A stretch of DNA of 64,000 bases, from assembly GCA_025359265.1 (NCBI GenBank), contig JANYHB010000055.1:1-64000 (forward strand), in the 5' to 3' direction. The notes under the pieces were generated by a model, which saw nothing but the letters and a program-made list of their open reading frames with translations, ran no database searches and was not told where the DNA came from. Each line of letters starts with the position of its first letter. The first letter of the stretch is position 1. Origin of the DNA: Hyphomicrobiales bacterium (GTDB lineage: Bacteria; Pseudomonadota; Alphaproteobacteria; Rhizobiales; Aestuariivirgaceae). Shown here in pieces: positions 1 through 64,000 of the stretch. The translations under genes were made by a program, and so were the position numbers.

Positions 1-1296
1 TTCGGCAATGCCATTACCACTGCTGAACACGCCATTTCTTTAATGATGGCGCTGGCCCGCCAAATCCCTGAAGCCAATGCCTCCACTCACGCTGGCAAGT
101 GGGAGAAGAACCGCTTCATGGGTGTAGAGCTTTACGCCAAAACTTTGGGTGTGATTGGCTGCGGCAATATCGGTTCAATCGTGGCCGATCGTGCGTTGGG
201 TTTGAAGATGAAAGTGATCGCGTATGATCCCTTCCTCTCGCCCGAACGGGCAATGTCTATCGGCGTAGAAAAGGTTGAACTGCTGGAACTCATAACCCGG
301 GCCGACTTCATCACTTTACACACACCGCTGACCGACAAGACGCGCAATATCATCGGCGCGGCCGCCATTTCCAAAATGAAAAATGGTGTACGTATCATCA
401 ACTGCGCCCGCGGCGGATTGGTGAATGAAGACGCGCTCTATGATGCACTGCTGTCGAAACGCGTTGCTGGCGCTGCTTTGGACGTGTTTGAAGTTGAACC
501 TGCTTCAACTCATAAACTCTTCAATCTTGAAAACGTAGTGTGCACGCCGCATCTTGGTGCATCCACTGATGAAGCACAGGAAAACGTGGCGCTGCAAGTG
601 GCCGAACAAATGGCCGATTATCTGGTGAAGGGTGCCGTCACCAATGCGCTCAACATGCCATCGATCAGCGCCGAAGAAGCGCCACGCCTGAAACCCTATG
701 TAGCACTCGCTGAAAAGCTGGGAAGTTTCGCTGGGCAACTGACAGACTCTGACATCAAGGGCATCGTGATTGAATATGCGGGCGATGTGGGTGAATTGAA
801 TACCAAGGCCCTCACCTCTGCCGCCGTTGCAGGTATTTTAAAAGAGCAACTGGGTTCGATCAACATGGTTTCTGCGCCAGTCGTCGCCAAAGAGCGCGGC
901 ATCAAGGTGGATGAGGTGAAACAAACCCAACGCGGCGCTTATGAAACTTATATTCGCATCACCATCAAAACCGATAAGTATGAACGCGCCGTTGCAGGCA
1001 CCGTGTTTGGTGACGGCAAACCGCGTATTATCCAGATCAAGGGCATTGAGCTGGAATGCAACTTCGGGCCGCATATGCTTTACATTACCAATAAAGACAA
1101 ACCGGGTTTTGTTGGCCGTGTGGGCACATTGCTGGGCAATGCTGGAGTGAACATGGGCACTTTCCATCTGGGCCGCCTTGTCGAAGGGGGCGATGCCATC
1201 AGCATCATCGAAACCGATGGTGCTGTGCCGCAAGCGGTGATGGACGAAGTGCAAAATGTGCCCAATGTTGTGCAGGTAAAGGCGCTGCGGTTTTAG
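1..1296 (+). CDS. serA: D-3-phosphoglycerate dehydrogenase (5'-truncated by window edge)
   Basis: Catalyses the NAD-dependent oxidation of 3-phosphoglycerate, the first committed step of serine synthesis, in the cytosol. The frame is open from base 1, so the N-terminus lies outside the window; 431 residues remain. Visible are the Rossmann motif GVIGCGNIGS, the catalytic-region signatures INCARGG, VFEVEPA and CTPHLGAS (Arg, Glu and His of the D-2-hydroxyacid dehydrogenase family), then an intervening ASB-type domain and a C-terminal ACT domain (VGRVGTLLGNAGVNM). The long form with ACT is the type usually feedback-inhibited by serine. The next gene starts 128 bases downstream on the same strand. 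The assignment is firm. Confidence 0.96.
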   Translation, partial: FGNAITTAEHAISLMMALARQIPEANASTHAGKWEKNRFMGVELYAKTLGVIGCGNIGSIVADRALGLKMKVIAYDPFLSPERAMSIGVEKVELLELITRADFITLHTPLTDKTRNIIGAAAISKMKNGVRIINCARGGLVNEDALYDALLSKRVAGAALDVFEVEPASTHKLFNLENVVCTPHLGASTDEAQENVALQVAEQMADYLVKGAVTNALNMPSISAEEAPRLKPYVALAEKLGSFAGQLTDSDIKGIVIEYAGDVGELNTKALTSAAVAGILKEQLGSINMVSAPVVAKERGIKVDEVKQTQRGAYETYIRITIKTDKYERAVAGTVFGDGKPRIIQIKGIELECNFGPHMLYITNKDKPGFVGRVGTLLGNAGVNMGTFHLGRLVEGGDAISIIETDGAVPQAVMDEVQNVPNVVQVKALRF

Positions 1297-1346
1297 TTCA
1301 ACATCGAAGCTAAGCCGGTCGACTTCCACTTTTGCGATTAATGTTG

Positions 1347-1375
1347 GCAAACGCATCTGGTGCGCAGGCGTTTGC
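1347..1375. other. Inverted repeat downstream of serA
   Basis: Perfect 8-base arms GCAAACGC (1347-1354) and GCGTTTGC (1368-1375) enclose a 13-base loop, 50 bases after the serA stop. No T-tract follows on either strand, so this is not a classic intrinsic terminator. It could be a factor-dependent end, an operator or an mRNA-stabilising hairpin. Confidence 0.35.
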
Positions 1376-1424
1376 GAACCACCGCTAAGGATGAAGAAGG
1401 GTCGGACTTGACCCTGCCTCCACA

Positions 1425-4106
1425 ATGATTGATCTTGTCACAATGAGTGACAGGCGCACCAGCTTTATCGCGACTTTTGGCCCAACGGGAGCCGAAGGGG
1501 CCAGCCTATCAGCATCCGTATTGGGAAGGCGGGGCGCTGCCCTATGCCAGATGGCACAGGCAAATTTGGCCGTGCCGCCGGGCTTTGTCTTGAATACCGA
1601 AAGCTGCCGTATGATTGCTGCGGGCGGGGCGGGTAATGTTGAAGCCGTTCAGGCTTTGATAACGCAGGGCTTGGTCGGCATCGAACAAGCCACGGGCTGC
1701 GCGCTGGGAGATCGAAGAAAACTGTTGCTGCTCGCCGTGCGGCCGTCAACCCCAACGACATTGCCGGGAACCTTGGAAGCCGTTTTGAACCTGGGGCTGA
1801 ATGATGAAACCGTTGATGGCTTGGGCGCCAGCGCAGGTGATCATGCTTTTGCCCAAGAATGTTATCGCCGTCTGATCCAAAATTATGGACACATTGTTTT
1901 AGGTGATGACCCTGCCGCCTTTGACGATTTGTTGAACCTCTACATGGAAGAGCGCGGCTATATGTCTACCCGCGAAATCAGAGGCACCGAGGGGCCAGAG
2001 TTGGCAGCGCGCTTCAAATCTCAAATCGAAAGCAATGGCGGGCGCGTGTTCCCGCAAAATGTCGGCGAGCAGTTATGGAATGCCATTGCGGCTCTCGCGC
2101 GCAACTGGCAAAGCCCTCGGGCAAAGCTACAACGCAAATTGCATGGACTGAAAGATGATGCGGGCCTGGCAATTGTGGTGCAAGCCATGGTATTTGGCAA
2201 CCAGCCTGAACATTCCGGCCATGGTCACGCTGCCTCTCGATCGGCCCAAACGGGGCTTCCTGAAATCAACGGTGAATATCTCACCAACGCCCAAGGCCCA
2301 GATCTTGATGCAAGGCTGAGACAATCCCTGCCAATCACCGGCACTTCAACCTCATTGCAATCAGATGAGCCAGCCGCCTTCGCCCAGCTGGATACGGCAT
2401 TGAAACGCCTTGAGCACGAACTGCGTGACGCCGTTGATGTGGATTTCGTCGTGTCCCAGGGTGGCCTTTGGCTTCTGGATCTGCGCAGTGCCCGGCGCAA
2501 TACGGCAGCCAACTTGAAACTCCTTACTGACCTGGTGAGCCAGCAGCGCATCAGCATTTCTGAGGCTTTGCTGCGCATTGATCCCTTGGCGTTAGACCAG
2601 TTATTGCACTCGACGATAGACCCCACAGCTAAGCGTACCGTCATGGGCCAAGGCATTGGCGCATCTCCAGGTGCAGCATCGGGTATGATTTCCTTTGATG
2701 CCAATGAGGCGCGAACCCTTGCCAGCCAAGGCTACCACATTATTTTGGTGCGCCCTGAAACCGGCCCGGAAGATATCAAGGGCTTGCAGATCGCAGCGGG
2801 TGTTCTTACCACGCGCGGGGGCATGACAAGCCATGCAGCGGTGATTGCGCGAGGCATGGGCAGGCCGTGCGTGACGGGAGCTTCAACCCTCAAAATCGAT
2901 GTGGCCGAAGGCTTGTTGAAAGCCCCTGGCCTAACCTTGAAGAGTGGCGACATCATCACCATCGACGGCTCATCGGGCCAAGTTTTGAACGGTGAAGTGG
3001 CCGTGATCAAGCCCACCTTATCCGGAGACTTTGCGACAATCTTAAAATGGGCCGACCAAACCCGCCGCATGGCAGTGCGCGCCAATGCCGAAACCGCGCA
3101 CGATGCCAAATTGGCGCGAGACTTTGGCGCCGAGGGCATCGGCCTTGCACGCACCGAGCATATGTTCTTTGAGGGCGACCGCATCATCCCTATCCGCGAA
3201 ATGATTTTGGCTGATACGGAAAAAGAACGGCGCGCCGCTTTGGCAAAAATTCTGCCTCTTTTACGCGCCGACTTTATCGCCCTTTTCACCATCATGGCAG
3301 GCTTGCCTGTCACCATCCGATTACTCGATCCGCCATTGCATGAATTTTTACCCACGCAAGGCGATGAGATTGAGGCTTTGGCCCGCAGCTTGGGCGTTGA
3401 TCCCTCCAACTTCAAAAAGCGTGTGTTGGATTTGCGCGAGCAGAACCCGATGTTAGGTCACCGAGGTGTACGGCTGCTTTTATCTTATCCCGAAATAACC
3501 GACATGCAGGCCAGAGCCATTTTTGAAGCCGCAGCAGAGGTTGCCGCCCACGGGGGAACAGTGCCGATAGCCGAGATAATGGTGCCACTGGTGGTTTCAC
3601 GCGAGGAAATCTCTGCCGTGCGTGCCCGTATCGACGCAGTGGCTAAAGATGTTGCTAAAGAAACCGGCCAGAAGCTGGAATATCTGGTGGGCACCATGAT
3701 TGAAACACCGCGCGCGGCTTTAAAAGCGGCGGACATTGCAACCGAAGCCGAGTTTTTCTCTCTTGGGACGAATGATTTAACCCAAACCACTTTTGGCATC
3801 AGTCGTGATGACAGTGCGCGGTTCATCAGCGAATATACCAGCCGGAAAATTTTTCAGGGCGATCCGTTCGTGTCTTTAGATATCGAGGGCGTGGGCGAAC
3901 TGATTGCGCTCGCAATCGAACGAGGGCGAAAAGGACGTCAAAATTTACATGTTGGCATTTGCGGCGAACATGGCGGAGACCCAGACTCAATCGCCTTTTT
4001 CGAGGCTGTTGGGCTGGATTATATCTCTTGTTCACCCTTCCGCGTGCCTATTGCCCGCCTGGCAGCGGCCCAAGCGACCCTGAAAAATTCAAACAAAACT
4101 ATTTGA
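1425..4106 (+). CDS. ppdK: Pyruvate phosphate dikinase-like protein with divergent ATP-grasp domain
   Basis: 893 residues, the full length of pyruvate phosphate dikinases, which interconvert pyruvate, ATP and Pi with PEP, AMP and PPi. The swivelling phosphohistidine domain is intact (GGMTSHAAVIARGMG, His about residue 470), as is the C-terminal PEP/pyruvate barrel (GTNDLTQTTFG, GICGEHGGDP with the catalytic Cys, CSPFRVPIARLAAAQ). The N-terminal ATP-grasp part is unusually diverged: the nucleotide Lys in the usual GGKGANL is Arg (GRRGAAL), the usual RSGA is RPST, and the LQTR-type end motif is LDLR. The ATP half-reaction may be altered or lost. The start could also be the Met at 1443. The PEP-utilising family call is firm; full dikinase activity is uncertain. 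Confidence 0.85.
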   Translation: MIDLVTMSDRRTSFIATFGPTGAEGASLSASVLGRRGAALCQMAQANLAVPPGFVLNTESCRMIAAGGAGNVEAVQALITQGLVGIEQATGCALGDRRKLLLLAVRPSTPTTLPGTLEAVLNLGLNDETVDGLGASAGDHAFAQECYRRLIQNYGHIVLGDDPAAFDDLLNLYMEERGYMSTREIRGTEGPELAARFKSQIESNGGRVFPQNVGEQLWNAIAALARNWQSPRAKLQRKLHGLKDDAGLAIVVQAMVFGNQPEHSGHGHAASRSAQTGLPEINGEYLTNAQGPDLDARLRQSLPITGTSTSLQSDEPAAFAQLDTALKRLEHELRDAVDVDFVVSQGGLWLLDLRSARRNTAANLKLLTDLVSQQRISISEALLRIDPLALDQLLHSTIDPTAKRTVMGQGIGASPGAASGMISFDANEARTLASQGYHIILVRPETGPEDIKGLQIAAGVLTTRGGMTSHAAVIARGMGRPCVTGASTLKIDVAEGLLKAPGLTLKSGDIITIDGSSGQVLNGEVAVIKPTLSGDFATILKWADQTRRMAVRANAETAHDAKLARDFGAEGIGLARTEHMFFEGDRIIPIREMILADTEKERRAALAKILPLLRADFIALFTIMAGLPVTIRLLDPPLHEFLPTQGDEIEALARSLGVDPSNFKKRVLDLREQNPMLGHRGVRLLLSYPEITDMQARAIFEAAAEVAAHGGTVPIAEIMVPLVVSREEISAVRARIDAVAKDVAKETGQKLEYLVGTMIETPRAALKAADIATEAEFFSLGTNDLTQTTFGISRDDSARFISEYTSRKIFQGDPFVSLDIEGVGELIALAIERGRKGRQNLHVGICGEHGGDPDSIAFFEAVGLDYISCSPFRVPIARLAAAQATLKNSNKTI

Positions 4107-4258
4107 ATTCAGTTGGTTAAGCATGCTCAAATTGAATGTGTTGCGAATGTGTAAATGTGGCTAGAATTGGTTTGCACTGTGGTTAACCTATGCTAAACGA
4201 CAACGGCGTATGTTGCATCCCGGGCCCTGTTGCCCCTTAGTCGAAGGACCTGAGAGCA

Positions 4259-5260
4259 TTGTATAAAAGCCAGCGTAAATCCAGGCAAAGCATCTATCAA
4301 GACTATGACGCACTTGACCTGCCGATCCACAGGCGCAATCGCGTATTGGATACTCTGCCCGTTGTTATTGTGGGCCTCATGTTGATCCTGGCTCTTGCTT
4401 TCGCGGGCAACATTATCGGTCGCAATGCTTCGGCGCACAACGCACCCAGCGAAGAGCTCGCTTCAATGATTGCGCCCACCTCCAGCCTTTCAACCAAGGG
4501 CCCGCTGTTGCCCTCGGCTTCACTATTGCCTGTGGGTGAATCTGCGGCCGACTTGAATTTTAACAGTTTGCGTCGCCAGACTGTGATTACAGAAGGTAAG
4601 GGCGATTTACAATTGGTGCCAGAAGTGGTGGCCGCTGTGCCGCCTCCTTTGCCTAAATTTAAGCCCGCCAATATCGCAAGAACCGCAGCCTTGCCCAAGG
4701 GGGTCAAAATTATTCCGGCATCGGTTAATCTGACGGAAGAAAATGATATTCCTGCGCCGGCTGTAAAGCGTATTGTCACTAATCCAAGTGTTCCCGCCAT
4801 CACCACGCAATTTACCGTCAGCCCACAGCAAAAGCTTCAAATTGTAGCACAGCGCCGCGTGCGTCTGGCTGAAGAAAACTGCTTGGCCCGCGCGGTATAT
4901 TTCGAATCGCGGTCTGAATCAGATTTGGGCCAGCTTGCCGTGGCGAAGGTTGTTTTGAACCGGGTCAAGAACCCGGATTTTCCAAAAACCATTTGTGGCG
5001 TTGTTTACCAAGGCTCCGGTTCACGCAATTCCTGTCAATTTTCTTTTGCCTGCGATGGCTTGCCTGACGACGTAAAATCACCAGAGGCTTGGGCTCATGC
5101 CAAAAGCATTGCCCAACGCGCGATATCGAACGATCCGGCGGTTGCCATGCTCGGCAACGCTGTGAACTACCACGCTGACTATGTCACGCCTAAATGGTCT
5201 CGCACCATGCGAAGGCTCACGCGCATTGGCCACCACATTTTTTACGCTTATCGCGGCTGA
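4259..5260 (+). CDS. SleB-like cell wall hydrolase, membrane-anchored
   Basis: 333 residues starting at TTG, preceded by AAGGAC about 10 bases upstream; no in-frame ATG is better placed. A single hydrophobic segment (about residues 29-54) anchors the N-terminus, followed by a proline-rich, poorly conserved linker of about 150 residues. The C-terminal ~130 residues match the SleB/Hydrolase_2 family (CLARAVYFESRSES, GQLAVAKVVLNRV, CQFSFACDG, NYHADYV). This family contains spore-cortex and peptidoglycan lytic enzymes; in a non-sporulating proteobacterium it is expected to remodel peptidoglycan from the periplasmic side. It stands alone between ppdK and a convergent operon. Confidence 0.85.
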   Translation: MYKSQRKSRQSIYQDYDALDLPIHRRNRVLDTLPVVIVGLMLILALAFAGNIIGRNASAHNAPSEELASMIAPTSSLSTKGPLLPSASLLPVGESAADLNFNSLRRQTVITEGKGDLQLVPEVVAAVPPPLPKFKPANIARTAALPKGVKIIPASVNLTEENDIPAPAVKRIVTNPSVPAITTQFTVSPQQKLQIVAQRRVRLAEENCLARAVYFESRSESDLGQLAVAKVVLNRVKNPDFPKTICGVVYQGSGSRNSCQFSFACDGLPDDVKSPEAWAHAKSIAQRAISNDPAVAMLGNAVNYHADYVTPKWSRTMRRLTRIGHHIFYAYRG

Positions 5261-5265
5261 TACTT

Positions 5266-5769
5266 TCAAAAATCCAAAATAAACGGCTTAGCTTCGTAAG
5301 CGTCAGCGCCGCGACCGATGTGCTCCACAGCGCGCAACATGCGGCCTTTGCGGCCTAACCGATCGTCAACATGCTTCACGATCATTCGATTTGGCGTAGC
5401 GGAGGGCGAGGCCAATCTTAGTTTTTGCGCCAGTTCCATTTCATCTTCGCCGGGCCGCAGCATACACAACGCGGCGAATGCCGAAGCTGTCGAACGGCTA
5501 ATGCCCGCCCAACAGTGAATGATCATCGGGTAGCTTTTATCCCACGCCGAAATGAAGTTCAGCAAACGGTCAATGTCATCGGCACTGGCAGCCTTCAACC
5601 CCGGCGCCTCTTCATTGATATCATTGAATGTGAGTTTTAGGTGGTGTTGGTCAACAATGCCGCGATAAGTGGGGTGGGCTGTTTCTGGCCCCAAAATGCC
5701 GATCACCGACTGTGCCTTGTGCAAATCAATCTGTTCCTGCGCACGTGAAAGCCCGCAAACAATGATCAT
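5266..5769 (-). CDS. Protein tyrosine/dual-specificity phosphatase-like protein
   Basis: 167 residues with the cysteine-phosphatase signature HCWAGISRST (nucleophile Cys86, phosphate-binding Arg92) typical of the PTP/DSP superfamily, and an upstream Asp (about residue 50) that could act as the general acid. Its ATG overlaps the stop of the preceding HD gene (ATGA), with GGAGGGG just upstream, so it is the last gene of the ygfZ-tag-HD operon. Similar small alphaproteobacterial phosphatases have no established substrate. The superfamily is secure; the substrate cannot be inferred. Confidence 0.8.
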   Translation of the reverse strand: MIIVCGLSRAQEQIDLHKAQSVIGILGPETAHPTYRGIVDQHHLKLTFNDINEEAPGLKAASADDIDRLLNFISAWDKSYPMIIHCWAGISRSTASAFAALCMLRPGEDEMELAQKLRLASPSATPNRMIVKHVDDRLGRKGRMLRAVEHIGRGADAYEAKPFILDF

Positions 5770-6353
5770 AACAGCCCCTCGAACCGTTTCACGTAGGCCT
5801 GCTTTGCTGCGACGGCTGGCAAAGGCTGCAACTGAAGGAATTGTTTGAAACCTTGGCCACCCAACCCTTTTGGCCTGCCAAAAAACTTCTCTGCCTCATC
5901 CAATTCGAAACCTGCCAGCTGCGTTGCCTCAAGATACGCTGCAATTTGGTCAGCCTTCTTGATGTCCATCATCAGCCAGTCTTCGTCCTGTGGGCGAAGC
6001 CCGAAGCGCTGGCAAATGGCTGCCATTAAACGCAATTCAAATTCTTTGTAGTCTACGCCAAGTGCGGCTTTGAATGGCGAGATCATATCCCCAATCACAT
6101 ACTCCGCTGCATCATGCAACAGTGCAGCAAGCCGCTGAGAACGCGATACATCAGCGTTAGTATGACTGTAAATCGCTTCAACCAACAGGCAGTGTTGCGC
6201 CACTGAGAAAGCATGATCGCCCTTGGTTTGCCCGTTCCACCGCGCCACCCGCGCCAACCCATGCGCGATATCTTCAATCTCAATATCCAGCGGCGAAGGA
6301 TCAAGCAAATCCAGCCGGCGGCCAGAGAGCATTCTTTGCCAGGCGCGTGCCAT
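5766..6353 (-). CDS. HD-domain phosphohydrolase (YfbR-type)
   Basis: 195 residues. The HD metal ligands are visible: GDHAFSVAQH, then LLHDAAEYVIGDM (His-Asp pair), and a later Asp in the C-terminal half, as in small HD hydrolases related to 5'-deoxynucleotidase YfbR. Such enzymes dephosphorylate nucleotides, but the specificity is not certain here. The start ATG overlaps the tag stop by one base (TGATG) and the stop overlaps the phosphatase start, so translation is probably coupled across the operon. Confidence 0.82.
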   Translation of the reverse strand: MARAWQRMLSGRRLDLLDPSPLDIEIEDIAHGLARVARWNGQTKGDHAFSVAQHCLLVEAIYSHTNADVSRSQRLAALLHDAAEYVIGDMISPFKAALGVDYKEFELRLMAAICQRFGLRPQDEDWLMMDIKKADQIAAYLEATQLAGFELDEAEKFFGRPKGLGGQGFKQFLQLQPLPAVAAKQAYVKRFEGLL

Positions 6354-6928
6354 CAGCGCGTCAACTTCTTCACCGCCTCATGACGATGACAGGTGACAAC
6401 ATGGTCATTGTAAAGCCCGCAAGCCTGCATGAAAGCATAGACAATTGTTGGCCCCACAAATTTGAACCCGCGTTGCAAAAGGTCTTTCGATATCTTCTCT
6501 GTTAGTGGTGTTTTGGCAGGCATCTGCCGCAGGCCATCGTAAGCCAAGTTGATCGGCTTGCCACCCACATGATCCCAGAGATAGCCGGAAAAATCCGGCA
6601 TCTTGAGAAAAGCCTCAGCACTTTTCACGGCACTTTCAATTTTCAACCGATTGCGCACAATGCCAACGTCTTGCATCAGGGCCTCAATTTTTGCGGGGCC
6701 ATAGTTCACGATCACATCGGGCTTGAAGCCATCGAAGGCAGCACGAAAATTGTCACGCTTTCGCAATATCGTAATCCATGACAGGCCCGCTTGAAAGCCA
6801 TCGAGAATGAGCTTTTCAAACAGCGCGCGGGAGTCATATTCAGGTACCCCCCAATCAGTGTCATGATAGTGCACATAAAGTGCATCCGTGCCACACCAGC
6901 TGCACCGGCAGATACCATCAGCGTGCAT
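6353..6928 (-). CDS. tag: DNA-3-methyladenine glycosylase I
   Basis: Excises 3-methyladenine from alkylated DNA to begin base excision repair. About 191 residues from the ATG at 6928. Typical Tag features are the N-terminal CRCSWCG and YHDTDWGVP, the SWITILRKRDNFRAAFDGF segment of the helix-hairpin-helix fold, and KFVGPTIVYAFMQACGLYNDH with C-terminal zinc-ligand candidates (Cys/His). A GTG at 6940 forming a GTGA overlap with the ygfZ stop is an alternative start. It lies in the same operon as ygfZ and the HD gene. Confidence 0.93.
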   Translation of the reverse strand: MHADGICRCSWCGTDALYVHYHDTDWGVPEYDSRALFEKLILDGFQAGLSWITILRKRDNFRAAFDGFKPDVIVNYGPAKIEALMQDVGIVRNRLKIESAVKSAEAFLKMPDFSGYLWDHVGGKPINLAYDGLRQMPAKTPLTEKISKDLLQRGFKFVGPTIVYAFMQACGLYNDHVVTCHRHEAVKKLTR

Positions 6929-6936
6929 AACCGCCG

Positions 6937-7707
6937 TCACAGTTTCATCCAATCTGGTTTCACGATGACCATGCCCGGCGTTTGGCCAACTTCGGCCATC
7001 CGGTCGGTGCGGATCAGGGCAATAGCAACTTTGCTTCTGCGGCCCAAAACTTCGCCCAAAAGAACATCGCCCACCCGAATTTCATCCGTAGGCTGATCAT
7101 TTTCAAACAACACTGGCATGATGCGATTGCGTACCGTGCCTCGGTGCTGCATACGAGACACAACCTCCTGCCCGATGTAACATCCCTTCTTGAAATCCAG
7201 CGCCCCCAGCAAATCAAAATTTGCTTCATGCGGAAATAACTTGCCACTGCCAATTTCACCGCTATCTGCCACGCCGATAGCGTATCTCGCTTCATCATAC
7301 GCTGTGCCCGCGGGGCAGTTACCCCGCGCGACGATGCCACGAAGCCCAAGAGACTGTTGGCGCGGATCATGTGCCGTGCCCAACCCTGCCACAACTTCCA
7401 AATCGTCCCGCAGCATAATTTCAAATTTTGCCCTGAGCCGATAGAGTTTAAGCCTTGCAGTCAAATCGTCTGCGGCGTCTTTTGCACAATCCAGAAAAAC
7501 TGAATGCGCTGCACTGTGCACAAACACGTCATGCAGAATTTTCCCCTGGGGAGAAAGCAAGGCACCATATGCGATTTCTCCCTGATTTAAATTTTCAACA
7601 TCGCACGTTAAGATATTGTGAAGAAAAGATAAAACGCCTTCGCCCCGCAGCGCAACAACGGCGCGGTTAACAAGGCTTTCAGCGTTGAATGGTTGGATGG
7701 TTGCCAT
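6937..7707 (-). CDS. ygfZ: Folate-binding protein YgfZ (GcvT-like)
   Basis: 256 residues related to the T-protein of glycine cleavage. It carries the YgfZ signature KGCYIGQEVVSRMQHRG, whose Cys is the hallmark of the COG0354 family that uses tetrahydrofolate to help repair or assemble certain iron-sulfur enzymes. It is the first gene of a minus-strand operon (ygfZ-tag-HD-phosphatase) and is divergent from the dihydroorotase-like gene, with about 50 bases between the starts. The assignment is secure. Confidence 0.92.
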   Translation of the reverse strand: MATIQPFNAESLVNRAVVALRGEGVLSFLHNILTCDVENLNQGEIAYGALLSPQGKILHDVFVHSAAHSVFLDCAKDAADDLTARLKLYRLRAKFEIMLRDDLEVVAGLGTAHDPRQQSLGLRGIVARGNCPAGTAYDEARYAIGVADSGEIGSGKLFPHEANFDLLGALDFKKGCYIGQEVVSRMQHRGTVRNRIMPVLFENDQPTDEIRVGDVLLGEVLGRRSKVAIALIRTDRMAEVGQTPGMVIVKPDWMKL

Positions 7708-7760
7708 GGCAGTGCATTCGTTTTACGAGATGGGGAGAGCAGAGGCAAGGATTCCACCAC

Positions 7761-9071
7761 GTGCAAAACGTTGATTTAATCTTGAAAGGCGCAATTGTTG
7801 CTGGCCCCGTGGGAATTGCCCAAACCGATTTGGCTGTATTGAGCGGGAAGATCGTTGCAATAGGCAGTGTGTCGCATCTTGTGGCCGCCGAAACCTTGAA
7901 CTGCGCGAACCTGCACATCTTGCCAGGCGTGATTGATTCCCAAGTTCATTTCCGCGAACCCGGCGCGCCGCACAAAGAAGATTTGGAAACCGGCAGTCGC
8001 GCGGCGGTGATGGGCGGTGTTACCACTGTTTTTGAAATGCCAAACACCAAACCGGAAACAACTTCCGCTATGGCGCTTGCCGATAAAATATCGCGCGCAC
8101 GCCACCGAATGTTTTGTGACTTTGCATTTTATGTTGGCGGCACCCATGAGAACTTTGCAAGCATTCCGGAACTCGAAGCTTTGGAAGGCTCAGCTGGCAT
8201 TAAAGTTTTTGCCGGTTCTTCTACCGGGGATCTTCTCGTCGAAGATGAGGCTGGCCTTGAAGCCATCATCAGCCGCCTGACCCGCCGCGCTGCTTTTCAC
8301 AGTGAAGATGAGGCGCGGCTGCGGGCGCGCGTTTCACAGCAACGCGCCAGCGATCCGTCTTCACACCCCACATGGCGCGATGTTGAAGCAGCCGTCATAT
8401 CCACGGCTCGCCTTATCCGCATCGCTAAGAAGCATAACAAGCGCATCCACGTTTTGCACATATCAACTGCTGAAGAACTGCCCCTGCTGGCCGCAGCGCG
8501 CGACGTGGCAACAGTAGAGGTAACCCCGCACCATCTTACGCTCAGTGCCGATGATTATGCGCGGCTTGGCACCAAACTGCAGATGAATCCACCCGTGCGT
8601 GAAAGCCGCCACCGCGATGCACTGTGGGCCGCCATATCCACTGGCTTGGTGGATGTTCTGGGTTCAGATCACGCGCCCCACACGTTGGAAGAAAAAGCCA
8701 AGCCTTACCCCGCATCTCCATCAGGCATGCCCGGTGTGCAAACTTTGGTTCCGATTATGCTCAATCATGTGAATGAGGGGCGCCTGACGTTGCAGCGTTT
8801 TGTTGATCTGACATCCCACGGCCCACAGCGCATTTTTAACCTGCGCAACAAGGGCCGCATTGCGGAAGGTTATGACGCCGATTTCACCATCGTGGATTTG
8901 GCGCGAACCGAAATCATTTCAGATAAGTGGATTGAAAGCCGCTGCGGCTGGACACCTTATGAAGGCAAAAAAGTAAGAGGCTGGCCCGTTGGCACTATTG
9001 TTGGTGGTGCAAAAGCCATGTGGCAAGGCGAAATTGCGGCCAAGGCTTCTGGCGAACCGGTGAGGTTTTAA
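7761..9071 (+). CDS. pyrC: Dihydroorotase-like amidohydrolase
   Basis: 436 residues from a GTG at 7761 with AAGG upstream; the longer in-frame start at 7689 would overlap the divergent ygfZ start and adds no conserved sequence. Class I dihydroorotase features are present: VHFREPG, FEMPNT, the carboxylated-Lys region GIKVFAGSS, HVLHIST, GSDHAPHT (catalytic Asp) and SGMPGVQT. The first metal His of the usual DxHxH is Gln (DSQVH). From memory this DxQVHFREPG variant is common in an alphaproteobacterial branch, so it may be a lineage trait. The expected reaction is carbamoyl-aspartate to dihydroorotate in pyrimidine synthesis. Two bases separate it from acuI. Confidence 0.85.
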   Translation: MQNVDLILKGAIVAGPVGIAQTDLAVLSGKIVAIGSVSHLVAAETLNCANLHILPGVIDSQVHFREPGAPHKEDLETGSRAAVMGGVTTVFEMPNTKPETTSAMALADKISRARHRMFCDFAFYVGGTHENFASIPELEALEGSAGIKVFAGSSTGDLLVEDEAGLEAIISRLTRRAAFHSEDEARLRARVSQQRASDPSSHPTWRDVEAAVISTARLIRIAKKHNKRIHVLHISTAEELPLLAAARDVATVEVTPHHLTLSADDYARLGTKLQMNPPVRESRHRDALWAAISTGLVDVLGSDHAPHTLEEKAKPYPASPSGMPGVQTLVPIMLNHVNEGRLTLQRFVDLTSHGPQRIFNLRNKGRIAEGYDADFTIVDLARTEIISDKWIESRCGWTPYEGKKVRGWPVGTIVGGAKAMWQGEIAAKASGEPVRF

Positions 9072-9073
9072 AC

Positions 9074-10063
9074 ATGAACACATTTCGCGCCCTGCTCGTT
9101 TCAAAAACTGATCAAGGTCAGCATGCTGAGTTCATCGATATGAACGAAGACCAACTCATGCCGGGCGATGTCACAATTCGCATTTCGCATTCATCGGTGA
9201 ATTATAAAGATGGGCTCGCCGTCACCGGAAAATCTCCCATTATTCGCCAGTTCCCGCTGGTGCCCGGCATTGACCTCGTTGGCAAGGTCATCAGTTCAAA
9301 AAATTCGCTTTGGAAAGCTGGCGACAACGTCGTTCTCGGAGGTTGGGGTGTTGGCGAAAATCATCACGGCGGCTTCGCGCAAGTAGCCCGCGTCAAGGGC
9401 GAATGGCTGGTGCCGCTCAACCCAGGTTGGAAGCCAGAGGATGCGATGGCCGTGGGTGTGGCAGGGTTTACCTCAATGCTTTGTGTAATGGCTTTGGAAA
9501 ACCAGGGGATGGTGCCTGCGCACGGCGAGGTGTTGGTGACAGGTGCGGCAGGAGGTGTGGGATCCATAGCCATTTTAATTTTGTCTAAGCTTGGTTTCAA
9601 AGTTGTTGCCTCCACCCGCCGTTTGGAGGAGACAGAATTTCTCAAATCCCTCGGAGCGCAGTCTATCGTGCACGCCGCCGAACTTAACGTGCCCGTAAAG
9701 CCGCTCGCCAAAGCCCGCTGGGCGGCGGCCATTGATAGTGTTGGCTCCAGCACTTTGGCCAATGTGCTTTCGCAAATTCAGCCGGAAGGCAGCGTGGCCG
9801 CCTGCGGCTTGGCGCAAGGCATGGATTTGCCAACTTCAATGGCACCATTTATTCTGCGGGGTGTGCGGCTGATTGGTATTAATTCTGTAACAACACCCTT
9901 GCCATTGCGCCACCTGGTGTGGAACAGATTGGCCCGAGATCTTGATCTGAATAAACTGGCAAGCTTAACTACAACGGTGGGCCTGACTGAGGTACCAAAA
10001 GTTGCTGCCAAAATCATTGCCGGCCAAGTACGCGGCCGCGTTGTGGTGGATGTGGATCGCTAG
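9074..10063 (+). CDS. acuI: Acryloyl-CoA reductase / YhdH-family quinone oxidoreductase
   Basis: 329 residues of the zinc-free medium-chain dehydrogenase family (YhdH/AcuI), which reduces acryloyl-CoA to propionyl-CoA with NADPH and detoxifies acrylate. Seen are the N-terminal SSVNYKDGLAVTG, PGIDLVGKV, the NADP-binding VTGAAGGVGSIA and the C-terminal IAGQVRGRVVVDV. The ATG at 9074 is 2 bases after the pyrC stop; upstream in-frame codons lie inside pyrC. The 3' end abuts the convergent 91-residue gene with no spacing. Family secure; the physiological substrate is inferred. Confidence 0.88.
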   Translation: MNTFRALLVSKTDQGQHAEFIDMNEDQLMPGDVTIRISHSSVNYKDGLAVTGKSPIIRQFPLVPGIDLVGKVISSKNSLWKAGDNVVLGGWGVGENHHGGFAQVARVKGEWLVPLNPGWKPEDAMAVGVAGFTSMLCVMALENQGMVPAHGEVLVTGAAGGVGSIAILILSKLGFKVVASTRRLEETEFLKSLGAQSIVHAAELNVPVKPLAKARWAAAIDSVGSSTLANVLSQIQPEGSVAACGLAQGMDLPTSMAPFILRGVRLIGINSVTTPLPLRHLVWNRLARDLDLNKLASLTTTVGLTEVPKVAAKIIAGQVRGRVVVDVDR

Positions 10064-10339
10064 TTACTGCTTGGTTCTTGAAACCGTAAACTCGCCATTA
10101 CGAATCCGCTCCGGCAATCGCTCGCACATTGTTGCAACAGGCTCTTCGCCATAAGTTGCAATCATATCTGACAAGGCCGCAAAAATCGCTGCAGTGGCAA
10201 TGCAATCAGGGTCTAACCCATCATAAACCGCCTCTTCCCATGCATCCAGAATATAGCGGAGAGCCGCTTGTTTTTCTTCTTGCGCCGGATAATCAACATC
10301 GTCTTCAATTTCAATTTTATTCAGCGGAAGTTTCTGCAT
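10064..10339 (-). CDS. Small acidic conserved hypothetical protein
   Basis: 91 residues, acidic at the N-terminus (IEIEDDVDYP) and predicted mostly helical. It has no signal peptide, membrane segment or motif that I recognise. The look (ALRYILDAWEEAVYDGLDPD, then a region ending in EFTVSRTKQ) is that of a conserved small alphaproteobacterial protein of unknown function. It is monocistronic and stops directly against acuI, convergently. Confidence 0.65.
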   Translation of the reverse strand: MQKLPLNKIEIEDDVDYPAQEEKQAALRYILDAWEEAVYDGLDPDCIATAAIFAALSDMIATYGEEPVATMCERLPERIRNGEFTVSRTKQ

Positions 10340-10448
10340 TATGGCCCCACGGTCTCGCCTGTTCGCGAATAAGAGACACCTTAGCTATTTGCGTTATCCG
10401 CTATAGATTATACTTAAAAGAAGGTTAACATTGCGGCGCGCAGTTAAA

Positions 10449-10853
10449 TCAAACATCCATTATCACGCGAGCAGCTGAAATGGCTTCATATGAATTACGC
10501 GCCAGCGCATAAGAGGCAAGATCTTCAATCTCGATGAATTTCGCGTCGCTGGCATCACTGCCAGCACAGGGTTCACCACCGCTATGCCGTGCAACAAAGC
10601 AGGTGATCAAATAACCCCTTGGTGGAGCATCCAATTCATAGTTCCCTACCAACACCACAACCCGCGCTTCTAATCCAGTTTCTTCGGCCAGTTCCCTCAC
10701 CGCCGCGATCTCGGCTGTTTCACCCTGCTCCACTTTTCCGCCAGGCAAGCTCCACAGACCGCGCCCGAGCGCGTTGGCGCGCTTCACTAACAGCACTTGC
10801 GTTCCACGAAAAACGCAGATGGAAGCGGCAGGTATCGGCGTTTGATTTGGCAT
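10449..10853 (-). CDS. NUDIX hydrolase
   Basis: 134 residues with an intact Nudix box: [18 protein letters not shown] followed by AEETGL (GX5EX7REUXEEXGU). These enzymes hydrolyse nucleoside diphosphates linked to another moiety; the length and N-terminus resemble MutT or ADP-ribose pyrophosphatase-type members, but the substrate cannot be fixed. It is divergent from the SRAP gene with only 23 bases between the starts, so the two probably share a promoter region; SRAP proteins act on DNA damage, which would suit a nucleotide-sanitising role. Confidence 0.88.
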
Positions 10854-10876
10854 GGCGCAAGGCTTATATCCAACCT

Positions 10877-11542
10877 ATGTGTTCCCTCTACTCATTTCGC
10901 AAGTCGGCCGAAGAAACGCGAGCACTATTGAGGTATCTGGAGCAACCACAGTTCCCACCGCGCGAGCATGTTCACCCGGCGGGCCCCATGGCGATTGTGC
11001 GCGGCGGAATTGATGGTACACGGCACTTCACTTTGGTGCGTTGGGGTTTCGTGCCCAGCTGGGCCAAGGAGCTAAAGTCCCAGCCGCTCATTAACGCGCG
11101 CAGCGAAACCGTTTATGAAAAGGCGACATTCAAAAATGCCATTCGCCGCCGCCGTTGCCTTATCCCTGCTGATGGCTTTTACGAATGGCAAGATGTTGGC
11201 ACGAAGCGCAAACAAGCTTGGTTTATTCAGCGCCCCGGCGATGAATTATTTGCTTTTGGCGGAATATGGGAACACTGGTTGGGGGCTGATGGGTCGGAAC
11301 TTCAAACCGCCGCTATGCTGACCGCCGCACCCAATGCCCTAATCGCCAATATCCACGACAGATCGCCCGTTGTGGTGCAGCATGACAATTATGACCGCTG
11401 GCTTTCATCAGACGAGCAAGTGCAAGATTTGCTTATTGCGCCACCGGATGATTTTTGGGTGATGGGCAAAGTAGAAAGCCCGCGCGCGCGCCAAGCCGCC
11501 CCCAGCGCCCCACCGTGCCCACCACGCCCAAACTGCAATTAG
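10877..11542 (+). CDS. SOS response-associated peptidase (SRAP/YedK/HMCES family)
   Basis: 221 residues. Start set at the ATG giving Met-Cys (MCSLYSF), because the catalytic Cys2 must follow the initiator Met; longer frames run into the divergent NUDIX gene. Conserved elements: NARSETV, RRCLIPADGFYEWQ (active-site Glu) and IHDRSPVVV (active-site His). The family forms a thiazolidine DNA-protein crosslink with abasic sites in single-stranded DNA, protecting them. The C-terminal tail is basic and proline-rich. It converges on scoB with 7 bases between the stops. Confidence 0.9.
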   Translation: MCSLYSFRKSAEETRALLRYLEQPQFPPREHVHPAGPMAIVRGGIDGTRHFTLVRWGFVPSWAKELKSQPLINARSETVYEKATFKNAIRRRRCLIPADGFYEWQDVGTKRKQAWFIQRPGDELFAFGGIWEHWLGADGSELQTAAMLTAAPNALIANIHDRSPVVVQHDNYDRWLSSDEQVQDLLIAPPDDFWVMGKVESPRARQAAPSAPPCPPRPNCN

Positions 11543-11549
11543 ACTTGTT

Positions 11550-12173
11550 TTAAACCAGTTTGGCTTTAGTGGCTTTAAGAATATCGTCCTCGCTCACGCT
11601 GGGCGCGCATTCAATCAGTTTTAAGCCGCCTGGCACCACGTCCAACACGCCCAAATTGGTAATGATCCGGTCCACTACACCCTTGCCAGTGAGCGGCAAT
11701 TCACACTGCGGCAGAACTTTGCTTTCGCCCGCCTTGTTTGTGTGGTCCATCACCACCACAACTTTGGCCACGCCCGCCACCAAATCCATGGCGCCGCCCA
11801 TGCCCTTGATCAGCTTTCCCGGAATCATCCAATTTGCGATGTCGCCCGATTGTGAAACTTCCATTGCACCCAAAATTGCCATATTGATTTTGCCACCGCG
11901 GATCATCGCAAAGCTTTGCGCTGAATCAAAGAAAGCGGTTTGCGGCAAGGTTGTCACCGTTTGCTTGCCGGCGTTGATCAGATCGGCATCCTCATCACCT
12001 TCAAATGGAAATGGCCCCATACCCAGCATTCCATTTTCAGATTGCAAGGTCACTTTCACACCAGCAGGAATATAGTTGGCCACTAAAGTTGGAATGCCGA
12101 TACCCAAGTTCACATACCAGCCATCCTGCAATTCCTTGGCAGCGCGCGCTGCCATTTGATCACGATCCCACAT
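11550..12173 (-). CDS. scoB: 3-oxoacid CoA-transferase subunit B
   Basis: 207 residues, beta subunit of succinyl-CoA:3-ketoacid CoA-transferase (acetoacetate + succinyl-CoA to acetoacetyl-CoA + succinate), used to activate ketone bodies. The catalytic Glu lies in [26 protein letters not shown] and [11 protein letters not shown]-type segments are typical of CoA-transferase subunit B. It is translated after scoA with a 3-base gap, in one operon. The pairing with scoA makes the assignment secure. Confidence 0.93.
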
Positions 12174-12176
12174 GGC

Positions 12177-12875
12177 TTAGGCCCTCTTTCGCACGGTGCG
12201 TTGTTCAATGCGCTTTTCATGTTCGCCTTGAATAAGGCGGTGCACATAAATGCCGGGCACATGAATGTTATCAGGATCAAGCGCGCCAAGCGGCACTATT
12301 TCTTCGACCTCGGCCACACATACCTTGCCACAAGTAGCCGCAGGTGGATTGAAATTACGCGCCGTTTTGCGGAAAACCAAATTGCCCGACGGATCAGCCT
12401 TCCACGCTTTTACAATGGAGAGATCAGCTTGGATTCCGCGTTCCAAAATATAGGTTTTGCCGTCAAAATCTTTGTGTTCCTTGCCTTCAGCGATCACTGT
12501 GCCAACGCCTGTGCGCGTATAGAATCCCGGAATGCCTGCACCGCCGGCCCGCATCCGCTCGGCAAGGGTGCCTTGGGGATTGAATTCTACTTCCAACTCT
12601 TTTTCCAGATATTGCCGCATGAACTCAGCATTTTCTCCGACGTAGGACGACATCATCTTTTTCACTTGGCGGTTTTCCAGCAATATGCCCAAACCAAAGC
12701 CATCAACTCCCGCATTGTTGGATGCAATCGTAAGATTTTTCGTGCCGGCTTTGCGAATACCCGCAATCAACAATTCAGGAATGCCACACAACCCAAAGCC
12801 GCCAGCGGCGATCAACATGCCGTCAAACAAAAGGCCTGCCAAAGCCTTGTCGGCATTGTCATAGATTTTCTTCAT
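12177..12875 (-). CDS. scoA: 3-oxoacid CoA-transferase subunit A
   Basis: 232 residues, alpha subunit partner of scoB. The glycine-rich [11 protein letters not shown] segment and [15 protein letters not shown] are characteristic of CoA-transferase family I subunit A; YHLPPG-type loop sequence is represented by [15 protein letters not shown]. It is the first gene of a scoA-scoB operon and lies 18 bases downstream of the DUF1428 gene, so all three may be cotranscribed. Confidence 0.93.
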
Positions 12876-12893
12876 TCACTTTCCTTCTGGTGC

Positions 12894-13250
12894 CTAGAAT
12901 TGAACCAGCGTTTTGAAGCCGCCAAAATACATGCGCTTCATGTCAAAGGGCACTGTTTCAGGTGAAAAGCCCTTGGCAAATGGGTCATTCATGAACTTTT
13001 TCCAGGCCGCATTGCGCATTGCCTTGCTTTTGAAAACAATATAGGCCGCCGCCACCAACTCCCCTTTTTGCAATTGCAATGATTGCGGATAGGACGTTAC
13101 TTTCCCGGGCTTCACATCATCCTCAATCAACTCATGATAGGCCAGCGCACCGCAGCGCTTCCACGCTTTGGCACTGCCGCGCACCAATTTTTTATAGGCC
13201 GCCAAATCCTTCTCACGAACCGGCAAAGCCATCATTTCTACATAGGGCAT
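12894..13250 (-). CDS. DUF1428 family protein (YbaA-like)
   Basis: 118 residues. The start is the ATG at 13250, which has a strong AAAAGGAGA site 8 bases upstream. It matches DUF1428: MPYVEMMALPV, AWKRCGALAYHELIEDDV, WKKFMNDPF and a final MYFGGFKTLV, a small alpha-beta dimeric-barrel-like fold of unknown function. It is placed just upstream of scoAB on the same strand. The family call is reasonably firm; no biochemical role is known to me. Confidence 0.82.
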   Translation of the reverse strand: MPYVEMMALPVREKDLAAYKKLVRGSAKAWKRCGALAYHELIEDDVKPGKVTSYPQSLQLQKGELVAAAYIVFKSKAMRNAAWKKFMNDPFAKGFSPETVPFDMKRMYFGGFKTLVQF

Positions 13251-13529
13251 TTGAGTCTCCTTTTCTGATTTGTAACACAGGGCAGCCAATTTGTATCGGA
13301 TTCAAGAGTTTAGAATATATTCTCTGCATATGAAAATAGTTCTTGACACCGCGCGCTGAGGCAGCTATCACTCGTCATACTCCACCCTTGGGTTCAGATT
13401 TCCCACCCCTCCCAACAAGTCTTGCAAGCTCACGAAGACGACGTGACGGGATAGTGTGATGTCAGCTGCCAATGGAACTAAAAGCTACACTGGAACATAA
13501 ATGGCCTATCACCGCAATCTTGAAAGTTG
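13251..13529. other. Intergenic gap flanking an isolated gene
   Basis: About 280 bases between the DUF1428 start and the end of the HNH-like gene. No open frame with a recognisable product, no tRNA and no clear terminator was seen. The part near 13310-13345 is AT-rich (TAGAATATATTC) and may carry the DUF1428-scoAB promoter on the minus strand. Confidence 0.4.
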
Positions 13530-14339
13530 TTATCTTCTATTCTTAGCAACGCGGTTTGCGTAGTCGCGCACGCTATTCGCTATATTGCCCATCTCTTTCG
13601 GGGAAAGCACATCGCGGGGCCAATTCAGAATGGACTTGCTGGGGGGCCAAATCAGGGAGAGTTTATCGGCAAATGGAACGCCGAAATTCCAGTTCTGAGG
13701 GAGGAGGCCGCCCGGAAAGCGCATGACGTGAATAAAAAGTTCACCGATCATTTGCGTGGTAGAGTGTCCGTTGAATTGGTTATTTGCGTCGTCAATTTCC
13801 GAATTGTTATTGTCCGTAATTTTTAGGGCCGCAGAACTCCAAGCGGGATAATTCAATTGGTTGGTACCTCTGCCAATCCAAACGGCCCACCCAATTTCTG
13901 GCGGCTTCTGAAAATTGTACATCCGCACTCGCTGCTCACGACTCGTCGTGACCAACCCAATTTCGTATTCCGCAACTATGCATTTTAGCGCAGTCCATGA
14001 GGCGATGACTTCTTGTTGAATGGGAGTTAAAAAAACATGCTTACCCTGCAGAAGGGGGATCAAGATAGGCATTGCTCTATCTTCCAATTCCTTCATCCAT
14101 CCCGAGTTACACGTATTTTTGAGTCCGCCACACACGCAAGCAATTTGCCAGTCTCTTATATCACCCGCCATTTTTACAAGATTGGTGCCACTCCCATCTA
14201 AATTTTCAACCCCACGAACGCTAAGTGTTTTGCCTTTTCTGTGAGGTGCCATATATTTATGCGTCCATCGAGAGAGCACATGTTCTTTCGTTGTGTTCGG
14301 CGAACCACAAAAAATGCAATTTTGAACTTTAACAGTCAT
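13530..14339 (-). CDS. Uncharacterised protein with HNH-like zinc-binding N-terminus
   Basis: About 269 residues from the ATG at 14339 (a GTG at 14366 is possible; neither has a clear ribosome site). The N-terminus has CIFCG followed by KEHVLSRW, then CVCGG and CNSGWM. This CxxC...EH...CxxC-like spacing with a CN-GWM element resembles orphan HNH-type endonuclease-like proteins seen in accessory regions. The rest (tryptophan-rich, WAVWIGRGTNQLNYPAW) is unfamiliar. Base composition appears lower in GC than the neighbours, and gaps of about 280 and 190 bases on either side suggest a single-gene insertion. The nuclease function is only inferred. Confidence 0.55.
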   Translation of the reverse strand: MTVKVQNCIFCGSPNTTKEHVLSRWTHKYMAPHRKGKTLSVRGVENLDGSGTNLVKMAGDIRDWQIACVCGGLKNTCNSGWMKELEDRAMPILIPLLQGKHVFLTPIQQEVIASWTALKCIVAEYEIGLVTTSREQRVRMYNFQKPPEIGWAVWIGRGTNQLNYPAWSSAALKITDNNNSEIDDANNQFNGHSTTQMIGELFIHVMRFPGGLLPQNWNFGVPFADKLSLIWPPSKSILNWPRDVLSPKEMGNIANSVRDYANRVAKNRR

Positions 14340-14532
14340 GCCAAATTCGAATCCGATATTCAGCACTCAAAGGCCGAAACAGGGCGCCATCTGACTGCTG
14401 CTTTAGTCCCCAACCTTTAAAGCGCTTAACATGCCCCGCACACTTTAAAAGACGTCAAACAGGAAATCTGTGAATGGAAAAGTTGGGACTTCTTCCTGAT
14501 TGGCAAGAATTGCGGTCAACTATCTGTCATTA

Positions 14533-15069
14533 CTACAGAAAGCCACGCATCTTCAGAATCGTATTCCAGTTCCGCGCAGTCCCCACGCGTTTCAGGCGGC
14601 GCTCCAGGATCGGCGGGTTGATTTTTGAAGTGCCCTGCCCCGTTGAATAATCCACATAGACGGCATGGGGGCGGATGGCGATGCGCTCTGGCCCCGGCCA
14701 AGCCAGCACTGCCTCGACCAATGCGGCATCAAAGCTTTCATCAAACAAGCTCACCGACAGCAGCGATGGCCTTTCGCGAGCGGCATCGGGGAATGGATTG
14801 GCGGCGATAATGGCATCGAGCGCAGCGGCATCACGCGTGTACACGGGCCGCACAAGCCCAAAGCCCTTGATCGCCTTCTCGACCAAGCGTGAGGTTTTCA
14901 TGGCATCGTGCGGACTTCGCAAATGGAGATTGCCCGAGGCAATGTAGCTCTTAGTGGCGCACAGGCCCAAATCAGCGCACCATGCGCAAAGCTCCACTTG
15001 CGGCATGACACGGTGCGTCTCGGGCCCGATGGCGCGAATGAAGGCGGCGAAGAATTTCATCGCCGCCAA
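14533..15069 (-). CDS. DUF1697 family protein
   Basis: 178 residues matching DUF1697: an N-terminal FFAAFIRAIGPETHRVMP in place of the more usual LLRGINVGG, SYIASGNLHLRS, and the C-terminal TARNWNTILKM that is diagnostic for the family. The function is unknown; the fold is a small alpha-beta duplication. It lies 5 bases downstream of acnA on the same strand, so it is probably cotranscribed. Confidence 0.82.
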   Translation of the reverse strand: MAAMKFFAAFIRAIGPETHRVMPQVELCAWCADLGLCATKSYIASGNLHLRSPHDAMKTSRLVEKAIKGFGLVRPVYTRDAAALDAIIAANPFPDAARERPSLLSVSLFDESFDAALVEAVLAWPGPERIAIRPHAVYVDYSTGQGTSKINPPILERRLKRVGTARNWNTILKMRGFL

Positions 15070-15074
15070 TTGCG

Positions 15075-17795
15075 TTATGCCGCCTTGGCTATGTTCCGCA
15101 GCACGAACTGCAAGATGCCACCGTTCTTGTAATAGTCGATCTCATCCAGCGTATCGATGCGGCAGAGCACTTCGGCGGAAGTTTTCGTGCCATCGGCCCG
15201 CGTGATTTCAACTGTCATCATGGTACGCGGCTTTAGCCCCTCGGCCAAACCATTGATGGTGATCTGTTCATCACCTGTCAGGCCCAACGTCTCCCAGCTT
15301 TCGCCTTGTTTGAATTGCAAGGGCACAACGCCCATGCCCACCAAATTGCTGCGGTGAATGCGCTCAAAGCTTTGCGCGATGACGGCGCGCACGCCCAGCA
15401 AGTTGGTGCCCTTGGCCGCCCAATCACGCGAAGAGCCATTGCCATATTCCACGCCGGCGAACACCACCAGGGGAACACCTTCCGCCTGATATTTCATGGC
15501 GGCATCATAAATTGGCATTTCGGTTTTATCGGACTGATGCAACGTCAAGCCGCCTTCTTTAACCGCACCTTGCGAACCCTCACGCACCATGTGGTTCTTG
15601 ATGCGGATATTGGCGAAGGTGCCGCGCATCATCACTTCGTGGTTGCCGCGCCTTGTGCCATATTGGTTGAAGTCCATCGGGGCCACACCATGGGCGGTGA
15701 GATATTTGCCAGCCGGTGATGCAGCCTTGATTGAGCCAGCGGGCGAGATGTGATCGGTGGTGATTTTATCGCCAAATAGACCAAGCACGCGCGCCCCTGC
15801 GATGTTCGTTATGGCCTTGGGCGTGGCCTGCATGCCATGAAAATACGGCGGGTTTTGAACATAGGTGCTGGTGTTGTCCCACGTATAGGTTTCACCCTTG
15901 GCAACCGGCACACGCCGCCAATGGATATCACCTTTGAACACATCGGCATAACGGCTCTTGAACATTTTAGGCGTGATGTTCTTGCGTACGAATTTTTCAA
16001 TCTCTCTGTTTGTTGGCCAGATGTCTTTCAGAAAAACTGGCTTGCCCTTCTTGTCAGTGCCCAATGGTTCCTTGGTTAAATCAATCTGCGTGGACCCCGC
16101 CAGCGCATAGGCCACAACCAAAGGCGGTGATGCCAGATAAGCCGCCTGCACATCGGGCGATACGCGGCCTTCGAAATTGCGGTTACCGGAAATCACCGCC
16201 GAGGCCACAATGCCATTGTCATTGATGGCTTTGGAAATTGCCACATCAAGTGGGCCAGAATTCCCGATGCATGTGGTGCAGCCATAACCCACCAGATAAA
16301 AGCCCAGCTTATCGAGTTCCTTCTGCAAGCCGCTTTTGTTGAGATATTCGCTGACAACCTGGCTGCCTGGCGCAATCGAAGTCTTGACCCACGGCTTCGC
16401 TTGCAATCCGAGGGCAGCAGCCTTCTTGGCGAGAAGCCCAGCGCCAATCAACACGGATGGGTTTGACGTGTTCGTGCAAGACGTGATGGCCGCAATTACC
16501 ACATCGCCGTGGCCGATATCAAAATTCTTGCCTTCCACCTTCACGCGCTTGGCATATTCTCCAACTTTGGCAAAACCGGCATTGTCTTTCGGCGCGTCAA
16601 GGGCTGCGATGAAGCCGGACTTGACGGTATCAAGAGGCGCAAATTTTTCTGGGCGGTTCGGCCCGGCCATGGCAGGCACCACGCTGCCCAAATTCAATTC
16701 CAACGCGTCAGTGAAAACGGGCTCGGTTTTCTTCGAACGATACAGGCCTTGCGCTTTGCAATATTTTTCAACCAGCGCAACGCGGTCTTTGGCTCGGCCA
16801 GAGAATTTGAGATAATCGACGGTTACGTCATCCACCGGGAAGAAGCCGCAAGTCGCTCCATATTCTGGTGCCATATTGGCGATGGTGGCGCGGTCTGCCA
16901 ATGTGAGAGCCTTCAAGCCCTCACCATAGAATTCCACAAATTTGCTCACCACCCCTTTTTTGCGCAGCATTTGCGTGACCAGCAAAACCAAATCAGTTGC
17001 CGTCACACCTTCCTGCAATTTGCCGATGAATTTGAACCCGATCACTTCTGGCAGCAGCATCGATTGCGGTTGGCCCAACATTGCAGCCTCCGCTTCAATG
17101 CCCCCCACGCCCCAGCCCAAAACGCCAAGGCCATTTACCATCGTAGTATGCGAATCCGTGCCCACCAAAGTGTCGGGGTAAGCAACTGTGTGCTTGCCTT
17201 CTTGCTTCGTCCACACGGTTTGCGAAAGATATTCCAAATTCACTTGATGGCAGATGCCCGTGCCTGGCGGCACAACACGGAAATTTTCAAATGCGTTCTG
17301 ACCCCATTTCAGAAACTTGTAGCGTTCCATGTTCTGCTCATATTCACGCTTCACATTGGCAGCAAGAGCTTGTTTGTTACCAAAATAATCCACCACGACT
17401 GAATGGTCGATAACCAGATCAACCGGCACCAGCGGGTTGATCTTCCTGGCTTCACCTTTCAACAAATTCATGCCGTCACGCATTGCGGCCAAATCCACAA
17501 CCGCGGGCACCCCGGTGAAATCCTGCATCAACACCCGCGCGGGGCGGAACCCCACTTCCGCGTCGACCTTCCCTTTATTGGAAAGCCAAGCAACAAAACC
17601 TTCGATATCTTTCCTGGTCACACTGCGCCCATCTTCAAAGCGCAACAGATTTTCGAGCAGCACCTTCATTGAGAATGGCAGGGCCGCAATGCCTTTCAGC
17701 CCATTCTTCTCCGCCGCTTTGAGGCTGTAATAGACATAGGTTTTCTTGCCAACTTTTAATGTTTTGCGGGATTTGAAAGAATCAAACGACATCAT
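15075..17795 (-). CDS. acnA: Aconitate hydratase A
   Basis: 906 residues, the size of AcnA/IRP-type aconitases that isomerise citrate and isocitrate in the TCA cycle with a [4Fe-4S] cluster. Seen are VGTDSHTTMVNGLGV, the cluster cysteines in AAITSCTNTSNPS and GYGCTTCIGNSGPL, and the C-terminal swivel domain with YGNGSSRDWAAKG. The start is ATG 17795 (tandem ATG at 17792), preceded by AGAGG. The adjacent sdh operon also encodes TCA cycle enzymes, on the same strand. Confidence 0.97.
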   Translation of the reverse strand: MMSFDSFKSRKTLKVGKKTYVYYSLKAAEKNGLKGIAALPFSMKVLLENLLRFEDGRSVTRKDIEGFVAWLSNKGKVDAEVGFRPARVLMQDFTGVPAVVDLAAMRDGMNLLKGEARKINPLVPVDLVIDHSVVVDYFGNKQALAANVKREYEQNMERYKFLKWGQNAFENFRVVPPGTGICHQVNLEYLSQTVWTKQEGKHTVAYPDTLVGTDSHTTMVNGLGVLGWGVGGIEAEAAMLGQPQSMLLPEVIGFKFIGKLQEGVTATDLVLLVTQMLRKKGVVSKFVEFYGEGLKALTLADRATIANMAPEYGATCGFFPVDDVTVDYLKFSGRAKDRVALVEKYCKAQGLYRSKKTEPVFTDALELNLGSVVPAMAGPNRPEKFAPLDTVKSGFIAALDAPKDNAGFAKVGEYAKRVKVEGKNFDIGHGDVVIAAITSCTNTSNPSVLIGAGLLAKKAAALGLQAKPWVKTSIAPGSQVVSEYLNKSGLQKELDKLGFYLVGYGCTTCIGNSGPLDVAISKAINDNGIVASAVISGNRNFEGRVSPDVQAAYLASPPLVVAYALAGSTQIDLTKEPLGTDKKGKPVFLKDIWPTNREIEKFVRKNITPKMFKSRYADVFKGDIHWRRVPVAKGETYTWDNTSTYVQNPPYFHGMQATPKAITNIAGARVLGLFGDKITTDHISPAGSIKAASPAGKYLTAHGVAPMDFNQYGTRRGNHEVMMRGTFANIRIKNHMVREGSQGAVKEGGLTLHQSDKTEMPIYDAAMKYQAEGVPLVVFAGVEYGNGSSRDWAAKGTNLLGVRAVIAQSFERIHRSNLVGMGVVPLQFKQGESWETLGLTGDEQITINGLAEGLKPRTMMTVEITRADGTKTSAEVLCRIDTLDEIDYYKNGGILQFVLRNIAKAA

Positions 17796-17868
17796 CAAGC
17801 CTCTTTGGAAGTGAAATCTTGCGCCAGCCTATAGGCCATACCGCAGTGCAAAACAATCCGGCGGGGCC

Positions 17869-18156
17869 TTATTGCAAGTGATTCTCTTCATAGGCAATCA
17901 TATCGGCGATAAGCAGCCGCCACAGTTTTTCAGCAGTGTCGGGCGGAAAACCTCTTTCCTCTGCTTCCAGCCGCACGCGGCCCACCACTTGGGCCACACG
18001 TGACGGAATTGCCGCTGGCAAGCCACGAGACTTTTTGAACTCTGCCACATGCCCCACCAGCTCAAAGCGCTTGGCAAAAAGGCTGACCAGCTCGTCATCT
18101 ACACCATCAATGGCGCGGCGCAATTCAGCCAGGATGTCAGATCTTTCATCGGTCAT
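17869..18156 (-). CDS. Chorismate mutase (AroQ type)
   Basis: 95 residues, a compact AroQ-fold helical protein: LRRAIDGVDDELVSLFAKR at the N-terminus, the VAEFKKSRGLP loop, and a C-terminal WRLLIADMIAYEE. Start is the ATG at 18156, which overlaps the stop of the DUF3445 gene (ATGA). The RVAQVV and LWRLLI segments resemble the PchB-like branch as well, so an isochorismate-pyruvate lyase cannot be excluded, although no siderophore genes are nearby. It is the last gene of the extended sdh operon. Confidence 0.82.
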   Translation of the reverse strand: MTDERSDILAELRRAIDGVDDELVSLFAKRFELVGHVAEFKKSRGLPAAIPSRVAQVVGRVRLEAEERGFPPDTAEKLWRLLIADMIAYEENHLQ

Positions 18157-19079
18157 GGCAGGCGCTGTTTCGCTTGTTGGGCGATTTCGCGCAAACGGAC
18201 GCACAGCCGGGCTCGTTCATCGGAGAGGCCTTTGTAGGCGATCTGATCATCATTCATGGCCATAATCTGTTGTTCAATCGAGCCTGCCAGCATGGCGCCA
18301 TCAGCGTGGCGCAACAGAGCCTCCAGTGGATCATTATAAATGCGAATGGTGAAAAGAATATCTCCCGATTTTGCAAGCTTGCGTAATGTTTGACGTTCAA
18401 GCCTCATTATCACACGCCCAGTGACATCGTGGCTATCACTGAAACGATTCTTCATCTGATTGTCAGACGACGGATGGTAAAGCCGTTGATCGCCATAGAG
18501 TGACCAGTTCCAACGCAGCACGGATTGCGCGGGATTGAGATTATCAAAAATTCGTTCAATAAGCGAAGCATTGCGCGTGCCTTCTCCAAATTCAGGCACA
18601 GGAGAATGAATTTCATGAAGCGGCTTTTTGAATTTTTCGAGCAAGTTCCATGCGGACGGAAAGCACAGTGAAGCGGCTGCCAAGCGCCAACCGTTGTCGA
18701 ATTTGCGCATCAGCACCAAATCTTCTTGCACCAGCAACGCCGCGATTGCGATGGGGCTGAGCGCGGGATTATCAAGCCGCACTTGGTGATAACCACCCAC
18801 CTGCATCACATCATCATTGCGTTGATAGTGTTGCGGAAAATATTTCAGCGCATGCGCTTCCACGAGCGCTTGCACTTCAACTTGGGCCGCACGCGTGTCT
18901 TGATCTTCTACCATAACTTTATCTGGCAATGTCTTGTAAAGATTCAGCTTCTGATCAAGATAGTGAACGAGATTTTCGTCTTCGTCCAACCATTGCGCTT
19001 CCGCAACTGGCGACAGACCAATGGTGAATGGTTTGGATGAACCATCATAAGGCGTGGGGATTCTGATATCACCACCCAC
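18153..19079 (-). CDS. DUF3445 heme-dependent oxidative N-demethylase family protein
   Basis: About 308 residues from a GTG at 19079 with GGGAG 8 bases upstream; an ATG at 19106 would overlap the preceding gene by 25 bases. It matches DUF3445, whose characterised members are heme-containing oxidative N-demethylases (dimethylamine-type monooxygenase subunit). Recognisable parts are PFTIGLSPV near the N-terminus, a CFPSAWNLLEKFKKPLHEIHSPVPE core and RLERQTLRKLAKSGDILFTIRIY. The substrate is unknown. It sits in the sdh operon between DUF2007 and chorismate mutase. Confidence 0.8.
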   Translation of the reverse strand: MGGDIRIPTPYDGSSKPFTIGLSPVAEAQWLDEDENLVHYLDQKLNLYKTLPDKVMVEDQDTRAAQVEVQALVEAHALKYFPQHYQRNDDVMQVGGYHQVRLDNPALSPIAIAALLVQEDLVLMRKFDNGWRLAAASLCFPSAWNLLEKFKKPLHEIHSPVPEFGEGTRNASLIERIFDNLNPAQSVLRWNWSLYGDQRLYHPSSDNQMKNRFSDSHDVTGRVIMRLERQTLRKLAKSGDILFTIRIYNDPLEALLRHADGAMLAGSIEQQIMAMNDDQIAYKGLSDERARLCVRLREIAQQAKQRLP

Positions 19080-19081
19080 CC

Positions 19082-19438
19082 TCAGCGCTCCCGCTTGCGC
19101 AGCCATGCGGGAATCCACACGCCAAAATACAAACCCAACAAAAGCAAAACGCCGTTGGTGATGGGTTGTTTTTTAAATGCCGCGCTCTCTGGATGATCAA
19201 CTTCATCGCGAAATGGCTTCAACAACATTCGAACATCGTAGACGCGGCTTTGTCTCACCATGATGCGGTAGCCACCGGTGGCAACCAGCAGATGGCTATT
19301 GTTGCCATTGAATTCGCGATCAAACGCATGCGCTTCAATTCCGTAAGCCTTCAACATGCCTACAATCACATCACAGCGCGGCAAGCTGAATGTACGATAA
19401 GCCAAGATCAAAGGATCCTCGCCATCGACGCTGGTCAC
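19082..19438 (-). CDS. DUF2007-like small membrane-linked protein
   Basis: 118 residues starting with GTG that overlaps the sdhB stop (GTGA). The N-terminal 70 residues resemble DUF2007 putative signal-transducing proteins ([35 protein letters not shown]), an ACT/PII-like fold; a hydrophobic stretch near the C-terminus ([19 protein letters not shown]) would anchor it to the membrane. Function unknown. The position directly after sdhB suggests cotranscription with complex II. Confidence 0.65.
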
Positions 19439-20211
19439 CCACGCCGCTCCACCATCATCATCTTGATCTCAGCAATCGCCTTCGCCGGAGACAGGCCTTT
19501 GGGGCAGGCCTTGGCGCAATTCATGATCGTATGGCAGCGATACAAACGAAACGGATCTTCCAGGTTATCCAGTCGCTCACCCGTGGCTTCATCGCGTGAA
19601 TCAATCAGCCAACGATAAGCTTGCAGCAAAACCGCCGGGCCCAGATAGCGATCACCATTCCACCAATAGCTTGGACATGACGTAGAGCAACAAGCACACA
19701 AAATGCATTCGTAAAGCCCATCCAGCAAGGCGCGTTCTTCAACACTCTGCTTCCATTCGGCCTGTGGCGTGGGCGTTGTGGTTTTCAGCCATGGCTCAAT
19801 CGAACGATGCTGCGCGTAAAAGCGAGTCAAATCCGGCACCAAGTCTTTCACCACCGGCAAATGCGGCAAAGGATAAATCCGCACAGCGCCCTTCACCTCA
19901 TCACAGGATTTCAAGCAGGCCAGTGTGTTGGTGCCATCAATATTCATGGCGCAAGAACCGCAAATGCCCTCACGGCAGGAACGGCGGAACGTAAGTGTGG
20001 CATCCTGCTCATTCTTGATCTTGATCAGCGCGTCCAAAACCATCGGCCCGCACTCGTCCATGTTCACATGATAAGTGTCCACCTGCGGATTTTTCCCATC
20101 ATCCGGGTTCCAGCGATAAATCTTGAACGAACGGATGTTGCTGCCAGCAGGCATGGCGTGAACCTTGCCCTGTTGGATTTTAGAATTCTGCGGAAGTGTG
20201 AATGCCACCAT
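19435..20211 (-). CDS. sdhB: Succinate dehydrogenase iron-sulfur subunit
   Basis: 258 residues from the ATG at 20211, one base after the sdhA stop. It carries the three Fe-S clusters of complex II: the 2Fe-2S ferredoxin motif [21 protein letters not shown], then [18 protein letters not shown] and [21 protein letters not shown] for the 4Fe-4S and 3Fe-4S centres. It passes electrons from the SdhA flavin to quinone at SdhCD, on the cytoplasmic face of the inner membrane. Assignment firm. Confidence 0.97.
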
Positions 20212-20212
20212 G

Positions 20213-22003
20213 CTAATAAACCCGCGCCTTTGGCTTGATGTAATCAATATCCCTGCTCATCGTATAATCATGCACCGGGCGGTAACCCAAGGTCACTTTC
20301 TGCAACGCGCCATCCGTCCATGCCAGCGAGTGTTTCATCCACTTCTTGTCGTCGCGTTTGGGAAAATCCTCACGGGCGTGGGCGCCACGGCTTTCTTCGC
20401 GGGCTAACGCCGAGTCCACTGTTGCAGCAGCTTGAATGATGAGATTATCAAATTCCAGAGTCTCGATGAGATCAGAGTTCCAGATCAACGAACGATCAGT
20501 AACTGAGATATCATCCGTGCCCTTCCAAATATCGTTAATCCGGGTGGAGCCGGCTTTCAATGTTTCACCGGTGCGAAATACCGCGGCATCGTCCTGCATG
20601 GCATGTTGCATTCTATCGCGCAGAACGGCTGTGGGTGTGCTGCCCTTGGCATTGCGGAAACGATCAAACCGCGCCAAGGATTCATCACCTGCGCCTTTGG
20701 GCAGTTCGGCCTGTGCCTTGCTACCCTTCAGCAATTCAGCACAGCGCAAACCAGCCGCGCGGCCAAACACCACAAGGTCAATCAACGAATTGGAGCCCAG
20801 GCGATTTGCTCCGTGTACGGATACACACGCCGCTTCGCCGACCGCGAATAAACCTGGCACGGTTTGCTCTGGATTGCGCTTGTCGCCGGCAAGAGCCTCG
20901 CCATGATAATTGGTGGGAATGCCACCCATGTTGTAATGCACCGTGGGCAAAATCGGAATTGGTTCTTTCGTCACATCCACGCCAGCAAAAATCTTTGCCG
21001 ATTCAGAAATCCCCGGCAACCGCTCATGCAAAACTTTTGGATCAAGATGTTCCAGGTGGAGATGAATGTGGTCTTTCAATTTGCCCACACCGCGCCCCTC
21101 GCGGATTTCCAAAGTCATGGAACGCGATACCACATCGCGCGAAGCTAAATCTTTGGCCGATGGCGCATAGCGTTCCATGAAACGTTCGCCTCCCGAATTG
21201 GTGAGATAACCACCTTCACCACGCGCACCTTCGGTGATTAAACAGCCCGCGCCATAGATGCCCGTGGGATGAAATTGCACAAACTCCATATCCTGCAACG
21301 GCAGGCCAGCGCGCAGCACCATGGCATTGCCATCACCGGTGCACGTGTGGGCAGATGTGGCTGAGAAATACGCCCGCCCATAGCCGCCTGTGGCCATTAT
21401 CACTTGGGCCGCACGGAAGCGGTGCATAGTGCCATCTTCGATGTTCAGCGCAAGCAATCCACGGCACACACCTTTCTCCATGATAAGATCGAGCGCGAAA
21501 TACTCAATGAAAAAACTCGTGTCATAGCGCAGGCTCTGCCCATATAATGTGTGCAGCATGGCATGGCCGGTGCGGTCTGCCGCGGCACAGGTGCGCTGCA
21601 CGGGAGGCCCCTCACCCATATTCATCATGTGGCCGCCAAATGGGCGCTGATAAATCTTGCCGTCTTCCGTACGAGAAAACGGCATGCCGTAATGCTCAAG
21701 CTCATAAACCGCTGTGGGCGCATGGCGCACCAGATACTCAATCGCATCTTGGTCGCCCAACCAATCCGCACCCTTCACCGTGTCATACATATGCCACTGC
21801 CAAGAGTCAGGCCCCATGTTGGACAGAGAGGCGGCAATGCCGCCCTGTGCTGCAACAGTGTGTGAGCGCGTGGGGAAAACTTTTGAGATGCAAGCCGTTT
21901 TCAAGCCGGATTGTGATGCCGCCAAGGCCGCACGAAGGCCAGACCCACCGGCCCCCACAACGACAACGTCAAACGTATGATCAGTAATGGGATAGGCCGC
22001 CAT
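20213..22003 (-). CDS. sdhA: Succinate dehydrogenase flavoprotein subunit
   Basis: 596 residues. FAD-binding [16 protein letters not shown] at the N-terminus, the flavin-linking His region SHTVAAQGG, the substrate-site [11 protein letters not shown] and GARGEGGYL, and the C-terminal [18 protein letters not shown]. It oxidises succinate to fumarate. The ATG at 22003 overlaps the sdhD stop by one base (TGATG). Confidence 0.97.
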
Positions 22004-22383
22004 CAAACACCAAAATTCATTTTCAAAATTGCAAAAAGTGCCAAGGCTGCCAGCGCGAAAGCAAAAAAAGTGTTGAGCAAAAGCGCCATCAACTTCTTTG
22101 CCGTGCCGTGAACATAATCTTCAATCACCATCTGAATGCCCAATTTCATGTGCCAAAAAGTCGAAATGACTGCCAAGGACAATGCAATGGCACAGAACGG
22201 GTTTTTCGCCGATGTCAGCACTGCCTGACGCGAGTGGCCCACATGCGCCACAATGAAATAAACCAGATAGATCGCAAGTGGAAAATTCGAAACGGCAGTC
22301 AGGCGCTGCATCCGGAAATGCTCGGTGCCATCGTGCGCGGAGCCAAGCCCACGCACTTTGCCCAATTCAGTTTTCATGCTCAT
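22003..22383 (-). CDS. sdhD: Succinate dehydrogenase membrane anchor subunit
   Basis: 126 residues from the ATG at 22383, which overlaps the sdhC stop (ATGA). Three hydrophobic segments are visible, plus the [18 protein letters not shown]-terminus typical of alphaproteobacterial Sdh[17 protein letters not shown] (quinone/heme region) and a final long hydrophobic helix. With SdhC it anchors the catalytic subunits and forms the ubiquinone site. Confidence 0.93.
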
Positions 22384-22763
22384 GGGCGCACACCATAAGC
22401 GATAACCCAGATTAGAATGGTGAGAACCACCGACCCAATAAGGTTGGCACGCACCAGCCATTCCACCGTGGGCAAGGCAAAACCATGGCCAGTATCCCAA
22501 ACGAAATGGCGCAATCCTCCCAGCATGTGATGCATTAAAGCCCAGGTCATGCCGAATAAAACCAGCTGTCCGAACCAGCTTTTCAATAAGCCCTGCACCA
22601 AATCGAAATAGCCATCAGATGTGGCGGCTGCAGAAAGCCACCACACAAACCCAAACATGCCCAAAGCCAGCCCCAGACCGGTGATGCGGTGCAGGATGGA
22701 CATTGTCATGGACAGCATCGGTTTATAAATTTGCAGATGAGGAGAAAGGGGGCGCTGCGTCAT
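22380..22763 (-). CDS. sdhC: Succinate dehydrogenase cytochrome b556 subunit
   Basis: 127 residues with the family opening RPLSPHLQIYKPMLSMTMSI, SILHRITG (conserved Ser/Arg/His near the quinone), and HHMLGGLRHFVWDTGHG containing the heme-ligand His. Three transmembrane helices. It is the first gene of the operon sdhC-D-A-B-DUF2007-DUF3445-chorismate mutase, with AGGA just before the ATG. The start is divergent from the extensin-like gene, 93 bases away. Confidence 0.95.
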   Translation of the reverse strand: MTQRPLSPHLQIYKPMLSMTMSILHRITGLGLALGMFGFVWWLSAAATSDGYFDLVQGLLKSWFGQLVLFGMTWALMHHMLGGLRHFVWDTGHGFALPTVEWLVRANLIGSVVLTILIWVIAYGVRP

Positions 22764-22856
22764 TATCCTGCCTTGAATTGGCGTTCACTGGCTGCTCAAT
22801 AGCAAAACCGACAGCCAGAGCAAATCGGCATTTCGGCGCAGGGAAAGCGAGATCGC

Positions 22857-23561
22857 GTGAATAATGGCTCCCGCTTGGTGCGGGCTTTCATCCTTTTCGT
22901 CGCTCTTGGCATGATATTACTCATTGCAGCTCAATATCACTTCATTCGCTTTCCTGAACCCTACGACATCGGCAGCCCCCCAGATCTGCGCCAAAAGCCG
23001 GGCTGGCTTGCAAATCTGCGCTTGCGATCTCTGGAAGCTGATGCTCCAGCCTGCGCGGCCAGGCTTAGAGAGGCAGGGCTGGAACACATACTGCTTCCAG
23101 CCACCGACCCTTCGCGCCTCTGCCATCTTAAAAACACCGTCATGCTGCAGCGATTCTCTGCAGCGGCATTAAAGCCGGAGCAAACGCGATGCTCTATCGC
23201 AGCGCGGCTCTATCTGTGGGAGCGATTCGTGGTGCAACCGACGGCTAAAGCTCATTTCCACACTGGGGTGAAGGAAATCACCCATTTCGGATCGTACAAC
23301 TGCCGCACCATCCACAATTCATCACATATGAGCGAGCATGCTACGGCAAATGCCTTCGATATTTCTGGCTTCGTGTTAAAAAACGGCAAAACAATTTCGG
23401 TGAAACGCGATTGGGCGGAAGGCGGCTCACAACAAGCGTTCATCCATGAGGTGAGAGACGGTCTCTGCCAATATTTCAACCTCACATTAAGCCCCGATTA
23501 TAACGCCGACCATGCCGATCATTTCCATGTCGACATGGGCTGGGTGAAGGATTGTCGTTAG
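22857..23561 (+). CDS. Extensin-like C-terminal domain protein
   Basis: 234 residues starting at GTG. An N-terminal hydrophobic helix (about residues 9-23) acts as signal anchor, followed by the extensin-like C family domain: ACAARLREAGLE, a CS...RLYLWERFVVQPTA region, HFGSYNCRTIHN, SEHATANAFDISGF and the closing HADHFHVDMG. The His/Asp set in the last two motifs is reminiscent of D-Ala-D-Ala carboxypeptidase-type zinc sites, so a cell-envelope role is probable but not proven. It converges on a small membrane protein gene with 4 bases overlap. Confidence 0.85.
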   Translation: MNNGSRLVRAFILFVALGMILLIAAQYHFIRFPEPYDIGSPPDLRQKPGWLANLRLRSLEADAPACAARLREAGLEHILLPATDPSRLCHLKNTVMLQRFSAAALKPEQTRCSIAARLYLWERFVVQPTAKAHFHTGVKEITHFGSYNCRTIHNSSHMSEHATANAFDISGFVLKNGKTISVKRDWAEGGSQQAFIHEVRDGLCQYFNLTLSPDYNADHADHFHVDMGWVKDCR

Positions 23562-23968
23562 AGTGTGGCAGGAGTGAACGTCGGCGTTCTTTCTCCCATG
23601 AGATAACGCAACACATCGCTGTAATCGAACGCCAGGGAAATTACCACTGTCACGCAGACCACAGTGATAATCCAGCGCGGCCATTTCGGCAAATCACTTC
23701 GCTTCAGTTGCATGAAAAGATAGATCGCCAGCGGCGTCCAAAAAATAATGTGGGCCAAGCCCAAAAGCTTCACATAACCCATGTGTTCGTAAAGCCAACC
23801 GATGCCGTAACCCGCTGGAATGTTGGCCGCGAATGCCACTAAAGCCACCAAGCGACTTTGCCTCCAGATAAAAAGGGCAAGCGGCAACGCCAAGACCGCA
23901 AACAGCAGCCAATCCAACCACAAGCGCACCCAAAGTGGCTGATGGGCGATGGCGTCTGACAATGTCAT
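23558..23968 (-). CDS. Small integral membrane protein of unknown function
   Basis: 136 residues from the ATG at 23968, which has GGAAAGGAAA 6-10 bases upstream. Four strongly hydrophobic segments (around residues 17-34, 40-57, 66-84 and 98-116) make it a four-helix membrane protein; no recognisable motif. It ends in a threonine-rich tail overlapping the end of the extensin-like gene. No function is proposed. Confidence 0.7.
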   Translation of the reverse strand: MTLSDAIAHQPLWVRLWLDWLLFAVLALPLALFIWRQSRLVALVAFAANIPAGYGIGWLYEHMGYVKLLGLAHIIFWTPLAIYLFMQLKRSDLPKWPRWIITVVCVTVVISLAFDYSDVLRYLMGERTPTFTPATL

Positions 23969-24097
23969 TTTGATTTCCTTTCCGGTGCGACATATAAGAA
24001 GCGGCGCGAACGTTATCAAATCACAATAAAGTTCGCGATTGATGCACGCACGGGCAAGCGGCGCGCTGGCATTTTTGTAGCAAAGCGAGCGTTAAGT

Positions 24098-24745
24098 TCA
24101 GGCCAAAACAATAAACCGGTCTGGCAATTCGTTCTTGTTTTCAATGCCCGCCGGAAAATGTTTGGCCAGCAACGCGCCGCAACGCTGCACCGCCAACACT
24201 ATGGCATCTGCAGATTTTTTTTCACGCAACAAAGGCAACATCTCATCAATGATCGCCTGCCAATCGTGTTGATTCAATTTTTCAGAAATGGCCTTGTCGC
24301 CCACTATTTCTACATAGCGCTCCAACACAGAAACAAAAATCAAAACGCCTGTTCGCGCTTGTGTGGCAGACATATTGGTGGCCAAAAACTGGGCCGCAGC
24401 GTTGCGGTGGGCATATTTCCACATCATCGCTTTTGGCGTAACGGCATAGCGCAAGCGCGGCAAACTCAACAACAAGGACAGCGCAATAAAAACCAAGAGC
24501 TGCGCCAGAAAAACTTGCCACACAGAAATGGTTGACCACGGCATGGAGCGAGAAAGCAATGGAACCAGCAGCGGAATAGCCAAGGCGCACGCTGCCGCAA
24601 TATGAATGGGCACATGCACATAATCATCGCTGGCGCGTGCGGCCACGGCCACAATCTCGCCACTGGTGCTGCGCTCTGCCTTGGTAATCGCTTCCGACAC
24701 TTTTCGGCATTGCGCCGCGGATAAATCATGACCGAAAATCAGCAT
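24098..24745 (-). CDS. TPM domain membrane protein (second TPM protein)
   Basis: 215 residues from the ATG at 24745, one base after the preceding stop. It has a TPM-like N-terminal half (ITKAERSTSGEIVAVAARASDDYVH), two membrane segments in the middle, and a second alpha-beta part with RTGVLIFVSVLERYVEIVGD, the signature of the YgcG/Psb32-type TPM fold. TPM proteins accompany LemA in many bacteria; a role in envelope or photosystem repair has been proposed for some. It is the last gene of the LemA-YgcG-TPM operon. Confidence 0.8.
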   Translation of the reverse strand: MLIFGHDLSAAQCRKVSEAITKAERSTSGEIVAVAARASDDYVHVPIHIAAACALAIPLLVPLLSRSMPWSTISVWQVFLAQLLVFIALSLLLSLPRLRYAVTPKAMMWKYAHRNAAAQFLATNMSATQARTGVLIFVSVLERYVEIVGDKAISEKLNQHDWQAIIDEMLPLLREKKSADAIVLAVQRCGALLAKHFPAGIENKNELPDRFIVLA

Positions 24746-24746
24746 T

Positions 24747-25502
24747 TCACCACCCGCCGGAGGCGCCGCCGCCGCCAAAGCTGCCTCCACCTCCAGAAAA
24801 TCCGCCACCCCCGGAAAACCCGCCGCCGCCGCTGCTCCAACTGCTGCCCGAGTTGCCACCGCCTGAGCCACCCATCGGTATGAAGCCTATGCCGCGCCCC
24901 CGCGATGTATTGAAAAAAATAATCAGTACAATGATGAAAAATATGACAAACGGCAAAGCATCGGCCAGACCCGCTTGCGGAACCGATTGGTTTTGCGCCG
25001 CTGCCACCACGGCAGCACCCTGCCCGCCAACCACTTTGATGATGTCATCGATGCCATTCCACAAGCCACCAACATAATCACCAGCCTTAAACTTGGGCAC
25101 CATGGTGTGGCTGATGATGACAGACGCCGTCGCATCGGTCAGATCGCCCTCCAACCCGTAGCCCACTTGAATTGAAACCTTGTGCTCATGCGGGGCAACC
25201 ACGATGATTGCCCCATCATTTTTGCCCTTTTGGCCAAGCGCCCAACGCCGCCCTAATTCAACGCCGTAGAGGTTTATGTCATTGCCTTCAAGCGATGCCA
25301 CAATCGCCACCGCCACTTGGTGGCCACTTGTTTGTTCATAAGTGGCCAGCTTGTTATCAAGAATTACGCGCTGGTCGGAGGTCAACACCCCCGCTTGATC
25401 CACAACGCGGCCCGTTAAAGCCGGATAGTTGGGCGCAGCAAAAACCAATGCCGTCATCACCAAAGTCATGACGGCAAATGTGATGGCCCGCAGTCGCAGC
25501 AT
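24747..25502 (-). CDS. YgcG-type TPM domain protein with glycine-rich tail
   Basis: 251 residues. A signal peptide (hydrophobic residues 5-22, AAPNYPALTG after it), a TPM domain (GRVVDQAGVLTSDQR, NDGAIIVVAPHEHKVSIQVGYGLEG), one transmembrane helix (FVIFFIIVLIIFF) and a long Gly/Ser-rich C-terminus of about 50 residues, the standard YgcG layout. It begins 10 bases after the lemA stop and is followed by the second TPM gene. The exact function is unknown. Confidence 0.86.
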   Translation of the reverse strand: MLRLRAITFAVMTLVMTALVFAAPNYPALTGRVVDQAGVLTSDQRVILDNKLATYEQTSGHQVAVAIVASLEGNDINLYGVELGRRWALGQKGKNDGAIIVVAPHEHKVSIQVGYGLEGDLTDATASVIISHTMVPKFKAGDYVGGLWNGIDDIIKVVGGQGAAVVAAAQNQSVPQAGLADALPFVIFFIIVLIIFFNTSRGRGIGFIPMGGSGGGNSGSSWSSGGGGFSGGGGFSGGGGSFGGGGASGGW

Positions 25503-25512
25503 CTAAATCAAC

Positions 25513-26112
25513 TCAAGTCTTGGGCTTGGTGAATTCAACCTTGGGCGCCTTGTCGTTGCCAGCATCAGCCGTAAAGGAGGCTGCCGGCTTGTAACTCGCA
25601 TAGAAGGTTGACGCCCAGAAAGCGCCGGGGAATGTGACAAGTTCAGTATTATACGTCTGCACAGCATCAATATAATCCTTCCGCGCCACGGTGATGCGGT
25701 TTTCCGTACTTTCAAGCTGAGATTGCAGGGCCAAGAAATTGGCGTTTGATTTCAAATCAGGATAGTTTTCAGTGATCGAAAGCAGCTTGCCCAGCGCCTG
25801 GGAAAGCTGCCCCTGCGCCGCCTGATACTTCGCGAACTCTTCAGGGTTATTCACAATCTCAGGCGTCAACTGAATAGAGGTGGCCCTTGAACGCGCCTCC
25901 GTCACTGCGGTTAGAACATCCTTTTCCTGCGCGGCATAGCCCTTCACCGTTTCAACCAAGTTCGGCACAAGATCAGCACGCCGCTGATATTCATTCTGCA
26001 CTTGGCCAAATTTGCCCTTCATCGCCTGGTCATATGTCGGAATGTTGTTGATGCCACAACCGGCCAGCGTAATCGCTACAAGGCCTAAAATCAGAAATTT
26101 TAGAATGCGCAT
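25513..26112 (-). CDS. LemA family lipoprotein
   Basis: 199 residues with a lipoprotein signal peptide (lipobox LAGC, lipidated Cys19) and the LemA helical domain: VQNEYQRRADLVPNLVETVKGYA and YPDLKSNANFLALQSQLESTENRI, both highly typical. The ATG at 26112 has AAAAGGGGG upstream. First gene of a three-gene operon with two TPM proteins, a widely conserved association. LemA proteins form long helical bundles; their biochemical role is unknown. Confidence 0.92.
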   Translation of the reverse strand: MRILKFLILGLVAITLAGCGINNIPTYDQAMKGKFGQVQNEYQRRADLVPNLVETVKGYAAQEKDVLTAVTEARSRATSIQLTPEIVNNPEEFAKYQAAQGQLSQALGKLLSITENYPDLKSNANFLALQSQLESTENRITVARKDYIDAVQTYNTELVTFPGAFWASTFYASYKPAASFTADAGNDKAPKVEFTKPKT

Positions 26113-26162
26113 GAAATCCCCCTTTTAACAGGCCGTACATATGTAACCGCCCTGCGACAAAA

Positions 26163-27290
26163 TCAAGTCTGGCGATGCTGCCAGGCCAAACTGATTAAAA
26201 TCGGTACAAAACACATTGCCATGAAAAACGGTAACAGCCCAAGACCATAGCGATCGAATGCAAGGCCCGCCAACGGCGGAGCAACCACACCACTCAGCCC
26301 CCATATTATTGAAACAAGTGATGAGGCCGCCACCATCTGTGTGCCCTTAAATTTATCACCCATCAGGGCAAAGCCGCCAAGATAAGTGCCAAAGGCTGTG
26401 GCACGCAGCAGAACAATGAGAGGCCATATCCAAACTGTGGTGATTAAGGGAATTTGTAAAACTGAAAATATCAAAGCCATGCCGGCGCAAATTCCAATCA
26501 CCCCGCGCCGGGACCAATGGTCCCCTGCATAGCCAATGGGAAAGAAAAATAAGATACAAGCCGCGATTCCAAAGGATAATAGCTGCGTGGCAGTGCCCGC
26601 ACTAAAACCATTATGCACGGCATATAGTACAAAAAAAGTGAGGCTGAAAGCTTCAAAAAACGTCACGACAGCGACACACAGAAATGCGAACCTACCTTGG
26701 TTGGCAACGGCGATTAAAGGTGCTGGCTTCTCACCGTGGGCAGCTTCTGGTACTTTGAGCCTCACCATCAGGGCAAATGCGGCAGCCAGTGCTGCCACGC
26801 CGATCAACCAAGGCACCGGCCCTTGAAAGCCCACATATTTTATCAAGGATGGCCCAAGTGCAAAAGTGAGGGTTTGTGAAGTCATATAGCTTCCCATCAC
26901 GCGCCCTCTGGCCTTGTCATCTGTGTTGGCCTGCAACCAACTCTCACCTGTTGTAAAAATTGTTGCCGTGCACAAGCCTGAAAAAAATCGGATGGGAAAC
27001 CAGCCGACAAGAGGTGAAGTGAAAGCGAACCCGATGCAAGTGAGCAACCCAACAGTGATTGCGCATAACACCAGAAAATGACTCTTCACATGTTGGCGCA
27101 TCCGCACCAAACCCAGGCCGGCAATGAGCACGCCGGCCTGCCCGACCATCGTATTATTGCCGATAAGAAATTTGCTGGCACCTGCAGCATCCATCGCTAA
27201 CGGAATGACCTGCACCAACATGCCCATGGCTATATTGGCAGCACCCAGCGCCACAATAATGCCGAAGATCAGCCCGTTGTTGCGTGTCAC
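26163..27290 (-). CDS. MFS transporter, substrate unknown
   Basis: About 375 residues with 11-12 hydrophobic segments and the MFS loop motif WLQANTDDKARGRVMG between helices; the short hydrophilic ends and G-rich helices suggest the YcaD-like branch. The start is taken as the GTG at 27290, whose GTGA overlaps the OsmC stop; a GTG at 27302 is also possible. Translation is likely coupled to the OsmC gene. Nothing in the sequence fixes the substrate. Confidence 0.8.
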   Translation of the reverse strand: MTRNNGLIFGIIVALGAANIAMGMLVQVIPLAMDAAGASKFLIGNNTMVGQAGVLIAGLGLVRMRQHVKSHFLVLCAITVGLLTCIGFAFTSPLVGWFPIRFFSGLCTATIFTTGESWLQANTDDKARGRVMGSYMTSQTLTFALGPSLIKYVGFQGPVPWLIGVAALAAAFALMVRLKVPEAAHGEKPAPLIAVANQGRFAFLCVAVVTFFEAFSLTFFVLYAVHNGFSAGTATQLLSFGIAACILFFFPIGYAGDHWSRRGVIGICAGMALIFSVLQIPLITTVWIWPLIVLLRATAFGTYLGGFALMGDKFKGTQMVAASSLVSIIWGLSGVVAPPLAGLAFDRYGLGLLPFFMAMCFVPILISLAWQHRQT

Positions 27291-27697
27291 GCGATGTGCC
27301 ACTCATGCTCAAGGGTGGCGGTCTTCTCAAACATCTTAGAAGCCGAACAGTATTTCTCTTCGGAGAGCTTGATGGCGCGTTCAACTGCGGCGGGTTTCAA
27401 GTTTTCGCCCCTCAGGGTGTAAACCAACTTCACCTTCGTGAAAATCTTAGGGTCTTCTGCGGCACGCTCTGCTTCTAATGCCACTTCGCACGCTGTCACT
27501 TTTTCGCGGGATTTCTCCAAAATCATCACAACATCAAAGGCCGTGCAACCGCCCAAACCCATCAACATCATCTCCATGGGACGAACGCCAAGATTGCGGC
27601 CACCATTTTCTGGCGCGCCGTCTAAAACTATGGCGTGTCCAGAGCCTGATTCCGCCACAAAGGTGCGGCCGTTCAACCAGGTTATTTTTGCTTTCAT
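27287..27697 (-). CDS. OsmC family protein
   Basis: 136 residues from the ATG at 27697 with GAGGAACG just upstream. The two reactive cysteines of the OsmC/YhfA family are present: GLGGCTAFDVV and LSEEKYCSASKMF. Members reduce organic hydroperoxides or protect against osmotic and thiol stress; the YhfA branch has no settled substrate. First gene of an OsmC-MFS operon, divergent from the ThiS/MoaD-like gene. Confidence 0.9.
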   Translation of the reverse strand: MKAKITWLNGRTFVAESGSGHAIVLDGAPENGGRNLGVRPMEMMLMGLGGCTAFDVVMILEKSREKVTACEVALEAERAAEDPKIFTKVKLVYTLRGENLKPAAVERAIKLSEEKYCSASKMFEKTATLEHEWHIA

Positions 27698-27742
27698 CTC
27701 GTTCCTCATTTCCAGTCTTGAAAAGTCATGATAAAGTGAGAC

Positions 27743-28012
27743 ATGGCCAAAGTCCATTTCACCTCGAATTTACGCAGGCATGTGGATTGCCCTTCGGTGG
27801 AGGTTGTGGCCAGCCACGTTCACCAAGCCCTTGAACAAGCATTTGCCAAAAACCAAAGGCTGAGAACCTATGTGCTGGATGATCAAGGCCATTTGCGCAA
27901 ACACATGCGCATTTTAGTGGATGGTGTGGCAGTAAAAGATCTGGAACATTTTAACGACGCCGTGCAGCCCACGTCGGAACTGTGGGTGATGCAGGCGCTT
28001 TCAGGAGGCTAA
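27743..28012 (+). CDS. ThiS/MoaD-like small protein
   Basis: 89 residues with a beta-grasp look and a C-terminal Gly-Gly (ALSGG), the feature needed for adenylation and thiocarboxylate or conjugate formation in ThiS/MoaD sulfur carriers. Its stop is one base before the ATG of the BNR-repeat gene, and the AGGAGG for that gene lies inside its last codons. No thiamin or molybdopterin genes surround it, so it is probably not housekeeping thiS or moaD. A MoaD/ThiS-BNR pairing recurs in bacteria, role unknown to me. Confidence 0.75.
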   Translation: MAKVHFTSNLRRHVDCPSVEVVASHVHQALEQAFAKNQRLRTYVLDDQGHLRKHMRILVDGVAVKDLEHFNDAVQPTSELWVMQALSGG

Positions 28013-28013
28013 C

Positions 28014-29120
28014 ATGCAAAAGCGAATTCTGGTTTCAACCCGCAAAGGGCTTTTTGAACTGGGCAAGGCAGCCAAGGGATGGGCCGTGAAAACCGCCAGT
28101 TTCTTGGGCGATAATGTCACGCTGGCCTTGCATGACCCAAGAGACGGAACCGATTACGCGGCTATCAACCACGGGCATTTCGGCATTAAGCTTCACCGAC
28201 GCGATAAAGACAAAAAGAAATGGGTAGAGATCGCCTCACCCAAATATCCCGAAAAGCCAGAGGGATTAGTGGATAAGGATGGCTGGGGCCGCGATGTTAA
28301 ATGGTCAACCCAATTGATATGGGCGCTCGAAACCGGCGGCCCAAAACAAAACGGCACTCTCTGGGCAGGCACGATGCCGGGAGGGTTGTTCCGCTCTGAT
28401 GATCGCGGCACAAGCTGGCATTTGATTGAAACTCTATGGCACCACCCAGATCGCAACAAATGGCTGGGCGGTGGCGCGGATATTCCGGGCATTCATTCCA
28501 TCTGCGTTGACCCACGTGATCCCAACACCTTGCGCGTGGCCGTTTCGTGTGGCGGCGTTTGGCGCACGCAAGACGCCGGCAAGACGTGGATCCAATCCGC
28601 CCATGGCATGTCGTTTGATGACGGCCCCAAAAGTGAGGCCGAAAGCCCTGACGCGCAAGATCCGCATATGATGGTGCAAAGCCCGTCTGACCCGGCAAAG
28701 TTCTGGGTGCAGCATCACGCTGGCATTTTCAAATCAGTGGATGACGCAAAAACGTGGACTCGCGTGCGTGCTACACCGTCCTCCTTCGGTTTTGGCGTTG
28801 TGGTTCACCCGAAAGACCCCAACACCGCGTGGTTCGTGCCTGGCATTAAAGATGAAAAGCGCATTCCCGTTGGCGGAGCTTTGATAGTGACGCGGACCAA
28901 AGATGGTGGAAAAACCTTCAAGAGCCTGAAAAAGGGGCTGCCGCAAAAGCACGCATATGACCTGATCTTCCGCCACGCGCTGGCATTGGATGATACGGGC
29001 AGAAAGCTTGCTATGGGCTCAACTACCGGCAATATGTGGGTGAGCGAAAATTCTGGTGATGCCTGGAATATGGTGAGTGGGACTTTGCCGCCGGTGCACG
29101 CAATTCGGTTTGCAAACTGA
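28014..29120 (+). CDS. BNR/Asp-box repeat beta-propeller protein
   Basis: 368 residues with at least five Asp-box repeats: SDDRGTSWH, TQDAGKTW, SVDDAKTW, TKDGGKTF and SENSGDAW, spaced around a propeller as in sialidase-like and photosystem-assembly-type folds. There is no signal peptide, so it acts in the cytosol, unlike secreted sialidases. The catalytic arginine triad of sialidases is not evident, so glycosidase naming would be unsafe. Cotranscribed with the ThiS/MoaD-like gene (1-base gap). Confidence 0.82.
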   Translation: MQKRILVSTRKGLFELGKAAKGWAVKTASFLGDNVTLALHDPRDGTDYAAINHGHFGIKLHRRDKDKKKWVEIASPKYPEKPEGLVDKDGWGRDVKWSTQLIWALETGGPKQNGTLWAGTMPGGLFRSDDRGTSWHLIETLWHHPDRNKWLGGGADIPGIHSICVDPRDPNTLRVAVSCGGVWRTQDAGKTWIQSAHGMSFDDGPKSEAESPDAQDPHMMVQSPSDPAKFWVQHHAGIFKSVDDAKTWTRVRATPSSFGFGVVVHPKDPNTAWFVPGIKDEKRIPVGGALIVTRTKDGGKTFKSLKKGLPQKHAYDLIFRHALALDDTGRKLAMGSTTGNMWVSENSGDAWNMVSGTLPPVHAIRFAN

Positions 29121-29269
29121 TGGAACACCCACATTTCTCAACACCAATTAACCCTAACAATTCACTAAAATATTCAAACTGAGTGGAGCAACACCACGTT
29201 TTATGCAAAAATCTGCCTCGACAACTGAATTCGAAATCCATTTGCCAGTTTGTTCGAAAGGCTAATACC

Positions 29270-30067
29270 ATGCAACATGCAACTCCCCAAACCGCGAAAT
29301 CCCGCAATCGTGTTGTCTCGTTCCAGGTTAAAGAAAATCGAACCCGCACGCGTAACCTTGAAACTGCTGCACCGAAGTTGATGTCTGACCCAAGAGAAGT
29401 TTATCCAGAAGACAAACAACCCTTGGCTTCCCCGCAATCCGCTGTCAGTGCCCGGGTGCTGCAGGCCTTGCGCGACGATGCAGACCCTATGGCGTCTCTT
29501 TCAGACATTCGCAGCCTATTGGTTGGTCCAGCCGCGCGCGCGCAGGAAGCACGCATCGAAGAGCTTTTAGCCATCATGGAGGAAACGGACCGCAGCTATC
29601 AGCAGATATTCAAGAATCTGCATGCCCGTGGTGATGCTTTAACTGAAACCACCGAGATTATTAAACATGAAGTTGGCAAAACCAATGAGGCCGTTGTTAA
29701 CGCCTCGGCCCAACACGACCAAAATCTTCTGCAAGCTTCACGCGAATTGGGGCATTCAATCAAAGAACTTTCGCAAAAATTCGAAAGTGACTTTCAAAAG
29801 CTGTTTGGAGATTTAACCAGCCGCATCGATAGCGTGGCCGCCAAATCTGCCAATGATAGTCAGGCCCTTTTGAATTTTGTCAACAACCGTATGAGCGATC
29901 TTGAAAGCGCGGCATTTGCCAACGATGAACATGTTTCAGCGAAATTGGAGCATCGGATAGCAACGGTAGAGGCGGCCCTGAAGGCGCACCGCATCAATGA
30001 CCTTAACTCTATTTCTGATGGATTGGCTGATCTTTCTGATCGCGTCACAAAACTTCGCATGGCCTAA
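29270..30067 (+). CDS. Coiled-coil protein of unknown function
   Basis: 265 residues from the ATG at 29270 (GAAAGG upstream); in-frame upstream codons (29183) look non-coding. Basic N-terminus, then from about residue 95 long heptad-rich helical stretches (IEELLAIMEETDRSYQQIFKN, SIKELSQKFESDFQKLFGDL) to the end. No membrane helix or domain is recognised. The pattern recalls alphaproteobacterial coiled-coil or apolipoprotein-like proteins. Monocistronic by spacing. Confidence 0.65.
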   Translation: MQHATPQTAKSRNRVVSFQVKENRTRTRNLETAAPKLMSDPREVYPEDKQPLASPQSAVSARVLQALRDDADPMASLSDIRSLLVGPAARAQEARIEELLAIMEETDRSYQQIFKNLHARGDALTETTEIIKHEVGKTNEAVVNASAQHDQNLLQASRELGHSIKELSQKFESDFQKLFGDLTSRIDSVAAKSANDSQALLNFVNNRMSDLESAAFANDEHVSAKLEHRIATVEAALKAHRINDLNSISDGLADLSDRVTKLRMA

Positions 30068-30135
30068 ACCAAGCTCAACGGCGCACTCACTGGTCCGTTG
30101 CAATGCATTTTGTAACGGAATTTTTTATTTACTCA

Positions 30136-30276
30136 CTATTCGCAACTTGCCTTGTCGGGCGCAGGCCTGTGCGTTGCCCGCGCTGCCGCCTTGCGCCGCT
30201 TCAAATTGGCTTTCAAAGCCTCGGCCTCGCGCTTTTTGCGGGCCAACTCGCGTGGCGAAAGAGATGGCTTTTCCAT
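30136..30276 (-). CDS. Small basic conserved protein
   Basis: 46 residues from the ATG at 30276, rich in Lys, Arg and Ala: SPRELARKKREAEALKANLKR. Short proteins of this appearance, typically ending in an R/A-rich tail, are widespread in Alphaproteobacteria and have no known function. The longer in-frame reading to 30438 would run antisense through the tRNA-Thr gene and is discarded. The ribosome site is weak. Confidence 0.5.
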   Translation of the reverse strand: MEKPSLSPRELARKKREAEALKANLKRRKAAARATHRPAPDKASCE

Positions 30277-30344
30277 TCCCCAGCTAAAGCATGAAGGGTT
30301 GCGTAACTCAAGCAGCTGTGGCATGTGTCCGGCGGATTCAACAG

Positions 30345-30419
<75 letters not shown>

Positions 30420-30479
30420 CCAACCCCACGATAGCCACCGCGGTTCAATTATTTCTTGACCTTCGCCGGGTGGCAAGGA

Positions 30480-31181
30480 TCAATACAGTTCGCTTACGGC
30501 ACTGAACTCCAGTGTCAACTGGTTGAGATCGCGCGCTTTGCAGGCTTTGTCGATTGCCTCTAAACGCGGCGCAATCAATGCTCCGACCACCGAGAGAAAC
30601 CCCTTGTCGTCAATGCCACCAACGGCAGAACCGCGCTGCGCCAAAAGCAGCGCAATACAAGACGACGCGCAAACGGCGATGGCAATATCATTCGATTTGA
30701 AATGGTTGCTCTCCGGCTTCAATGCTCCATGTTTGGCAATCGGCATGGCTTCGACCAAAGACATCAATATGCGTGCCATGAGCGTGGTTTGGTTTTCAGA
30801 AACCGACGCTTCCGCCAAGTTGCGGCGCGCGATGTCTATGCGGTGTTCAAGCACCAAATTGGGCGGATCAGCCCAATGGGCCAGCAAAACCTTGCAGCTT
30901 CTAAAAAAATAAATGTTGAACATTTGGGACTGGAATAAACTTCTTTCCCGAATTGCGTTCAACACTTCGGCAGTTGTCTCGGGGGCAAATGGCGAAGGCA
31001 GCCGGCGCCAGTTTGGGGCGAACAAAGAGATAAAGGCGTTTCCGCCGCGCGTAAGCGCAGTGTCTAAAACTCGCGCAGAAGATTTCATGGATTTGATGGG
31101 GTAAATCGACGCGTGGGCGAGCGTTCCCGCTTGCGCATTTCTTCGGTGCAAATCCCGAACGTAGTAATGCGCAGTGCGCAT
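30480..31181 (-). CDS. Unrecognised protein 1 downstream of tRNA-Thr
   Basis: About 233 residues if begun at the ATG at 31181; a start at 31091 (MKSSARVLD) is equally possible and no ribosome site is clear. The frame extends upstream to 31328 but would overlap the divergent gene. Mostly helical by appearance, with HRIDIARRNLAEASVSENQTTLMARILMS in the middle and a small hydrophobic stretch near AICASSCIALLLA. I recognise no family. Its neighbours are also unfamiliar, which marks an accessory stretch next to tRNA-Thr. Confidence 0.5.
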   Translation of the reverse strand: MRTAHYYVRDLHRRNAQAGTLAHASIYPIKSMKSSARVLDTALTRGGNAFISLFAPNWRRLPSPFAPETTAEVLNAIRERSLFQSQMFNIYFFRSCKVLLAHWADPPNLVLEHRIDIARRNLAEASVSENQTTLMARILMSLVEAMPIAKHGALKPESNHFKSNDIAIAVCASSCIALLLAQRGSAVGGIDDKGFLSVVGALIAPRLEAIDKACKARDLNQLTLEFSAVSELY

Positions 31182-31308
31182 GCCATCGCGCAAGCCAGAA
31201 GCCACACAAATCGCATGGGTTGAGATATGAATGGGATTCACCGTCTTTTTAAACACGATACACTTTAGCCTTGCAAATCGCAGACATACAAGAGACAGTT
31301 TAACGCAC

Positions 31309-31926
31309 ATGGAAAGCGCTTTAACCAAAGACGTAACTGAGATTCCGGACCTTGCTCACGCCGCCCGGCATTATCGTACAATAGTCGAAATTTTCGAAAA
31401 AAACTTGGAAAATCTATTTCGAAATTCGCGCTTGGCTCCAGAAGTGAACCATCAGGCATTGGCGCTTGCCTTCGCACGCTGGCGAAAACTTTTTGATGAC
31501 ACGAAATATCTGGCCGATATTGATCGGCATGACTTCGTGATTTTTGCAGCAGGTTTGATGCTGAAAGAACTCATTGCGGCTCATCCGCTGGTAACTCATA
31601 CCAAAGGGTCAGTTTCTGAAAACCAGATGGTGTCGGATAAAGACGCGCTGCTGGTAAGGTGGCCCGAAGGTTATGCCTATACCACCTTTTGCTTATCGGT
31701 TGCCGGGGCAATTCTGTCGGAAATGGGGGAAAATAGCCTCGCTGTCGCCGGGGGTGCCCAAAACCCTGAATTTTGGGATTCCTTCCGCGAAAATAGTATC
31801 GAAACCCCGGCAATAGCCATCGCATTCTTTGACCTGATCTGTGGGCAGAACCCCAATTGGGACATGCCCGACATCCCCTGGGCCAGAAAAGCATTGGCGA
31901 CAAAACGCGATCTGCTTCGCAACTGA
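31309..31926 (+). CDS. Unrecognised protein 2, divergent from protein 1
   Basis: 205 residues from the ATG at 31309; the upstream in-frame codons to 31231 overlap the opposite-strand frame. It appears globular and helical (HYRTIVEIFEKNLENLF, FVIFAAGLMLKELIAAHPL), with a region WARKALATKRDLLRN at the C-terminus. No motif or membrane helix is recognised. It and the 30480 gene share the phrase VSENQ but show no convincing overall similarity by eye. Confidence 0.55.
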   Translation: MESALTKDVTEIPDLAHAARHYRTIVEIFEKNLENLFRNSRLAPEVNHQALALAFARWRKLFDDTKYLADIDRHDFVIFAAGLMLKELIAAHPLVTHTKGSVSENQMVSDKDALLVRWPEGYAYTTFCLSVAGAILSEMGENSLAVAGGAQNPEFWDSFRENSIETPAIAIAFFDLICGQNPNWDMPDIPWARKALATKRDLLRN

Positions 31927-31962
31927 ATGGCTTCAGAAAACGCGCATTTTCTTCTAAAATAA

Positions 31963-32312
31963 TCACACCAACATCAGTGCAGGCTCTTCGAGATAGAGCT
32001 TGATCGCACAGAGGAATTCAGCGCCCAGTGCGCCGTCGATTCAGCGGTGATCGGTGGAGAGAGTAACACTCATTTGCTGATCAATCACAACGGCATTGCC
32101 CTTCACTACGGCGCGGCGTTCACCCGCCCCTACGGCCAAGCTGGAGGATTGCGGCCGATTGATAATGGCGGCAAACTTTTTAACCCCCATCATGCCCATG
32201 TTAGAAACACTGCAAGAGCCGCCGGTATATTCTTCCGGTTTCAATTTGCGGGTCTTGGCACATGTGGCATAATCTTTCATCTCCTGCGAAATCTGCGCCA
32301 AACCTTGCAACT
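31963..32312 (-). pseudogene. C-terminal remnant of a 2-oxoacid dehydrogenase E2 acyltransferase
   Basis: The translation matches the C-terminal catalytic domain of dihydrolipoamide acetyltransferases: ISQEMKDYA, ARKLKPEEY-like KTRKLKPEEYTGG, SVSNMGMMGVKKFAAIIN, LAVGAGERRAVVK, then MSVTLSTDHR. At the catalytic DHR a TGA (32041-32043) follows directly, and downstream the same frame continues with IDGALGAEFL to a stop at 31963. The lipoyl and E1-binding domains and most of the core are missing, and sequence upstream of about 32312 does not match E2. This is a decayed fragment, not an active enzyme; the start at 32379 is probably spurious. Confidence 0.8.
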
Positions 32313-32391
32313 TATCGGAAGACATTTGCTGATAGGCCGCTGGCAAATTTGCTAACTTCTGCGCGGTTTTCGAGATCATGGTTTGTCCAAA

Positions 32392-32667
32392 TTATTCGGC
32401 ATCATATTGAAGCAGCTGCGCGCGGATTTCACTTGGTGAGATATTTCGTCTCGGATTTATCAAGTTCAAACGCGCCTCTTCCTCATATTTGTCGGGCGTG
32501 GCATCAAATTTTAAAGAAATGTTTTTGCCCTTGCCAGCGGCAGCAATTTCAAAACCACAAGCCTGCGCAAAGCCAACAATTTCTATGATAGCCGCTGTGA
32601 CTGGCTTATTTGCTTTCGCAAAAACGCTAATTTCGTCTGCAATTCCAACGTTTACGACTGAGCTCAT
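32392..32667 (-). CDS. Small hypothetical protein upstream of the E2 remnant
   Basis: 91 residues from the ATG at 32667 (GGTAGC upstream). It starts with a short hydrophobic alpha-beta pattern (VNVGIADEISVFAKANKPVTAAIIEIVG) and ends in a polar helical tail. No family recognised. It lies within decayed sequence between an E2 remnant and a broken HAD gene, so it may itself be a remnant of something longer. Confidence 0.4.
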   Translation of the reverse strand: MSSVVNVGIADEISVFAKANKPVTAAIIEIVGFAQACGFEIAAAGKGKNISLKFDATPDKYEEEARLNLINPRRNISPSEIRAQLLQYDAE

Positions 32668-32778
32668 CGCGAGCTACCCATGTCAGCATCGTTTCCTTCT
32701 CAGAACACTAAGTGTACTTTTGCAAGACTGTAAGTAATTATGTTCACCTCTTCAACTCTTGATCATCTATAATTTATT

Positions 32779-33468
32779 TCAGTCTCTGTAATTCAGCGTC
32801 GCCAGCGTGTCTGCCACTTCTTGCCAACTTGCGCATATCGCCGCCGCTCCGTATGCAGATAATTTTTGCGCTGTTTGACTGTCAGAGTGCGTGCCGCCAA
32901 CAAAGCCAATGGCTGTCATCCCTGCCGCAACGGCACCCTTCACACCCAAAAACGAGTCTTCTATCACCACACAATTGCGGGGAGCATAACCCATCTGCTG
33001 CGCTGCAAAAATAAAAAGATCTGGCGCAGGCTTGCCGTTGCGCACCATGGAAGAGCTGAAGATACGAGGCTTAAAATAATCAATTAAACCCGTCAAACCC
33101 AAACTAAGATTGATTCACTCCAGCGACGACGATGACGCCACGCATCTTGCTTGCGTTAGAACAGAGAGAAATTTATCTATATCATAGGTGGGCTTGAGGG
33201 CCCGCTCAAAGAGTTTGCGTGTTTCCGGCCAGATTTGAGCGTGCTGCTCAAGGGGCAAGTAATGTCCGGTCATTTCTGCGATTTTGGTGATTATGTCTAT
33301 TTGTTTGAGTCCGATGCAATCTTGCATTACACTGGCAGCAATAGCTAAGCCAGAATCGGAATATACTTTCTGATATGCCCTTGCCGCCAATGGCTCACTG
33401 TCTACTAATACGCCATCGCAATCAAATATGATGCAGTTTTTGGAATTCAAGATTTTCTCGCAACTCAT
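32779..33468 (-). pseudogene. HAD-family phosphatase interrupted by one in-frame TGA
   Basis: Both halves are in one frame: 33468-33115 encodes FDCDGVLVDSEP (motif I) and ends ASSSSLE, and 33114-32779 continues with LSLGLTGLIDYFKP, KPAPDLF (motif III Lys) and VIEDS (motif IV). Only a TGA at 33115-33117 separates them, in a position where related proteins have Arg, so a single CGA-to-TGA change suffices. Reading through restores about 229 residues, full length for beta-phosphoglucomutase or sugar-phosphate phosphatases. It is divergent from the sorbitol PTS and may once have dephosphorylated its product. A sequencing error or readthrough should be excluded. Confidence 0.85.
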
Positions 33469-33478
33469 TTAAGACATA

Positions 33479-33506
33479 TTGACAAATAAAAATACAAATG
33501 TACAAA
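33479..33506 (+). promoter_or_regulatory. Candidate sigma-70-type promoter for the glucitol PTS operon
   Basis: TTGACA at 33479-33484, a perfect -35 hexamer, a 16-base AT-rich spacer, then TACAAA at 33501-33506 (four of six matches to TATAAT). It lies about 95 bases before the gutM ATG in the divergent gap with the HAD gene; a TATAAT at 33512-33517 has no good partner. Support is sequence resemblance only. Confidence 0.4.
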
Positions 33507-33599
33507 AGACTTATAATAATAAGCAGCACTGACATCCGCTGAGCGGGTTCAATAGCGTGCAGTTTGAGGGACGACAAGTTTTGGGAGGGGCTTCAATCT

Positions 33600-34031
33600 A
33601 TGCCAAACTGGCAATGGGCGATTTTAGCGTGGGGCTGCCTGTGGGCGCTTCAATCCGTTGGCGTGTGGTTTCAAATACGAGGCTACACCAAAGTGTTCAA
33701 TGCGATTAAAGCAGAACACAATCAGGGGTTTATCGGTACAGGCCATGCCCCGAGCCGGCTTAAGGGGGGAACCATTGCGATTGTTGTGGTTTCAACCGAT
33801 CTGATAATTTCCAAGGCCGTTGCCATGAGTGGCTTCACCATCATGGCGAAATTCAAGCCGCTTCCAGATTTAGCGGGCCTAACTATTTCAGAAGCCAAGA
33901 ATAAGATCGAAACCGAAAAAATGAAAGTGAGCCTGGGGGCTGCACTGAACAAAGCTTTCGATCAAATTGCTGGGCTGCAAAACAGGGGAGGTAAGGCAAC
34001 AACTTCGATTCCGAATTTGGCACAGGCTTGA
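33600..34031 (+). CDS. gutM: GutM-like glucitol operon activator protein
   Basis: 143 residues from the ATG at 33600, preceded by GGGAGGGG; the TTG at 33564 is less likely. One N-terminal hydrophobic segment (about residues 4-22) and a soluble C-terminal part match the GutM family, linked in enterobacteria to activation of the glucitol operon and found at the head of srl-type loci. Here it opens the operon gutM-srlA-srlE-srlB-ptsP. Biochemical action is not understood; the name rests on similarity and context. Confidence 0.75.
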   Translation: MPNWQWAILAWGCLWALQSVGVWFQIRGYTKVFNAIKAEHNQGFIGTGHAPSRLKGGTIAIVVVSTDLIISKAVAMSGFTIMAKFKPLPDLAGLTISEAKNKIETEKMKVSLGAALNKAFDQIAGLQNRGGKATTSIPNLAQA

Positions 34032-34073
34032 AAGCCTATGCTATAAAAATCAAAAATCAAAACGGAGGAACAC

Positions 34074-34841
34074 ATGGCAATTTTACCAATGCTAGTCCAC
34101 GCCGCGGATGCCACAATGCAGCATTTGCCGTTGATGAAGCAAATAGCATTTACCAATTTTGAGCACGGCGCACACGCGGTTAAAGGGGCGCATGGCAGTG
34201 CGCAACTTCTGCTTGTCGATGCACCAATCACTGTTGAGCAGTATCAGGAGAAACTGAAAACACTGACGCAGGAATCTCAAGGTGGCATTCTGGCCAATGC
34301 CGCAAAATATTTTATCGGCATCTTCCAAAAGGGTGGCGAAGTTTTCATGGGTTTCGTCACCGGCATCATCCCAACACTGGTGGTGTTGATGACGGCCTTC
34401 TATGCTGTGACAGGGCTGATCGGCGAAGACCGGGTTCACGGTCTGGCGCGTTGGGCGGGTAAAACGGCGCTGACGCGTTATACGCTTTTGCCGCTGCTTT
34501 CAGTGTTCTTTTTGACCAACCCGATGGCCTACACATTTGGATCATTCCTTGAAGAAAAGCATAAGCCTGCGTTTTATGACGCCGCAGTTTCATATGTGCA
34601 TCCGCCACTCGGCCTCTTCCCGCATGTCAATCCCGGCGAATACTTTGTCTGGGGTGGCGTTCTGGTGGCGCTGCTCGAGTTGGAGAAAAGTGGCAAAGTT
34701 GCTCCCGGCTTTCATATCCAGATGGCGCTTTGGTATGCCATTGTTGGTTTGGGTGTGATTTTATTAAAGGGCATTTTAACAGAACGTCTGACCATGATCT
34801 TGGCACGTCGCCAAGGTGTTGATCTCGATAATTTGTCATAA
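34074..34841 (+). CDS. srlA: PTS glucitol/sorbitol transporter subunit IIC
   Basis: 255 residues with a strong GGAGG before the ATG. From about residue 75 it matches glucitol IIC2 (AAKYFIGIFQKGGEVFMGFVTGI, RYTLLPLLSVFFLTNPMAYTFG, GLFPHVNPGEYFVWGG), a membrane channel that moves the polyol and passes it to IIB. Residues 1-70 form a hydrophilic extension that enterobacterial SrlA (about 187 residues) lacks. It lies in the gutM-srlAEB-ptsP operon, 42 bases after gutM. Confidence 0.9.
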   Translation: MAILPMLVHAADATMQHLPLMKQIAFTNFEHGAHAVKGAHGSAQLLLVDAPITVEQYQEKLKTLTQESQGGILANAAKYFIGIFQKGGEVFMGFVTGIIPTLVVLMTAFYAVTGLIGEDRVHGLARWAGKTALTRYTLLPLLSVFFLTNPMAYTFGSFLEEKHKPAFYDAAVSYVHPPLGLFPHVNPGEYFVWGGVLVALLELEKSGKVAPGFHIQMALWYAIVGLGVILLKGILTERLTMILARRQGVDLDNLS

Positions 34842-34853
34842 GGGCACAAAATC

Positions 34854-35903
34854 ATGGCAAAATCATTCAAAGCAGTCAAAATTTCAAGAGGCAGGGGCGG
34901 TTGGGGTGGCCCACTTGTTATCCAACCCACCGACCAACGTGATAAAATTGTCTCCGTCACCGGTGGCGGCATTCATCCGGTGGCAAAGCGCATCGCTGAG
35001 TTGACCGGCGCAACAGCCGTCGACGGCTTCAAAGCACCTCCGCTGGAAAGCGAAATGGCGTGTGTTGTCGTCGATTGCGGCGGAACGGCACGTTGCGGCG
35101 TTTATCCACGCAAGCGTATTCCGACGATCAATCTCACACCGGTTGGCCAAGTTGGCCCGTTGGCAGATTTTATCAAGGAAGACATATATGTCTCAGCTGT
35201 CAAGCCAGAGAATATCATAATGGCCGATGGTTCCGAAACACCGACAATGGCAGGATCACCAACAATGTCGACCGCACCCAAAGCCAGTGCTGGCGCGTCT
35301 AATACCACAGTGGGTGGCATAAGTGCCGCTGCTGCTGGTGCTGCAATGGCTGGAGACGGCGACGGCGGAATTATCGGTTTAATCTCGTCCATCGGCCGCG
35401 TGATGGGGCGTGTTGTCGGCATTTTCTTCAATGCCGGTCGACGCGCCATCGATCAGGTGGTTCGCAACGTTCTGCCCTTCATGGCCTTTGTGACCATGTT
35501 GATCGGTCTCATACTTTATACCGGCATCGGACAGGTGCTGGCACAGTGGATGGGGCCTCTGGCCAATAACATCATCGGCTTGCTGGTGATTTCTGCAATT
35601 TGCGGTTTGCCATTCCTTTCACCCATCTTGGGGCCAGGAGCCGTCATCGCGCAGGTAATCGGTGTGGCTATTATCGGCCCACAAATTGCCAATGGGTCGA
35701 TTGCTCCTTCCATGGCATTGCCAGCGCTATTTGCTTACAACACGCAAGTGGGCTGCGACTTCGTGCCCGTGGGACTAGCGCTTGGTGAGGCCCAACCAAA
35801 GACGATAGAAATCGGAGTTCCAGCCGTTTTGATCAGCCGGCAGATCATGGGCCCCGTGTCTGTGGTAATCGCTTGGCTGGTTAGCTTGATTGTATTTCAT
35901 TAA
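34854..35903 (+). CDS. srlE: PTS glucitol/sorbitol transporter subunit IIB/C
   Basis: 349 residues. The N-terminal IIB part has VVDCGGTARCGVYPRKR with the phosphorylatable Cys, followed by NLTPVGQVGPLADF. A flexible Gly/Ala/Ser-rich linker (about residues 125-170) leads to a membrane domain with at least four helices (MAFVTMLIGLILYTGIG, GLLVISAICGLPFLSPILGP). This is the standard SrlE layout. It starts 12 bases after srlA. Confidence 0.93.
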   Translation: MAKSFKAVKISRGRGGWGGPLVIQPTDQRDKIVSVTGGGIHPVAKRIAELTGATAVDGFKAPPLESEMACVVVDCGGTARCGVYPRKRIPTINLTPVGQVGPLADFIKEDIYVSAVKPENIIMADGSETPTMAGSPTMSTAPKASAGASNTTVGGISAAAAGAAMAGDGDGGIIGLISSIGRVMGRVVGIFFNAGRRAIDQVVRNVLPFMAFVTMLIGLILYTGIGQVLAQWMGPLANNIIGLLVISAICGLPFLSPILGPGAVIAQVIGVAIIGPQIANGSIAPSMALPALFAYNTQVGCDFVPVGLALGEAQPKTIEIGVPAVLISRQIMGPVSVVIAWLVSLIVFH

Positions 35904-35911
35904 AACGCGAA

Positions 35912-35936
35912 GGCCGGTGCCTTGTCGGCACCGGCC
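35912..35936. terminator. Strong hairpin between srlE and srlB
   Basis: Perfect 10-base arms GGCCGGTGCC (35912-35921) and GGCACCGGCC (35927-35936) with a 5-base loop TTGTC, 8 bases after the srlE stop. Only an interrupted, weak T-run follows (GTTTCACGGTTT), so it is more likely a partial terminator, processing site or 3'-end stabiliser than a complete stop, because srlB and ptsP follow 24 bases later on the same strand. Confidence 0.65.
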
Positions 35937-35959
35937 GTTTCACGGTTTGGAAAATGTAA

Positions 35960-36343
35960 ATGAGTATCCTGCTTTCATCGAAGATCACCGCAATCGGGCC
36001 AGACGTTGCTGAGTTACTTGAAGGTGGTGTTCTAATTCTCTTCGCAGACGGCTGCCCCCCCGAACTTGCCGAAGTATCAGTGAGCCACATCGTTGCAGAG
36101 GCAACAAAAACCAGACAACCCAAACCTGGCGACCAACTCCGTATCGGATCCATAACGGCAAGAGTTACCGCAGTTGGCGAACTTGCTTGGGACAAAATGA
36201 CAGAAATGGGGCATGTGGTTTTCAATTTCGGAGGCTCAAATATCGCAGAGCGCCCTGGCGAAATCTGTGTATCAGCTGTTGACAGAGATCATCTCTGGGC
36301 CGCGCTCAATCCCGGCGCCACTATTACCATCGAAACAATCTAG
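35960..36343 (+). CDS. srlB: PTS glucitol/sorbitol transporter subunit IIA
   Basis: 127 residues of the glucitol IIA family: ITAIGPDVAELLEGGVLILFADGCPPELAEVSVSHI places the phosphoacceptor His in the SHIV region; VTAVGELAWDKMTEMGHVVFNFGG is family-specific. It accepts phosphate from HPr and donates to the SrlE Cys. It follows the intercistronic hairpin and is 13 bases before the HPr-EI gene. Confidence 0.9.
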   Translation: MSILLSSKITAIGPDVAELLEGGVLILFADGCPPELAEVSVSHIVAEATKTRQPKPGDQLRIGSITARVTAVGELAWDKMTEMGHVVFNFGGSNIAERPGEICVSAVDRDHLWAALNPGATITIETI

Positions 36344-36356
36344 GCTCACTGTCGTC

Positions 36357-38345
36357 ATGATGTCCTCGCAAGCAAGCGATATAGTGGAGCAGATCGTCGT
36401 GGTTAAGGTGCACGAAGGCCTGCACGCGAGGCCAGCCGCGAGGTTTGCGAAGTTGGCGAAGACATTTGCATGTGAAGTTGAACTGTGGCGCGGCGAAGCA
36501 AAGGCCAATGCCAAAAGTTCTGTTAAACTCATGTTGCTGGCCATTAAGGAAAATGAACGCGTAACATTGCGCGCGTACGGCGACGATGCAGCAATGGCGC
36601 TGCAGTCGCTTGCTGAATTCCTGGCAAACCCAGAAGCTGGACTGGAGAATTCAAGTGAAGTGGAACTCCAACCAATCACGCAACATTCCGTTCAACCCCT
36701 TGCGACTAGCAACTCAATCGCCACTAATCAGCGGCAAGGTTTGCCCATCAGCGATGGTTTCGCGCTCGGGCCTGCCTATTCATACTTTCCAGCGGCAATT
36801 GTCATTGATCAAAGGGGGTTGGATGCAGCAGACATTGAACATGAACTGGCCAAACTTCAATCAGCACTCAATGCGGTTCAGGCACGCATGAGTGTGTCAT
36901 TGGGCGATCACAACATTTCAGCCGCTGACAAAATTATCATATCAGCCTTGGCCGAGTTAATTGACGATCGCGACATAAGAGCCGAGATTGAAACTGAAAT
37001 CCAATCTGGCAAAAACGCCGTTGCGAGTGTTGATTTGGTATCGCGGCGCAGCGCCAATGCATTGGCACAAATTGAGGATGCTTACCTGCGTGCGCGTGGC
37101 GATGACATCATGGCCATCAGCCGCCAGCTTTGCCTTGAACTGCAAGGCAAAGCGGATATTGATTTGTCCAATGTGCCGAATGGGGCAATTGTCGTGGCTG
37201 ATGATATCGGGGCTTTTGACCTCGCCAAAGCACCCCTGAAAAATATCGCTGGCCTCATATGCGGTGTGGGCGGCACTACATCACATATCGCCATCATTGC
37301 GAGGGCGCATGCAATACCGGCCGTGTTCGGTCTCAACCAAACTGTGCACGAAATCGGCGGTGCAAAAACAATCGCCATCAATGGACGCACTGGCACCATT
37401 TTATTAGACCCAGACACCAGGCAGGTAACAGCCTTCAATCAGGAGGCTGGCCAATTCCAACTGGACCGCGAAAAGCTTCAGAAATTTAAGTCAGTTCTTC
37501 CTAAACGCGGCGACGGAGTCATAATTGAAGTTGCGGCCAACATAGGCTCGCTCGATGAGATCGATGCCGCAAAGGCCGCTGGCGCATTAGGCGTGGGGCT
37601 GTTTCGCACCGAACTCCTGTTTATGCTTCACCGCACACCGCCAACTGAGCAACAACAATTCGAAACCTATGCCAAGTGTCTAAGGGCTTTTGCGCCTGAT
37701 TCCGTTATCATTCGCACCCTCGACGTGGGGGGCGACAAGCCCGTGCCCGGTGTCGATTTTCTCAAAGAAGAAAATCCATTTCTCGGTTGGCGCGGCATTC
37801 GTATGTGTCTTGATCGGCCACTGCTGTTCAAGCCGCAACTACGGGCTTTGCTTCGCGCGTCAACCGAAGGCAAGCTCAAAGTCATGTTGCCGATGGTCTC
37901 TGATCTTAGTGAAATTATTCGGACCAAAGCCCTTATCGAAGAATGCCAGGAAGAACTGCGCAAGGAAGCAGTTGCCTTCGGCAACTTTGAATTGGGCATC
38001 ATGGTTGAAACGCCCGCAGCAGTTTTCCAAGCGGCAGAATTTGCCAAATATGTGTCATTCTTTTCCATAGGCACGAATGATCTAACCCAATATGTGATGG
38101 CCGCAGACCGACTTAATGCAAGCGTCGCCCATTTAAACGATGTTGCAAATCCAGCCGTGATGGCGGCGATTGCGGCAATTGCAGAAGCGGGAACGAAAGC
38201 TGGGATAATGGTTGGCATGTGTGGAGAGGCCGCCGGGCGTGAAGATCTTGTGCCAAAATTCATTGCCATGGGTATCACTGAATTTAGCATGAGCCCCGCA
38301 AGAATTCTTCCAATAAAAAAACTGCTTGCAAATAGTTCACACTAA
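36357..38345 (+). CDS. ptsP: HPr-Enzyme I fusion phosphotransferase
   Basis: 662 residues from tandem ATG at 36357. Residues about 10-90 are a complete HPr: phosphorylatable His23 in EGLHARPAARF and a Ser46-type Ser in NAKSSVKL. After a linker, a full Enzyme I follows: the phosphohistidine GGTTSHIAIIARAH (His about 310), LFRTELLFM, and the C-terminal PEP-binding GTNDLTQYVMAADR and GMCGEAAGR. PEP phosphate would therefore pass from EI to HPr within one chain and on to SrlB. No GAF domain is present, so it is not the nitrogen-PTS EI. It completes a self-sufficient glucitol PTS operon; the symbol is provisional. Confidence 0.9.
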   Translation: MMSSQASDIVEQIVVVKVHEGLHARPAARFAKLAKTFACEVELWRGEAKANAKSSVKLMLLAIKENERVTLRAYGDDAAMALQSLAEFLANPEAGLENSSEVELQPITQHSVQPLATSNSIATNQRQGLPISDGFALGPAYSYFPAAIVIDQRGLDAADIEHELAKLQSALNAVQARMSVSLGDHNISAADKIIISALAELIDDRDIRAEIETEIQSGKNAVASVDLVSRRSANALAQIEDAYLRARGDDIMAISRQLCLELQGKADIDLSNVPNGAIVVADDIGAFDLAKAPLKNIAGLICGVGGTTSHIAIIARAHAIPAVFGLNQTVHEIGGAKTIAINGRTGTILLDPDTRQVTAFNQEAGQFQLDREKLQKFKSVLPKRGDGVIIEVAANIGSLDEIDAAKAAGALGVGLFRTELLFMLHRTPPTEQQQFETYAKCLRAFAPDSVIIRTLDVGGDKPVPGVDFLKEENPFLGWRGIRMCLDRPLLFKPQLRALLRASTEGKLKVMLPMVSDLSEIIRTKALIEECQEELRKEAVAFGNFELGIMVETPAAVFQAAEFAKYVSFFSIGTNDLTQYVMAADRLNASVAHLNDVANPAVMAAIAAIAEAGTKAGIMVGMCGEAAGREDLVPKFIAMGITEFSMSPARILPIKKLLANSSH

Positions 38346-38353
38346 CCGAACCA

Positions 38354-39352
38354 TTAAGTTGCAGCCAAAATAGCCTTCGCTGCATACTCATCCGTTACGA
38401 AAATATGCGGCTGAAGCAACCTCAGCCCGCCAATGAGAGCCATTACCTTTTCTTCTCCTCCAGAAGCCAAAATCCGCAATGGCACTTTTAAAATTTGTGA
38501 AATGGAAACGCTCATCGCCCGGTCATTGATCGGGTGCTTAATAAGTTTCCCATCATGATTGAAAAAATTGAAGAGAACGTCTCCAACCGCACCGGCGGCA
38601 ATCAGGCTTTTGCGATCTTCATGAGACATCACATCAAAAAGCCACGCAGTCGAAGTTGGAAGCGTGTGCCCCACACTCAGCAATACAGCGTCCAATTTAG
38701 GCGCCAACTCGAAAACCGGGCCGATTCCACAACGCTCTATGAGAGCCTTCTTGGTTTCTTTGCTGTCCACCAGCGCAGGCGCTGCAATAAGATAGCAATC
38801 AGCCCGCAAAAGCTCAGCAAATCGCCAAGCAAATTCCGTCGGGTTGTAGCGATGCACGGCGGAAATTCCACCCAGCATGGAAACAACCGTCAACCCCGGC
38901 ACATCGATTTCCTCAATAAAGGGAATTGAATTCAACAGCGTTTTACCCCAGCCCACGCCCAACATCATTTCGGGTTTGACGATTTCGGAAATCAATTGGC
39001 CCACTGCCGCCCCAACTATCAACGCAGAGTCGGCTGCATTGTTTGATTTGGGGCTAACAACAGCTCGCTCAAGCCTGAATCTGCGCTGCAGTGCAGTTTC
39101 CAGTTCGCTAAGCTCGGTAAAGTCGCGCCGTAAAGATATTTTTACTTCATTTTTCGCCCGAGCTTCGGCCAAGAGTCGAACAACCGTTACCCGCCCGATC
39201 CCAAGGGTTTCAGCAATGGTATTTTGCGTCATTTCTTCGACGTAATACATCCATGCTGCACGCTGCCGAAGGCTGGTGTTTAGTTTTCGATTATTTTTGC
39301 GGGTAACTGTTTCGATTACTTCCGTCTCACGCCGCTTGACTTTTTTGATCAT
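38354..39352 (-). CDS. SorC/DeoR-type sugar-binding transcriptional regulator
   Basis: 332 residues from the ATG at 39352. N-terminal helix-turn-helix (MTQNTIAETLGIGRVTVVRLLAEAR) and a C-terminal SorC effector domain of the NagB-like fold (MLGVGWGKTLLNSIPF, ALIERCGIGPVFELAP, ILASGGEEKVMALIGGLRLLQP). SorC proteins bind phosphorylated sugars or polyols. Convergent with the PTS operon (8 bases between stops), it is the likely regulator of srl genes, though its target is inferred from position only. Its start faces the PPTase gene 92 bases away. Confidence 0.87.
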   Translation of the reverse strand: MIKKVKRRETEVIETVTRKNNRKLNTSLRQRAAWMYYVEEMTQNTIAETLGIGRVTVVRLLAEARAKNEVKISLRRDFTELSELETALQRRFRLERAVVSPKSNNAADSALIVGAAVGQLISEIVKPEMMLGVGWGKTLLNSIPFIEEIDVPGLTVVSMLGGISAVHRYNPTEFAWRFAELLRADCYLIAAPALVDSKETKKALIERCGIGPVFELAPKLDAVLLSVGHTLPTSTAWLFDVMSHEDRKSLIAAGAVGDVLFNFFNHDGKLIKHPINDRAMSVSISQILKVPLRILASGGEEKVMALIGGLRLLQPHIFVTDEYAAKAILAAT

Positions 39353-39444
39353 TTTTCCAAACACTTGCAATCAACATAATGTTAGTCATGTATTACGAGT
39401 TGCGGCAAGCAGTGTTTCATAAAAAGCAGAAGCATATTTATAAA

Positions 39445-40095
39445 ATGACCCACGTCCGCATCGCCACATTCGCCGCACACAACAGGTCAGCCACGTTGGC
39501 TGAACTGATGAAGGCGCAAGGATTGGTGAATTTCACGGCGCAGAAGGCACAATCGGGAAAGCCCTATTTGCTCGGCGGTGATGGGGCGATTGCTGGCCTG
39601 TCCATCAGCCATGTGCGGCGGGCGCGCCCGGCTTTTTCCCTCATGTCCGTGAGTGAAACTGCTGCAAGTGCAATTGATGCAGAGGTTTTGTCTATGCGCC
39701 CAACAGACGAAACTTTCTTGGCCAGCATTGCAGCACCTGAAGATGCAAAGATCATAAAAAGCGCGCGTTCGGCTGGACGTGATCCGGTTGCCCTTATCTG
39801 GACGCTGAAAGAGGCGGCCCTGAAGGCCGGCGGCGAAGTGATGACAGACCCGCGGCATTTAGCTTTGTGCATGTCAATAAATGGTCACATTCAAGCTTCA
39901 GCAAGCAGCGCAGCATCGGCTCCATTACAACGATGTATACTGCGTGCCTTTGAAATGCACATAAATGGCAGTGAAGAAGTTATTATGGTGGGCGTGGCAA
40001 CAGCAGGCCTCCATGGCGCGAAAAATGCACCGAATCTTGATGTGGTGTGCGATAATCCAGACATTCGCTTGCTGTGTTGTGAATGGCTGACGTAG
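39445..40095 (+). CDS. 4'-phosphopantetheinyl transferase-like protein
   Basis: 216 residues from the ATG at 39445. The superfamily motifs are present: ISHVRRARPAFSLMSVS, IDAEVLSMRP (Mg2+-binding Asp) and WTLKEAALKA (KEA). These enzymes transfer phosphopantetheine from CoA to carrier-domain serines. It is 89 bases upstream of and in the same orientation as the single-carrier NRPS-like gene, whose PCP Ser is its expected target. The sequence is less conserved than in AcpS or Sfp. Confidence 0.75.
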   Translation: MTHVRIATFAAHNRSATLAELMKAQGLVNFTAQKAQSGKPYLLGGDGAIAGLSISHVRRARPAFSLMSVSETAASAIDAEVLSMRPTDETFLASIAAPEDAKIIKSARSAGRDPVALIWTLKEAALKAGGEVMTDPRHLALCMSINGHIQASASSAASAPLQRCILRAFEMHINGSEEVIMVGVATAGLHGAKNAPNLDVVCDNPDIRLLCCEWLT

Positions 40096-40184
40096 TTGGG
40101 GTTAACACGGTTGATGGCGAAATGCACATATTGTCGACACAGCGGAATGTCATAATCTTAAAATAGGTTTGACAGGAAAGAAAA

Positions 40185-43100
40185 ATGAATAAGAACACCA
40201 CAAAAGCCAAGGCAGCTTTCGAAACCTCCAGTCTCATCGGCCCTAAACATCCAGAATTTCTGAAAGAAGAAGTTTTGGCGGATATTTTCCGTGCCACAGT
40301 TGCTCGCACACCCAACGCCACTGCCATCATCTCAGGCGAACGTCGCCTGTCTTATCTTGAAGTTGATCGACTGTCTGACCGGATAGCCGCCGCTCTCGTC
40401 CGCCGTGGCGCGGCATCTGGCAAAGTGATTGGACTCTATTTCACACGCGGCGTGAATTTGTTGCTGTCGCAAATCGCTGTGACGAAAACGGGGGCCACCT
40501 GGCTGCCTTTTGATTCCGAAACCCCCAAAGACCGCATGGCCATTTGTCTTGCTGATTGCGGCGCAATTGGTTTGCTGGTTGATGAAGATGTGGAAGACCG
40601 GGTGGTTGGTTTTGCACACCCCGTTTGGTCGATGAGCGACGCGGAGTTTAATCAACCGCTTGATAAAGCCCTGCCCGCGCCAAAAAAGCCCGCGCCTGGC
40701 TCCCACGCTTATTTAATCTATACCTCGGGAACAACGGGAACGCCCAAGGGCATTGCGATCACACACCGCAATATTTGCCACTATCTACGCGCTTCCAATT
40801 CCATCTTCGGCATTACCGCCAAAGACGTGATGTTCCAGGGCTGTTCGGCGGCTTTCGATTTATCGATGGAAGAAATCTGGGTGCCCTATCTCGCTGGCGC
40901 TGCCCTTTGGGTGGCGACGCCCGAGATCATGGCAGACACAGAAAACCTCCCGCGCCGCATGCGCGATGCAGGTGTAACCGCCATCGACACGGTGCCTACT
41001 TTGCTTTCGATGTTTGCTGAAGATGTTGACAGTTTGCGTTTGATTATTGTGGGTGGCGAAGCTTGCCCACCTGGTCTGACTGAACGTTTTTCCAAGAAAG
41101 GCCGCCGCATTTTCAATTCATACGGCCCGACCGAAACCACGGTGGTAGCCACCATTGCCGAATTGGGCAGAGGCAACACTGTCACCATCGGCAAGCCGAT
41201 TCCCAACTACACCGCTTATGTGGTGAATGATAATCTACAACTCGTCGCCGCTGGCCAGCAAGGTGAGCTGTTGATTGGTGGTCCTGGCGTTGCTGATGGC
41301 TATCTGGGCCGATCTGATTTAACGGCGCAAAAATTTTTCGCCAACCCATTTCATAAAAAGTCAGGCGACAAAATTCTTTATCGCACTGGCGATGCCGTAT
41401 CGATTGATGAAAACGGCAATGTTCTTTTTCATGGCCGCGTTGATGACCAGGTAAAAATCCGTGGTTTCCGTGTGGAACTCGGAGAAATTGAAACAGCTGT
41501 TGGCGAGGATGCCGCAATTGAACATGCCGCTGTTGTTCTTCGCAAAGACCATGGCCTTGAACGGCTGGTGGCATTTATTGTTCCACGCAAAGATGCCAAA
41601 CCAGATATACATGCATTGCGTGAAACGCTGCGCAGGCGCCTGCCACCCTATATGGTGCCAGCTGCATTTGAAGTGATTGCGGAAGTGCCGCGCCTGATTT
41701 CAGGCAAGGTGGACCGCAAATCTCTTAAGAACATGACCTTGGCTTCCGCATGGGCAGATGAAAGCCAGTCTGAGCAAGGCAACAATCCTGTAGAGGTGGC
41801 TCTGATTGCCGCGGCCAAAGAGATTTTTCCTGGCCAGCCAATTTTGCGCGATGCCGATTTCTTTACTGACTTGGGTGGACATTCACTGCTTGCTGCACAA
41901 TTCATTTCAAAAGTGCGTCTGAGTAAATATGGCCAAACTATTACTTTGCAAGACATGTATGCTGGTCGCACGGTTGAGAACATCGCCAAGCTTTTGATTG
42001 ATCGCGGTGCGATGGACCACACAGAGCATGGCGCAGCGACGCCCATTCCCCGCGCTTCAATGAATAAGCGGTTTTGGTGCGGTGTCGCCCAAACCGCCAC
42101 ATTGCCACTCATTCTTTGTTTGCACGCCGCACCTTGGCTGGCGATCTTTATCAGTTATTCGCTGATCAGCCCCGACGAAAACTCGGTGTTCGGCGATGCC
42201 GGCTTTGTATTTGTGGGATACGCGCTCGTCACGCTGTTCAATTACATTTTTGTGCCTCTCGCAAAACTCGTGATCATGCCCAAAACCAAACCCGGGGTTT
42301 ACCCATTGTGGGGAACTTATTATTATCGCATATGGCTCGTCCAACGTCTTACCGGTCTCGTTCATTTGAAATGGATGCAAGGCACGCCCGTTATACGATT
42401 CTACCTACGTCTGCTCGGTGCCAAAGTTGGCAAAGATGCGCTTATCAGCGATCTGTTTGTTCACGCCTATGACCTATTAGAAATTGGTGACCATGCATCA
42501 CTTGGCGGGCAGTTGATCATTGCCAACGCGCGCGTGGTTGGTGACAAATTCATCATCGGCCCCGTTAAAATTGGCAACGATGTTTCTCTGGGCAATTCCG
42601 TCGTGATCGAAGAGAACACCGTGATAGGCGATGGCTCTGAGCTGTCTGACTTGACATCGCTTCTGGCCAACACAAACGTTCCTCCCAACGAACGCTGGAG
42701 TGGTTCACCACCTCTAAAAGTTGCTGACTTGAAACGTGAAGACTTGCCTGCACCGGCTGAAGCCTCGCAAGCCCAGCGCGTTTTTCAAACGATCTTCTAT
42801 GCCGTTCTGCTTGTGGTTTTGCCACCCATTACGGTTTTGCCAGTTGTTCCAACTTTTCGTGTGATGGAGTGGATTGATTCCTATGTAAATCCATTGCTCG
42901 GCGGCATTGCTTATAATTGGTACCTTCCGATTATTGCTTTGCCCGCAGCGGCGTCCATGGTGCTGTTTACGTGTCTATTGGTTGTAGCTTTGCGCTGGTT
43001 GATTTTGCCTCGGCTGAAAGCTGGCAGTTATTCCATTTTTAGCAGTCTCTATCTTCGCAAATGGATTGTTACATTAGTGACCGACATTACACTCGATGCC

Positions 43101-44231
43101 GTCACGTCGATTTTTGCAACGATCTACATGCCGGCGTGGTACCGTCTGATGGGGGCAAAAATTGGTGCGGGTACTGAAATCTCCACGAGTTTGGCTGGCC
43201 GCTATGACCTTATTGATCTGGGCAAAGGCAACTTTATCGCCGACGAAGTGCGCTTGGCTGATGAAGAGCTGCGCCGGAACTGGATGACATTGGGTTCTAT
43301 CAAAACCGGTTCAAAGGTTTTTATTGGAAACTCTGCCGTCGTGCCGATGAATTACAGCATAGAAACGGGTGCTTTGATTGGTGTCAAATCCCGCCCGCCT
43401 GATGGTGGCGCGGTTGGCGCCGCTGAAATCTGGTTTGGATCTCCTGCAATTAAATTGCCCGTTCGGCAAACCTTTGCGGCGATGGACACTGCAACCTTCA
43501 GGCCTGGATTGGGAAGGCAGATTTCACGCGGCATATTTGAAGCCTTCAACATTTCATTGCCGACGGCGCTTTTTATAACCTTGGCAACTTACGGCATGGA
43601 ATTGTTGAACGAGCCCATCAACGAAGGCTCTTGGGCCGAAGCGATTTCCATGGGTATATTGGTCGTTATCTTGATTGACATTACCCAGCTATTTCTGGCT
43701 GCTGTTTTGAAGTGGTCGGCGATGGGTGTTTATCGTCCCACCATAAAACCCATGTGGTCTTGGTGGGCAATGCGCACGGAGGCGGTGGCCGTGATGTTTT
43801 GGGGTATGGCGAGCAACGCCGTGTTAGAGCATTTGCGCGGCACACCGATGTTGCCTTTTGCTCTGCGGCTTTTTGGTGTGAAGATTGGCAAAGGCACTTA
43901 TATGGATGCCACGGACATAACTGAGTTTGATTGCGTCTCAATCGGCGATTACGCGGTGATCAATGTAGGCACAGTTTTACAGACGCATCTTTATGAAGAT
44001 CGATTGATGAAAGTGGGTCGCATTATCATCGGCAAAGATGTGACAGTTGGAGCAGGCTCCACTGTGCTTTATGACACGCATGTTGGTGATGGAGCACAAA
44101 TTGGCCCTCTTACGTTGGTGATGAAAGGCGAAAGCCTTCCCACGCATTCATCATGGGTTGGCTCACCAGCGCAGCCGATGAGCAAAAAACGCAATGTTCT
44201 AATGGTGGCACCGGCAGGCGCTGGGGGCTAG
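40185..44231 (+). CDS. Pls/PosA-type non-ribosomal peptide synthetase (amino acid homopolymer synthase)
   Basis: 1348 residues. Residues about 25-515 are an adenylation domain (A3 YTSGTTGTPKG, A5 SYGPTETTV, A7 YRTGD, A10 SGKVDRKSL); about 540-605 a peptidyl carrier with GGHSLLA (Ser567). The C-terminal ~730 residues alternate hydrophobic helices with three hexapeptide-repeat (left-handed beta-helix) segments near 745-840, 1045-1125 and 1225-1320, the Pls-specific C-domain, which makes isopeptide-linked homopolymers such as epsilon-poly-L-lysine without condensation or thioesterase domains. Pocket residues read by alignment to GrsA give D, L, E, D, I, V, S, V, V, K, suggesting a basic amino acid such as lysine. 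Preceded by GGAAAG and the PPTase gene. The product is inferred. Confidence 0.88.
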   Translation: MNKNTTKAKAAFETSSLIGPKHPEFLKEEVLADIFRATVARTPNATAIISGERRLSYLEVDRLSDRIAAALVRRGAASGKVIGLYFTRGVNLLLSQIAVTKTGATWLPFDSETPKDRMAICLADCGAIGLLVDEDVEDRVVGFAHPVWSMSDAEFNQPLDKALPAPKKPAPGSHAYLIYTSGTTGTPKGIAITHRNICHYLRASNSIFGITAKDVMFQGCSAAFDLSMEEIWVPYLAGAALWVATPEIMADTENLPRRMRDAGVTAIDTVPTLLSMFAEDVDSLRLIIVGGEACPPGLTERFSKKGRRIFNSYGPTETTVVATIAELGRGNTVTIGKPIPNYTAYVVNDNLQLVAAGQQGELLIGGPGVADGYLGRSDLTAQKFFANPFHKKSGDKILYRTGDAVSIDENGNVLFHGRVDDQVKIRGFRVELGEIETAVGEDAAIEHAAVVLRKDHGLERLVAFIVPRKDAKPDIHALRETLRRRLPPYMVPAAFEVIAEVPRLISGKVDRKSLKNMTLASAWADESQSEQGNNPVEVALIAAAKEIFPGQPILRDADFFTDLGGHSLLAAQFISKVRLSKYGQTITLQDMYAGRTVENIAKLLIDRGAMDHTEHGAATPIPRASMNKRFWCGVAQTATLPLILCLHAAPWLAIFISYSLISPDENSVFGDAGFVFVGYALVTLFNYIFVPLAKLVIMPKTKPGVYPLWGTYYYRIWLVQRLTGLVHLKWMQGTPVIRFYLRLLGAKVGKDALISDLFVHAYDLLEIGDHASLGGQLIIANARVVGDKFIIGPVKIGNDVSLGNSVVIEENTVIGDGSELSDLTSLLANTNVPPNERWSGSPPLKVADLKREDLPAPAEASQAQRVFQTIFYAVLLVVLPPITVLPVVPTFRVMEWIDSYVNPLLGGIAYNWYLPIIALPAAASMVLFTCLLVVALRWLILPRLKAGSYSIFSSLYLRKWIVTLVTDITLDAVTSIFATIYMPAWYRLMGAKIGAGTEISTSLAGRYDLIDLGKGNFIADEVRLADEELRRNWMTLGSIKTGSKVFIGNSAVVPMNYSIETGALIGVKSRPPDGGAVGAAEIWFGSPAIKLPVRQTFAAMDTATFRPGLGRQISRGIFEAFNISLPTALFITLATYGMELLNEPINEGSWAEAISMGILVVILIDITQLFLAAVLKWSAMGVYRPTIKPMWSWWAMRTEAVAVMFWGMASNAVLEHLRGTPMLPFALRLFGVKIGKGTYMDATDITEFDCVSIGDYAVINVGTVLQTHLYEDRLMKVGRIIIGKDVTVGAGSTVLYDTHVGDGAQIGPLTLVMKGESLPTHSSWVGSPAQPMSKKRNVLMVAPAGAGG

Positions 44232-44280
44232 AATTTCCAAATCGTAACCCCGATTCGGATAAACTCGGTTCTTGAGACAC

Positions 44281-44307
44281 AAAAGAGCCCGCTGGCGCCC
44301 ACAGGCT
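44281..44307 (-). terminator. Likely terminator of the coxSLM operon
   Basis: On the minus strand, 20 bases beyond the coxM stop, an imperfect hairpin with outer arms AGCC/GGCT and a GGCGCC centre (44286-44307) is followed by CTTTTG. The T-run is short. Pls transcription comes from the opposite side, so it could act bidirectionally; support is moderate. Confidence 0.45.
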
Positions 44308-44327
44308 TTCGATTCACATGGGATAAC

Positions 44328-45122
44328 TTAGGCGGCGGCCACGGCGCGGCCCGCCAACACGCTTAACAAATGGGCCCGGTATGCGGCCGAGGCGTGCATA
44401 TCGCTGAGGAGCCCCTTCGCTGAGATTTTCACAGCACTGGCGGCCTTTGCTGAGAATTCTTCGTTCAAGGCTGCTTCAACCTCGACAGCGCGGAAAACGC
44501 AAGGCGCAGCCCCCGTTACACCCACACGGGTTTTGCCCTTCCCGTCTTGTGAGACGAATACACCAACCATGGCATAGCGCGACGCCGGGTTGGGGAATTT
44601 CTGGTGCGAAGCTTTCTTTGGGATGGGAAAATGCACCGCAATGATGATCTCATCGTTCTTCAAAGCCGTTTCAAACATGCCCGTAAAGAATTTATCAGCC
44701 TCAATCTTTCGCTTGTTGGTTTCAATCGTGGCACCTAATCCTAAGCAAGCCGACGGATAATCAGCTGCTGGATCGTTATTGGCGAGAGAGCCGCCAATAG
44801 TGCCCTTGTGGCGCACATGAACACCGCCAATCTTGCCCACCATTTGCGCAAGCGCTGGAATGGCCTTGTTGACGTCTTTTGACATGGTCACGTCTTGGTG
44901 AGTTGTACCCGCCTTGATGGTAACCATGGTCTTGGACACCTTGATGCCAGAGAACCCCTTGATAGCGGTGAGGTCAATCACATCCCTTGGTGCTGCCAAG
45001 CCCTGCTTCATTGTCGGGATGAGCGTGTGGCCACCCGCCAAGAATTTGCCATCCTTCGACTTTTTCAGAAGCGCAACTGCGGCAGTGGTGGTGGCAGGGC
45101 GGTGATAGTTGAAGTTTTCCAT
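44328..45122 (-). CDS. coxM: Aerobic CO dehydrogenase-type FAD-binding medium subunit
   Basis: 264 residues from the ATG at 45122 (GAGGACAC upstream), 20 bases after coxL. It is the FAD subunit of a molybdenum hydroxylase: AGGHTLIPTMKQG and TIGGSLANNDPAADYPS are the two FAD-binding loops (the second has Asn where many have His). It receives electrons from the CoxS clusters. Last gene of coxS-coxL-coxM, the order of form II systems. Confidence 0.88.
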   Translation of the reverse strand: MENFNYHRPATTTAAVALLKKSKDGKFLAGGHTLIPTMKQGLAAPRDVIDLTAIKGFSGIKVSKTMVTIKAGTTHQDVTMSKDVNKAIPALAQMVGKIGGVHVRHKGTIGGSLANNDPAADYPSACLGLGATIETNKRKIEADKFFTGMFETALKNDEIIIAVHFPIPKKASHQKFPNPASRYAMVGVFVSQDGKGKTRVGVTGAAPCVFRAVEVEAALNEEFSAKAASAVKISAKGLLSDMHASAAYRAHLLSVLAGRAVAAA

Positions 45123-45142
45123 TTTTGTGTCCTCGCCGTTTT

Positions 45143-47521
45143 CTATTCTGCAGCTTTTTTCATGCCCGATGCCTGCATCGCGTTCCAAACGGTTAGGGGT
45201 GTGGCAGGCATTGAGATTTCACGAACGCCGATGGCATTGGTGATGGCATTGATCACAGCCGGTGGCGAGCCAATGGCCCCGGCTTCACCACAGCCCTTGA
45301 TGCCCATGGGGTTGGTTGGGCACGGGGTGCACGTGAAGCCCAGCTTAAAGTCAGCCAGATTTGGCATATAGCCCGCCCGTGGCATGGCATAATCCATAAA
45401 TGACCCCGTAAGCAGCTGGCCAGATTCTTCATCGTAAATACAGCCTTCCAGAAGCGCCTGGCCAATGCCTTGGGCGATGCCGCCGTGCACCTGGCCTTCG
45501 ACAATCATCGGATTAATGAGATTGCCGAAGTCATCGACGCAAGTATACGCGGCAATGGTGGTGTGGCCCGTATCCGGATCAACTTCCACTTCGCAGATGT
45601 GCACCCCGGCGGGGAACACGAAGTTCGCTGGATCGTGGAAGGCACTTTCTTTCAAGCCAATTTCAATCTCGGAAGAGTTGAACTTGTGCCCGAGATAAGA
45701 TTGCAGCGCTACTTCACCGAAGGCCATCTTCTTGTCAGTGCCCTTCACCGTGAAGCTGCCATCTTGAAATACCACGTCATCAGCAGAGGCTTCCATCACC
45801 GCCGCCGCCACTTTTTTGGCTTTGGCAACAACCTTGTCTAAAGCCTTGGAGATGGCATGCATACCAACAGCGCCTGATCGTGAACCATAAGTGCCCATGC
45901 CCATTTGCACTTTGTCTGTGTCACCATGAACAATTGAAACCGAGTTAATGTCCACGCCCAACCGATCAGACACGAGCTGCGCGAAGGTGGTTTCATGGCC
46001 TTGGCCATGGCTATGGGAACCCGTGAGAATTTCCACTGTTCCTATCGGGTTCACGCGGACTTCCGCTGATTCCCATAAACCAACACCTGCACCAAGTGAG
46101 CCAACAGCAGCAGAAGGCGCAATGCCGCAAGCTTCAATATAGGCTGACAGGCCCACACCGCGCAGTTTGCCATTCTTGGCGCTTTCAGCTTTACGCGAAG
46201 CAAAGTTTTTATAGTCTGACATGGCCAGGGCCTTGTCTAACGCTGCGCCATAATCACCTACATCGTAACACATGATAACAGGTGTTTGATGCGGGAACTG
46301 GGTGACGAAATTTTTGCGGCGGAATTCTGCCGGGTCTTCCCTTAGTTCACGCGCGGCAGTTTCAACCAAGCGCTCCACCACATAAGTGGCTTCTGGTCGG
46401 CCGGCCCCGCGATAGGCGTCAACCGGTGCAGTGTTGGTATAAACTGCATCGACGGTTACATAGACGGCTGGAATGTTGTATTGGCCTGAAAGCAGTGTTC
46501 CGTAAAGATAAGTAGGGACCGCCGCCGAGAAAGTTGAAAGGTAAGCGCCCATTGCAGCAATAGTGTGCACACGCAGGCCGATAATCTTGCCATTTGCATC
46601 AGTTGCCAATTCAGCTTTCGTCACATGGTCACGACCGTGAGCGTCAGCCAGAAAAGCCTCAGAGCGATCGCCCGTCCACTTGACCGGGCGGCCAGCGTGT
46701 TTTGAGGCCCAAACGCACACCACTTCTTCGGCATAGATGAATATCTTGGAGCCAAAGCCGCCTCCCACGTCTGGCGCAATTACGCGCAGCTTGTGTTCGG
46801 GCGCAAGGCCATGGAAAGCGGAGATAACAAGGCGCGCAACGTGCGGATTCTGGCTGGTAGTGTAAAGCGTGTAACTTTCTGTGCCCGCATCATAAGCGCC
46901 GATGGCGGCACGTGGCTCCATCGCGTTGGGGATCAATCGGTTGTTGATGATGTCAAGCTTGGTGACATGGGCGGCGCGTTTGAAAGCGGCATCGGTTTCC
47001 GCCTCGTTGCCAAGGCCCCAATTAAACACGCGGTTATCAGGTGCCACGTCATGAACCTGCACTTTGGATGTCATCGCTTTGGCAGCATCCACCACGTGAG
47101 CCAAAGTTTCATAGGAAACTTGAATGGCAGCGGCCGCAGCTTTCGCCTGTTCTTTGGTATCAGCCACCACAACGGCTACATGGTCGCCCACATAGCGCAC
47201 TTTACCCTCGGCTAAAATAGGGTGCGGGCCGGCTTTCATGGCACTGCCATCCTTTGAGGTAATCCCCCAGCCGCAAATTAAACCACCAATTTTATCTTTG
47301 GCCACATCAACACTGGTATAAATGCCAACCACGCCCGCCATCTTCGCGGCCTTGGCTGTATTAATGCTTTTAATTTTCGCATGGGGATGGGGCGAACGAA
47401 GGAAATAGGCAAAAGCTTGATCCTTCAGATTGATGTCATCAGTATATTGGCCTTTGCCAGTGATGAAGCGAAGGTCTTCTTTGCGGCGGACGGATGCGCC
47501 AACGCCTGTTGCAGATGCCAT
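45143..47521 (-). CDS. coxL: Form II CO dehydrogenase-type molybdopterin large subunit
   Basis: 792 residues from the ATG at 47521 (GGAGC upstream), 13 bases after coxS. It binds the molybdopterin cytosine dinucleotide and catalyses hydroxylation at Mo. The active-site motif reads AYRGAGR rather than AYXCSFR, so it belongs to form II (BMS-type), whose members may oxidise CO weakly or act on other substrates. PDVGGGFGSK and the C-terminal GCGEAGAIGSP are canonical for the family. No coxDEFG maturation genes are adjacent. Confidence 0.88.
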   Translation of the reverse strand: MASATGVGASVRRKEDLRFITGKGQYTDDINLKDQAFAYFLRSPHPHAKIKSINTAKAAKMAGVVGIYTSVDVAKDKIGGLICGWGITSKDGSAMKAGPHPILAEGKVRYVGDHVAVVVADTKEQAKAAAAAIQVSYETLAHVVDAAKAMTSKVQVHDVAPDNRVFNWGLGNEAETDAAFKRAAHVTKLDIINNRLIPNAMEPRAAIGAYDAGTESYTLYTTSQNPHVARLVISAFHGLAPEHKLRVIAPDVGGGFGSKIFIYAEEVVCVWASKHAGRPVKWTGDRSEAFLADAHGRDHVTKAELATDANGKIIGLRVHTIAAMGAYLSTFSAAVPTYLYGTLLSGQYNIPAVYVTVDAVYTNTAPVDAYRGAGRPEATYVVERLVETAARELREDPAEFRRKNFVTQFPHQTPVIMCYDVGDYGAALDKALAMSDYKNFASRKAESAKNGKLRGVGLSAYIEACGIAPSAAVGSLGAGVGLWESAEVRVNPIGTVEILTGSHSHGQGHETTFAQLVSDRLGVDINSVSIVHGDTDKVQMGMGTYGSRSGAVGMHAISKALDKVVAKAKKVAAAVMEASADDVVFQDGSFTVKGTDKKMAFGEVALQSYLGHKFNSSEIEIGLKESAFHDPANFVFPAGVHICEVEVDPDTGHTTIAAYTCVDDFGNLINPMIVEGQVHGGIAQGIGQALLEGCIYDEESGQLLTGSFMDYAMPRAGYMPNLADFKLGFTCTPCPTNPMGIKGCGEAGAIGSPPAVINAITNAIGVREISMPATPLTVWNAMQASGMKKAAE

Positions 47522-47534
47522 GTTCGTGTGCTCC

Positions 47535-47999
47535 TCACATATTCGCTGCGCCGGCCTGCACGGCCTTGACGATATTATGATAACCGGTGCAGCGGCAGAT
47601 ATTTCCTGAAAGTTCCCGGCGGATGGTTTCTTCATCAACACTTTTGCCATGACGCTTTACAATATCAATCGATGCCATGATCATGCCGGGCGTGCAAAAG
47701 CCACATTGCAGGCCATGGTGTTCTTTGAAGGCAACTTGCATCGGATGCAAATCAACGCCTTTGGCCAGCCCTTCAATAGTGGTAATTTCTGCACCATCAC
47801 AAGCCACAGCAAATACGGTACAACTCTTCACAGCTTTGCCATTCACACTGACAACGCAAGCGCCGCACTGGCTGGTGTCGCATCCCACGTGCGTGCCGGT
47901 CAGGCCCCGGCTTTCACGAATAAATTCAACAAGCAGGGTGCGACCTTCAACTTGCCCATGCACAGGCTTCCCGTTCAGCGCTAAACTGATTGAATGCAT
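47535..47999 (-). CDS. coxS: CO dehydrogenase-type 2Fe-2S small subunit
   Basis: 154 residues from the ATG at 47999 with GGGAGGAAAAG immediately upstream. Two 2Fe-2S sites: the ferredoxin-like [21 protein letters not shown] and the C-terminal QCGFCTPGM ... GNICRCTGY. It carries electrons from molybdenum to the FAD subunit. First gene of the coxSLM operon. Confidence 0.93.
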
Positions 48000-48142
48000 C
48001 TTTTCCTCCCGCGCGTGCCGCTTTTGATTCAAGATTGCCGCATCGCTTTGCCGTCCAATCTTCACCCTAACCCGCGTGCCGTCAAGAGGTTGCAGCTCCA
48101 CTTTTGCGAGGAACGGCTAAAATACATCAACTTAAGTTGAAT

Positions 48143-48547
48143 TCAAGAGCTGAAAACCAAGAGAATCTTTGTTGTCAACCATGCAACGCCGCCGCTTAAA
48201 ATGCTGCCCCAAACCATGTCTATCACGGCGATCTTGGTTGTAAATCCGCTGATCACAGCAAGGCTGGTGAGATCATACGTCGCATACGCCATGAGGCCGA
48301 AAAGTGCGCCTTGCCATAGTGCTTGTTGCGCATTTTCCGCCTGCACGGCCCCAGACACCGCAAAGAATACCAGCCCCCCCGCGTAGAGCATATAAAATGC
48401 CAAGGCGGCCACCAAATTTGGGTTGGCGCGCATCAGAAATCCAATTTCTGAAACATAAGTCGATCGACCCGGCCCCAACAACCATGCGAGATCGATAACG
48501 ACGAATATCAGAAGCGCAATGGGATAAGCCCAGAGACTTGTGTTCAT
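48143..48547 (-). CDS. DUF2177 family membrane protein
   Basis: 134 residues with four hydrophobic helices. LMAYATYDLTSLAVISGF is the DUF2177 signature. Function unknown; in other alphaproteobacteria it appears in sigma-E / ChrR and membrane-lipid clusters together with amine oxidase and DUF1365 genes, as here (3 bases after DUF1365). This context suggests a part in the membrane response to singlet oxygen. Confidence 0.85.
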   Translation of the reverse strand: MNTSLWAYPIALLIFVVIDLAWLLGPGRSTYVSEIGFLMRANPNLVAALAFYMLYAGGLVFFAVSGAVQAENAQQALWQGALFGLMAYATYDLTSLAVISGFTTKIAVIDMVWGSILSGGVAWLTTKILLVFSS

Positions 48548-48550
48548 GAC

Positions 48551-49321
48551 TTAAACTCCTTTTGAGTGTGTGCTGGTCGAAAAGCGGGCATGCAATGGCT
48601 TCGGCTTGGGCCGCAGACCTTTGATATAAAGGATTGCAGCTTCCCAATGAATGCCAACGATAACTTTGGCGGGCTGGATCAACAGGAGAAGCAAACTTTT
48701 GAACATCACAGATTGCGAAAATGGGCGCTCCTTGCCATCAAAACGAGCGCAAAGCTTAAGCTTGCCTTGCTCAAACAAAGCAATGTTAAGGCGCAGGCCA
48801 TCCGCAAATCGTTGCACATTGAAATGATATTCACCTTCGACAGAGTTGAATGGTGAAACGTAAAGTTGCTTGGCTGCCACGTGTGATTTCCCCTTCTCCA
48901 CGGCCATGGCATAAGAGTGGCGTTGACCAAATGTGTTGTTCACTTCATAGACAACGGCTTGCCATTCACCGGCTTCGTCTAACCCGAAATAGACCGTGAT
49001 GGGGTTAAAAACCATTCCCAGTACGGCGGGATAGCACAGCATAAAAATCCGAGTAATGGGCCGAAGCGTTTTCACGCCATCCATCAAGGCGCGCACATAC
49101 GTTGTGATTGGCGTGCCGTCACCGGTGCCATGATCGCGGTCCGCAATACCAAACAGCCGCCGCCGATTATAACCAAACAGCCATGTCGATGTGTTGAGAT
49201 TTTCCAGTTGGTCAACATCCAATAACACGTCGGCAACGCGATAGCGCAGTTCATGGCGTTTGGGAAAATAGCGCCGATGCAGCACGCTGCCGGAAAACAG
49301 CATGGGCCCAACAAACATCAT
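48551..49321 (-). CDS. DUF1365 family protein
   Basis: 256 residues from the ATG at 49321, whose ATGA overlaps the amine oxidase stop. Family hallmarks: SVLHRRYFPKRHELRYRV, NPITVYFGLDEAGEWQAVVYEVNNTFGQRHSY, and KQLYVSPFNSVEGEYHF. Members pair with COG2907 oxidases and cyclopropane or furan fatty-acid genes in lipid-modification clusters; the biochemical role is unknown. Operon: amine oxidase-DUF1365-DUF2177. Confidence 0.9.
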   Translation of the reverse strand: MMFVGPMLFSGSVLHRRYFPKRHELRYRVADVLLDVDQLENLNTSTWLFGYNRRRLFGIADRDHGTGDGTPITTYVRALMDGVKTLRPITRIFMLCYPAVLGMVFNPITVYFGLDEAGEWQAVVYEVNNTFGQRHSYAMAVEKGKSHVAAKQLYVSPFNSVEGEYHFNVQRFADGLRLNIALFEQGKLKLCARFDGKERPFSQSVMFKSLLLLLIQPAKVIVGIHWEAAILYIKGLRPKPKPLHARFSTSTHSKGV

Positions 49322-50625
49322 TCCGCAGCGATCAAAGAATTTGGTTGATGTACATGAATGCGGCTTGAAGGATCTTGAACAAGCCAAGGCCTACCTACGC
49401 CGCCCAATTGTTCGGCCACAGCTAAACCGGACTGCAGGCCATCCTCATGAAAACCCGAACCAAAATAGGCCCCGCAAAACCAAGTGTTTTGCTGGCCCTG
49501 CAGCGACCAGAGTTCGCGCTGCGCTCTGAGTGTGTGACAATCAAATAGGGGATGAGTGCAGTCAAAACTCAGATCAGTAAGTTCGGGTTTTGGCAACGTC
49601 ACGGGATTGAGCGAAACGAAGTGATCAGTTTTCGTGTTCAAAGTTTGCAAGGCGTTCATCCAATAGGTCACACCACAATGATCAGCACCCAAGTTTCCAA
49701 TATAGTTCCAGCTTGACCAATAGGCCTTGCGCCTGGGCATTAAAGAGGCGTCGCGGTGCAACACAACTTGATTATTGGAATAATGAAACGGACTTAAAAG
49801 ATTTATTTCTTTGTCTCGCGGCACTTCGAGAAGGCGCAGTGTTTGATCAGCATGCGTGGCCATCACCACTTGGTCAAAGTCAGCGGAAAATCCCGAGCCG
49901 CAGATAATCGTGACGCTTTTCGGCCATCGCTTTACCACGGTAACAGCGTCGGCACGATGTATCTTCATTGGGCTTTGCAATAATTTGGCAACATAGCTCT
50001 GTGAACCACCTGAAACACTACGCCACTTATTGCGCGTGCCAAAGTTCAACAGCTGGTGATTATCAAAAAATGTGATGAAAGATTTGGCCGGATAGTCCAG
50101 CATGTTGCCCGGATGTGAAGACCAAATGGCCGCCGCCATGGGTATTAAATGGCGAGTGACAAAGGATTGACTAAATTTGTGTTGTTTCAAAAACGCGCCA
50201 AGGGAAACGGTGTCATCCAAATTTTGCGAAAGCGCTTTTGCGGTTCGGTAAAACCGGGCAATATCTGCAACCATGGCCCAATGGCTACGTGACAGAGCGG
50301 CACGCGGGGACCCCAATAGATGGCGCAAACTTGCACCAGCATACTCAATTTTGCCGCCATTGAGCGAAACTGAAAATCCCATCTCGGTTTCATCGGTGGC
50401 AACGTTGAGGTGTTGAAGCAACGCTGTGAAGTTAGGGTAGGTTTTCTCATTGAAAACGATAAACCCCACATCAATTGGCACTTCATCCAAAATTTCAGTG
50501 TGGGCGTGGCCGCCGATACGTTGTCCGGCTTCAAACACGGTGACAGTGTGAGATTTTGACAATAACCAAGCCGCGGAAAGCCCGGATATACCAGAGCCGA
50601 CCACCGCTACATTCAATTTTTGCAC
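49318..50625 (-). CDS. FAD-dependent amine oxidase-like oxidoreductase (COG2907)
   Basis: 435 residues from a GTG at 50625 with AGGGG 5 bases upstream. The N-terminus is a dinucleotide-binding fold, VAVVGSGISGLSAAWLLS, then VFEAGQRIGGHAHTEI; the C-terminus has WFCGAYFGSGFHEDGLQSG. This is the predicted NAD/FAD-binding protein that accompanies ChrR-sigma-E loci and lipid-modifying genes. First gene of a divergent operon opposite the ECF sigma gene; substrate unknown. Confidence 0.87.
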   Translation of the reverse strand: MQKLNVAVVGSGISGLSAAWLLSKSHTVTVFEAGQRIGGHAHTEILDEVPIDVGFIVFNEKTYPNFTALLQHLNVATDETEMGFSVSLNGGKIEYAGASLRHLLGSPRAALSRSHWAMVADIARFYRTAKALSQNLDDTVSLGAFLKQHKFSQSFVTRHLIPMAAAIWSSHPGNMLDYPAKSFITFFDNHQLLNFGTRNKWRSVSGGSQSYVAKLLQSPMKIHRADAVTVVKRWPKSVTIICGSGFSADFDQVVMATHADQTLRLLEVPRDKEINLLSPFHYSNNQVVLHRDASLMPRRKAYWSSWNYIGNLGADHCGVTYWMNALQTLNTKTDHFVSLNPVTLPKPELTDLSFDCTHPLFDCHTLRAQRELWSLQGQQNTWFCGAYFGSGFHEDGLQSGLAVAEQLGGVGRPWLVQDPSSRIHVHQPNSLIAAE

Positions 50626-50645
50626 ACTGTGCCCCTTTGTTGCAT

Positions 50646-50674
50646 ATATACGAAACGACACCAAAGCTGGATTA
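50646..50674 (-). promoter_or_regulatory. Candidate sigma-E-type promoter for the amine oxidase operon
   Basis: On the minus strand TAATCC (50674-50669), an 18-base spacer, then TATAT (50650-50646). It differs at one -35 position from TGATCC, and spacing matches the alphaproteobacterial sigma-E layout; it ends about 20 bases before the GTG start. Weaker than the opposite promoter. Confidence 0.35.
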
Positions 50675-50692
50675 GTTTCAGATAGCAATAAG

Positions 50693-50721
50693 TGATCCAA
50701 GCAAGGCACGGAGGCGTAAGC
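50693..50721 (+). promoter_or_regulatory. Sigma-E (ECF11-type) autoregulatory promoter
   Basis: TGATCC at 50693-50698, exactly 18 bases, then TAAGC at 50717-50721, very close to the Rhodobacter sphaeroides RpoE consensus TGATCC-N18-TAAGA. The -10 lies inside a perfect 12-base palindrome, CGTAAGCTTACG (50715-50726). It directly precedes the sigma gene, so autoregulation is expected. With this promoter the RNA would start close to 50728. Confidence 0.75.
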
Positions 50722-50730
50722 TTACGAGTG

Positions 50731-51351
50731 ATGCAAAAGACGCCCTCTATATTTGCCAATGGCAATGCAAACGCACCTCCAGCACAGCCTGAAAGGCTGC
50801 CAGTGAACGAAGCCCGTTTAACAAACTTGATTAAGCTGGTGGCCCAAAATCTTGACCGAGAGGCCTTTGGAGAATTGTTTGATGCCTTGGCCCCCCGGGT
50901 GAAAGGCACGCTGCGAAAACGCGGATTGGACCGTGAAGCCGCCGAAGACGTGATGCAGGACGTTCTGCTGAGTATTTGGATCAAGGCTGGTCTGTTTGAT
51001 CCGGCGCGTGGAAGTTTAATGGGTTGGGTTTACACCATTACCCGCAACGCCTCCATCGACCGGGCACGCCGCCAGAAACCCAGCGTGTCACTTGATCTTA
51101 TCGAGTGGGAGCCCGCGGATCAAAGTGAAAGTTCAGAAGACCGGGTGTTGCGCCTGAGTGCCAATGAGAATTTGAAAAGTGCAATGACCCTTGTGCCTGC
51201 TGATCAATTGGTCATCATTCGCATGGCTTTTGAACAAGATCTTTCGCAATCCGAAATTGCCTCGCGCTTAAAATTGCCATTAGGCACGGTTAAATCTCGC
51301 ATGCGCTTGGCCTATGCCCGCATGCGTAAATGCATAGAAGAGAACCAATGA
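50731..51351 (+). CDS. rpoE: ECF RNA polymerase sigma factor (RpoE/ChrR type)
   Basis: 206 residues if begun at the ATG at 50731; a GTG at 50803 with AAGG 7 bases upstream may be the real start, because the sigma-E promoter would leave almost no leader before 50731. Region 2 (AFGELFDALAPRVKGTLRKRG, DVLLSIWIKAGLFD, GWVYTITRNASIDRAR) and region 4 (DLSQSEIASRLKLPLGTVKSRMRLA) are intact. Followed by chrR with an ATGA overlap, the arrangement of the singlet-oxygen sigma-E system. Confidence 0.92.
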   Translation: MQKTPSIFANGNANAPPAQPERLPVNEARLTNLIKLVAQNLDREAFGELFDALAPRVKGTLRKRGLDREAAEDVMQDVLLSIWIKAGLFDPARGSLMGWVYTITRNASIDRARRQKPSVSLDLIEWEPADQSESSEDRVLRLSANENLKSAMTLVPADQLVIIRMAFEQDLSQSEIASRLKLPLGTVKSRMRLAYARMRKCIEENQ

Positions 51352-52004
51352 CAGTTAATCACCATCTTGATGAAGCCACATTGTTTGCCTTCGGCGCAGG
51401 AACTTTGCAATTTTCTCTCACTGTGCTGGTGAAAGCGCATTTAGAATTGTGTCCCAAGTGCCGATGTGCGGCAGTTGCGGCCTCCGAAATTGGCGGTGTG
51501 CTTTTGGGCGAGCAAGATGAACTTGCTGTGGGTGTTGAGAGCAAAGCGGCTGTGATGGAGCGTATCGGTACAGCCACCTTGCACCGCTTACCAGTCCGAA
51601 CGGTACGGCGCGAGGATGAAATGCCTAATGTTTTGCGGTCACTGCTGAAAGATGCGAATTTTGATTCCTTGAAATGGAAAAAAGCCGGGCCAGGTCTCGC
51701 TGTGATTAAATTACAAAAATCAGACGAGGAGCCGGGCTTCTTCGGTTTACTGCGTATTGAACCAGGCCGTAAAATGCCTGATCATGGACATGGCGGGACG
51801 GAGTTGACGCTGGTTTTGCAAGGCGCCTATGAAGATGCGATGGGCCATTTTGGACGTGGAGACATTGCGGATCTGGATGAGAGTGATATTCACACTCCTG
51901 TGGTTACTGGCGACGTGGCTTGCATTTGCCTGGTGGCCAATGACGCGCCGACACGGTTTCAATCTTGGCCTGCTCGCTTGGTGCAAAGGTTCATCGGCAT
52001 TTGA
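51348..52004 (+). CDS. chrR: Zinc-dependent anti-sigma factor ChrR
   Basis: 218 residues, ATG overlapping the sigma stop. The N-terminal anti-sigma domain has the zinc ligands at the same positions as Rhodobacter ChrR: His6, His31, Cys35 and Cys38 (HLELCPKC). The C-terminal cupin-like domain holds HGH (146, 148), Glu152 and His182. In the characterised system singlet oxygen breaks the ChrR-sigma-E complex and frees sigma. Followed by an SDR gene with a TTGA overlap. Confidence 0.92.
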   Translation: MTVNHHLDEATLFAFGAGTLQFSLTVLVKAHLELCPKCRCAAVAASEIGGVLLGEQDELAVGVESKAAVMERIGTATLHRLPVRTVRREDEMPNVLRSLLKDANFDSLKWKKAGPGLAVIKLQKSDEEPGFFGLLRIEPGRKMPDHGHGGTELTLVLQGAYEDAMGHFGRGDIADLDESDIHTPVVTGDVACICLVANDAPTRFQSWPARLVQRFIGI

Positions 52005-52747
52005 GCGAAAGCCTGCCATGGAAAGTGGTTTGGGTAACCGGTGCTTCCAGTGGCATAGGCCAAGAGGTTGTGCGGCAGCTGGCGGCACAAAACATAAAAG
52101 TTGCCGCGTCATCTCGCAAAGGCTGGCTAGAGCCCCTGCCGGCGAATGTGATGAACCTGCCCTTGGATGTTACGGATGCAATCGCCGTCGAAGATTGTAT
52201 TGCGCGTATTGAAAAAGAACTCGGCCCCATTGATTTGGCTGTGCTGGGCGCTGGTGCTTATCAGCCCTTTGAACTTTCCACATGCGATGCTGCCGAATTC
52301 GCGCGTATCAATTCCACCAATTATTTGGGCGTTACAAATTGCGTAGCGCCGCTGTTGAGACGCATGGTGGCAAGACGCGCTGGGCATATATCATGGATTG
52401 CCTCTGTGGCTGGCTACAACGGCCTGCCCAAAGCAAGCTATTATGGGCCAACAAAAGCGGCGCTGATCAATTTGGCAGAGTCACTTTGGCACGAAGCCAA
52501 GCCCAAAGGTGTTGCGATCAGCGTGATCAATCCCGGGTTTGTGGAAACACCAATGACCAAAGCCAACGATTTTCCCATGCCGTTTTTAATGAAACCAAGC
52601 CGCGCAGCAACGCTAACAATTCGAGGCTTGGCACGTAAGCAGTTCGAGATTGCCTACCCTCTGCCATTTGTGCTGATTTTAAAATTCCTGCAAAAACTGC
52701 CTCTCAGCTTGAAGTTATGGATCATCGGATTTAGCGCTGGAACGTAG
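52001..52747 (+). CDS. Short-chain dehydrogenase/reductase in the sigma-E locus
   Basis: 248 residues from a TTG overlapping the chrR stop (TTGA). NAD(P)-binding GASSGIGQEV, NNAG-like VLGAGAY, active-site Ser in SWIASVAG and YYGPTK (Tyr-x3-Lys) are present. Specificity is unknown. The R. sphaeroides sigma-E regulon also includes an SDR gene, so a role in response to lipid or carbonyl damage is likely. Third gene of the rpoE-chrR-SDR operon. Confidence 0.86.
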   Translation: MSESLPWKVVWVTGASSGIGQEVVRQLAAQNIKVAASSRKGWLEPLPANVMNLPLDVTDAIAVEDCIARIEKELGPIDLAVLGAGAYQPFELSTCDAAEFARINSTNYLGVTNCVAPLLRRMVARRAGHISWIASVAGYNGLPKASYYGPTKAALINLAESLWHEAKPKGVAISVINPGFVETPMTKANDFPMPFLMKPSRAATLTIRGLARKQFEIAYPLPFVLILKFLQKLPLSLKLWIIGFSAGT

Positions 52748-52751
52748 GGCA

Positions 52752-54563
52752 TCACCGCGCGCCCAGTTCATCCTTCATAATTTCAAGCTCCAACCATTGA
52801 TCTTCGCACACCGACAGTTCGGCAGTCGCCACGGCATGGCGCGCACCCGCTTTCTCAAAGCGCGTCGGATCACGCGTGAAAAGCGTTTGATCAGCCAACG
52901 CGTTTTCAAGTTTTGCTAACTCGTTCTTCAGCGCTGAAATTTTTACAGGCAAAGTTTCAAGTGCATACTTCTCGTTGAAAGAAAGCTTGCGCTTGGGCTG
53001 TTGCACCTTGGCAATTTGCGCAGCACTATCAGCTTTCGGCTTGATTTCCGCGCCTGTTTTTCGCGCTTCAACACCTGCCCCCCGTTGGGCCAGCATGTCC
53101 GAATAGCCGCCTGCATACTCCTGCCACTTTCCTTCACCTTCATTCATCAGAACCGACGAGGCGAGTTTATCGAGGAAATCACGATCATGGCTGACGAGGA
53201 TAACGGTGCCTTGATAGGCGGCCAGAAACTCTTGCAAGAGATCAAGTGTTTCCAAATCCAAATCATTGGTGGGCTCGTCAAGGATCAAAAGATTGGAAGG
53301 TTTCGCCAACTCTCTCGCCAGAATAAGTCTTGCTCTCTCGCCCCCTGACAAAACTGAAACGGGTGTTCGTGCCTGTTCTGGTCGGAACAAAAAATCACGC
53401 ATGTAACTGACGACATGCTTGGTCTCACCATTGATGGTGACTGATTGGCCGCGACCTGCCGTGATCACTTCCTGAACCATATCAGTGGGGTTCAAACTGG
53501 CGCGTGACTGATCTAGTGATACCACTTGCAGACTGGTACCGCGCTTTATTTTACCTTCATCCGCATCCAGATCACCTGTGATTAATTTGATCAGGGTTGT
53601 CTTGCCCGCACCGTTTGGGCCGATGATGGCAAGATGATCACCACGTAATATGACAAGATCAAGGTTCTCAACAATCTGCCGTGTGTCGAAGCTCTTGGAA
53701 ATTCCCGTAGCTTCCAAAACCAACTTGCCCGAAATCTCGCCAGCGGATGCCGCGAGATTGACGTGCCCTTGTTGGCCCACATAGTCTCGGCGCTCTTTGC
53801 GCAAAGAGCCAAGAAGTTCCACACGCCGCATGTTTCGCTTGCGTCGCGCGGTTACCCCGTAACGCATCCAGTGTTCTTCAGTGGCAATGCGTTGTGTCAA
53901 TTTCTGTTGGAGGATTTCTTCCTCCTCCAACAATTTATCACGCCATTCTTCAAAATGTTCAAAACCACGATTGAGGCGGCGCGTTTCTCCACGATCAAGC
54001 CACACCGTACTATTTGATAAGTTCGCCAAAAAACGTCGGTCATGGCTTATGATAATCATCGCTGAGCGTAGAGATTTCAGTTCAGTTTCAAGCCATTCAA
54101 TTGCCGGAAGATCAAGATGGTTGGTGGGCTCGTCCAACAACAGAATGTCTGGCACGGGTGCTAATGTGCGGGCAAGCGCCGCACGCCGCGCCTCGCCGCC
54201 AGAAAGCGTGGATGGGTTTTCTTCTCCCGTCAATCCCAGTTGATTGAGATAATGCCGCGCACGATAGGGATCATCAGCTGGCCCAAGACCCGCTTCAACA
54301 TACTCTTGCACCGTTTTGAACTCAGCAAAGTCAGGCTCTTGCGGCAAATAGCGCAACGTTATTCCCGGTTGCAAAAAGCGGGTACCTAAATCTTGTTCAA
54401 CCTGACCAGCGACTATTTTCAATAAAGTTGATTTGCCAGAACCGTTACGCCCAACCAGGCACAATCGATCCCCCTGATGCAGCATCAATTCTGCGTTGGA
54501 TAGTACAGGCCTGCCGCCAAAGGTGAGTGTTATGTTTTGTAGATTAAGAAAAAGATTTGCCAT
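52752..54563 (-). CDS. uup: ABC-F family ATPase Uup
   Basis: 603 residues with two ABC domains in tandem and no membrane segments: GRNGSGKST (Walker A 1), LSGGEARRAALAR, LLDEPTNHLD, then GPNGAGKTT (Walker A 2), LSGGERARLILAR, LDEPTNDLD. A C-terminal coiled-coil (KRKLSFNEKYALETLPVKI onward) marks the Uup branch, which binds DNA or ribosomes and limits transposon excision. Three bases after adhC; possibly the end of the polyol operon transcript. Confidence 0.93.
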   Translation of the reverse strand: MANLFLNLQNITLTFGGRPVLSNAELMLHQGDRLCLVGRNGSGKSTLLKIVAGQVEQDLGTRFLQPGITLRYLPQEPDFAEFKTVQEYVEAGLGPADDPYRARHYLNQLGLTGEENPSTLSGGEARRAALARTLAPVPDILLLDEPTNHLDLPAIEWLETELKSLRSAMIIISHDRRFLANLSNSTVWLDRGETRRLNRGFEHFEEWRDKLLEEEEILQQKLTQRIATEEHWMRYGVTARRKRNMRRVELLGSLRKERRDYVGQQGHVNLAASAGEISGKLVLEATGISKSFDTRQIVENLDLVILRGDHLAIIGPNGAGKTTLIKLITGDLDADEGKIKRGTSLQVVSLDQSRASLNPTDMVQEVITAGRGQSVTINGETKHVVSYMRDFLFRPEQARTPVSVLSGGERARLILARELAKPSNLLILDEPTNDLDLETLDLLQEFLAAYQGTVILVSHDRDFLDKLASSVLMNEGEGKWQEYAGGYSDMLAQRGAGVEARKTGAEIKPKADSAAQIAKVQQPKRKLSFNEKYALETLPVKISALKNELAKLENALADQTLFTRDPTRFEKAGARHAVATAELSVCEDQWLELEIMKDELGAR

Positions 54564-54566
54564 GCG

Positions 54567-55676
54567 CTAGTAAACGATAACCGTTCGGATAGATTTTCCC
54601 TCATGCATCAAATCGAAAGCCGTATTGATTTTTTCCAATGGCAAGATATGTGTGATCATCGGATCAATATCAATTCTTCCGTCCATATACCAATCGACGA
54701 TTTTAGGAACGTCTGTGCGGCCACGCGCACCGCCGAAAGCCGTCCCCCGCCATGACCTGCCGGTAACCAGCTGGAAGGGCCGCGTTGAGATTTCTTGGCC
54801 GGCACCAGCCACGCCGATGATAATCGATTGCCCCCAACCTTTATGAGCGCATTCCAGCGCCACGCGCATCACCTTCACATTTCCAATACATTCAAATGTG
54901 TAGTCCGCCCCTCCGTTAGTCAATTCTACCAGATAGGCTACAAGATCGTCCGAGAGTTTTGACGGATTGATGAAATGGGTCATGCCAAACTTGCGGCCCC
55001 ACGCCTCTTTGTCGTCATTCATGTCAACGCCGACAATTTGGCGGGCACCGGCCAGACGCAGGCCCTGAATGACATTGAGGCCAATGCCGCCGAGGCCGAA
55101 CACAACGGCGATTGATCCCACTTCAACCTTGGCCGTGTTGATGACGGCACCTACACCTGTCGTAACACCACAACCGATGTAACAAATCTTATCGAACGGC
55201 GCGTCTGGCCGGACTTTAGCCAAGGCAATTTCCGGCACCACCGTGAAGTTAGAGAATGTGGAACACCCCATATAGTGATGCACCATCTGGCCTTTGTATG
55301 AAAAGCGCGACGTGCCATCGGGCATCAAGCCCTTGCCTTGCGTGGTTCGGATTTTCTGGCACAGATTTGTTTTTGGATTAAGGCAGTATTCACACTCGCG
55401 GCACTCTGGAGTGTAAAGCGGGATCACGTGATCACCCGCTTTCAAAGACGTCACGCCTCTGCCAACATCAACAACAACACCTGCCCCCTCATGGCCCATA
55501 ATGGCTGGAAACAGCCCTTCAGGATCGGCACCGGATATGGTGAACTGATCAGTATGGCAAACGCCTGTGGCCTTGATTTCGACCAGAACCTCGCCTTCGC
55601 GAGGGCCTTGCAAATCCACTTCAACGATTTCGAGAGGCTTTCCGGCTTCAAACGCAACAGCGGCACGAGATTTCAT
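54567..55676 (-). CDS. adhC: Class III alcohol dehydrogenase / S-(hydroxymethyl)glutathione dehydrogenase
   Basis: 369 residues of the zinc-containing MDR family: catalytic zinc ligand in TGVCHTDQF and GHEGAGVV, structural-zinc Cys cluster [15 protein letters not shown], and [12 protein letters not shown] for NAD. The class III motifs point to glutathione-dependent formaldehyde oxidation. Fifty bases after the mannitol-dehydrogenase-family gene; it could supply aldehyde oxidation for the adjoining polyol or GMC pathway. Confidence 0.92.
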
Positions 55677-55726
55677 TCAAACGTCTCCAACGAGTGGCTA
55701 GCTCATAGCGAGAACGTGGCGACCAT

Positions 55727-57196
55727 TCAATCCGCGAGATAGGCCTTCACGGTGGATTCCGCGCCATTTTTCCAAATAGCATTCAGATAATGCGCAAATT
55801 GCTTCTGCATTTCTGGATGCTTACCCACTTCGCCATAAATCTCGGCCATATCAAGCCACTCTTGCGGGTTGGATTTTGCCTTTTGAGAGCGCGAGTGCAA
55901 AGCATCCCAATTGGGATCGTTAGGTTCGATAACTTTGCCACTATCGGTGGTTCCGAAACAATAGCGACACCACAGGGCTGATTCCAAAGCAAGTCCACGA
56001 ATGGATTTTCCGGCCAGCAAACGATCGGCAATCGGCGGAACAATAAATTTTGGTTGGCGGTTTGAGCCATCAAGGCAGAGCCGGCGGATCGTATCGGCAA
56101 TTTTTGGATTAGAAAAGCGTCGTTCAATCAGTTTCTGATAATCAAACAGGTCAGTGCCTGGCACGGGATGCACTGTTGGTCTGATTTCTTCATCTGTTAC
56201 TTTTTTGAGATAGGCTTTGATCAGGGGCGTTTGCATCGCTTCGTGCGCGAATTGAATATCCATCAATCCGCCAATGTAAGCAATCACGGCATGGCCGCCA
56301 TTGAGAATGCGGATTTTCATATATTCCCAAGGTGTCACGTCTTTAACGAACTCAGCGCCCACCAACTCCCACTGCGGGCGGCCCAGTGGAAAGTTATCTT
56401 CCACCACCCACTGCTTGAACTTTTCACAGAAAACCGGCCATTGATCTTCCACGCCAAATTGATCGGCGCAAACCTTACGCTCGCGATCTCCGGTGGCTGG
56501 TGTGATACGGTCTACCATGGCATTGGGGAATGCTACATTCTTGATGATCCAATCGGCAAAATTTGAATCTGACAGTTTAGCCAATCCCGCCACGGCATTG
56601 CGCGCCACAACGCCGTTATGCGGAACATTGTCACAAGACATAACTGTGAATGGCGCAAGTCCCTTGGCTTTGCGCAGCTTCAAGCCAGCAACAATAAAAC
56701 CAAAAACAGTCGAAGGATCTTCTGGATTGTTGCCATCCTTTACAATCGCCGGATGGGAAGGATCAAACTTCTGGGTCGCCGGATCAATAAAATACCCACC
56801 TTCGGTAATCGTCATTGACGCAATGCGAATCTGAGGATCAGACAGCCTCTCCAAAATCGCGGCCTTGTTACCCGGCGATATGAAATCGATGAGAGATCCT
56901 GTCACATGCGCCGTTGAGAGATCATTATCTTGTTCCACAACGGTGGTAAGAAAATCTTGCGTCGATAGCTTCAGGCGCACGCTTTCATCAAAAGCCATAA
57001 CCCCGGCTCCAACCAAGGCCCAATCGTGGTTTAAACCCATGTTAAACAGGTCATCAAGGTAAACCGCGAGATGGGCGCGGTGAAAATTGCCAACTCCAAA
57101 ATGCAAGATACCGGCTTGCAGCTCTTGGCGACCATATTTTGGCACCTTCAAGGTTTTGCCAATGCTCGGCAAATTAGTTAGAGAAAGCTTTGTCAT
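55727..57196 (-). CDS. mtlK: Mannitol dehydrogenase family (polyol 2-dehydrogenase)
   Basis: 489 residues of the long-chain mannitol 2-dehydrogenase family: LHFGVGNFHRAHLAVY (NAD region), ITEGGYF, and the catalytic KIRILNGGHAVIAY carrying the Lys-x4-Asn-x2-His triad. Oxidises D-mannitol, D-arabinitol or D-sorbitol to the ketose with NAD; the substrate is not fixed by sequence. Eight bases after the GMC gene, in the ABC polyol operon. Symbol provisional. Confidence 0.9.
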   Translation of the reverse strand: MTKLSLTNLPSIGKTLKVPKYGRQELQAGILHFGVGNFHRAHLAVYLDDLFNMGLNHDWALVGAGVMAFDESVRLKLSTQDFLTTVVEQDNDLSTAHVTGSLIDFISPGNKAAILERLSDPQIRIASMTITEGGYFIDPATQKFDPSHPAIVKDGNNPEDPSTVFGFIVAGLKLRKAKGLAPFTVMSCDNVPHNGVVARNAVAGLAKLSDSNFADWIIKNVAFPNAMVDRITPATGDRERKVCADQFGVEDQWPVFCEKFKQWVVEDNFPLGRPQWELVGAEFVKDVTPWEYMKIRILNGGHAVIAYIGGLMDIQFAHEAMQTPLIKAYLKKVTDEEIRPTVHPVPGTDLFDYQKLIERRFSNPKIADTIRRLCLDGSNRQPKFIVPPIADRLLAGKSIRGLALESALWCRYCFGTTDSGKVIEPNDPNWDALHSRSQKAKSNPQEWLDMAEIYGEVGKHPEMQKQFAHYLNAIWKNGAESTVKAYLAD

Positions 57197-57204
57197 TCAA
57201 GACC

Positions 57205-58809
57205 TCACAAAAAATCTACGGCGCGAGAAGCGAGTGCCATGGTTGGCGCATTGGTATTGCCCGACGGAATAAACGGCATGGCTGAGGCGTCAATAACGCG
57301 CAAACCTTCTACACCTCGCACCCGCAATTCGGAATCCAAAACCGCAAAATTGTCATTGCTTTTGCCCATTCGGCAGGTGCCAACAGGGTGCCAATTTGTT
57401 TTCACCGTGCGACGACAGTGTTGAGCCAACGCATCGTCCGATGTCACGTCCTTGCCCGGCAAAATTTCAAATGTAATTTTCGCTGAGAGCGGCTGTTGTT
57501 TCAAAATTTCCCGAGCATATTTTAATCCCGCAATTTCCAGCCTAAGGTCTTCCGGTTCAGCTAAATAGTTATTGTCAATAATGGGTTTGTCTTGCGGGTT
57601 GGAAGACCGCAATTTAACCGTTCCGCGTGAGGCAGGGCGCAATAGACAGGAGTTTAGTGTCACGCCATCCCGCGCCATTGCATTTTTTACATCTGCATCC
57701 ACATAGATTGACGGAACGCAATACATTTTGATTGTTGGCCGCTTGCCGCCGTCAGGGTCGATATAAGCACAAGCCTCAACACCAACACTCGTTACCGGCC
57801 CACTTTTAAACAGTATATACTGCAAGCCATTTTTGAGCGCGCGAAACCCTTTGTCTTCACCATCATAGCCAAAATGGCCTTTTGTGGCAGATACCACCGG
57901 TACTTCATGGTGATCCTGCAAATTCTCTCCCACGCCCGGCAAATCAACAATGGTTTTAATGTCGTGGATTTGAAGTTGCGCCGCAGGCCCCAGGCCACTC
58001 AACATCAAGATTTTTGGTGTGCCGTAACTGCCTGCTGACATCAGGACAGCGTGGGAGCACCGCGCCACTTTGGTTTGGCCTTTTTGCAGATAGGTAACGC
58101 CTACGCAACGTAGACCCTCAAATAATAAATTCAAAACAAGAGCATCGCAAACCACAGAAAACTGCCGATCAGTGATAATGGGAGCGAGAAATGCGTCAAC
58201 GGCGTTCCAGCGCCTGTGATTTAGCGTGGTATATTGCATAGTACCCACGCCAGCTTGATTTTCACCGTTGAAATCCGACGTATACGGCACGCCCAAGCCT
58301 TGCACCGCTTGGACATAGTCTTGTGTGAGCTGGCACTTAACTCCCGTATCTGAAACATGGAGCGGGCCATTCACACCGTGATAGCTATTGTTAAAGCTAT
58401 GATTGCACTCAAGTGCACGGAAATGCTCCAGCATCGTTGCATAGTTCCATTTACCTTGGCTCTCGAGATATCGATCCCAATGTTCGTAGTCTTGCGTTTG
58501 CCCGCGTGTATAAACCATGCCATTGATCGATGACCCACCACCCAGAATGTTTGCTTGGCCCACTTTGGGAGCACGGCCGCCCAAATGCTTTTGTGCAACC
58601 GGTTCGTGCAACTCAACCACATCGCTGCCCGCAATGCCCTTCATCCAGGCCGCAGGCATAGGCAGATAAAACCGCGAAAGACCCGTTGCCCTTGCGGGGC
58701 CCCTCTCCAACATTAGAACACGCGCGCCCTTCTCACGCACCAGCCGCCATGCCGCAGTGCAACCAGCCGACCCCCCGCCCACAATGATATAGTCATAGTT
58801 AATTGTCAC
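57205..58809 (-). CDS. GMC family oxidoreductase
   Basis: 534 residues, FAD-dependent. [20 protein letters not shown] is the ADP-binding fold, [15 protein letters not shown] is GMC signature 1, and [16 protein letters not shown] signature 2; [11 protein letters not shown] holds the catalytic His and a second His pairs near the C-terminus ([11 protein letters not shown]). Related to choline or polyethylene-glycol dehydrogenases. Its ATG overlaps the smoK stop (ATGA). The polyol context suggests an alcohol or polyol substrate. Confidence 0.9.
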
Positions 58810-59786
58810 ACCTTGGTTACTCGACCTTGCGCATCGAAGTGGTGCAGACGCTTGGCATCTGGTGTCATCCAGATCTTGTCGCCTGGGCCGTAATTACTTT
58901 CACCCGTTGCCCGCACAGTAATTTGACCGCGCTTACCAGCATCGACATGCAGGAATGTATCTGATCCCAAATGCTCGGTTATCTTAACTGTGCCCGGCCA
59001 ATCACCTTTTTTATCCGAAATCGCTATATGCTCAGGGCGTACCCCAATCGTATTGCCTTCCACGAAATTCATCTTGGGCGAGCCGATAAAGCCGGCCACA
59101 AATATGGATTGTGGTTTGTTGTAAAGCTCCATAGGCGTGCCCACCTGCTCAATCACGCCTCTATTCAAAACCACAATGCGGTCGGCCATGGTCATGGCTT
59201 CAACCTGATCATGGGTTACATAGACCATTGTAGAGCCAAGATCCTGATGCAGCTGCATGATGAAAATGCGCATATTCACCCGCAGCGCCGCGTCAAGATT
59301 GGAAAGGGGTTCATCAAACAAAAAACCCGACGGATTGCGCACAATGGCGCGGCCAATTGCAACCCGTTGGCGCTGGCCACCCGAGAGCTGACCAGGTTTG
59401 CGATCAAGATATTCTGTGAGGTTCAGAGTTGCAGCGGCCTTGGCAATTTTCGGTGCAATTTGTTCAGGCGTTTCGCCCGCCATTTTCAAGCCAAAGGCAA
59501 TATTGTTGCGAACGCTCATATGAGGATAAAGCGCATAGGATTGAAACACCATGGACAAACCGCGCTTGGCCGGTGCGGTGTCTGTCATATCCTTGCCGTC
59601 GATCAAAATTTCGCCAGCAGTGATGTCTTCAAGACCGGCAATCATCCGCAACAAAGTGGACTTACCACAACCAGAAGGGCCGACGAAAACAATGAATTCG
59701 CCGTGCTTGATATCAAGATCAGCGCCAGGAATAACCACGGTTTCGCCAAAGGCTTTGCGGACTTTTTTAAGTTGGATCGTGCCCAT
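58806..59786 (-). CDS. smoK: Polyol/sugar ABC transporter ATP-binding protein
   Basis: 326 residues of the UgpC/MalK-type ATPase: [34 protein letters not shown], and [13 protein letters not shown]; a C-terminal OB-fold (TOBE) region with VRPEHIAI. One base after smoG and overlapped by the GMC gene. It powers the polyol importer formed by SmoEFG. Confidence 0.92.
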
Positions 59787-59787
59787 T

Positions 59788-60834
59788 TTATTTCACTGCT
59801 CCGAATGTAAGTCCGCGTACGAGTTGTTTTTGTGAGAACCAGCCGACGATCAAGATGGGCACAATGGCCATCAGCGAAGCCGCCGATAGTTTTGCCCAAA
59901 ATTGGCCTTCGGGGCTGGAATACTCTGAGATAAAGAAACTCAAAGGCGCCGCATATTTGTTGGTAAGGTTCAGCGACCAGAAAGCTTCATTCCAGGCCAA
60001 TATCAGATTGAGCAGGCACGTTGATGCAATGCCGGGCAGTGCCATTGGAGTGAGCACTCGGACAATTTCGTTCCATAAAGAAGCACCATCCATGCGCGCG
60101 GCCTCAAGTATTTCTACAGGAATTTCTTTGAAATACGTGTAAAGCATCCAAATGATGATGGGCAAGTTGAGAAGCATGGCCAAGGGAACCATTCCCCAGA
60201 AACTATCAATCAAGTTATATTCGCTCAGGTTAATCCATCCCCAATCTTTAAAGATCAACCCATTGCGATTAAACATGAGGTAGATCGCAATCAACGCACC
60301 TGCGGGCGGCATCATTTTGGTGGAGAGCATCCAAAGCAACGTGTCTGTTGTGGCGCGCGTCCAAACCCATGCCGTTGGTGGGACAATGCATAAGAGCAAC
60401 AACAGAAAACCAACAACTGCATTCTGAGGATGCCAACCGTTGGCATAAAGAACCCCAGCAGCAATTAATCCACAGCTGAAGACGATGGCAAGCCAGCCCC
60501 AACCGCTGATCGTGCTGCTGGGCGTGGTTCGCGGAGCAAAAGCCATAGACCATGCTGCCGGCACAGCAAATAAAAGCCCCAGCAATGTCGACAAGACCGC
60601 AATAATAACCGTATTAAAAACATAACGGAAATAATCCGAGCGCTCTTGAACAATGCCAAAATTCTCCAATGTCCAAGGTGTCGACAGCATATTTTGGGGC
60701 AGAGTATATGCATCGGATTCCGATTTGAATGCGGCTACTGCTGTCCACAAAATCGGAAAAAACATGAGCAATCCGATGAACCATGCCAAGATGGTGATTG
60801 CAACAGTGCGCCTGGTGGATTGTTTGCGGGCCAT
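59788..60834 (-). CDS. smoG: Polyol/sugar ABC transporter permease (SmoG-like, with insertion)
   Basis: 348 residues against roughly 275 for the family. Hydrophobic start with six expected helices and EAA loop [20 protein letters not shown]. Around residues 104-160 a foreign segment with two additional hydrophobic helices ([19 protein letters not shown] and [17 protein letters not shown]) is inserted between AWSMAFAP and [15 protein letters not shown]. Four bases after smoF; one before smoK. Confidence 0.9.
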
Positions 60835-60838
60835 TTGT

Positions 60839-61705
60839 TCAAGCCTCCAAATTCTTGCCTACGATGCGGACCAGGAAAATGGATACCAGATTGGCCAGAA
60901 CAACTGCGATAAGACCACCGGCCGCCGCTGCACCCACATCGTTGGCATCATTGAGTTGTGAGAAAACAAGATATGTGAGGTTGCCCGCAACGCCACCGAC
61001 ACCCGGCAATTTGATTTCTGCAAAAATGTTCAAAAGGAAAATTGTTTCGATCAAGATAACCACAGTGATCGGGCGGGCCAAATGCGGCAAAACAATATAG
61101 CGGAAATAACTGAGCGGAGGTGTCCCATCCATTGCTGCTGCGTCCTTCTGCTCTTCATCGAGAGATTGTAAAGCTGTTAACAAAATAAGCGCAGCGTAAG
61201 GCAGCCATTGCCAGGACACGATGATGATCACGGAAATAAGTGGGAAAGTTCCAAACCAATCGATGGGTCGAAGCGCCCCAAAATAGGTTTGGATCCCGGC
61301 AAATAATCCAAAGACAGGGTGCATCAGCAAGTTCTTCCATACCAGTGAGGACACAGTGGGCATTATAAAAAACGGCGATATCATCAACAGGCGAACGACG
61401 CCGCGCCCCAAAAAGGGTTGATCAAGCAGCAAGGCTAACAAAGTTCCGCCAACCACCGTTGTGACGATAGTCGAAAAAACCAACAGCAAAGTGTGCAGAA
61501 GGTCCTTAGTGAAATAGGGATCAGTTATAAAATAATAGAAATTTGAAAGCCCAAACCAACTCGTATTGTCAGGATCCTGTAAATTATACCGCAAAAACGC
61601 GAAATAAATAGTGAGAACAAGAGGGATAAAAGCCCAGCCTGAAAGCACCAACAGCGATGGAGCAAGCGCCCATTTACCGATTGCCTGAGATTGAGTCGTT
61701 GCCAT
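60839..61705 (-). CDS. smoF: Polyol/sugar ABC transporter permease (SmoF-like)
   Basis: 288 residues from the ATG at 61705; the in-frame extension to 61768 adds nothing conserved. Six hydrophobic helices and the EAA loop DAAAMDGTPPLSYFRYIVLPHL. First permease of the polyol importer. A terminator-like hairpin stands between it and smoE. Confidence 0.9.
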   Translation of the reverse strand: MATTQSQAIGKWALAPSLLVLSGWAFIPLVLTIYFAFLRYNLQDPDNTSWFGLSNFYYFITDPYFTKDLLHTLLLVFSTIVTTVVGGTLLALLLDQPFLGRGVVRLLMISPFFIMPTVSSLVWKNLLMHPVFGLFAGIQTYFGALRPIDWFGTFPLISVIIIVSWQWLPYAALILLTALQSLDEEQKDAAAMDGTPPLSYFRYIVLPHLARPITVVILIETIFLLNIFAEIKLPGVGGVAGNLTYLVFSQLNDANDVGAAAAGGLIAVVLANLVSIFLVRIVGKNLEA

Positions 61706-61807
61706 CGTATCCCTGCCCGTAGCCCATAAAAATCTATAAAGTACCACCCCGCGCAGGAGCAAGCTCAAGCACTATAAGCTCGCTACTGGACGGGGATGGC
61801 CTGGGAG

Positions 61808-61838
61808 AAAATTCGGGCGGCAGCGAATGCCGCCGCCC
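61808..61838 (-). terminator. Attenuating hairpin between smoE and smoF
   Basis: On the minus strand GGGCGGC (61838-61832), a 10-base loop and GCCGCCC (61821-61815), followed by GAATTTT. It lies 12 bases after the smoE stop and before smoF. Partial termination here would give more binding protein than permease, the usual arrangement in ABC operons. Confidence 0.7.
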
Positions 61839-61850
61839 TCACTCAAGTGA

Positions 61851-63158
61851 TTACTTGATATAACCGGCTTTGGTCATTTCAGCAGTTGTATAGTCTTGAG
61901 CCTGCTTCAGAGCATCGTCAGCGCTGATTTGGCCAGCCAAAGCAGACGAGAAGATTTCGCCAACTTTTGTGCCGATTCCGGCAAACTCAGGAATAGCGAC
62001 AAACTGGATGCCGGTATAGGGAACTGGCTTTGCAGTTGGATGCATTGGATCAGCAGCATTCATCGATGCCAAAGTCATCGCAGCAAATGGCACCTTCAGG
62101 TATTCTGGGTTCTTGTACAATGAAGTACGCGTACCCGGAGGCACGTTCGCCCAGCCTTCTTTTGCGGCAATGAGTTCGCCGTAATGCTTAGAGGTTGCCC
62201 AGCCAATAAACTTCTGAGCAGCGTCAACTTTCTTCGAACCAGCCGGGATTGCGAGAGCCCAAGCCCACAGCCAGTTGGCGCGTTTGCCAAAGCCTGCATC
62301 AGGAGCAATTGTGAAACCAACATCAGCTGCATTTTTCGAAGCCTTTGCATCGATCACGAATGAGCCAGCTGCCGTCGCGTCAGCCCACATCCCGCACTTA
62401 CCGGATTGGAACAGAGCAAGGTTTTCAGAGAAGCCGTTACCTGAAGCGCCTGCCGGACCGTCATCCTTCATCACTTTCAAATAGGTGGTAATAGCTGCCT
62501 TCCATTCCGGCGTATCAAATTGTGGATGCCACTTCTCGTCAAACCAACGCGCGCCGAAAGAGTTGGCCATGGTTCCGAGAAATGCCATGTTTTCGCCCCA
62601 GCCGGCTTTGCCACGAAGGCAAATGCCGTTGATACCGGCGGCACGGTCTGTCATCTTGTCAGCAGCAGCGATGATTTCCGGCCATGTTGGCGTATCCGAC
62701 ATTTTCAAGCCAGCTTTTGCCATCAGATCCTTGCGATACATTACAAAGGATGATTCACCGTAGAATGGCGCAGCGTAAAGCTTGCCGTCTACAGAAAGCC
62801 CACCAGCCACGGCTGGAAGAATGTCTTTGGGATCGTCAATGCCAGCCAGTGGAACGAGCCAACCTTTTTTGCCCCAGATTGGCGTTTCATACATGCCGAT
62901 GGTCAGCACGTCATATTGGCCACCCTTGGTTGAAATATCTTTCGTTACTTTCTGACGCAGATCGTTTTCTTCTAATGTCACCCAGTTTAACTTGATACCT
63001 GGGTTAGCAGCGGTGAAATCGTCGGTATATTTCTGCATGCGGATCATGTCACCGTTGTTTACGGTGGCGATCGTCAAAGTAGTGTCTTCGGCCATAGCTG
63101 TGCCTGCCATCAGGGCAAGTGCAAAGCCACCAACTACACCGGTCATTAATTTTTTCAT
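61851..63158 (-). CDS. smoE: Polyol/sugar ABC transporter substrate-binding protein
   Basis: 435 residues from the ATG at 63158 with GGGAGGATTTA upstream. An N-terminal Sec signal peptide (hydrophobic residues 5-21, cleavage after AMA) exports it to the periplasm. The rest is a family 1 extracellular solute-binding protein: TTLTIATVNNGDMIRMQKY, GGQYDVLTIGMYE, and the C-terminal FSSALAGQISADDALKQAQ. First gene of the operon after the SorC regulator. The substrate, presumably a hexitol, is inferred from neighbours. Confidence 0.92.
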   Translation of the reverse strand: MKKLMTGVVGGFALALMAGTAMAEDTTLTIATVNNGDMIRMQKYTDDFTAANPGIKLNWVTLEENDLRQKVTKDISTKGGQYDVLTIGMYETPIWGKKGWLVPLAGIDDPKDILPAVAGGLSVDGKLYAAPFYGESSFVMYRKDLMAKAGLKMSDTPTWPEIIAAADKMTDRAAGINGICLRGKAGWGENMAFLGTMANSFGARWFDEKWHPQFDTPEWKAAITTYLKVMKDDGPAGASGNGFSENLALFQSGKCGMWADATAAGSFVIDAKASKNAADVGFTIAPDAGFGKRANWLWAWALAIPAGSKKVDAAQKFIGWATSKHYGELIAAKEGWANVPPGTRTSLYKNPEYLKVPFAAMTLASMNAADPMHPTAKPVPYTGIQFVAIPEFAGIGTKVGEIFSSALAGQISADDALKQAQDYTTAEMTKAGYIK

Positions 63159-63174
63159 TAAATCCTCCCAATGT

Positions 63175-63194
63175 GATTGGGCGATTGCCCAATC
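63175..63194. promoter_or_regulatory. Inverted repeat in the smoE leader
   Basis: Perfect 8-base arms GATTGGGC (63175-63182) and GCCCAATC (63187-63194), separated by GATT, located 17-36 bases before the smoE ATG and abutting its ribosome site. It may be an operator for the adjacent SorC regulator or a translational hairpin. Confidence 0.45.
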
Positions 63195-63263
63195 TACGGG
63201 CAGATATTCAACCGGACCATGCCACGCGTCAAGCACAATTCAGTGCTGCGATGCACCAATTAT

Positions 63264-64000
63264 TCATTTCTCAAGCAGGGATGTCGCCATGGCTTCATTA
63301 GTGATCAGACCGTTGACCAATTCGCCCACAAGCGCGGCACGAACTGCCTTAAGGCGATCGGCCATCATCACAACGCCAATCAATTTACGTTTTGCAGGTT
63401 TTGCCAGCGGCACACTCAGCACCCTATCGTTGGTTAAACCTTCAATCAATTCGCCCTTCGCATCGAACGCCCATCCTGTGATTTCGCCAGCCGCCCCCGC
63501 CCGCATTAACGAGCGAATTTCGTCAGGCCTCACGAATCCGTCTCTCAACAATGCGGCGCTTTGATCAATTGTACCAATACCCACAAAGGTTACATTGGCT
63601 TGCTCTGCCAGCTCAACGATATTGCGAAGGGACTTCTGCTCTAACAATAAATTCTTTTCATGCACTGTAGTTGCAATAACGGGCAGTGGCATTGGATAAT
63701 AAGGGGCGCGAACACGATCACCAATCCGGCTGGCCACATCGAAAATCGAAGCAGAACCATCAGGAGCGATATTGCCCACCAACGAGACAATTTTGTGCTG
63801 GGGGCAATCCATGGGGCTAATTTGCTCTGCCATTGAACGCAACATTCGCCCGGTGCCCATCGCCACAATAACCGGATGCGAAGAGACCAAATAACGTTCC
63901 AGTTCGGCAGCGGCAGCCTCGGCCACTCCAACACCTGTGGCGGTCGCCTCACGGTCGCTCGGCACAACCTCACAGTAGTCGATGGAATAAGCACCTTTCA
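63264..64000 (-). CDS. SorC-family sugar-binding regulator (5'-truncated by window edge)
   Basis: The frame is open to base 64000, so the N-terminal helix-turn-helix domain lies beyond the window; a GTG at 63965 is only an internal codon. The remaining ~245 residues are the SorC effector domain (VIVAMGTGRMLRSMAEQI, FVGIGTIDQSAALLRDG, GEITGWAFDAKGELIEG, KRKLIGVVMMADRLKAVRAALVGELVNGLITNEAMA). 105 bases upstream of smoE on the same strand, it is likely its regulator. Confidence 0.88.
   Translation of the reverse strand, partial: KGAYSIDYCEVVPSDREATATGVGVAEAAAAELERYLVSSHPVIVAMGTGRMLRSMAEQISPMDCPQHKIVSLVGNIAPDGSASIFDVASRIGDRVRAPYYPMPLPVIATTVHEKNLLLEQKSLRNIVELAEQANVTFVGIGTIDQSAALLRDGFVRPDEIRSLMRAGAAGEITGWAFDAKGELIEGLTNDRVLSVPLAKPAKRKLIGVVMMADRLKAVRAALVGELVNGLITNEAMATSLLEK

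Follow-up and report, generated by a model that had tools for sequence, protein, structure and literature searches.

The window analysed here, a stretch of DNA of 64,000 nucleotides, contains what is in all likelihood a compact locus for the synthesis of a cationic homo-poly(amino acid), in which a 4'-phosphopantetheinyl transferase (PPTase) would prime the carrier domain of a Pls/PosA-family synthetase, and the membrane domain of this synthetase would polymerise one basic amino acid. Both genes are on the forward strand, namely, a gene for an Sfp-type PPTase of 216 aa (39445..40095) and, after a gap of 89 bases, an intact open reading frame for a homopolymer synthetase of 1348 aa (40185..44231), with adenylation (A), carrier (T) and membrane domains. 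The enzyme family, its architecture and, nearly, the pocket signature of this member are already known. What is new here is the placement of its clade, the evidence for a dedicated PPTase, and the occasional presence of an M1 peptidase as a partner.

The domains of the synthetase were delimited as follows. First, the adenylation domain (residues 35-508; 40287..41708) was defined by Pfam matches to PF00501 (residues 35-374) and PF13193 (residues 434-508), and by alignment to the A domain of PosA (8g95/8g97). Second, the carrier domain (PF00550, residues 549-604; 41829..41996) includes the phosphopantetheine serine, Ser567 (41883-41885), which is invariant across all 128 sequences of the alignment (127 loci and the window). 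Third, the C-terminal polymerisation domain (residues 634-1329; 42084..44171) matches TIGR02353, the NCBI model for Pls/PosA proteins, over all 695 model positions (1-695) with 571.9 bits against a cut-off of 423.1, and the synthetase scored 574.2 bits with this model in a genome-wide search. Neither a condensation nor a thioesterase domain was found in the synthetase with Pfam at an E-value of 0.001, the other matches at this threshold being to Hexapep and to two models of beta-helices that stayed under their cut-offs. These data bear out the original prediction of an A-T module joined to a membrane domain at 40185-44231. The carrier serine, whose absence from a corrected sequence had been considered, is present; and the C-terminal domain, which might have grouped with unrelated acyltransferases, is placed within the Pls/PosA family by the TIGR02353 profile and beside PosA sequences by the tree described below.

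Both genes are under purifying selection, with dN/dS values, from the comparison of two close congeners, of 0.036 for the synthetase and 0.17 for the PPTase. Relatives in congeners are 62-70% identical for the synthetase and 27-37% for the PPTase. Full-length family matches, the 62-70% relatives in congeners and purifying selection on both genes together exclude a chance open reading frame. The synthetase is the sole Pls/PosA-type gene of its 2.65-Mb genome, which is rated 99.94% complete. Genes of this type pass the search threshold in 11 of the 387 genomes sampled from the class and 30 of the 397 from the phylum, and are over the cut-off in 11 of the 69 genomes of the family. At least 577 relatives of the synthetase were found by our scan, and all 80 of those retained have alphaproteobacterial names or, in three cases, just 'Proteobacteria'.

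To describe the membrane domain we modelled the C-terminal 743 residues with AlphaFold2 from an alignment of 41 rows, and the result is of high confidence (pLDDT 90.0, pTM 0.89). In this model a unit of two helices and a subsequent left-handed beta-helix recurs three times, which predicts six transmembrane (TM) helices. The first predicted TM pair (residues about 626-697; 42060..42275) precedes beta-helix 1 (about 757-848; 42453..42728), the second (about 862-940; 42768..43004) precedes beta-helix 2 (about 1010-1090; 43212..43454), and the third (about 1109-1179; 43509..43721) precedes beta-helix 3 (about 1251-1331; 43935..44177), which contains the motif LQTHLYEDR. A plain hydropathy scan recovers pairs 1 and 2, and one segment, the second helix, of pair 3; beta-helix 1 is further backed by matches of its profile to gamma-carbonic-anhydrase/hexapeptide structures, and beta-helix 2 by profile matches as well. 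Thus, the three hexapeptide-repeat segments originally noticed in the membrane domain take shape as three beta-helices with three TM pairs. Three TM-pair/beta-helix repeats are also the architecture given for PosA, the delta-poly-L-ornithine synthetase of Acinetobacter baumannii (PMC10522769), with which the window enzyme shares the whole A-T-membrane arrangement. His1268, within the LQTH of the last beta-helix, is found in all 125 rows having a letter at this position, and we propose that beta-helix 3 may hold the catalytic centre, with His1268 as part of it. Searches of the PDB with the profile and with the model of the C-terminal domain returned just parts of beta-helix enzymes, with no match spanning the entire domain; for the model, the TM-score by query length was at most 0.18 among the 50 matches listed.

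For phylogenetic placement we used a non-random set of 127 loci, of which 78 came from a scan with a query set rich in pocket codes starting with DLE. Not counted among the 127 are L069 and L070, as duplicates of L041 and L035, respectively; L044, L045, L047 and L048, as fragments; and L061, for which a 3474-aa open frame (G109) and a 943-aa ORF are discrepant. Within the set, four truncated loci (L119, L101, L138 and L095) gave no full pocket code. A quick IQ-TREE phylogeny with SH-aLRT supports was built from the C-terminal domain alone, using 78 of the 128 rows, hand-chosen for spread; its root is arbitrary and its outgroup branches are long. All 56 DLE-code rows, including the window, form one clade (support of 100), which in this quick tree with long outgroup branches is sister to six rows with the PosA code DMEHNGTVSK (support of 96), so that the window lies outside the PosA clade itself. 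The closely similar code DMEHNGTVTK is found in two rows that group apart from the PosA rows. Since the A domain was not used to build the tree, its agreement with the pocket codes is an independent check.

Within the DLE clade the window belongs to a 13-row subclade (support of 100), together with eight congeners, two Microvirga, and the loci L073 and L074; the genome carrying L073 is an unplaced member of the Hyphomicrobiales. A Rhizobium locus (L177), which reads DLEDIGTVVK, is in the same DLE clade, and this alphaproteobacterial branch spans Azospirillum, Methylobacterium, Bosea, Microvirga and others. The original prediction had likened the synthetase to epsilon-poly-L-lysine synthetase and its PosA relatives. 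At the level of the family this holds, as Pls from Streptomyces shares family, architecture and TIGR02353 with the window enzyme, but the nearest characterised relative is PosA, which makes poly-ornithine (36% identity in the C-terminal domain), and not the poly-lysine enzyme Pls.

The substrate pocket was read by aligning the specificity region to the solved A domain of PosA (8g95/8g97), and then across the 128 sequences; the best solved match of this region is the PosA A-core, with 227 bits, versus 147 for Pls (7wew). The window code is DLEDIGSVVK, namely, D225, L226, E229, D268, I288, G290, S312, V320, V321 and K508, position 6 being Gly by the alignment to the PosA domain. As controls, an A. 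baumannii gene reads DMEHNGTVSK, in agreement with the published PosA code (PMC10522769), and a Streptomyces gene annotated as pls (L176) gives DAESIGTVVK, with Ala at position 2, where the window has Leu226. An alphaproteobacterial locus (L174) has the code given for a Bdellovibrionales homologue (PMC10522769). The Asp at position 1 and the Glu at position 3, kept in cationic homopolymer synthetases, are present in 124 of 124 rows with letters there, and in the window, as in PosA, they form the acidic pair of the pocket (D225 and E229), by which diamino acids are held. Codes starting with DLE were read in 100 of the 128 sequences, although most loci came from the DLE-rich query. The signature DLEDIGTV(T/V/I)K has been published as uncharacterised (PMC10522769), and the window code is like it except at position 7, with Ser for Thr; with respect to the PosA code in the strict sense, the window reads differently.

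The most likely single substrate is perhaps L-ornithine, an assignment that we make tentatively from the sequence, followed by lysine, diaminobutyrate, arginine or another residue. Position 2 of the code has been proposed to gauge chain length, with Phe for Dap/Dab, Met for Orn and Ala for Lys (PMC10522769), and the closeness in size of Leu to Met, together with the neighbourhood of PosA in the tree, makes ornithine the first guess. However, the window has Val at position 9, where PosA has Ser313, and Asp at position 4, where PosA has His260, so that ornithine is not assured; in PosA, the S313A replacement cuts efficiency 183-fold (PMC10522769). Evenly balanced in our judgement is the prospect that an enzyme of the same class uses another substrate, such as lysine, 2,4-diaminobutyrate, arginine or an unusual diamino acid, in which case the polymer would be of another known kind or of a new kind. 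This would agree with the listing of the DLEDIGTV(T/V/I)K signature as uncharacterised, and with a Leu at position 2 in place of the Phe, Met or Ala of the proposed series (PMC10522769). A larger cation might be accommodated by the two acidic residues, Glu and Asp, at positions 3 and 4. Modest activity with L-arginine is on record for an A domain of unusual code from the Bdellovibrionales (PMC10522769). On the other hand, PosA is the closest characterised clade, and the genomic surroundings of the DLE loci are compatible with a primary metabolite as substrate.

With regard to these surroundings, an EctB-like gene lies directly upstream in all four loci with a DFEC code, and in one of them (L040) it matches TIGR02407 with 635.5 bits, over the cut-off of 552.2. 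Three loci from a sister genus (L034, L039 and L040), whose synthetases belong to the same family, have the order EctB-synthetase-PPTase, and a plasmid of Skermanella rosea (L179) has a locus in which no PPTase was found. Unlike the window, these loci share the pocket DFECLS[AV]VTK and an upstream diaminobutyrate transaminase gene, and they therefore probably direct the synthesis of poly-diaminobutyrate. No EctB-like gene was directly adjacent in the DLE loci examined, nine of which have weak aminotransferase matches (23-27%) at 2.8-7.1 kb; this fits a primary-metabolite substrate such as ornithine or lysine. Inspection by eye of the 30 neighbour families that recur most often singled out no genes for precursor enzymes.

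We propose the following sequence of events for the window locus. The PPTase would load phosphopantetheine onto Ser567 of the synthetase, and the A domain would then adenylate one basic amino acid and charge the carrier with it, Asp225 holding the alpha-amine of the substrate and Glu229, possibly with Asp268, its side-chain amine. The three-fold membrane domain would join the units through the side-chain amine, with neither a condensation nor a thioesterase domain taking part, and the chain would be released from, or across, the inner membrane. Judging from the family, the product would very probably be an isopeptide-linked cationic homopolymer. We regard as improbable a different function for the membrane domain, namely, that it passes one or a few activated basic amino acids on to an acceptor (lipid, lipopolysaccharide or cell surface), as in D-alanylation. 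Hexapeptide beta-helices are indeed typical of acyltransferases, and the housekeeping-like position of some loci, of which, among 102, 24 have a fabI-like cluster upstream and 21 an aroC-like one downstream (clusters for which one member each was named), fits a role in the cell envelope better than an antibiotic. Nevertheless, the characterised members Pls and PosA make free polymers (PMC10522769), and the window enzyme has the complete architecture and PosA as its closest sister.

Returning to the cationic homopolymer as the preferred product, its synthesis would depend on carrier priming, and the gene upstream of the synthetase has the features of an enzyme for this step. The longest reading frame of the PPTase gene runs from 39379 to 40095, but most relatives in the alignment start at the equivalent of 39445. 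The protein matches PF01648 with 28.2 bits (cut-off of 25), and its alignment with relatives has the columns of the D-x-E motif, which we take to be metal-binding, and of the W..KEA..K (WxxKEAxxK) motif. An AlphaFold2 model (pLDDT 89.6) has as its best solved match 4mrt (Foldseek, E-value of 8.5e-8, TM-score of 0.53), a structure of Sfp bound to CoA and to a peptidyl carrier protein. Thus, fold and motifs are shared with Sfp-type PPTases, but the window protein belongs to a distinct subfamily. The genome codes for two further PPTases, one as large as Sfp and the other as large as AcpS, whose presence as such counts against the proposed scheme; neither of them matches the profile of this subfamily at an E-value of 1e-5. 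The synthetase has the only NRPS-type carrier of the genome, where the other two of three PF00550 matches are frames of 85-86 aa.

The PPTase looks dedicated to the synthetase, as judged from its distribution. Its subfamily occurs in 10 of the 37 genomes of the genus, the same ten that have the synthetase (complete in eight of them; in G003 and G016 large fragments of it lie at contig ends), and 27 have neither. If genomes were independent, the chance of identical sets would be 1 in C(37,10), about 3e-9, a value that is indicative only, because the genomes share ancestry and the profile was built from synthetase-adjacent PPTases. A PPTase-like gene is directly upstream of the synthetase in all 13 rows of the window's subclade; in the case of L074 this gene scores 15.2 bits with Pfam, below the cut-off, but an E-value of 2.7e-10 with a profile built without L074. 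Apart from the PPTase, no flanking gene is common to the window and its congeners (at least 40% identity, 60% of length, within 9 kb of available DNA, the flanks being incomplete for L037, which ends at the PPTase, and for L046 and L073, which end inside the synthetase); hence, the two genes travel together, or are kept together, in differing surroundings. That the PPTase is a general enzyme lying by chance beside the synthetase, as its low PF01648 score and the often broad range of Sfp-type PPTases might suggest, is highly improbable in view of this co-inheritance, of the two other PPTases in the genome, and of the lack of any other shared gene in the available flanks. The PPTase-like gene first noticed 89 bases upstream is confirmed at 39445-40095, and its description as the synthetase's own gains support from the co-occurrence in ten of ten against none of 27 genomes, and from the lack of another NRPS-type carrier in the genome.

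Linkage of this kind is found more widely in the family, but it is not general. With a broader profile, a PPTase-like gene adjoins 18 of the 99 other DLE loci, or 14 of the 74 with at least 800 bases on both sides, many loci being short-flanked; the 81 of 99 without one indicate that the enzyme class needs no PPTase nearby. Among other codes, an adjacent PPTase was detected in six of six DFEA loci (406-525 bases downstream), three of four DFEC, three of eight DMEH, one of three DAES and the only DFEH locus, but in none of the single DSEC and DVEA loci or the four truncated ones. Five weak non-DLE cases were backed by Pfam; L112, PPTase-like by profile, was set aside, having no Pfam match. The side on which the PPTase lies varies by clade, being directly upstream in the window's subclade, and downstream in Rhizobium (L177) and the sister genus, which suggests that the linkage probably arose more than once. 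The pairing is also annotated in public records from Rhizobium and Sphingomonas. In contrast, posA is described as a single-gene operon (PMC10522769), and the 10 features annotated around the Streptomyces pls of L176 include no PPTase. In the open-access literature covered, including passages of PMC10522769, PMC8949500, PMC4361855, PMC4668381 and PMC8776678, we found no discussion of a PPTase gene linked to a Pls/PosA gene.

Beyond the pair, the neighbourhood differs from that of the congeners. On one side is a sorbitol PTS operon with a divergent SorC/DeoR-type sugar-binding regulator (38354..39370, reverse strand; PF04198, 168 bits), given here as context only, and on the other a CO-dehydrogenase-like molybdo-hydroxylase. 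No copy of the regulator (at least 40% identity) lies beside the pair in the available congener loci, and we do not count the sorbitol operon, its regulator or the CO-dehydrogenase-like genes as belonging to the system, since these loci do not share them. Nor does any third gene, be it for an exporter or for a precursor enzyme, lie beside the pair both in the window and in its congeners. As originally predicted, no exporter or degrading enzyme is adjacent to the pair; a locus of two genes, the other part of that prediction, describes the window genome but not three congeners, in which an M1 peptidase gene is the third.

In these congeners (L035, L036 and L038) the gene order is M1-PPTase-synthetase, and the M1 gene ends 5 bases before the PPTase gene or overlaps it by 4 bases. 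M1 homologues (at least 42% identity) are confined to four of the 37 congeners, all of which have the synthetase, and in three of the four the M1 gene adjoins the pair. The window pair has no M1 gene next to it, the only match in its genome at an E-value of 1e-20 being 25% identical and on another contig, whereas an M1 peptidase gene comes after pls in Streptomyces. In Streptomyces albulus, pls and the gene of the polylysine-degrading PldII have 4 bp in common (PMC4361855), and in L176 an M1 gene likewise overlaps pls. By analogy, the congener M1 and PldII may form a suggestive parallel. We do not give the former the name PldII, as the congener protein is just 24-25% identical to the M1 beside Streptomyces pls, and its best NCBIfam matches (L035) are to aminopeptidase N models, below their cut-offs.

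It is tempting to go further, and to suppose that the DLE clade makes a cationic homopolymer of an unreported residue, other than Lys, Orn, Dab, Dap or beta-Lys, with an envelope or storage role rather than an antibiotic one; that, with the fixation of a dedicated PPTase, the synthetase has become portable in the lineage of the window; and that some species have added an M1 peptidase for recycling. We hold this extended reading to be rather unlikely as a whole. Cationic homopolymers serve as food preservatives and antimicrobials, and to our knowledge only a handful of them are known. As a probable activating enzyme of its own accompanies the synthetase, these two genes may be all that is needed to express the system in a laboratory host, and this makes the question of the substrate of the alphaproteobacterial branch directly testable. 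A PPTase co-inherited with one client gene is, in addition, a clean candidate for a dedicated PPTase.

To the left of the PPTase-synthetase pair, the window holds glucitol/sorbitol PTS genes (GutM, SrlA, SrlE and a fused HPr-PtsI; 33564-38345, forward strand), followed by a SorC/DeoR-type regulator on the reverse strand (38354-39370). Since the start of this regulator is oriented toward the pair, it is possible that promoter DNA is common to both. To the right lies a three-subunit (FAD, Mo and 2Fe-2S) CO-dehydrogenase-like molybdo-hydroxylase (44328-48101, reverse strand), whose FAD and Mo subunits had glyceraldehyde dehydrogenase subunits as top curated models, with scores below the cut-offs.

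Between L035 and L036, two close congener loci with the gene order M1 peptidase-PPTase-synthetase, dN/dS was 0.174 for the PPTase, about five times that of the synthetase (0.036), with the M1 peptidase intermediate (0.090). In comparison locus L061 (genome G109, f45), the synthetase ORF (7590-10421) does not start until the position matching residue 407 of the window's synthetase, whereas the genome search recovered a 3474-aa open frame at this position, a mismatch that may reflect a frameshift or a fusion.

Three loci of a sister genus, which belongs to the same GTDB family as the window, encode an EctB-type diaminobutyrate transaminase, a synthetase with a DFEC pocket code and a PPTase in overlapping order (L034, 4452-11291; L039, 5952-12695; L040, 5879-12718). 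This trio is likely an alphaproteobacterial poly-diaminobutyrate locus. An ectB gene and a synthetase are likewise present on a Skermanella rosea plasmid (L179).

Synthetase genes with a DLE code, as in the window, have recurrent housekeeping surroundings in L110, L113, L116, L119 and further scanned loci. Neighbour clustering, with one member named per cluster, placed a fabI-like gene 5' of the synthetase in 24 of 102 loci and an aroC-like gene 3' in 21 of 102. This recurring neighbourhood is a hint that the DLE synthetase has descended vertically and serves a physiological function.
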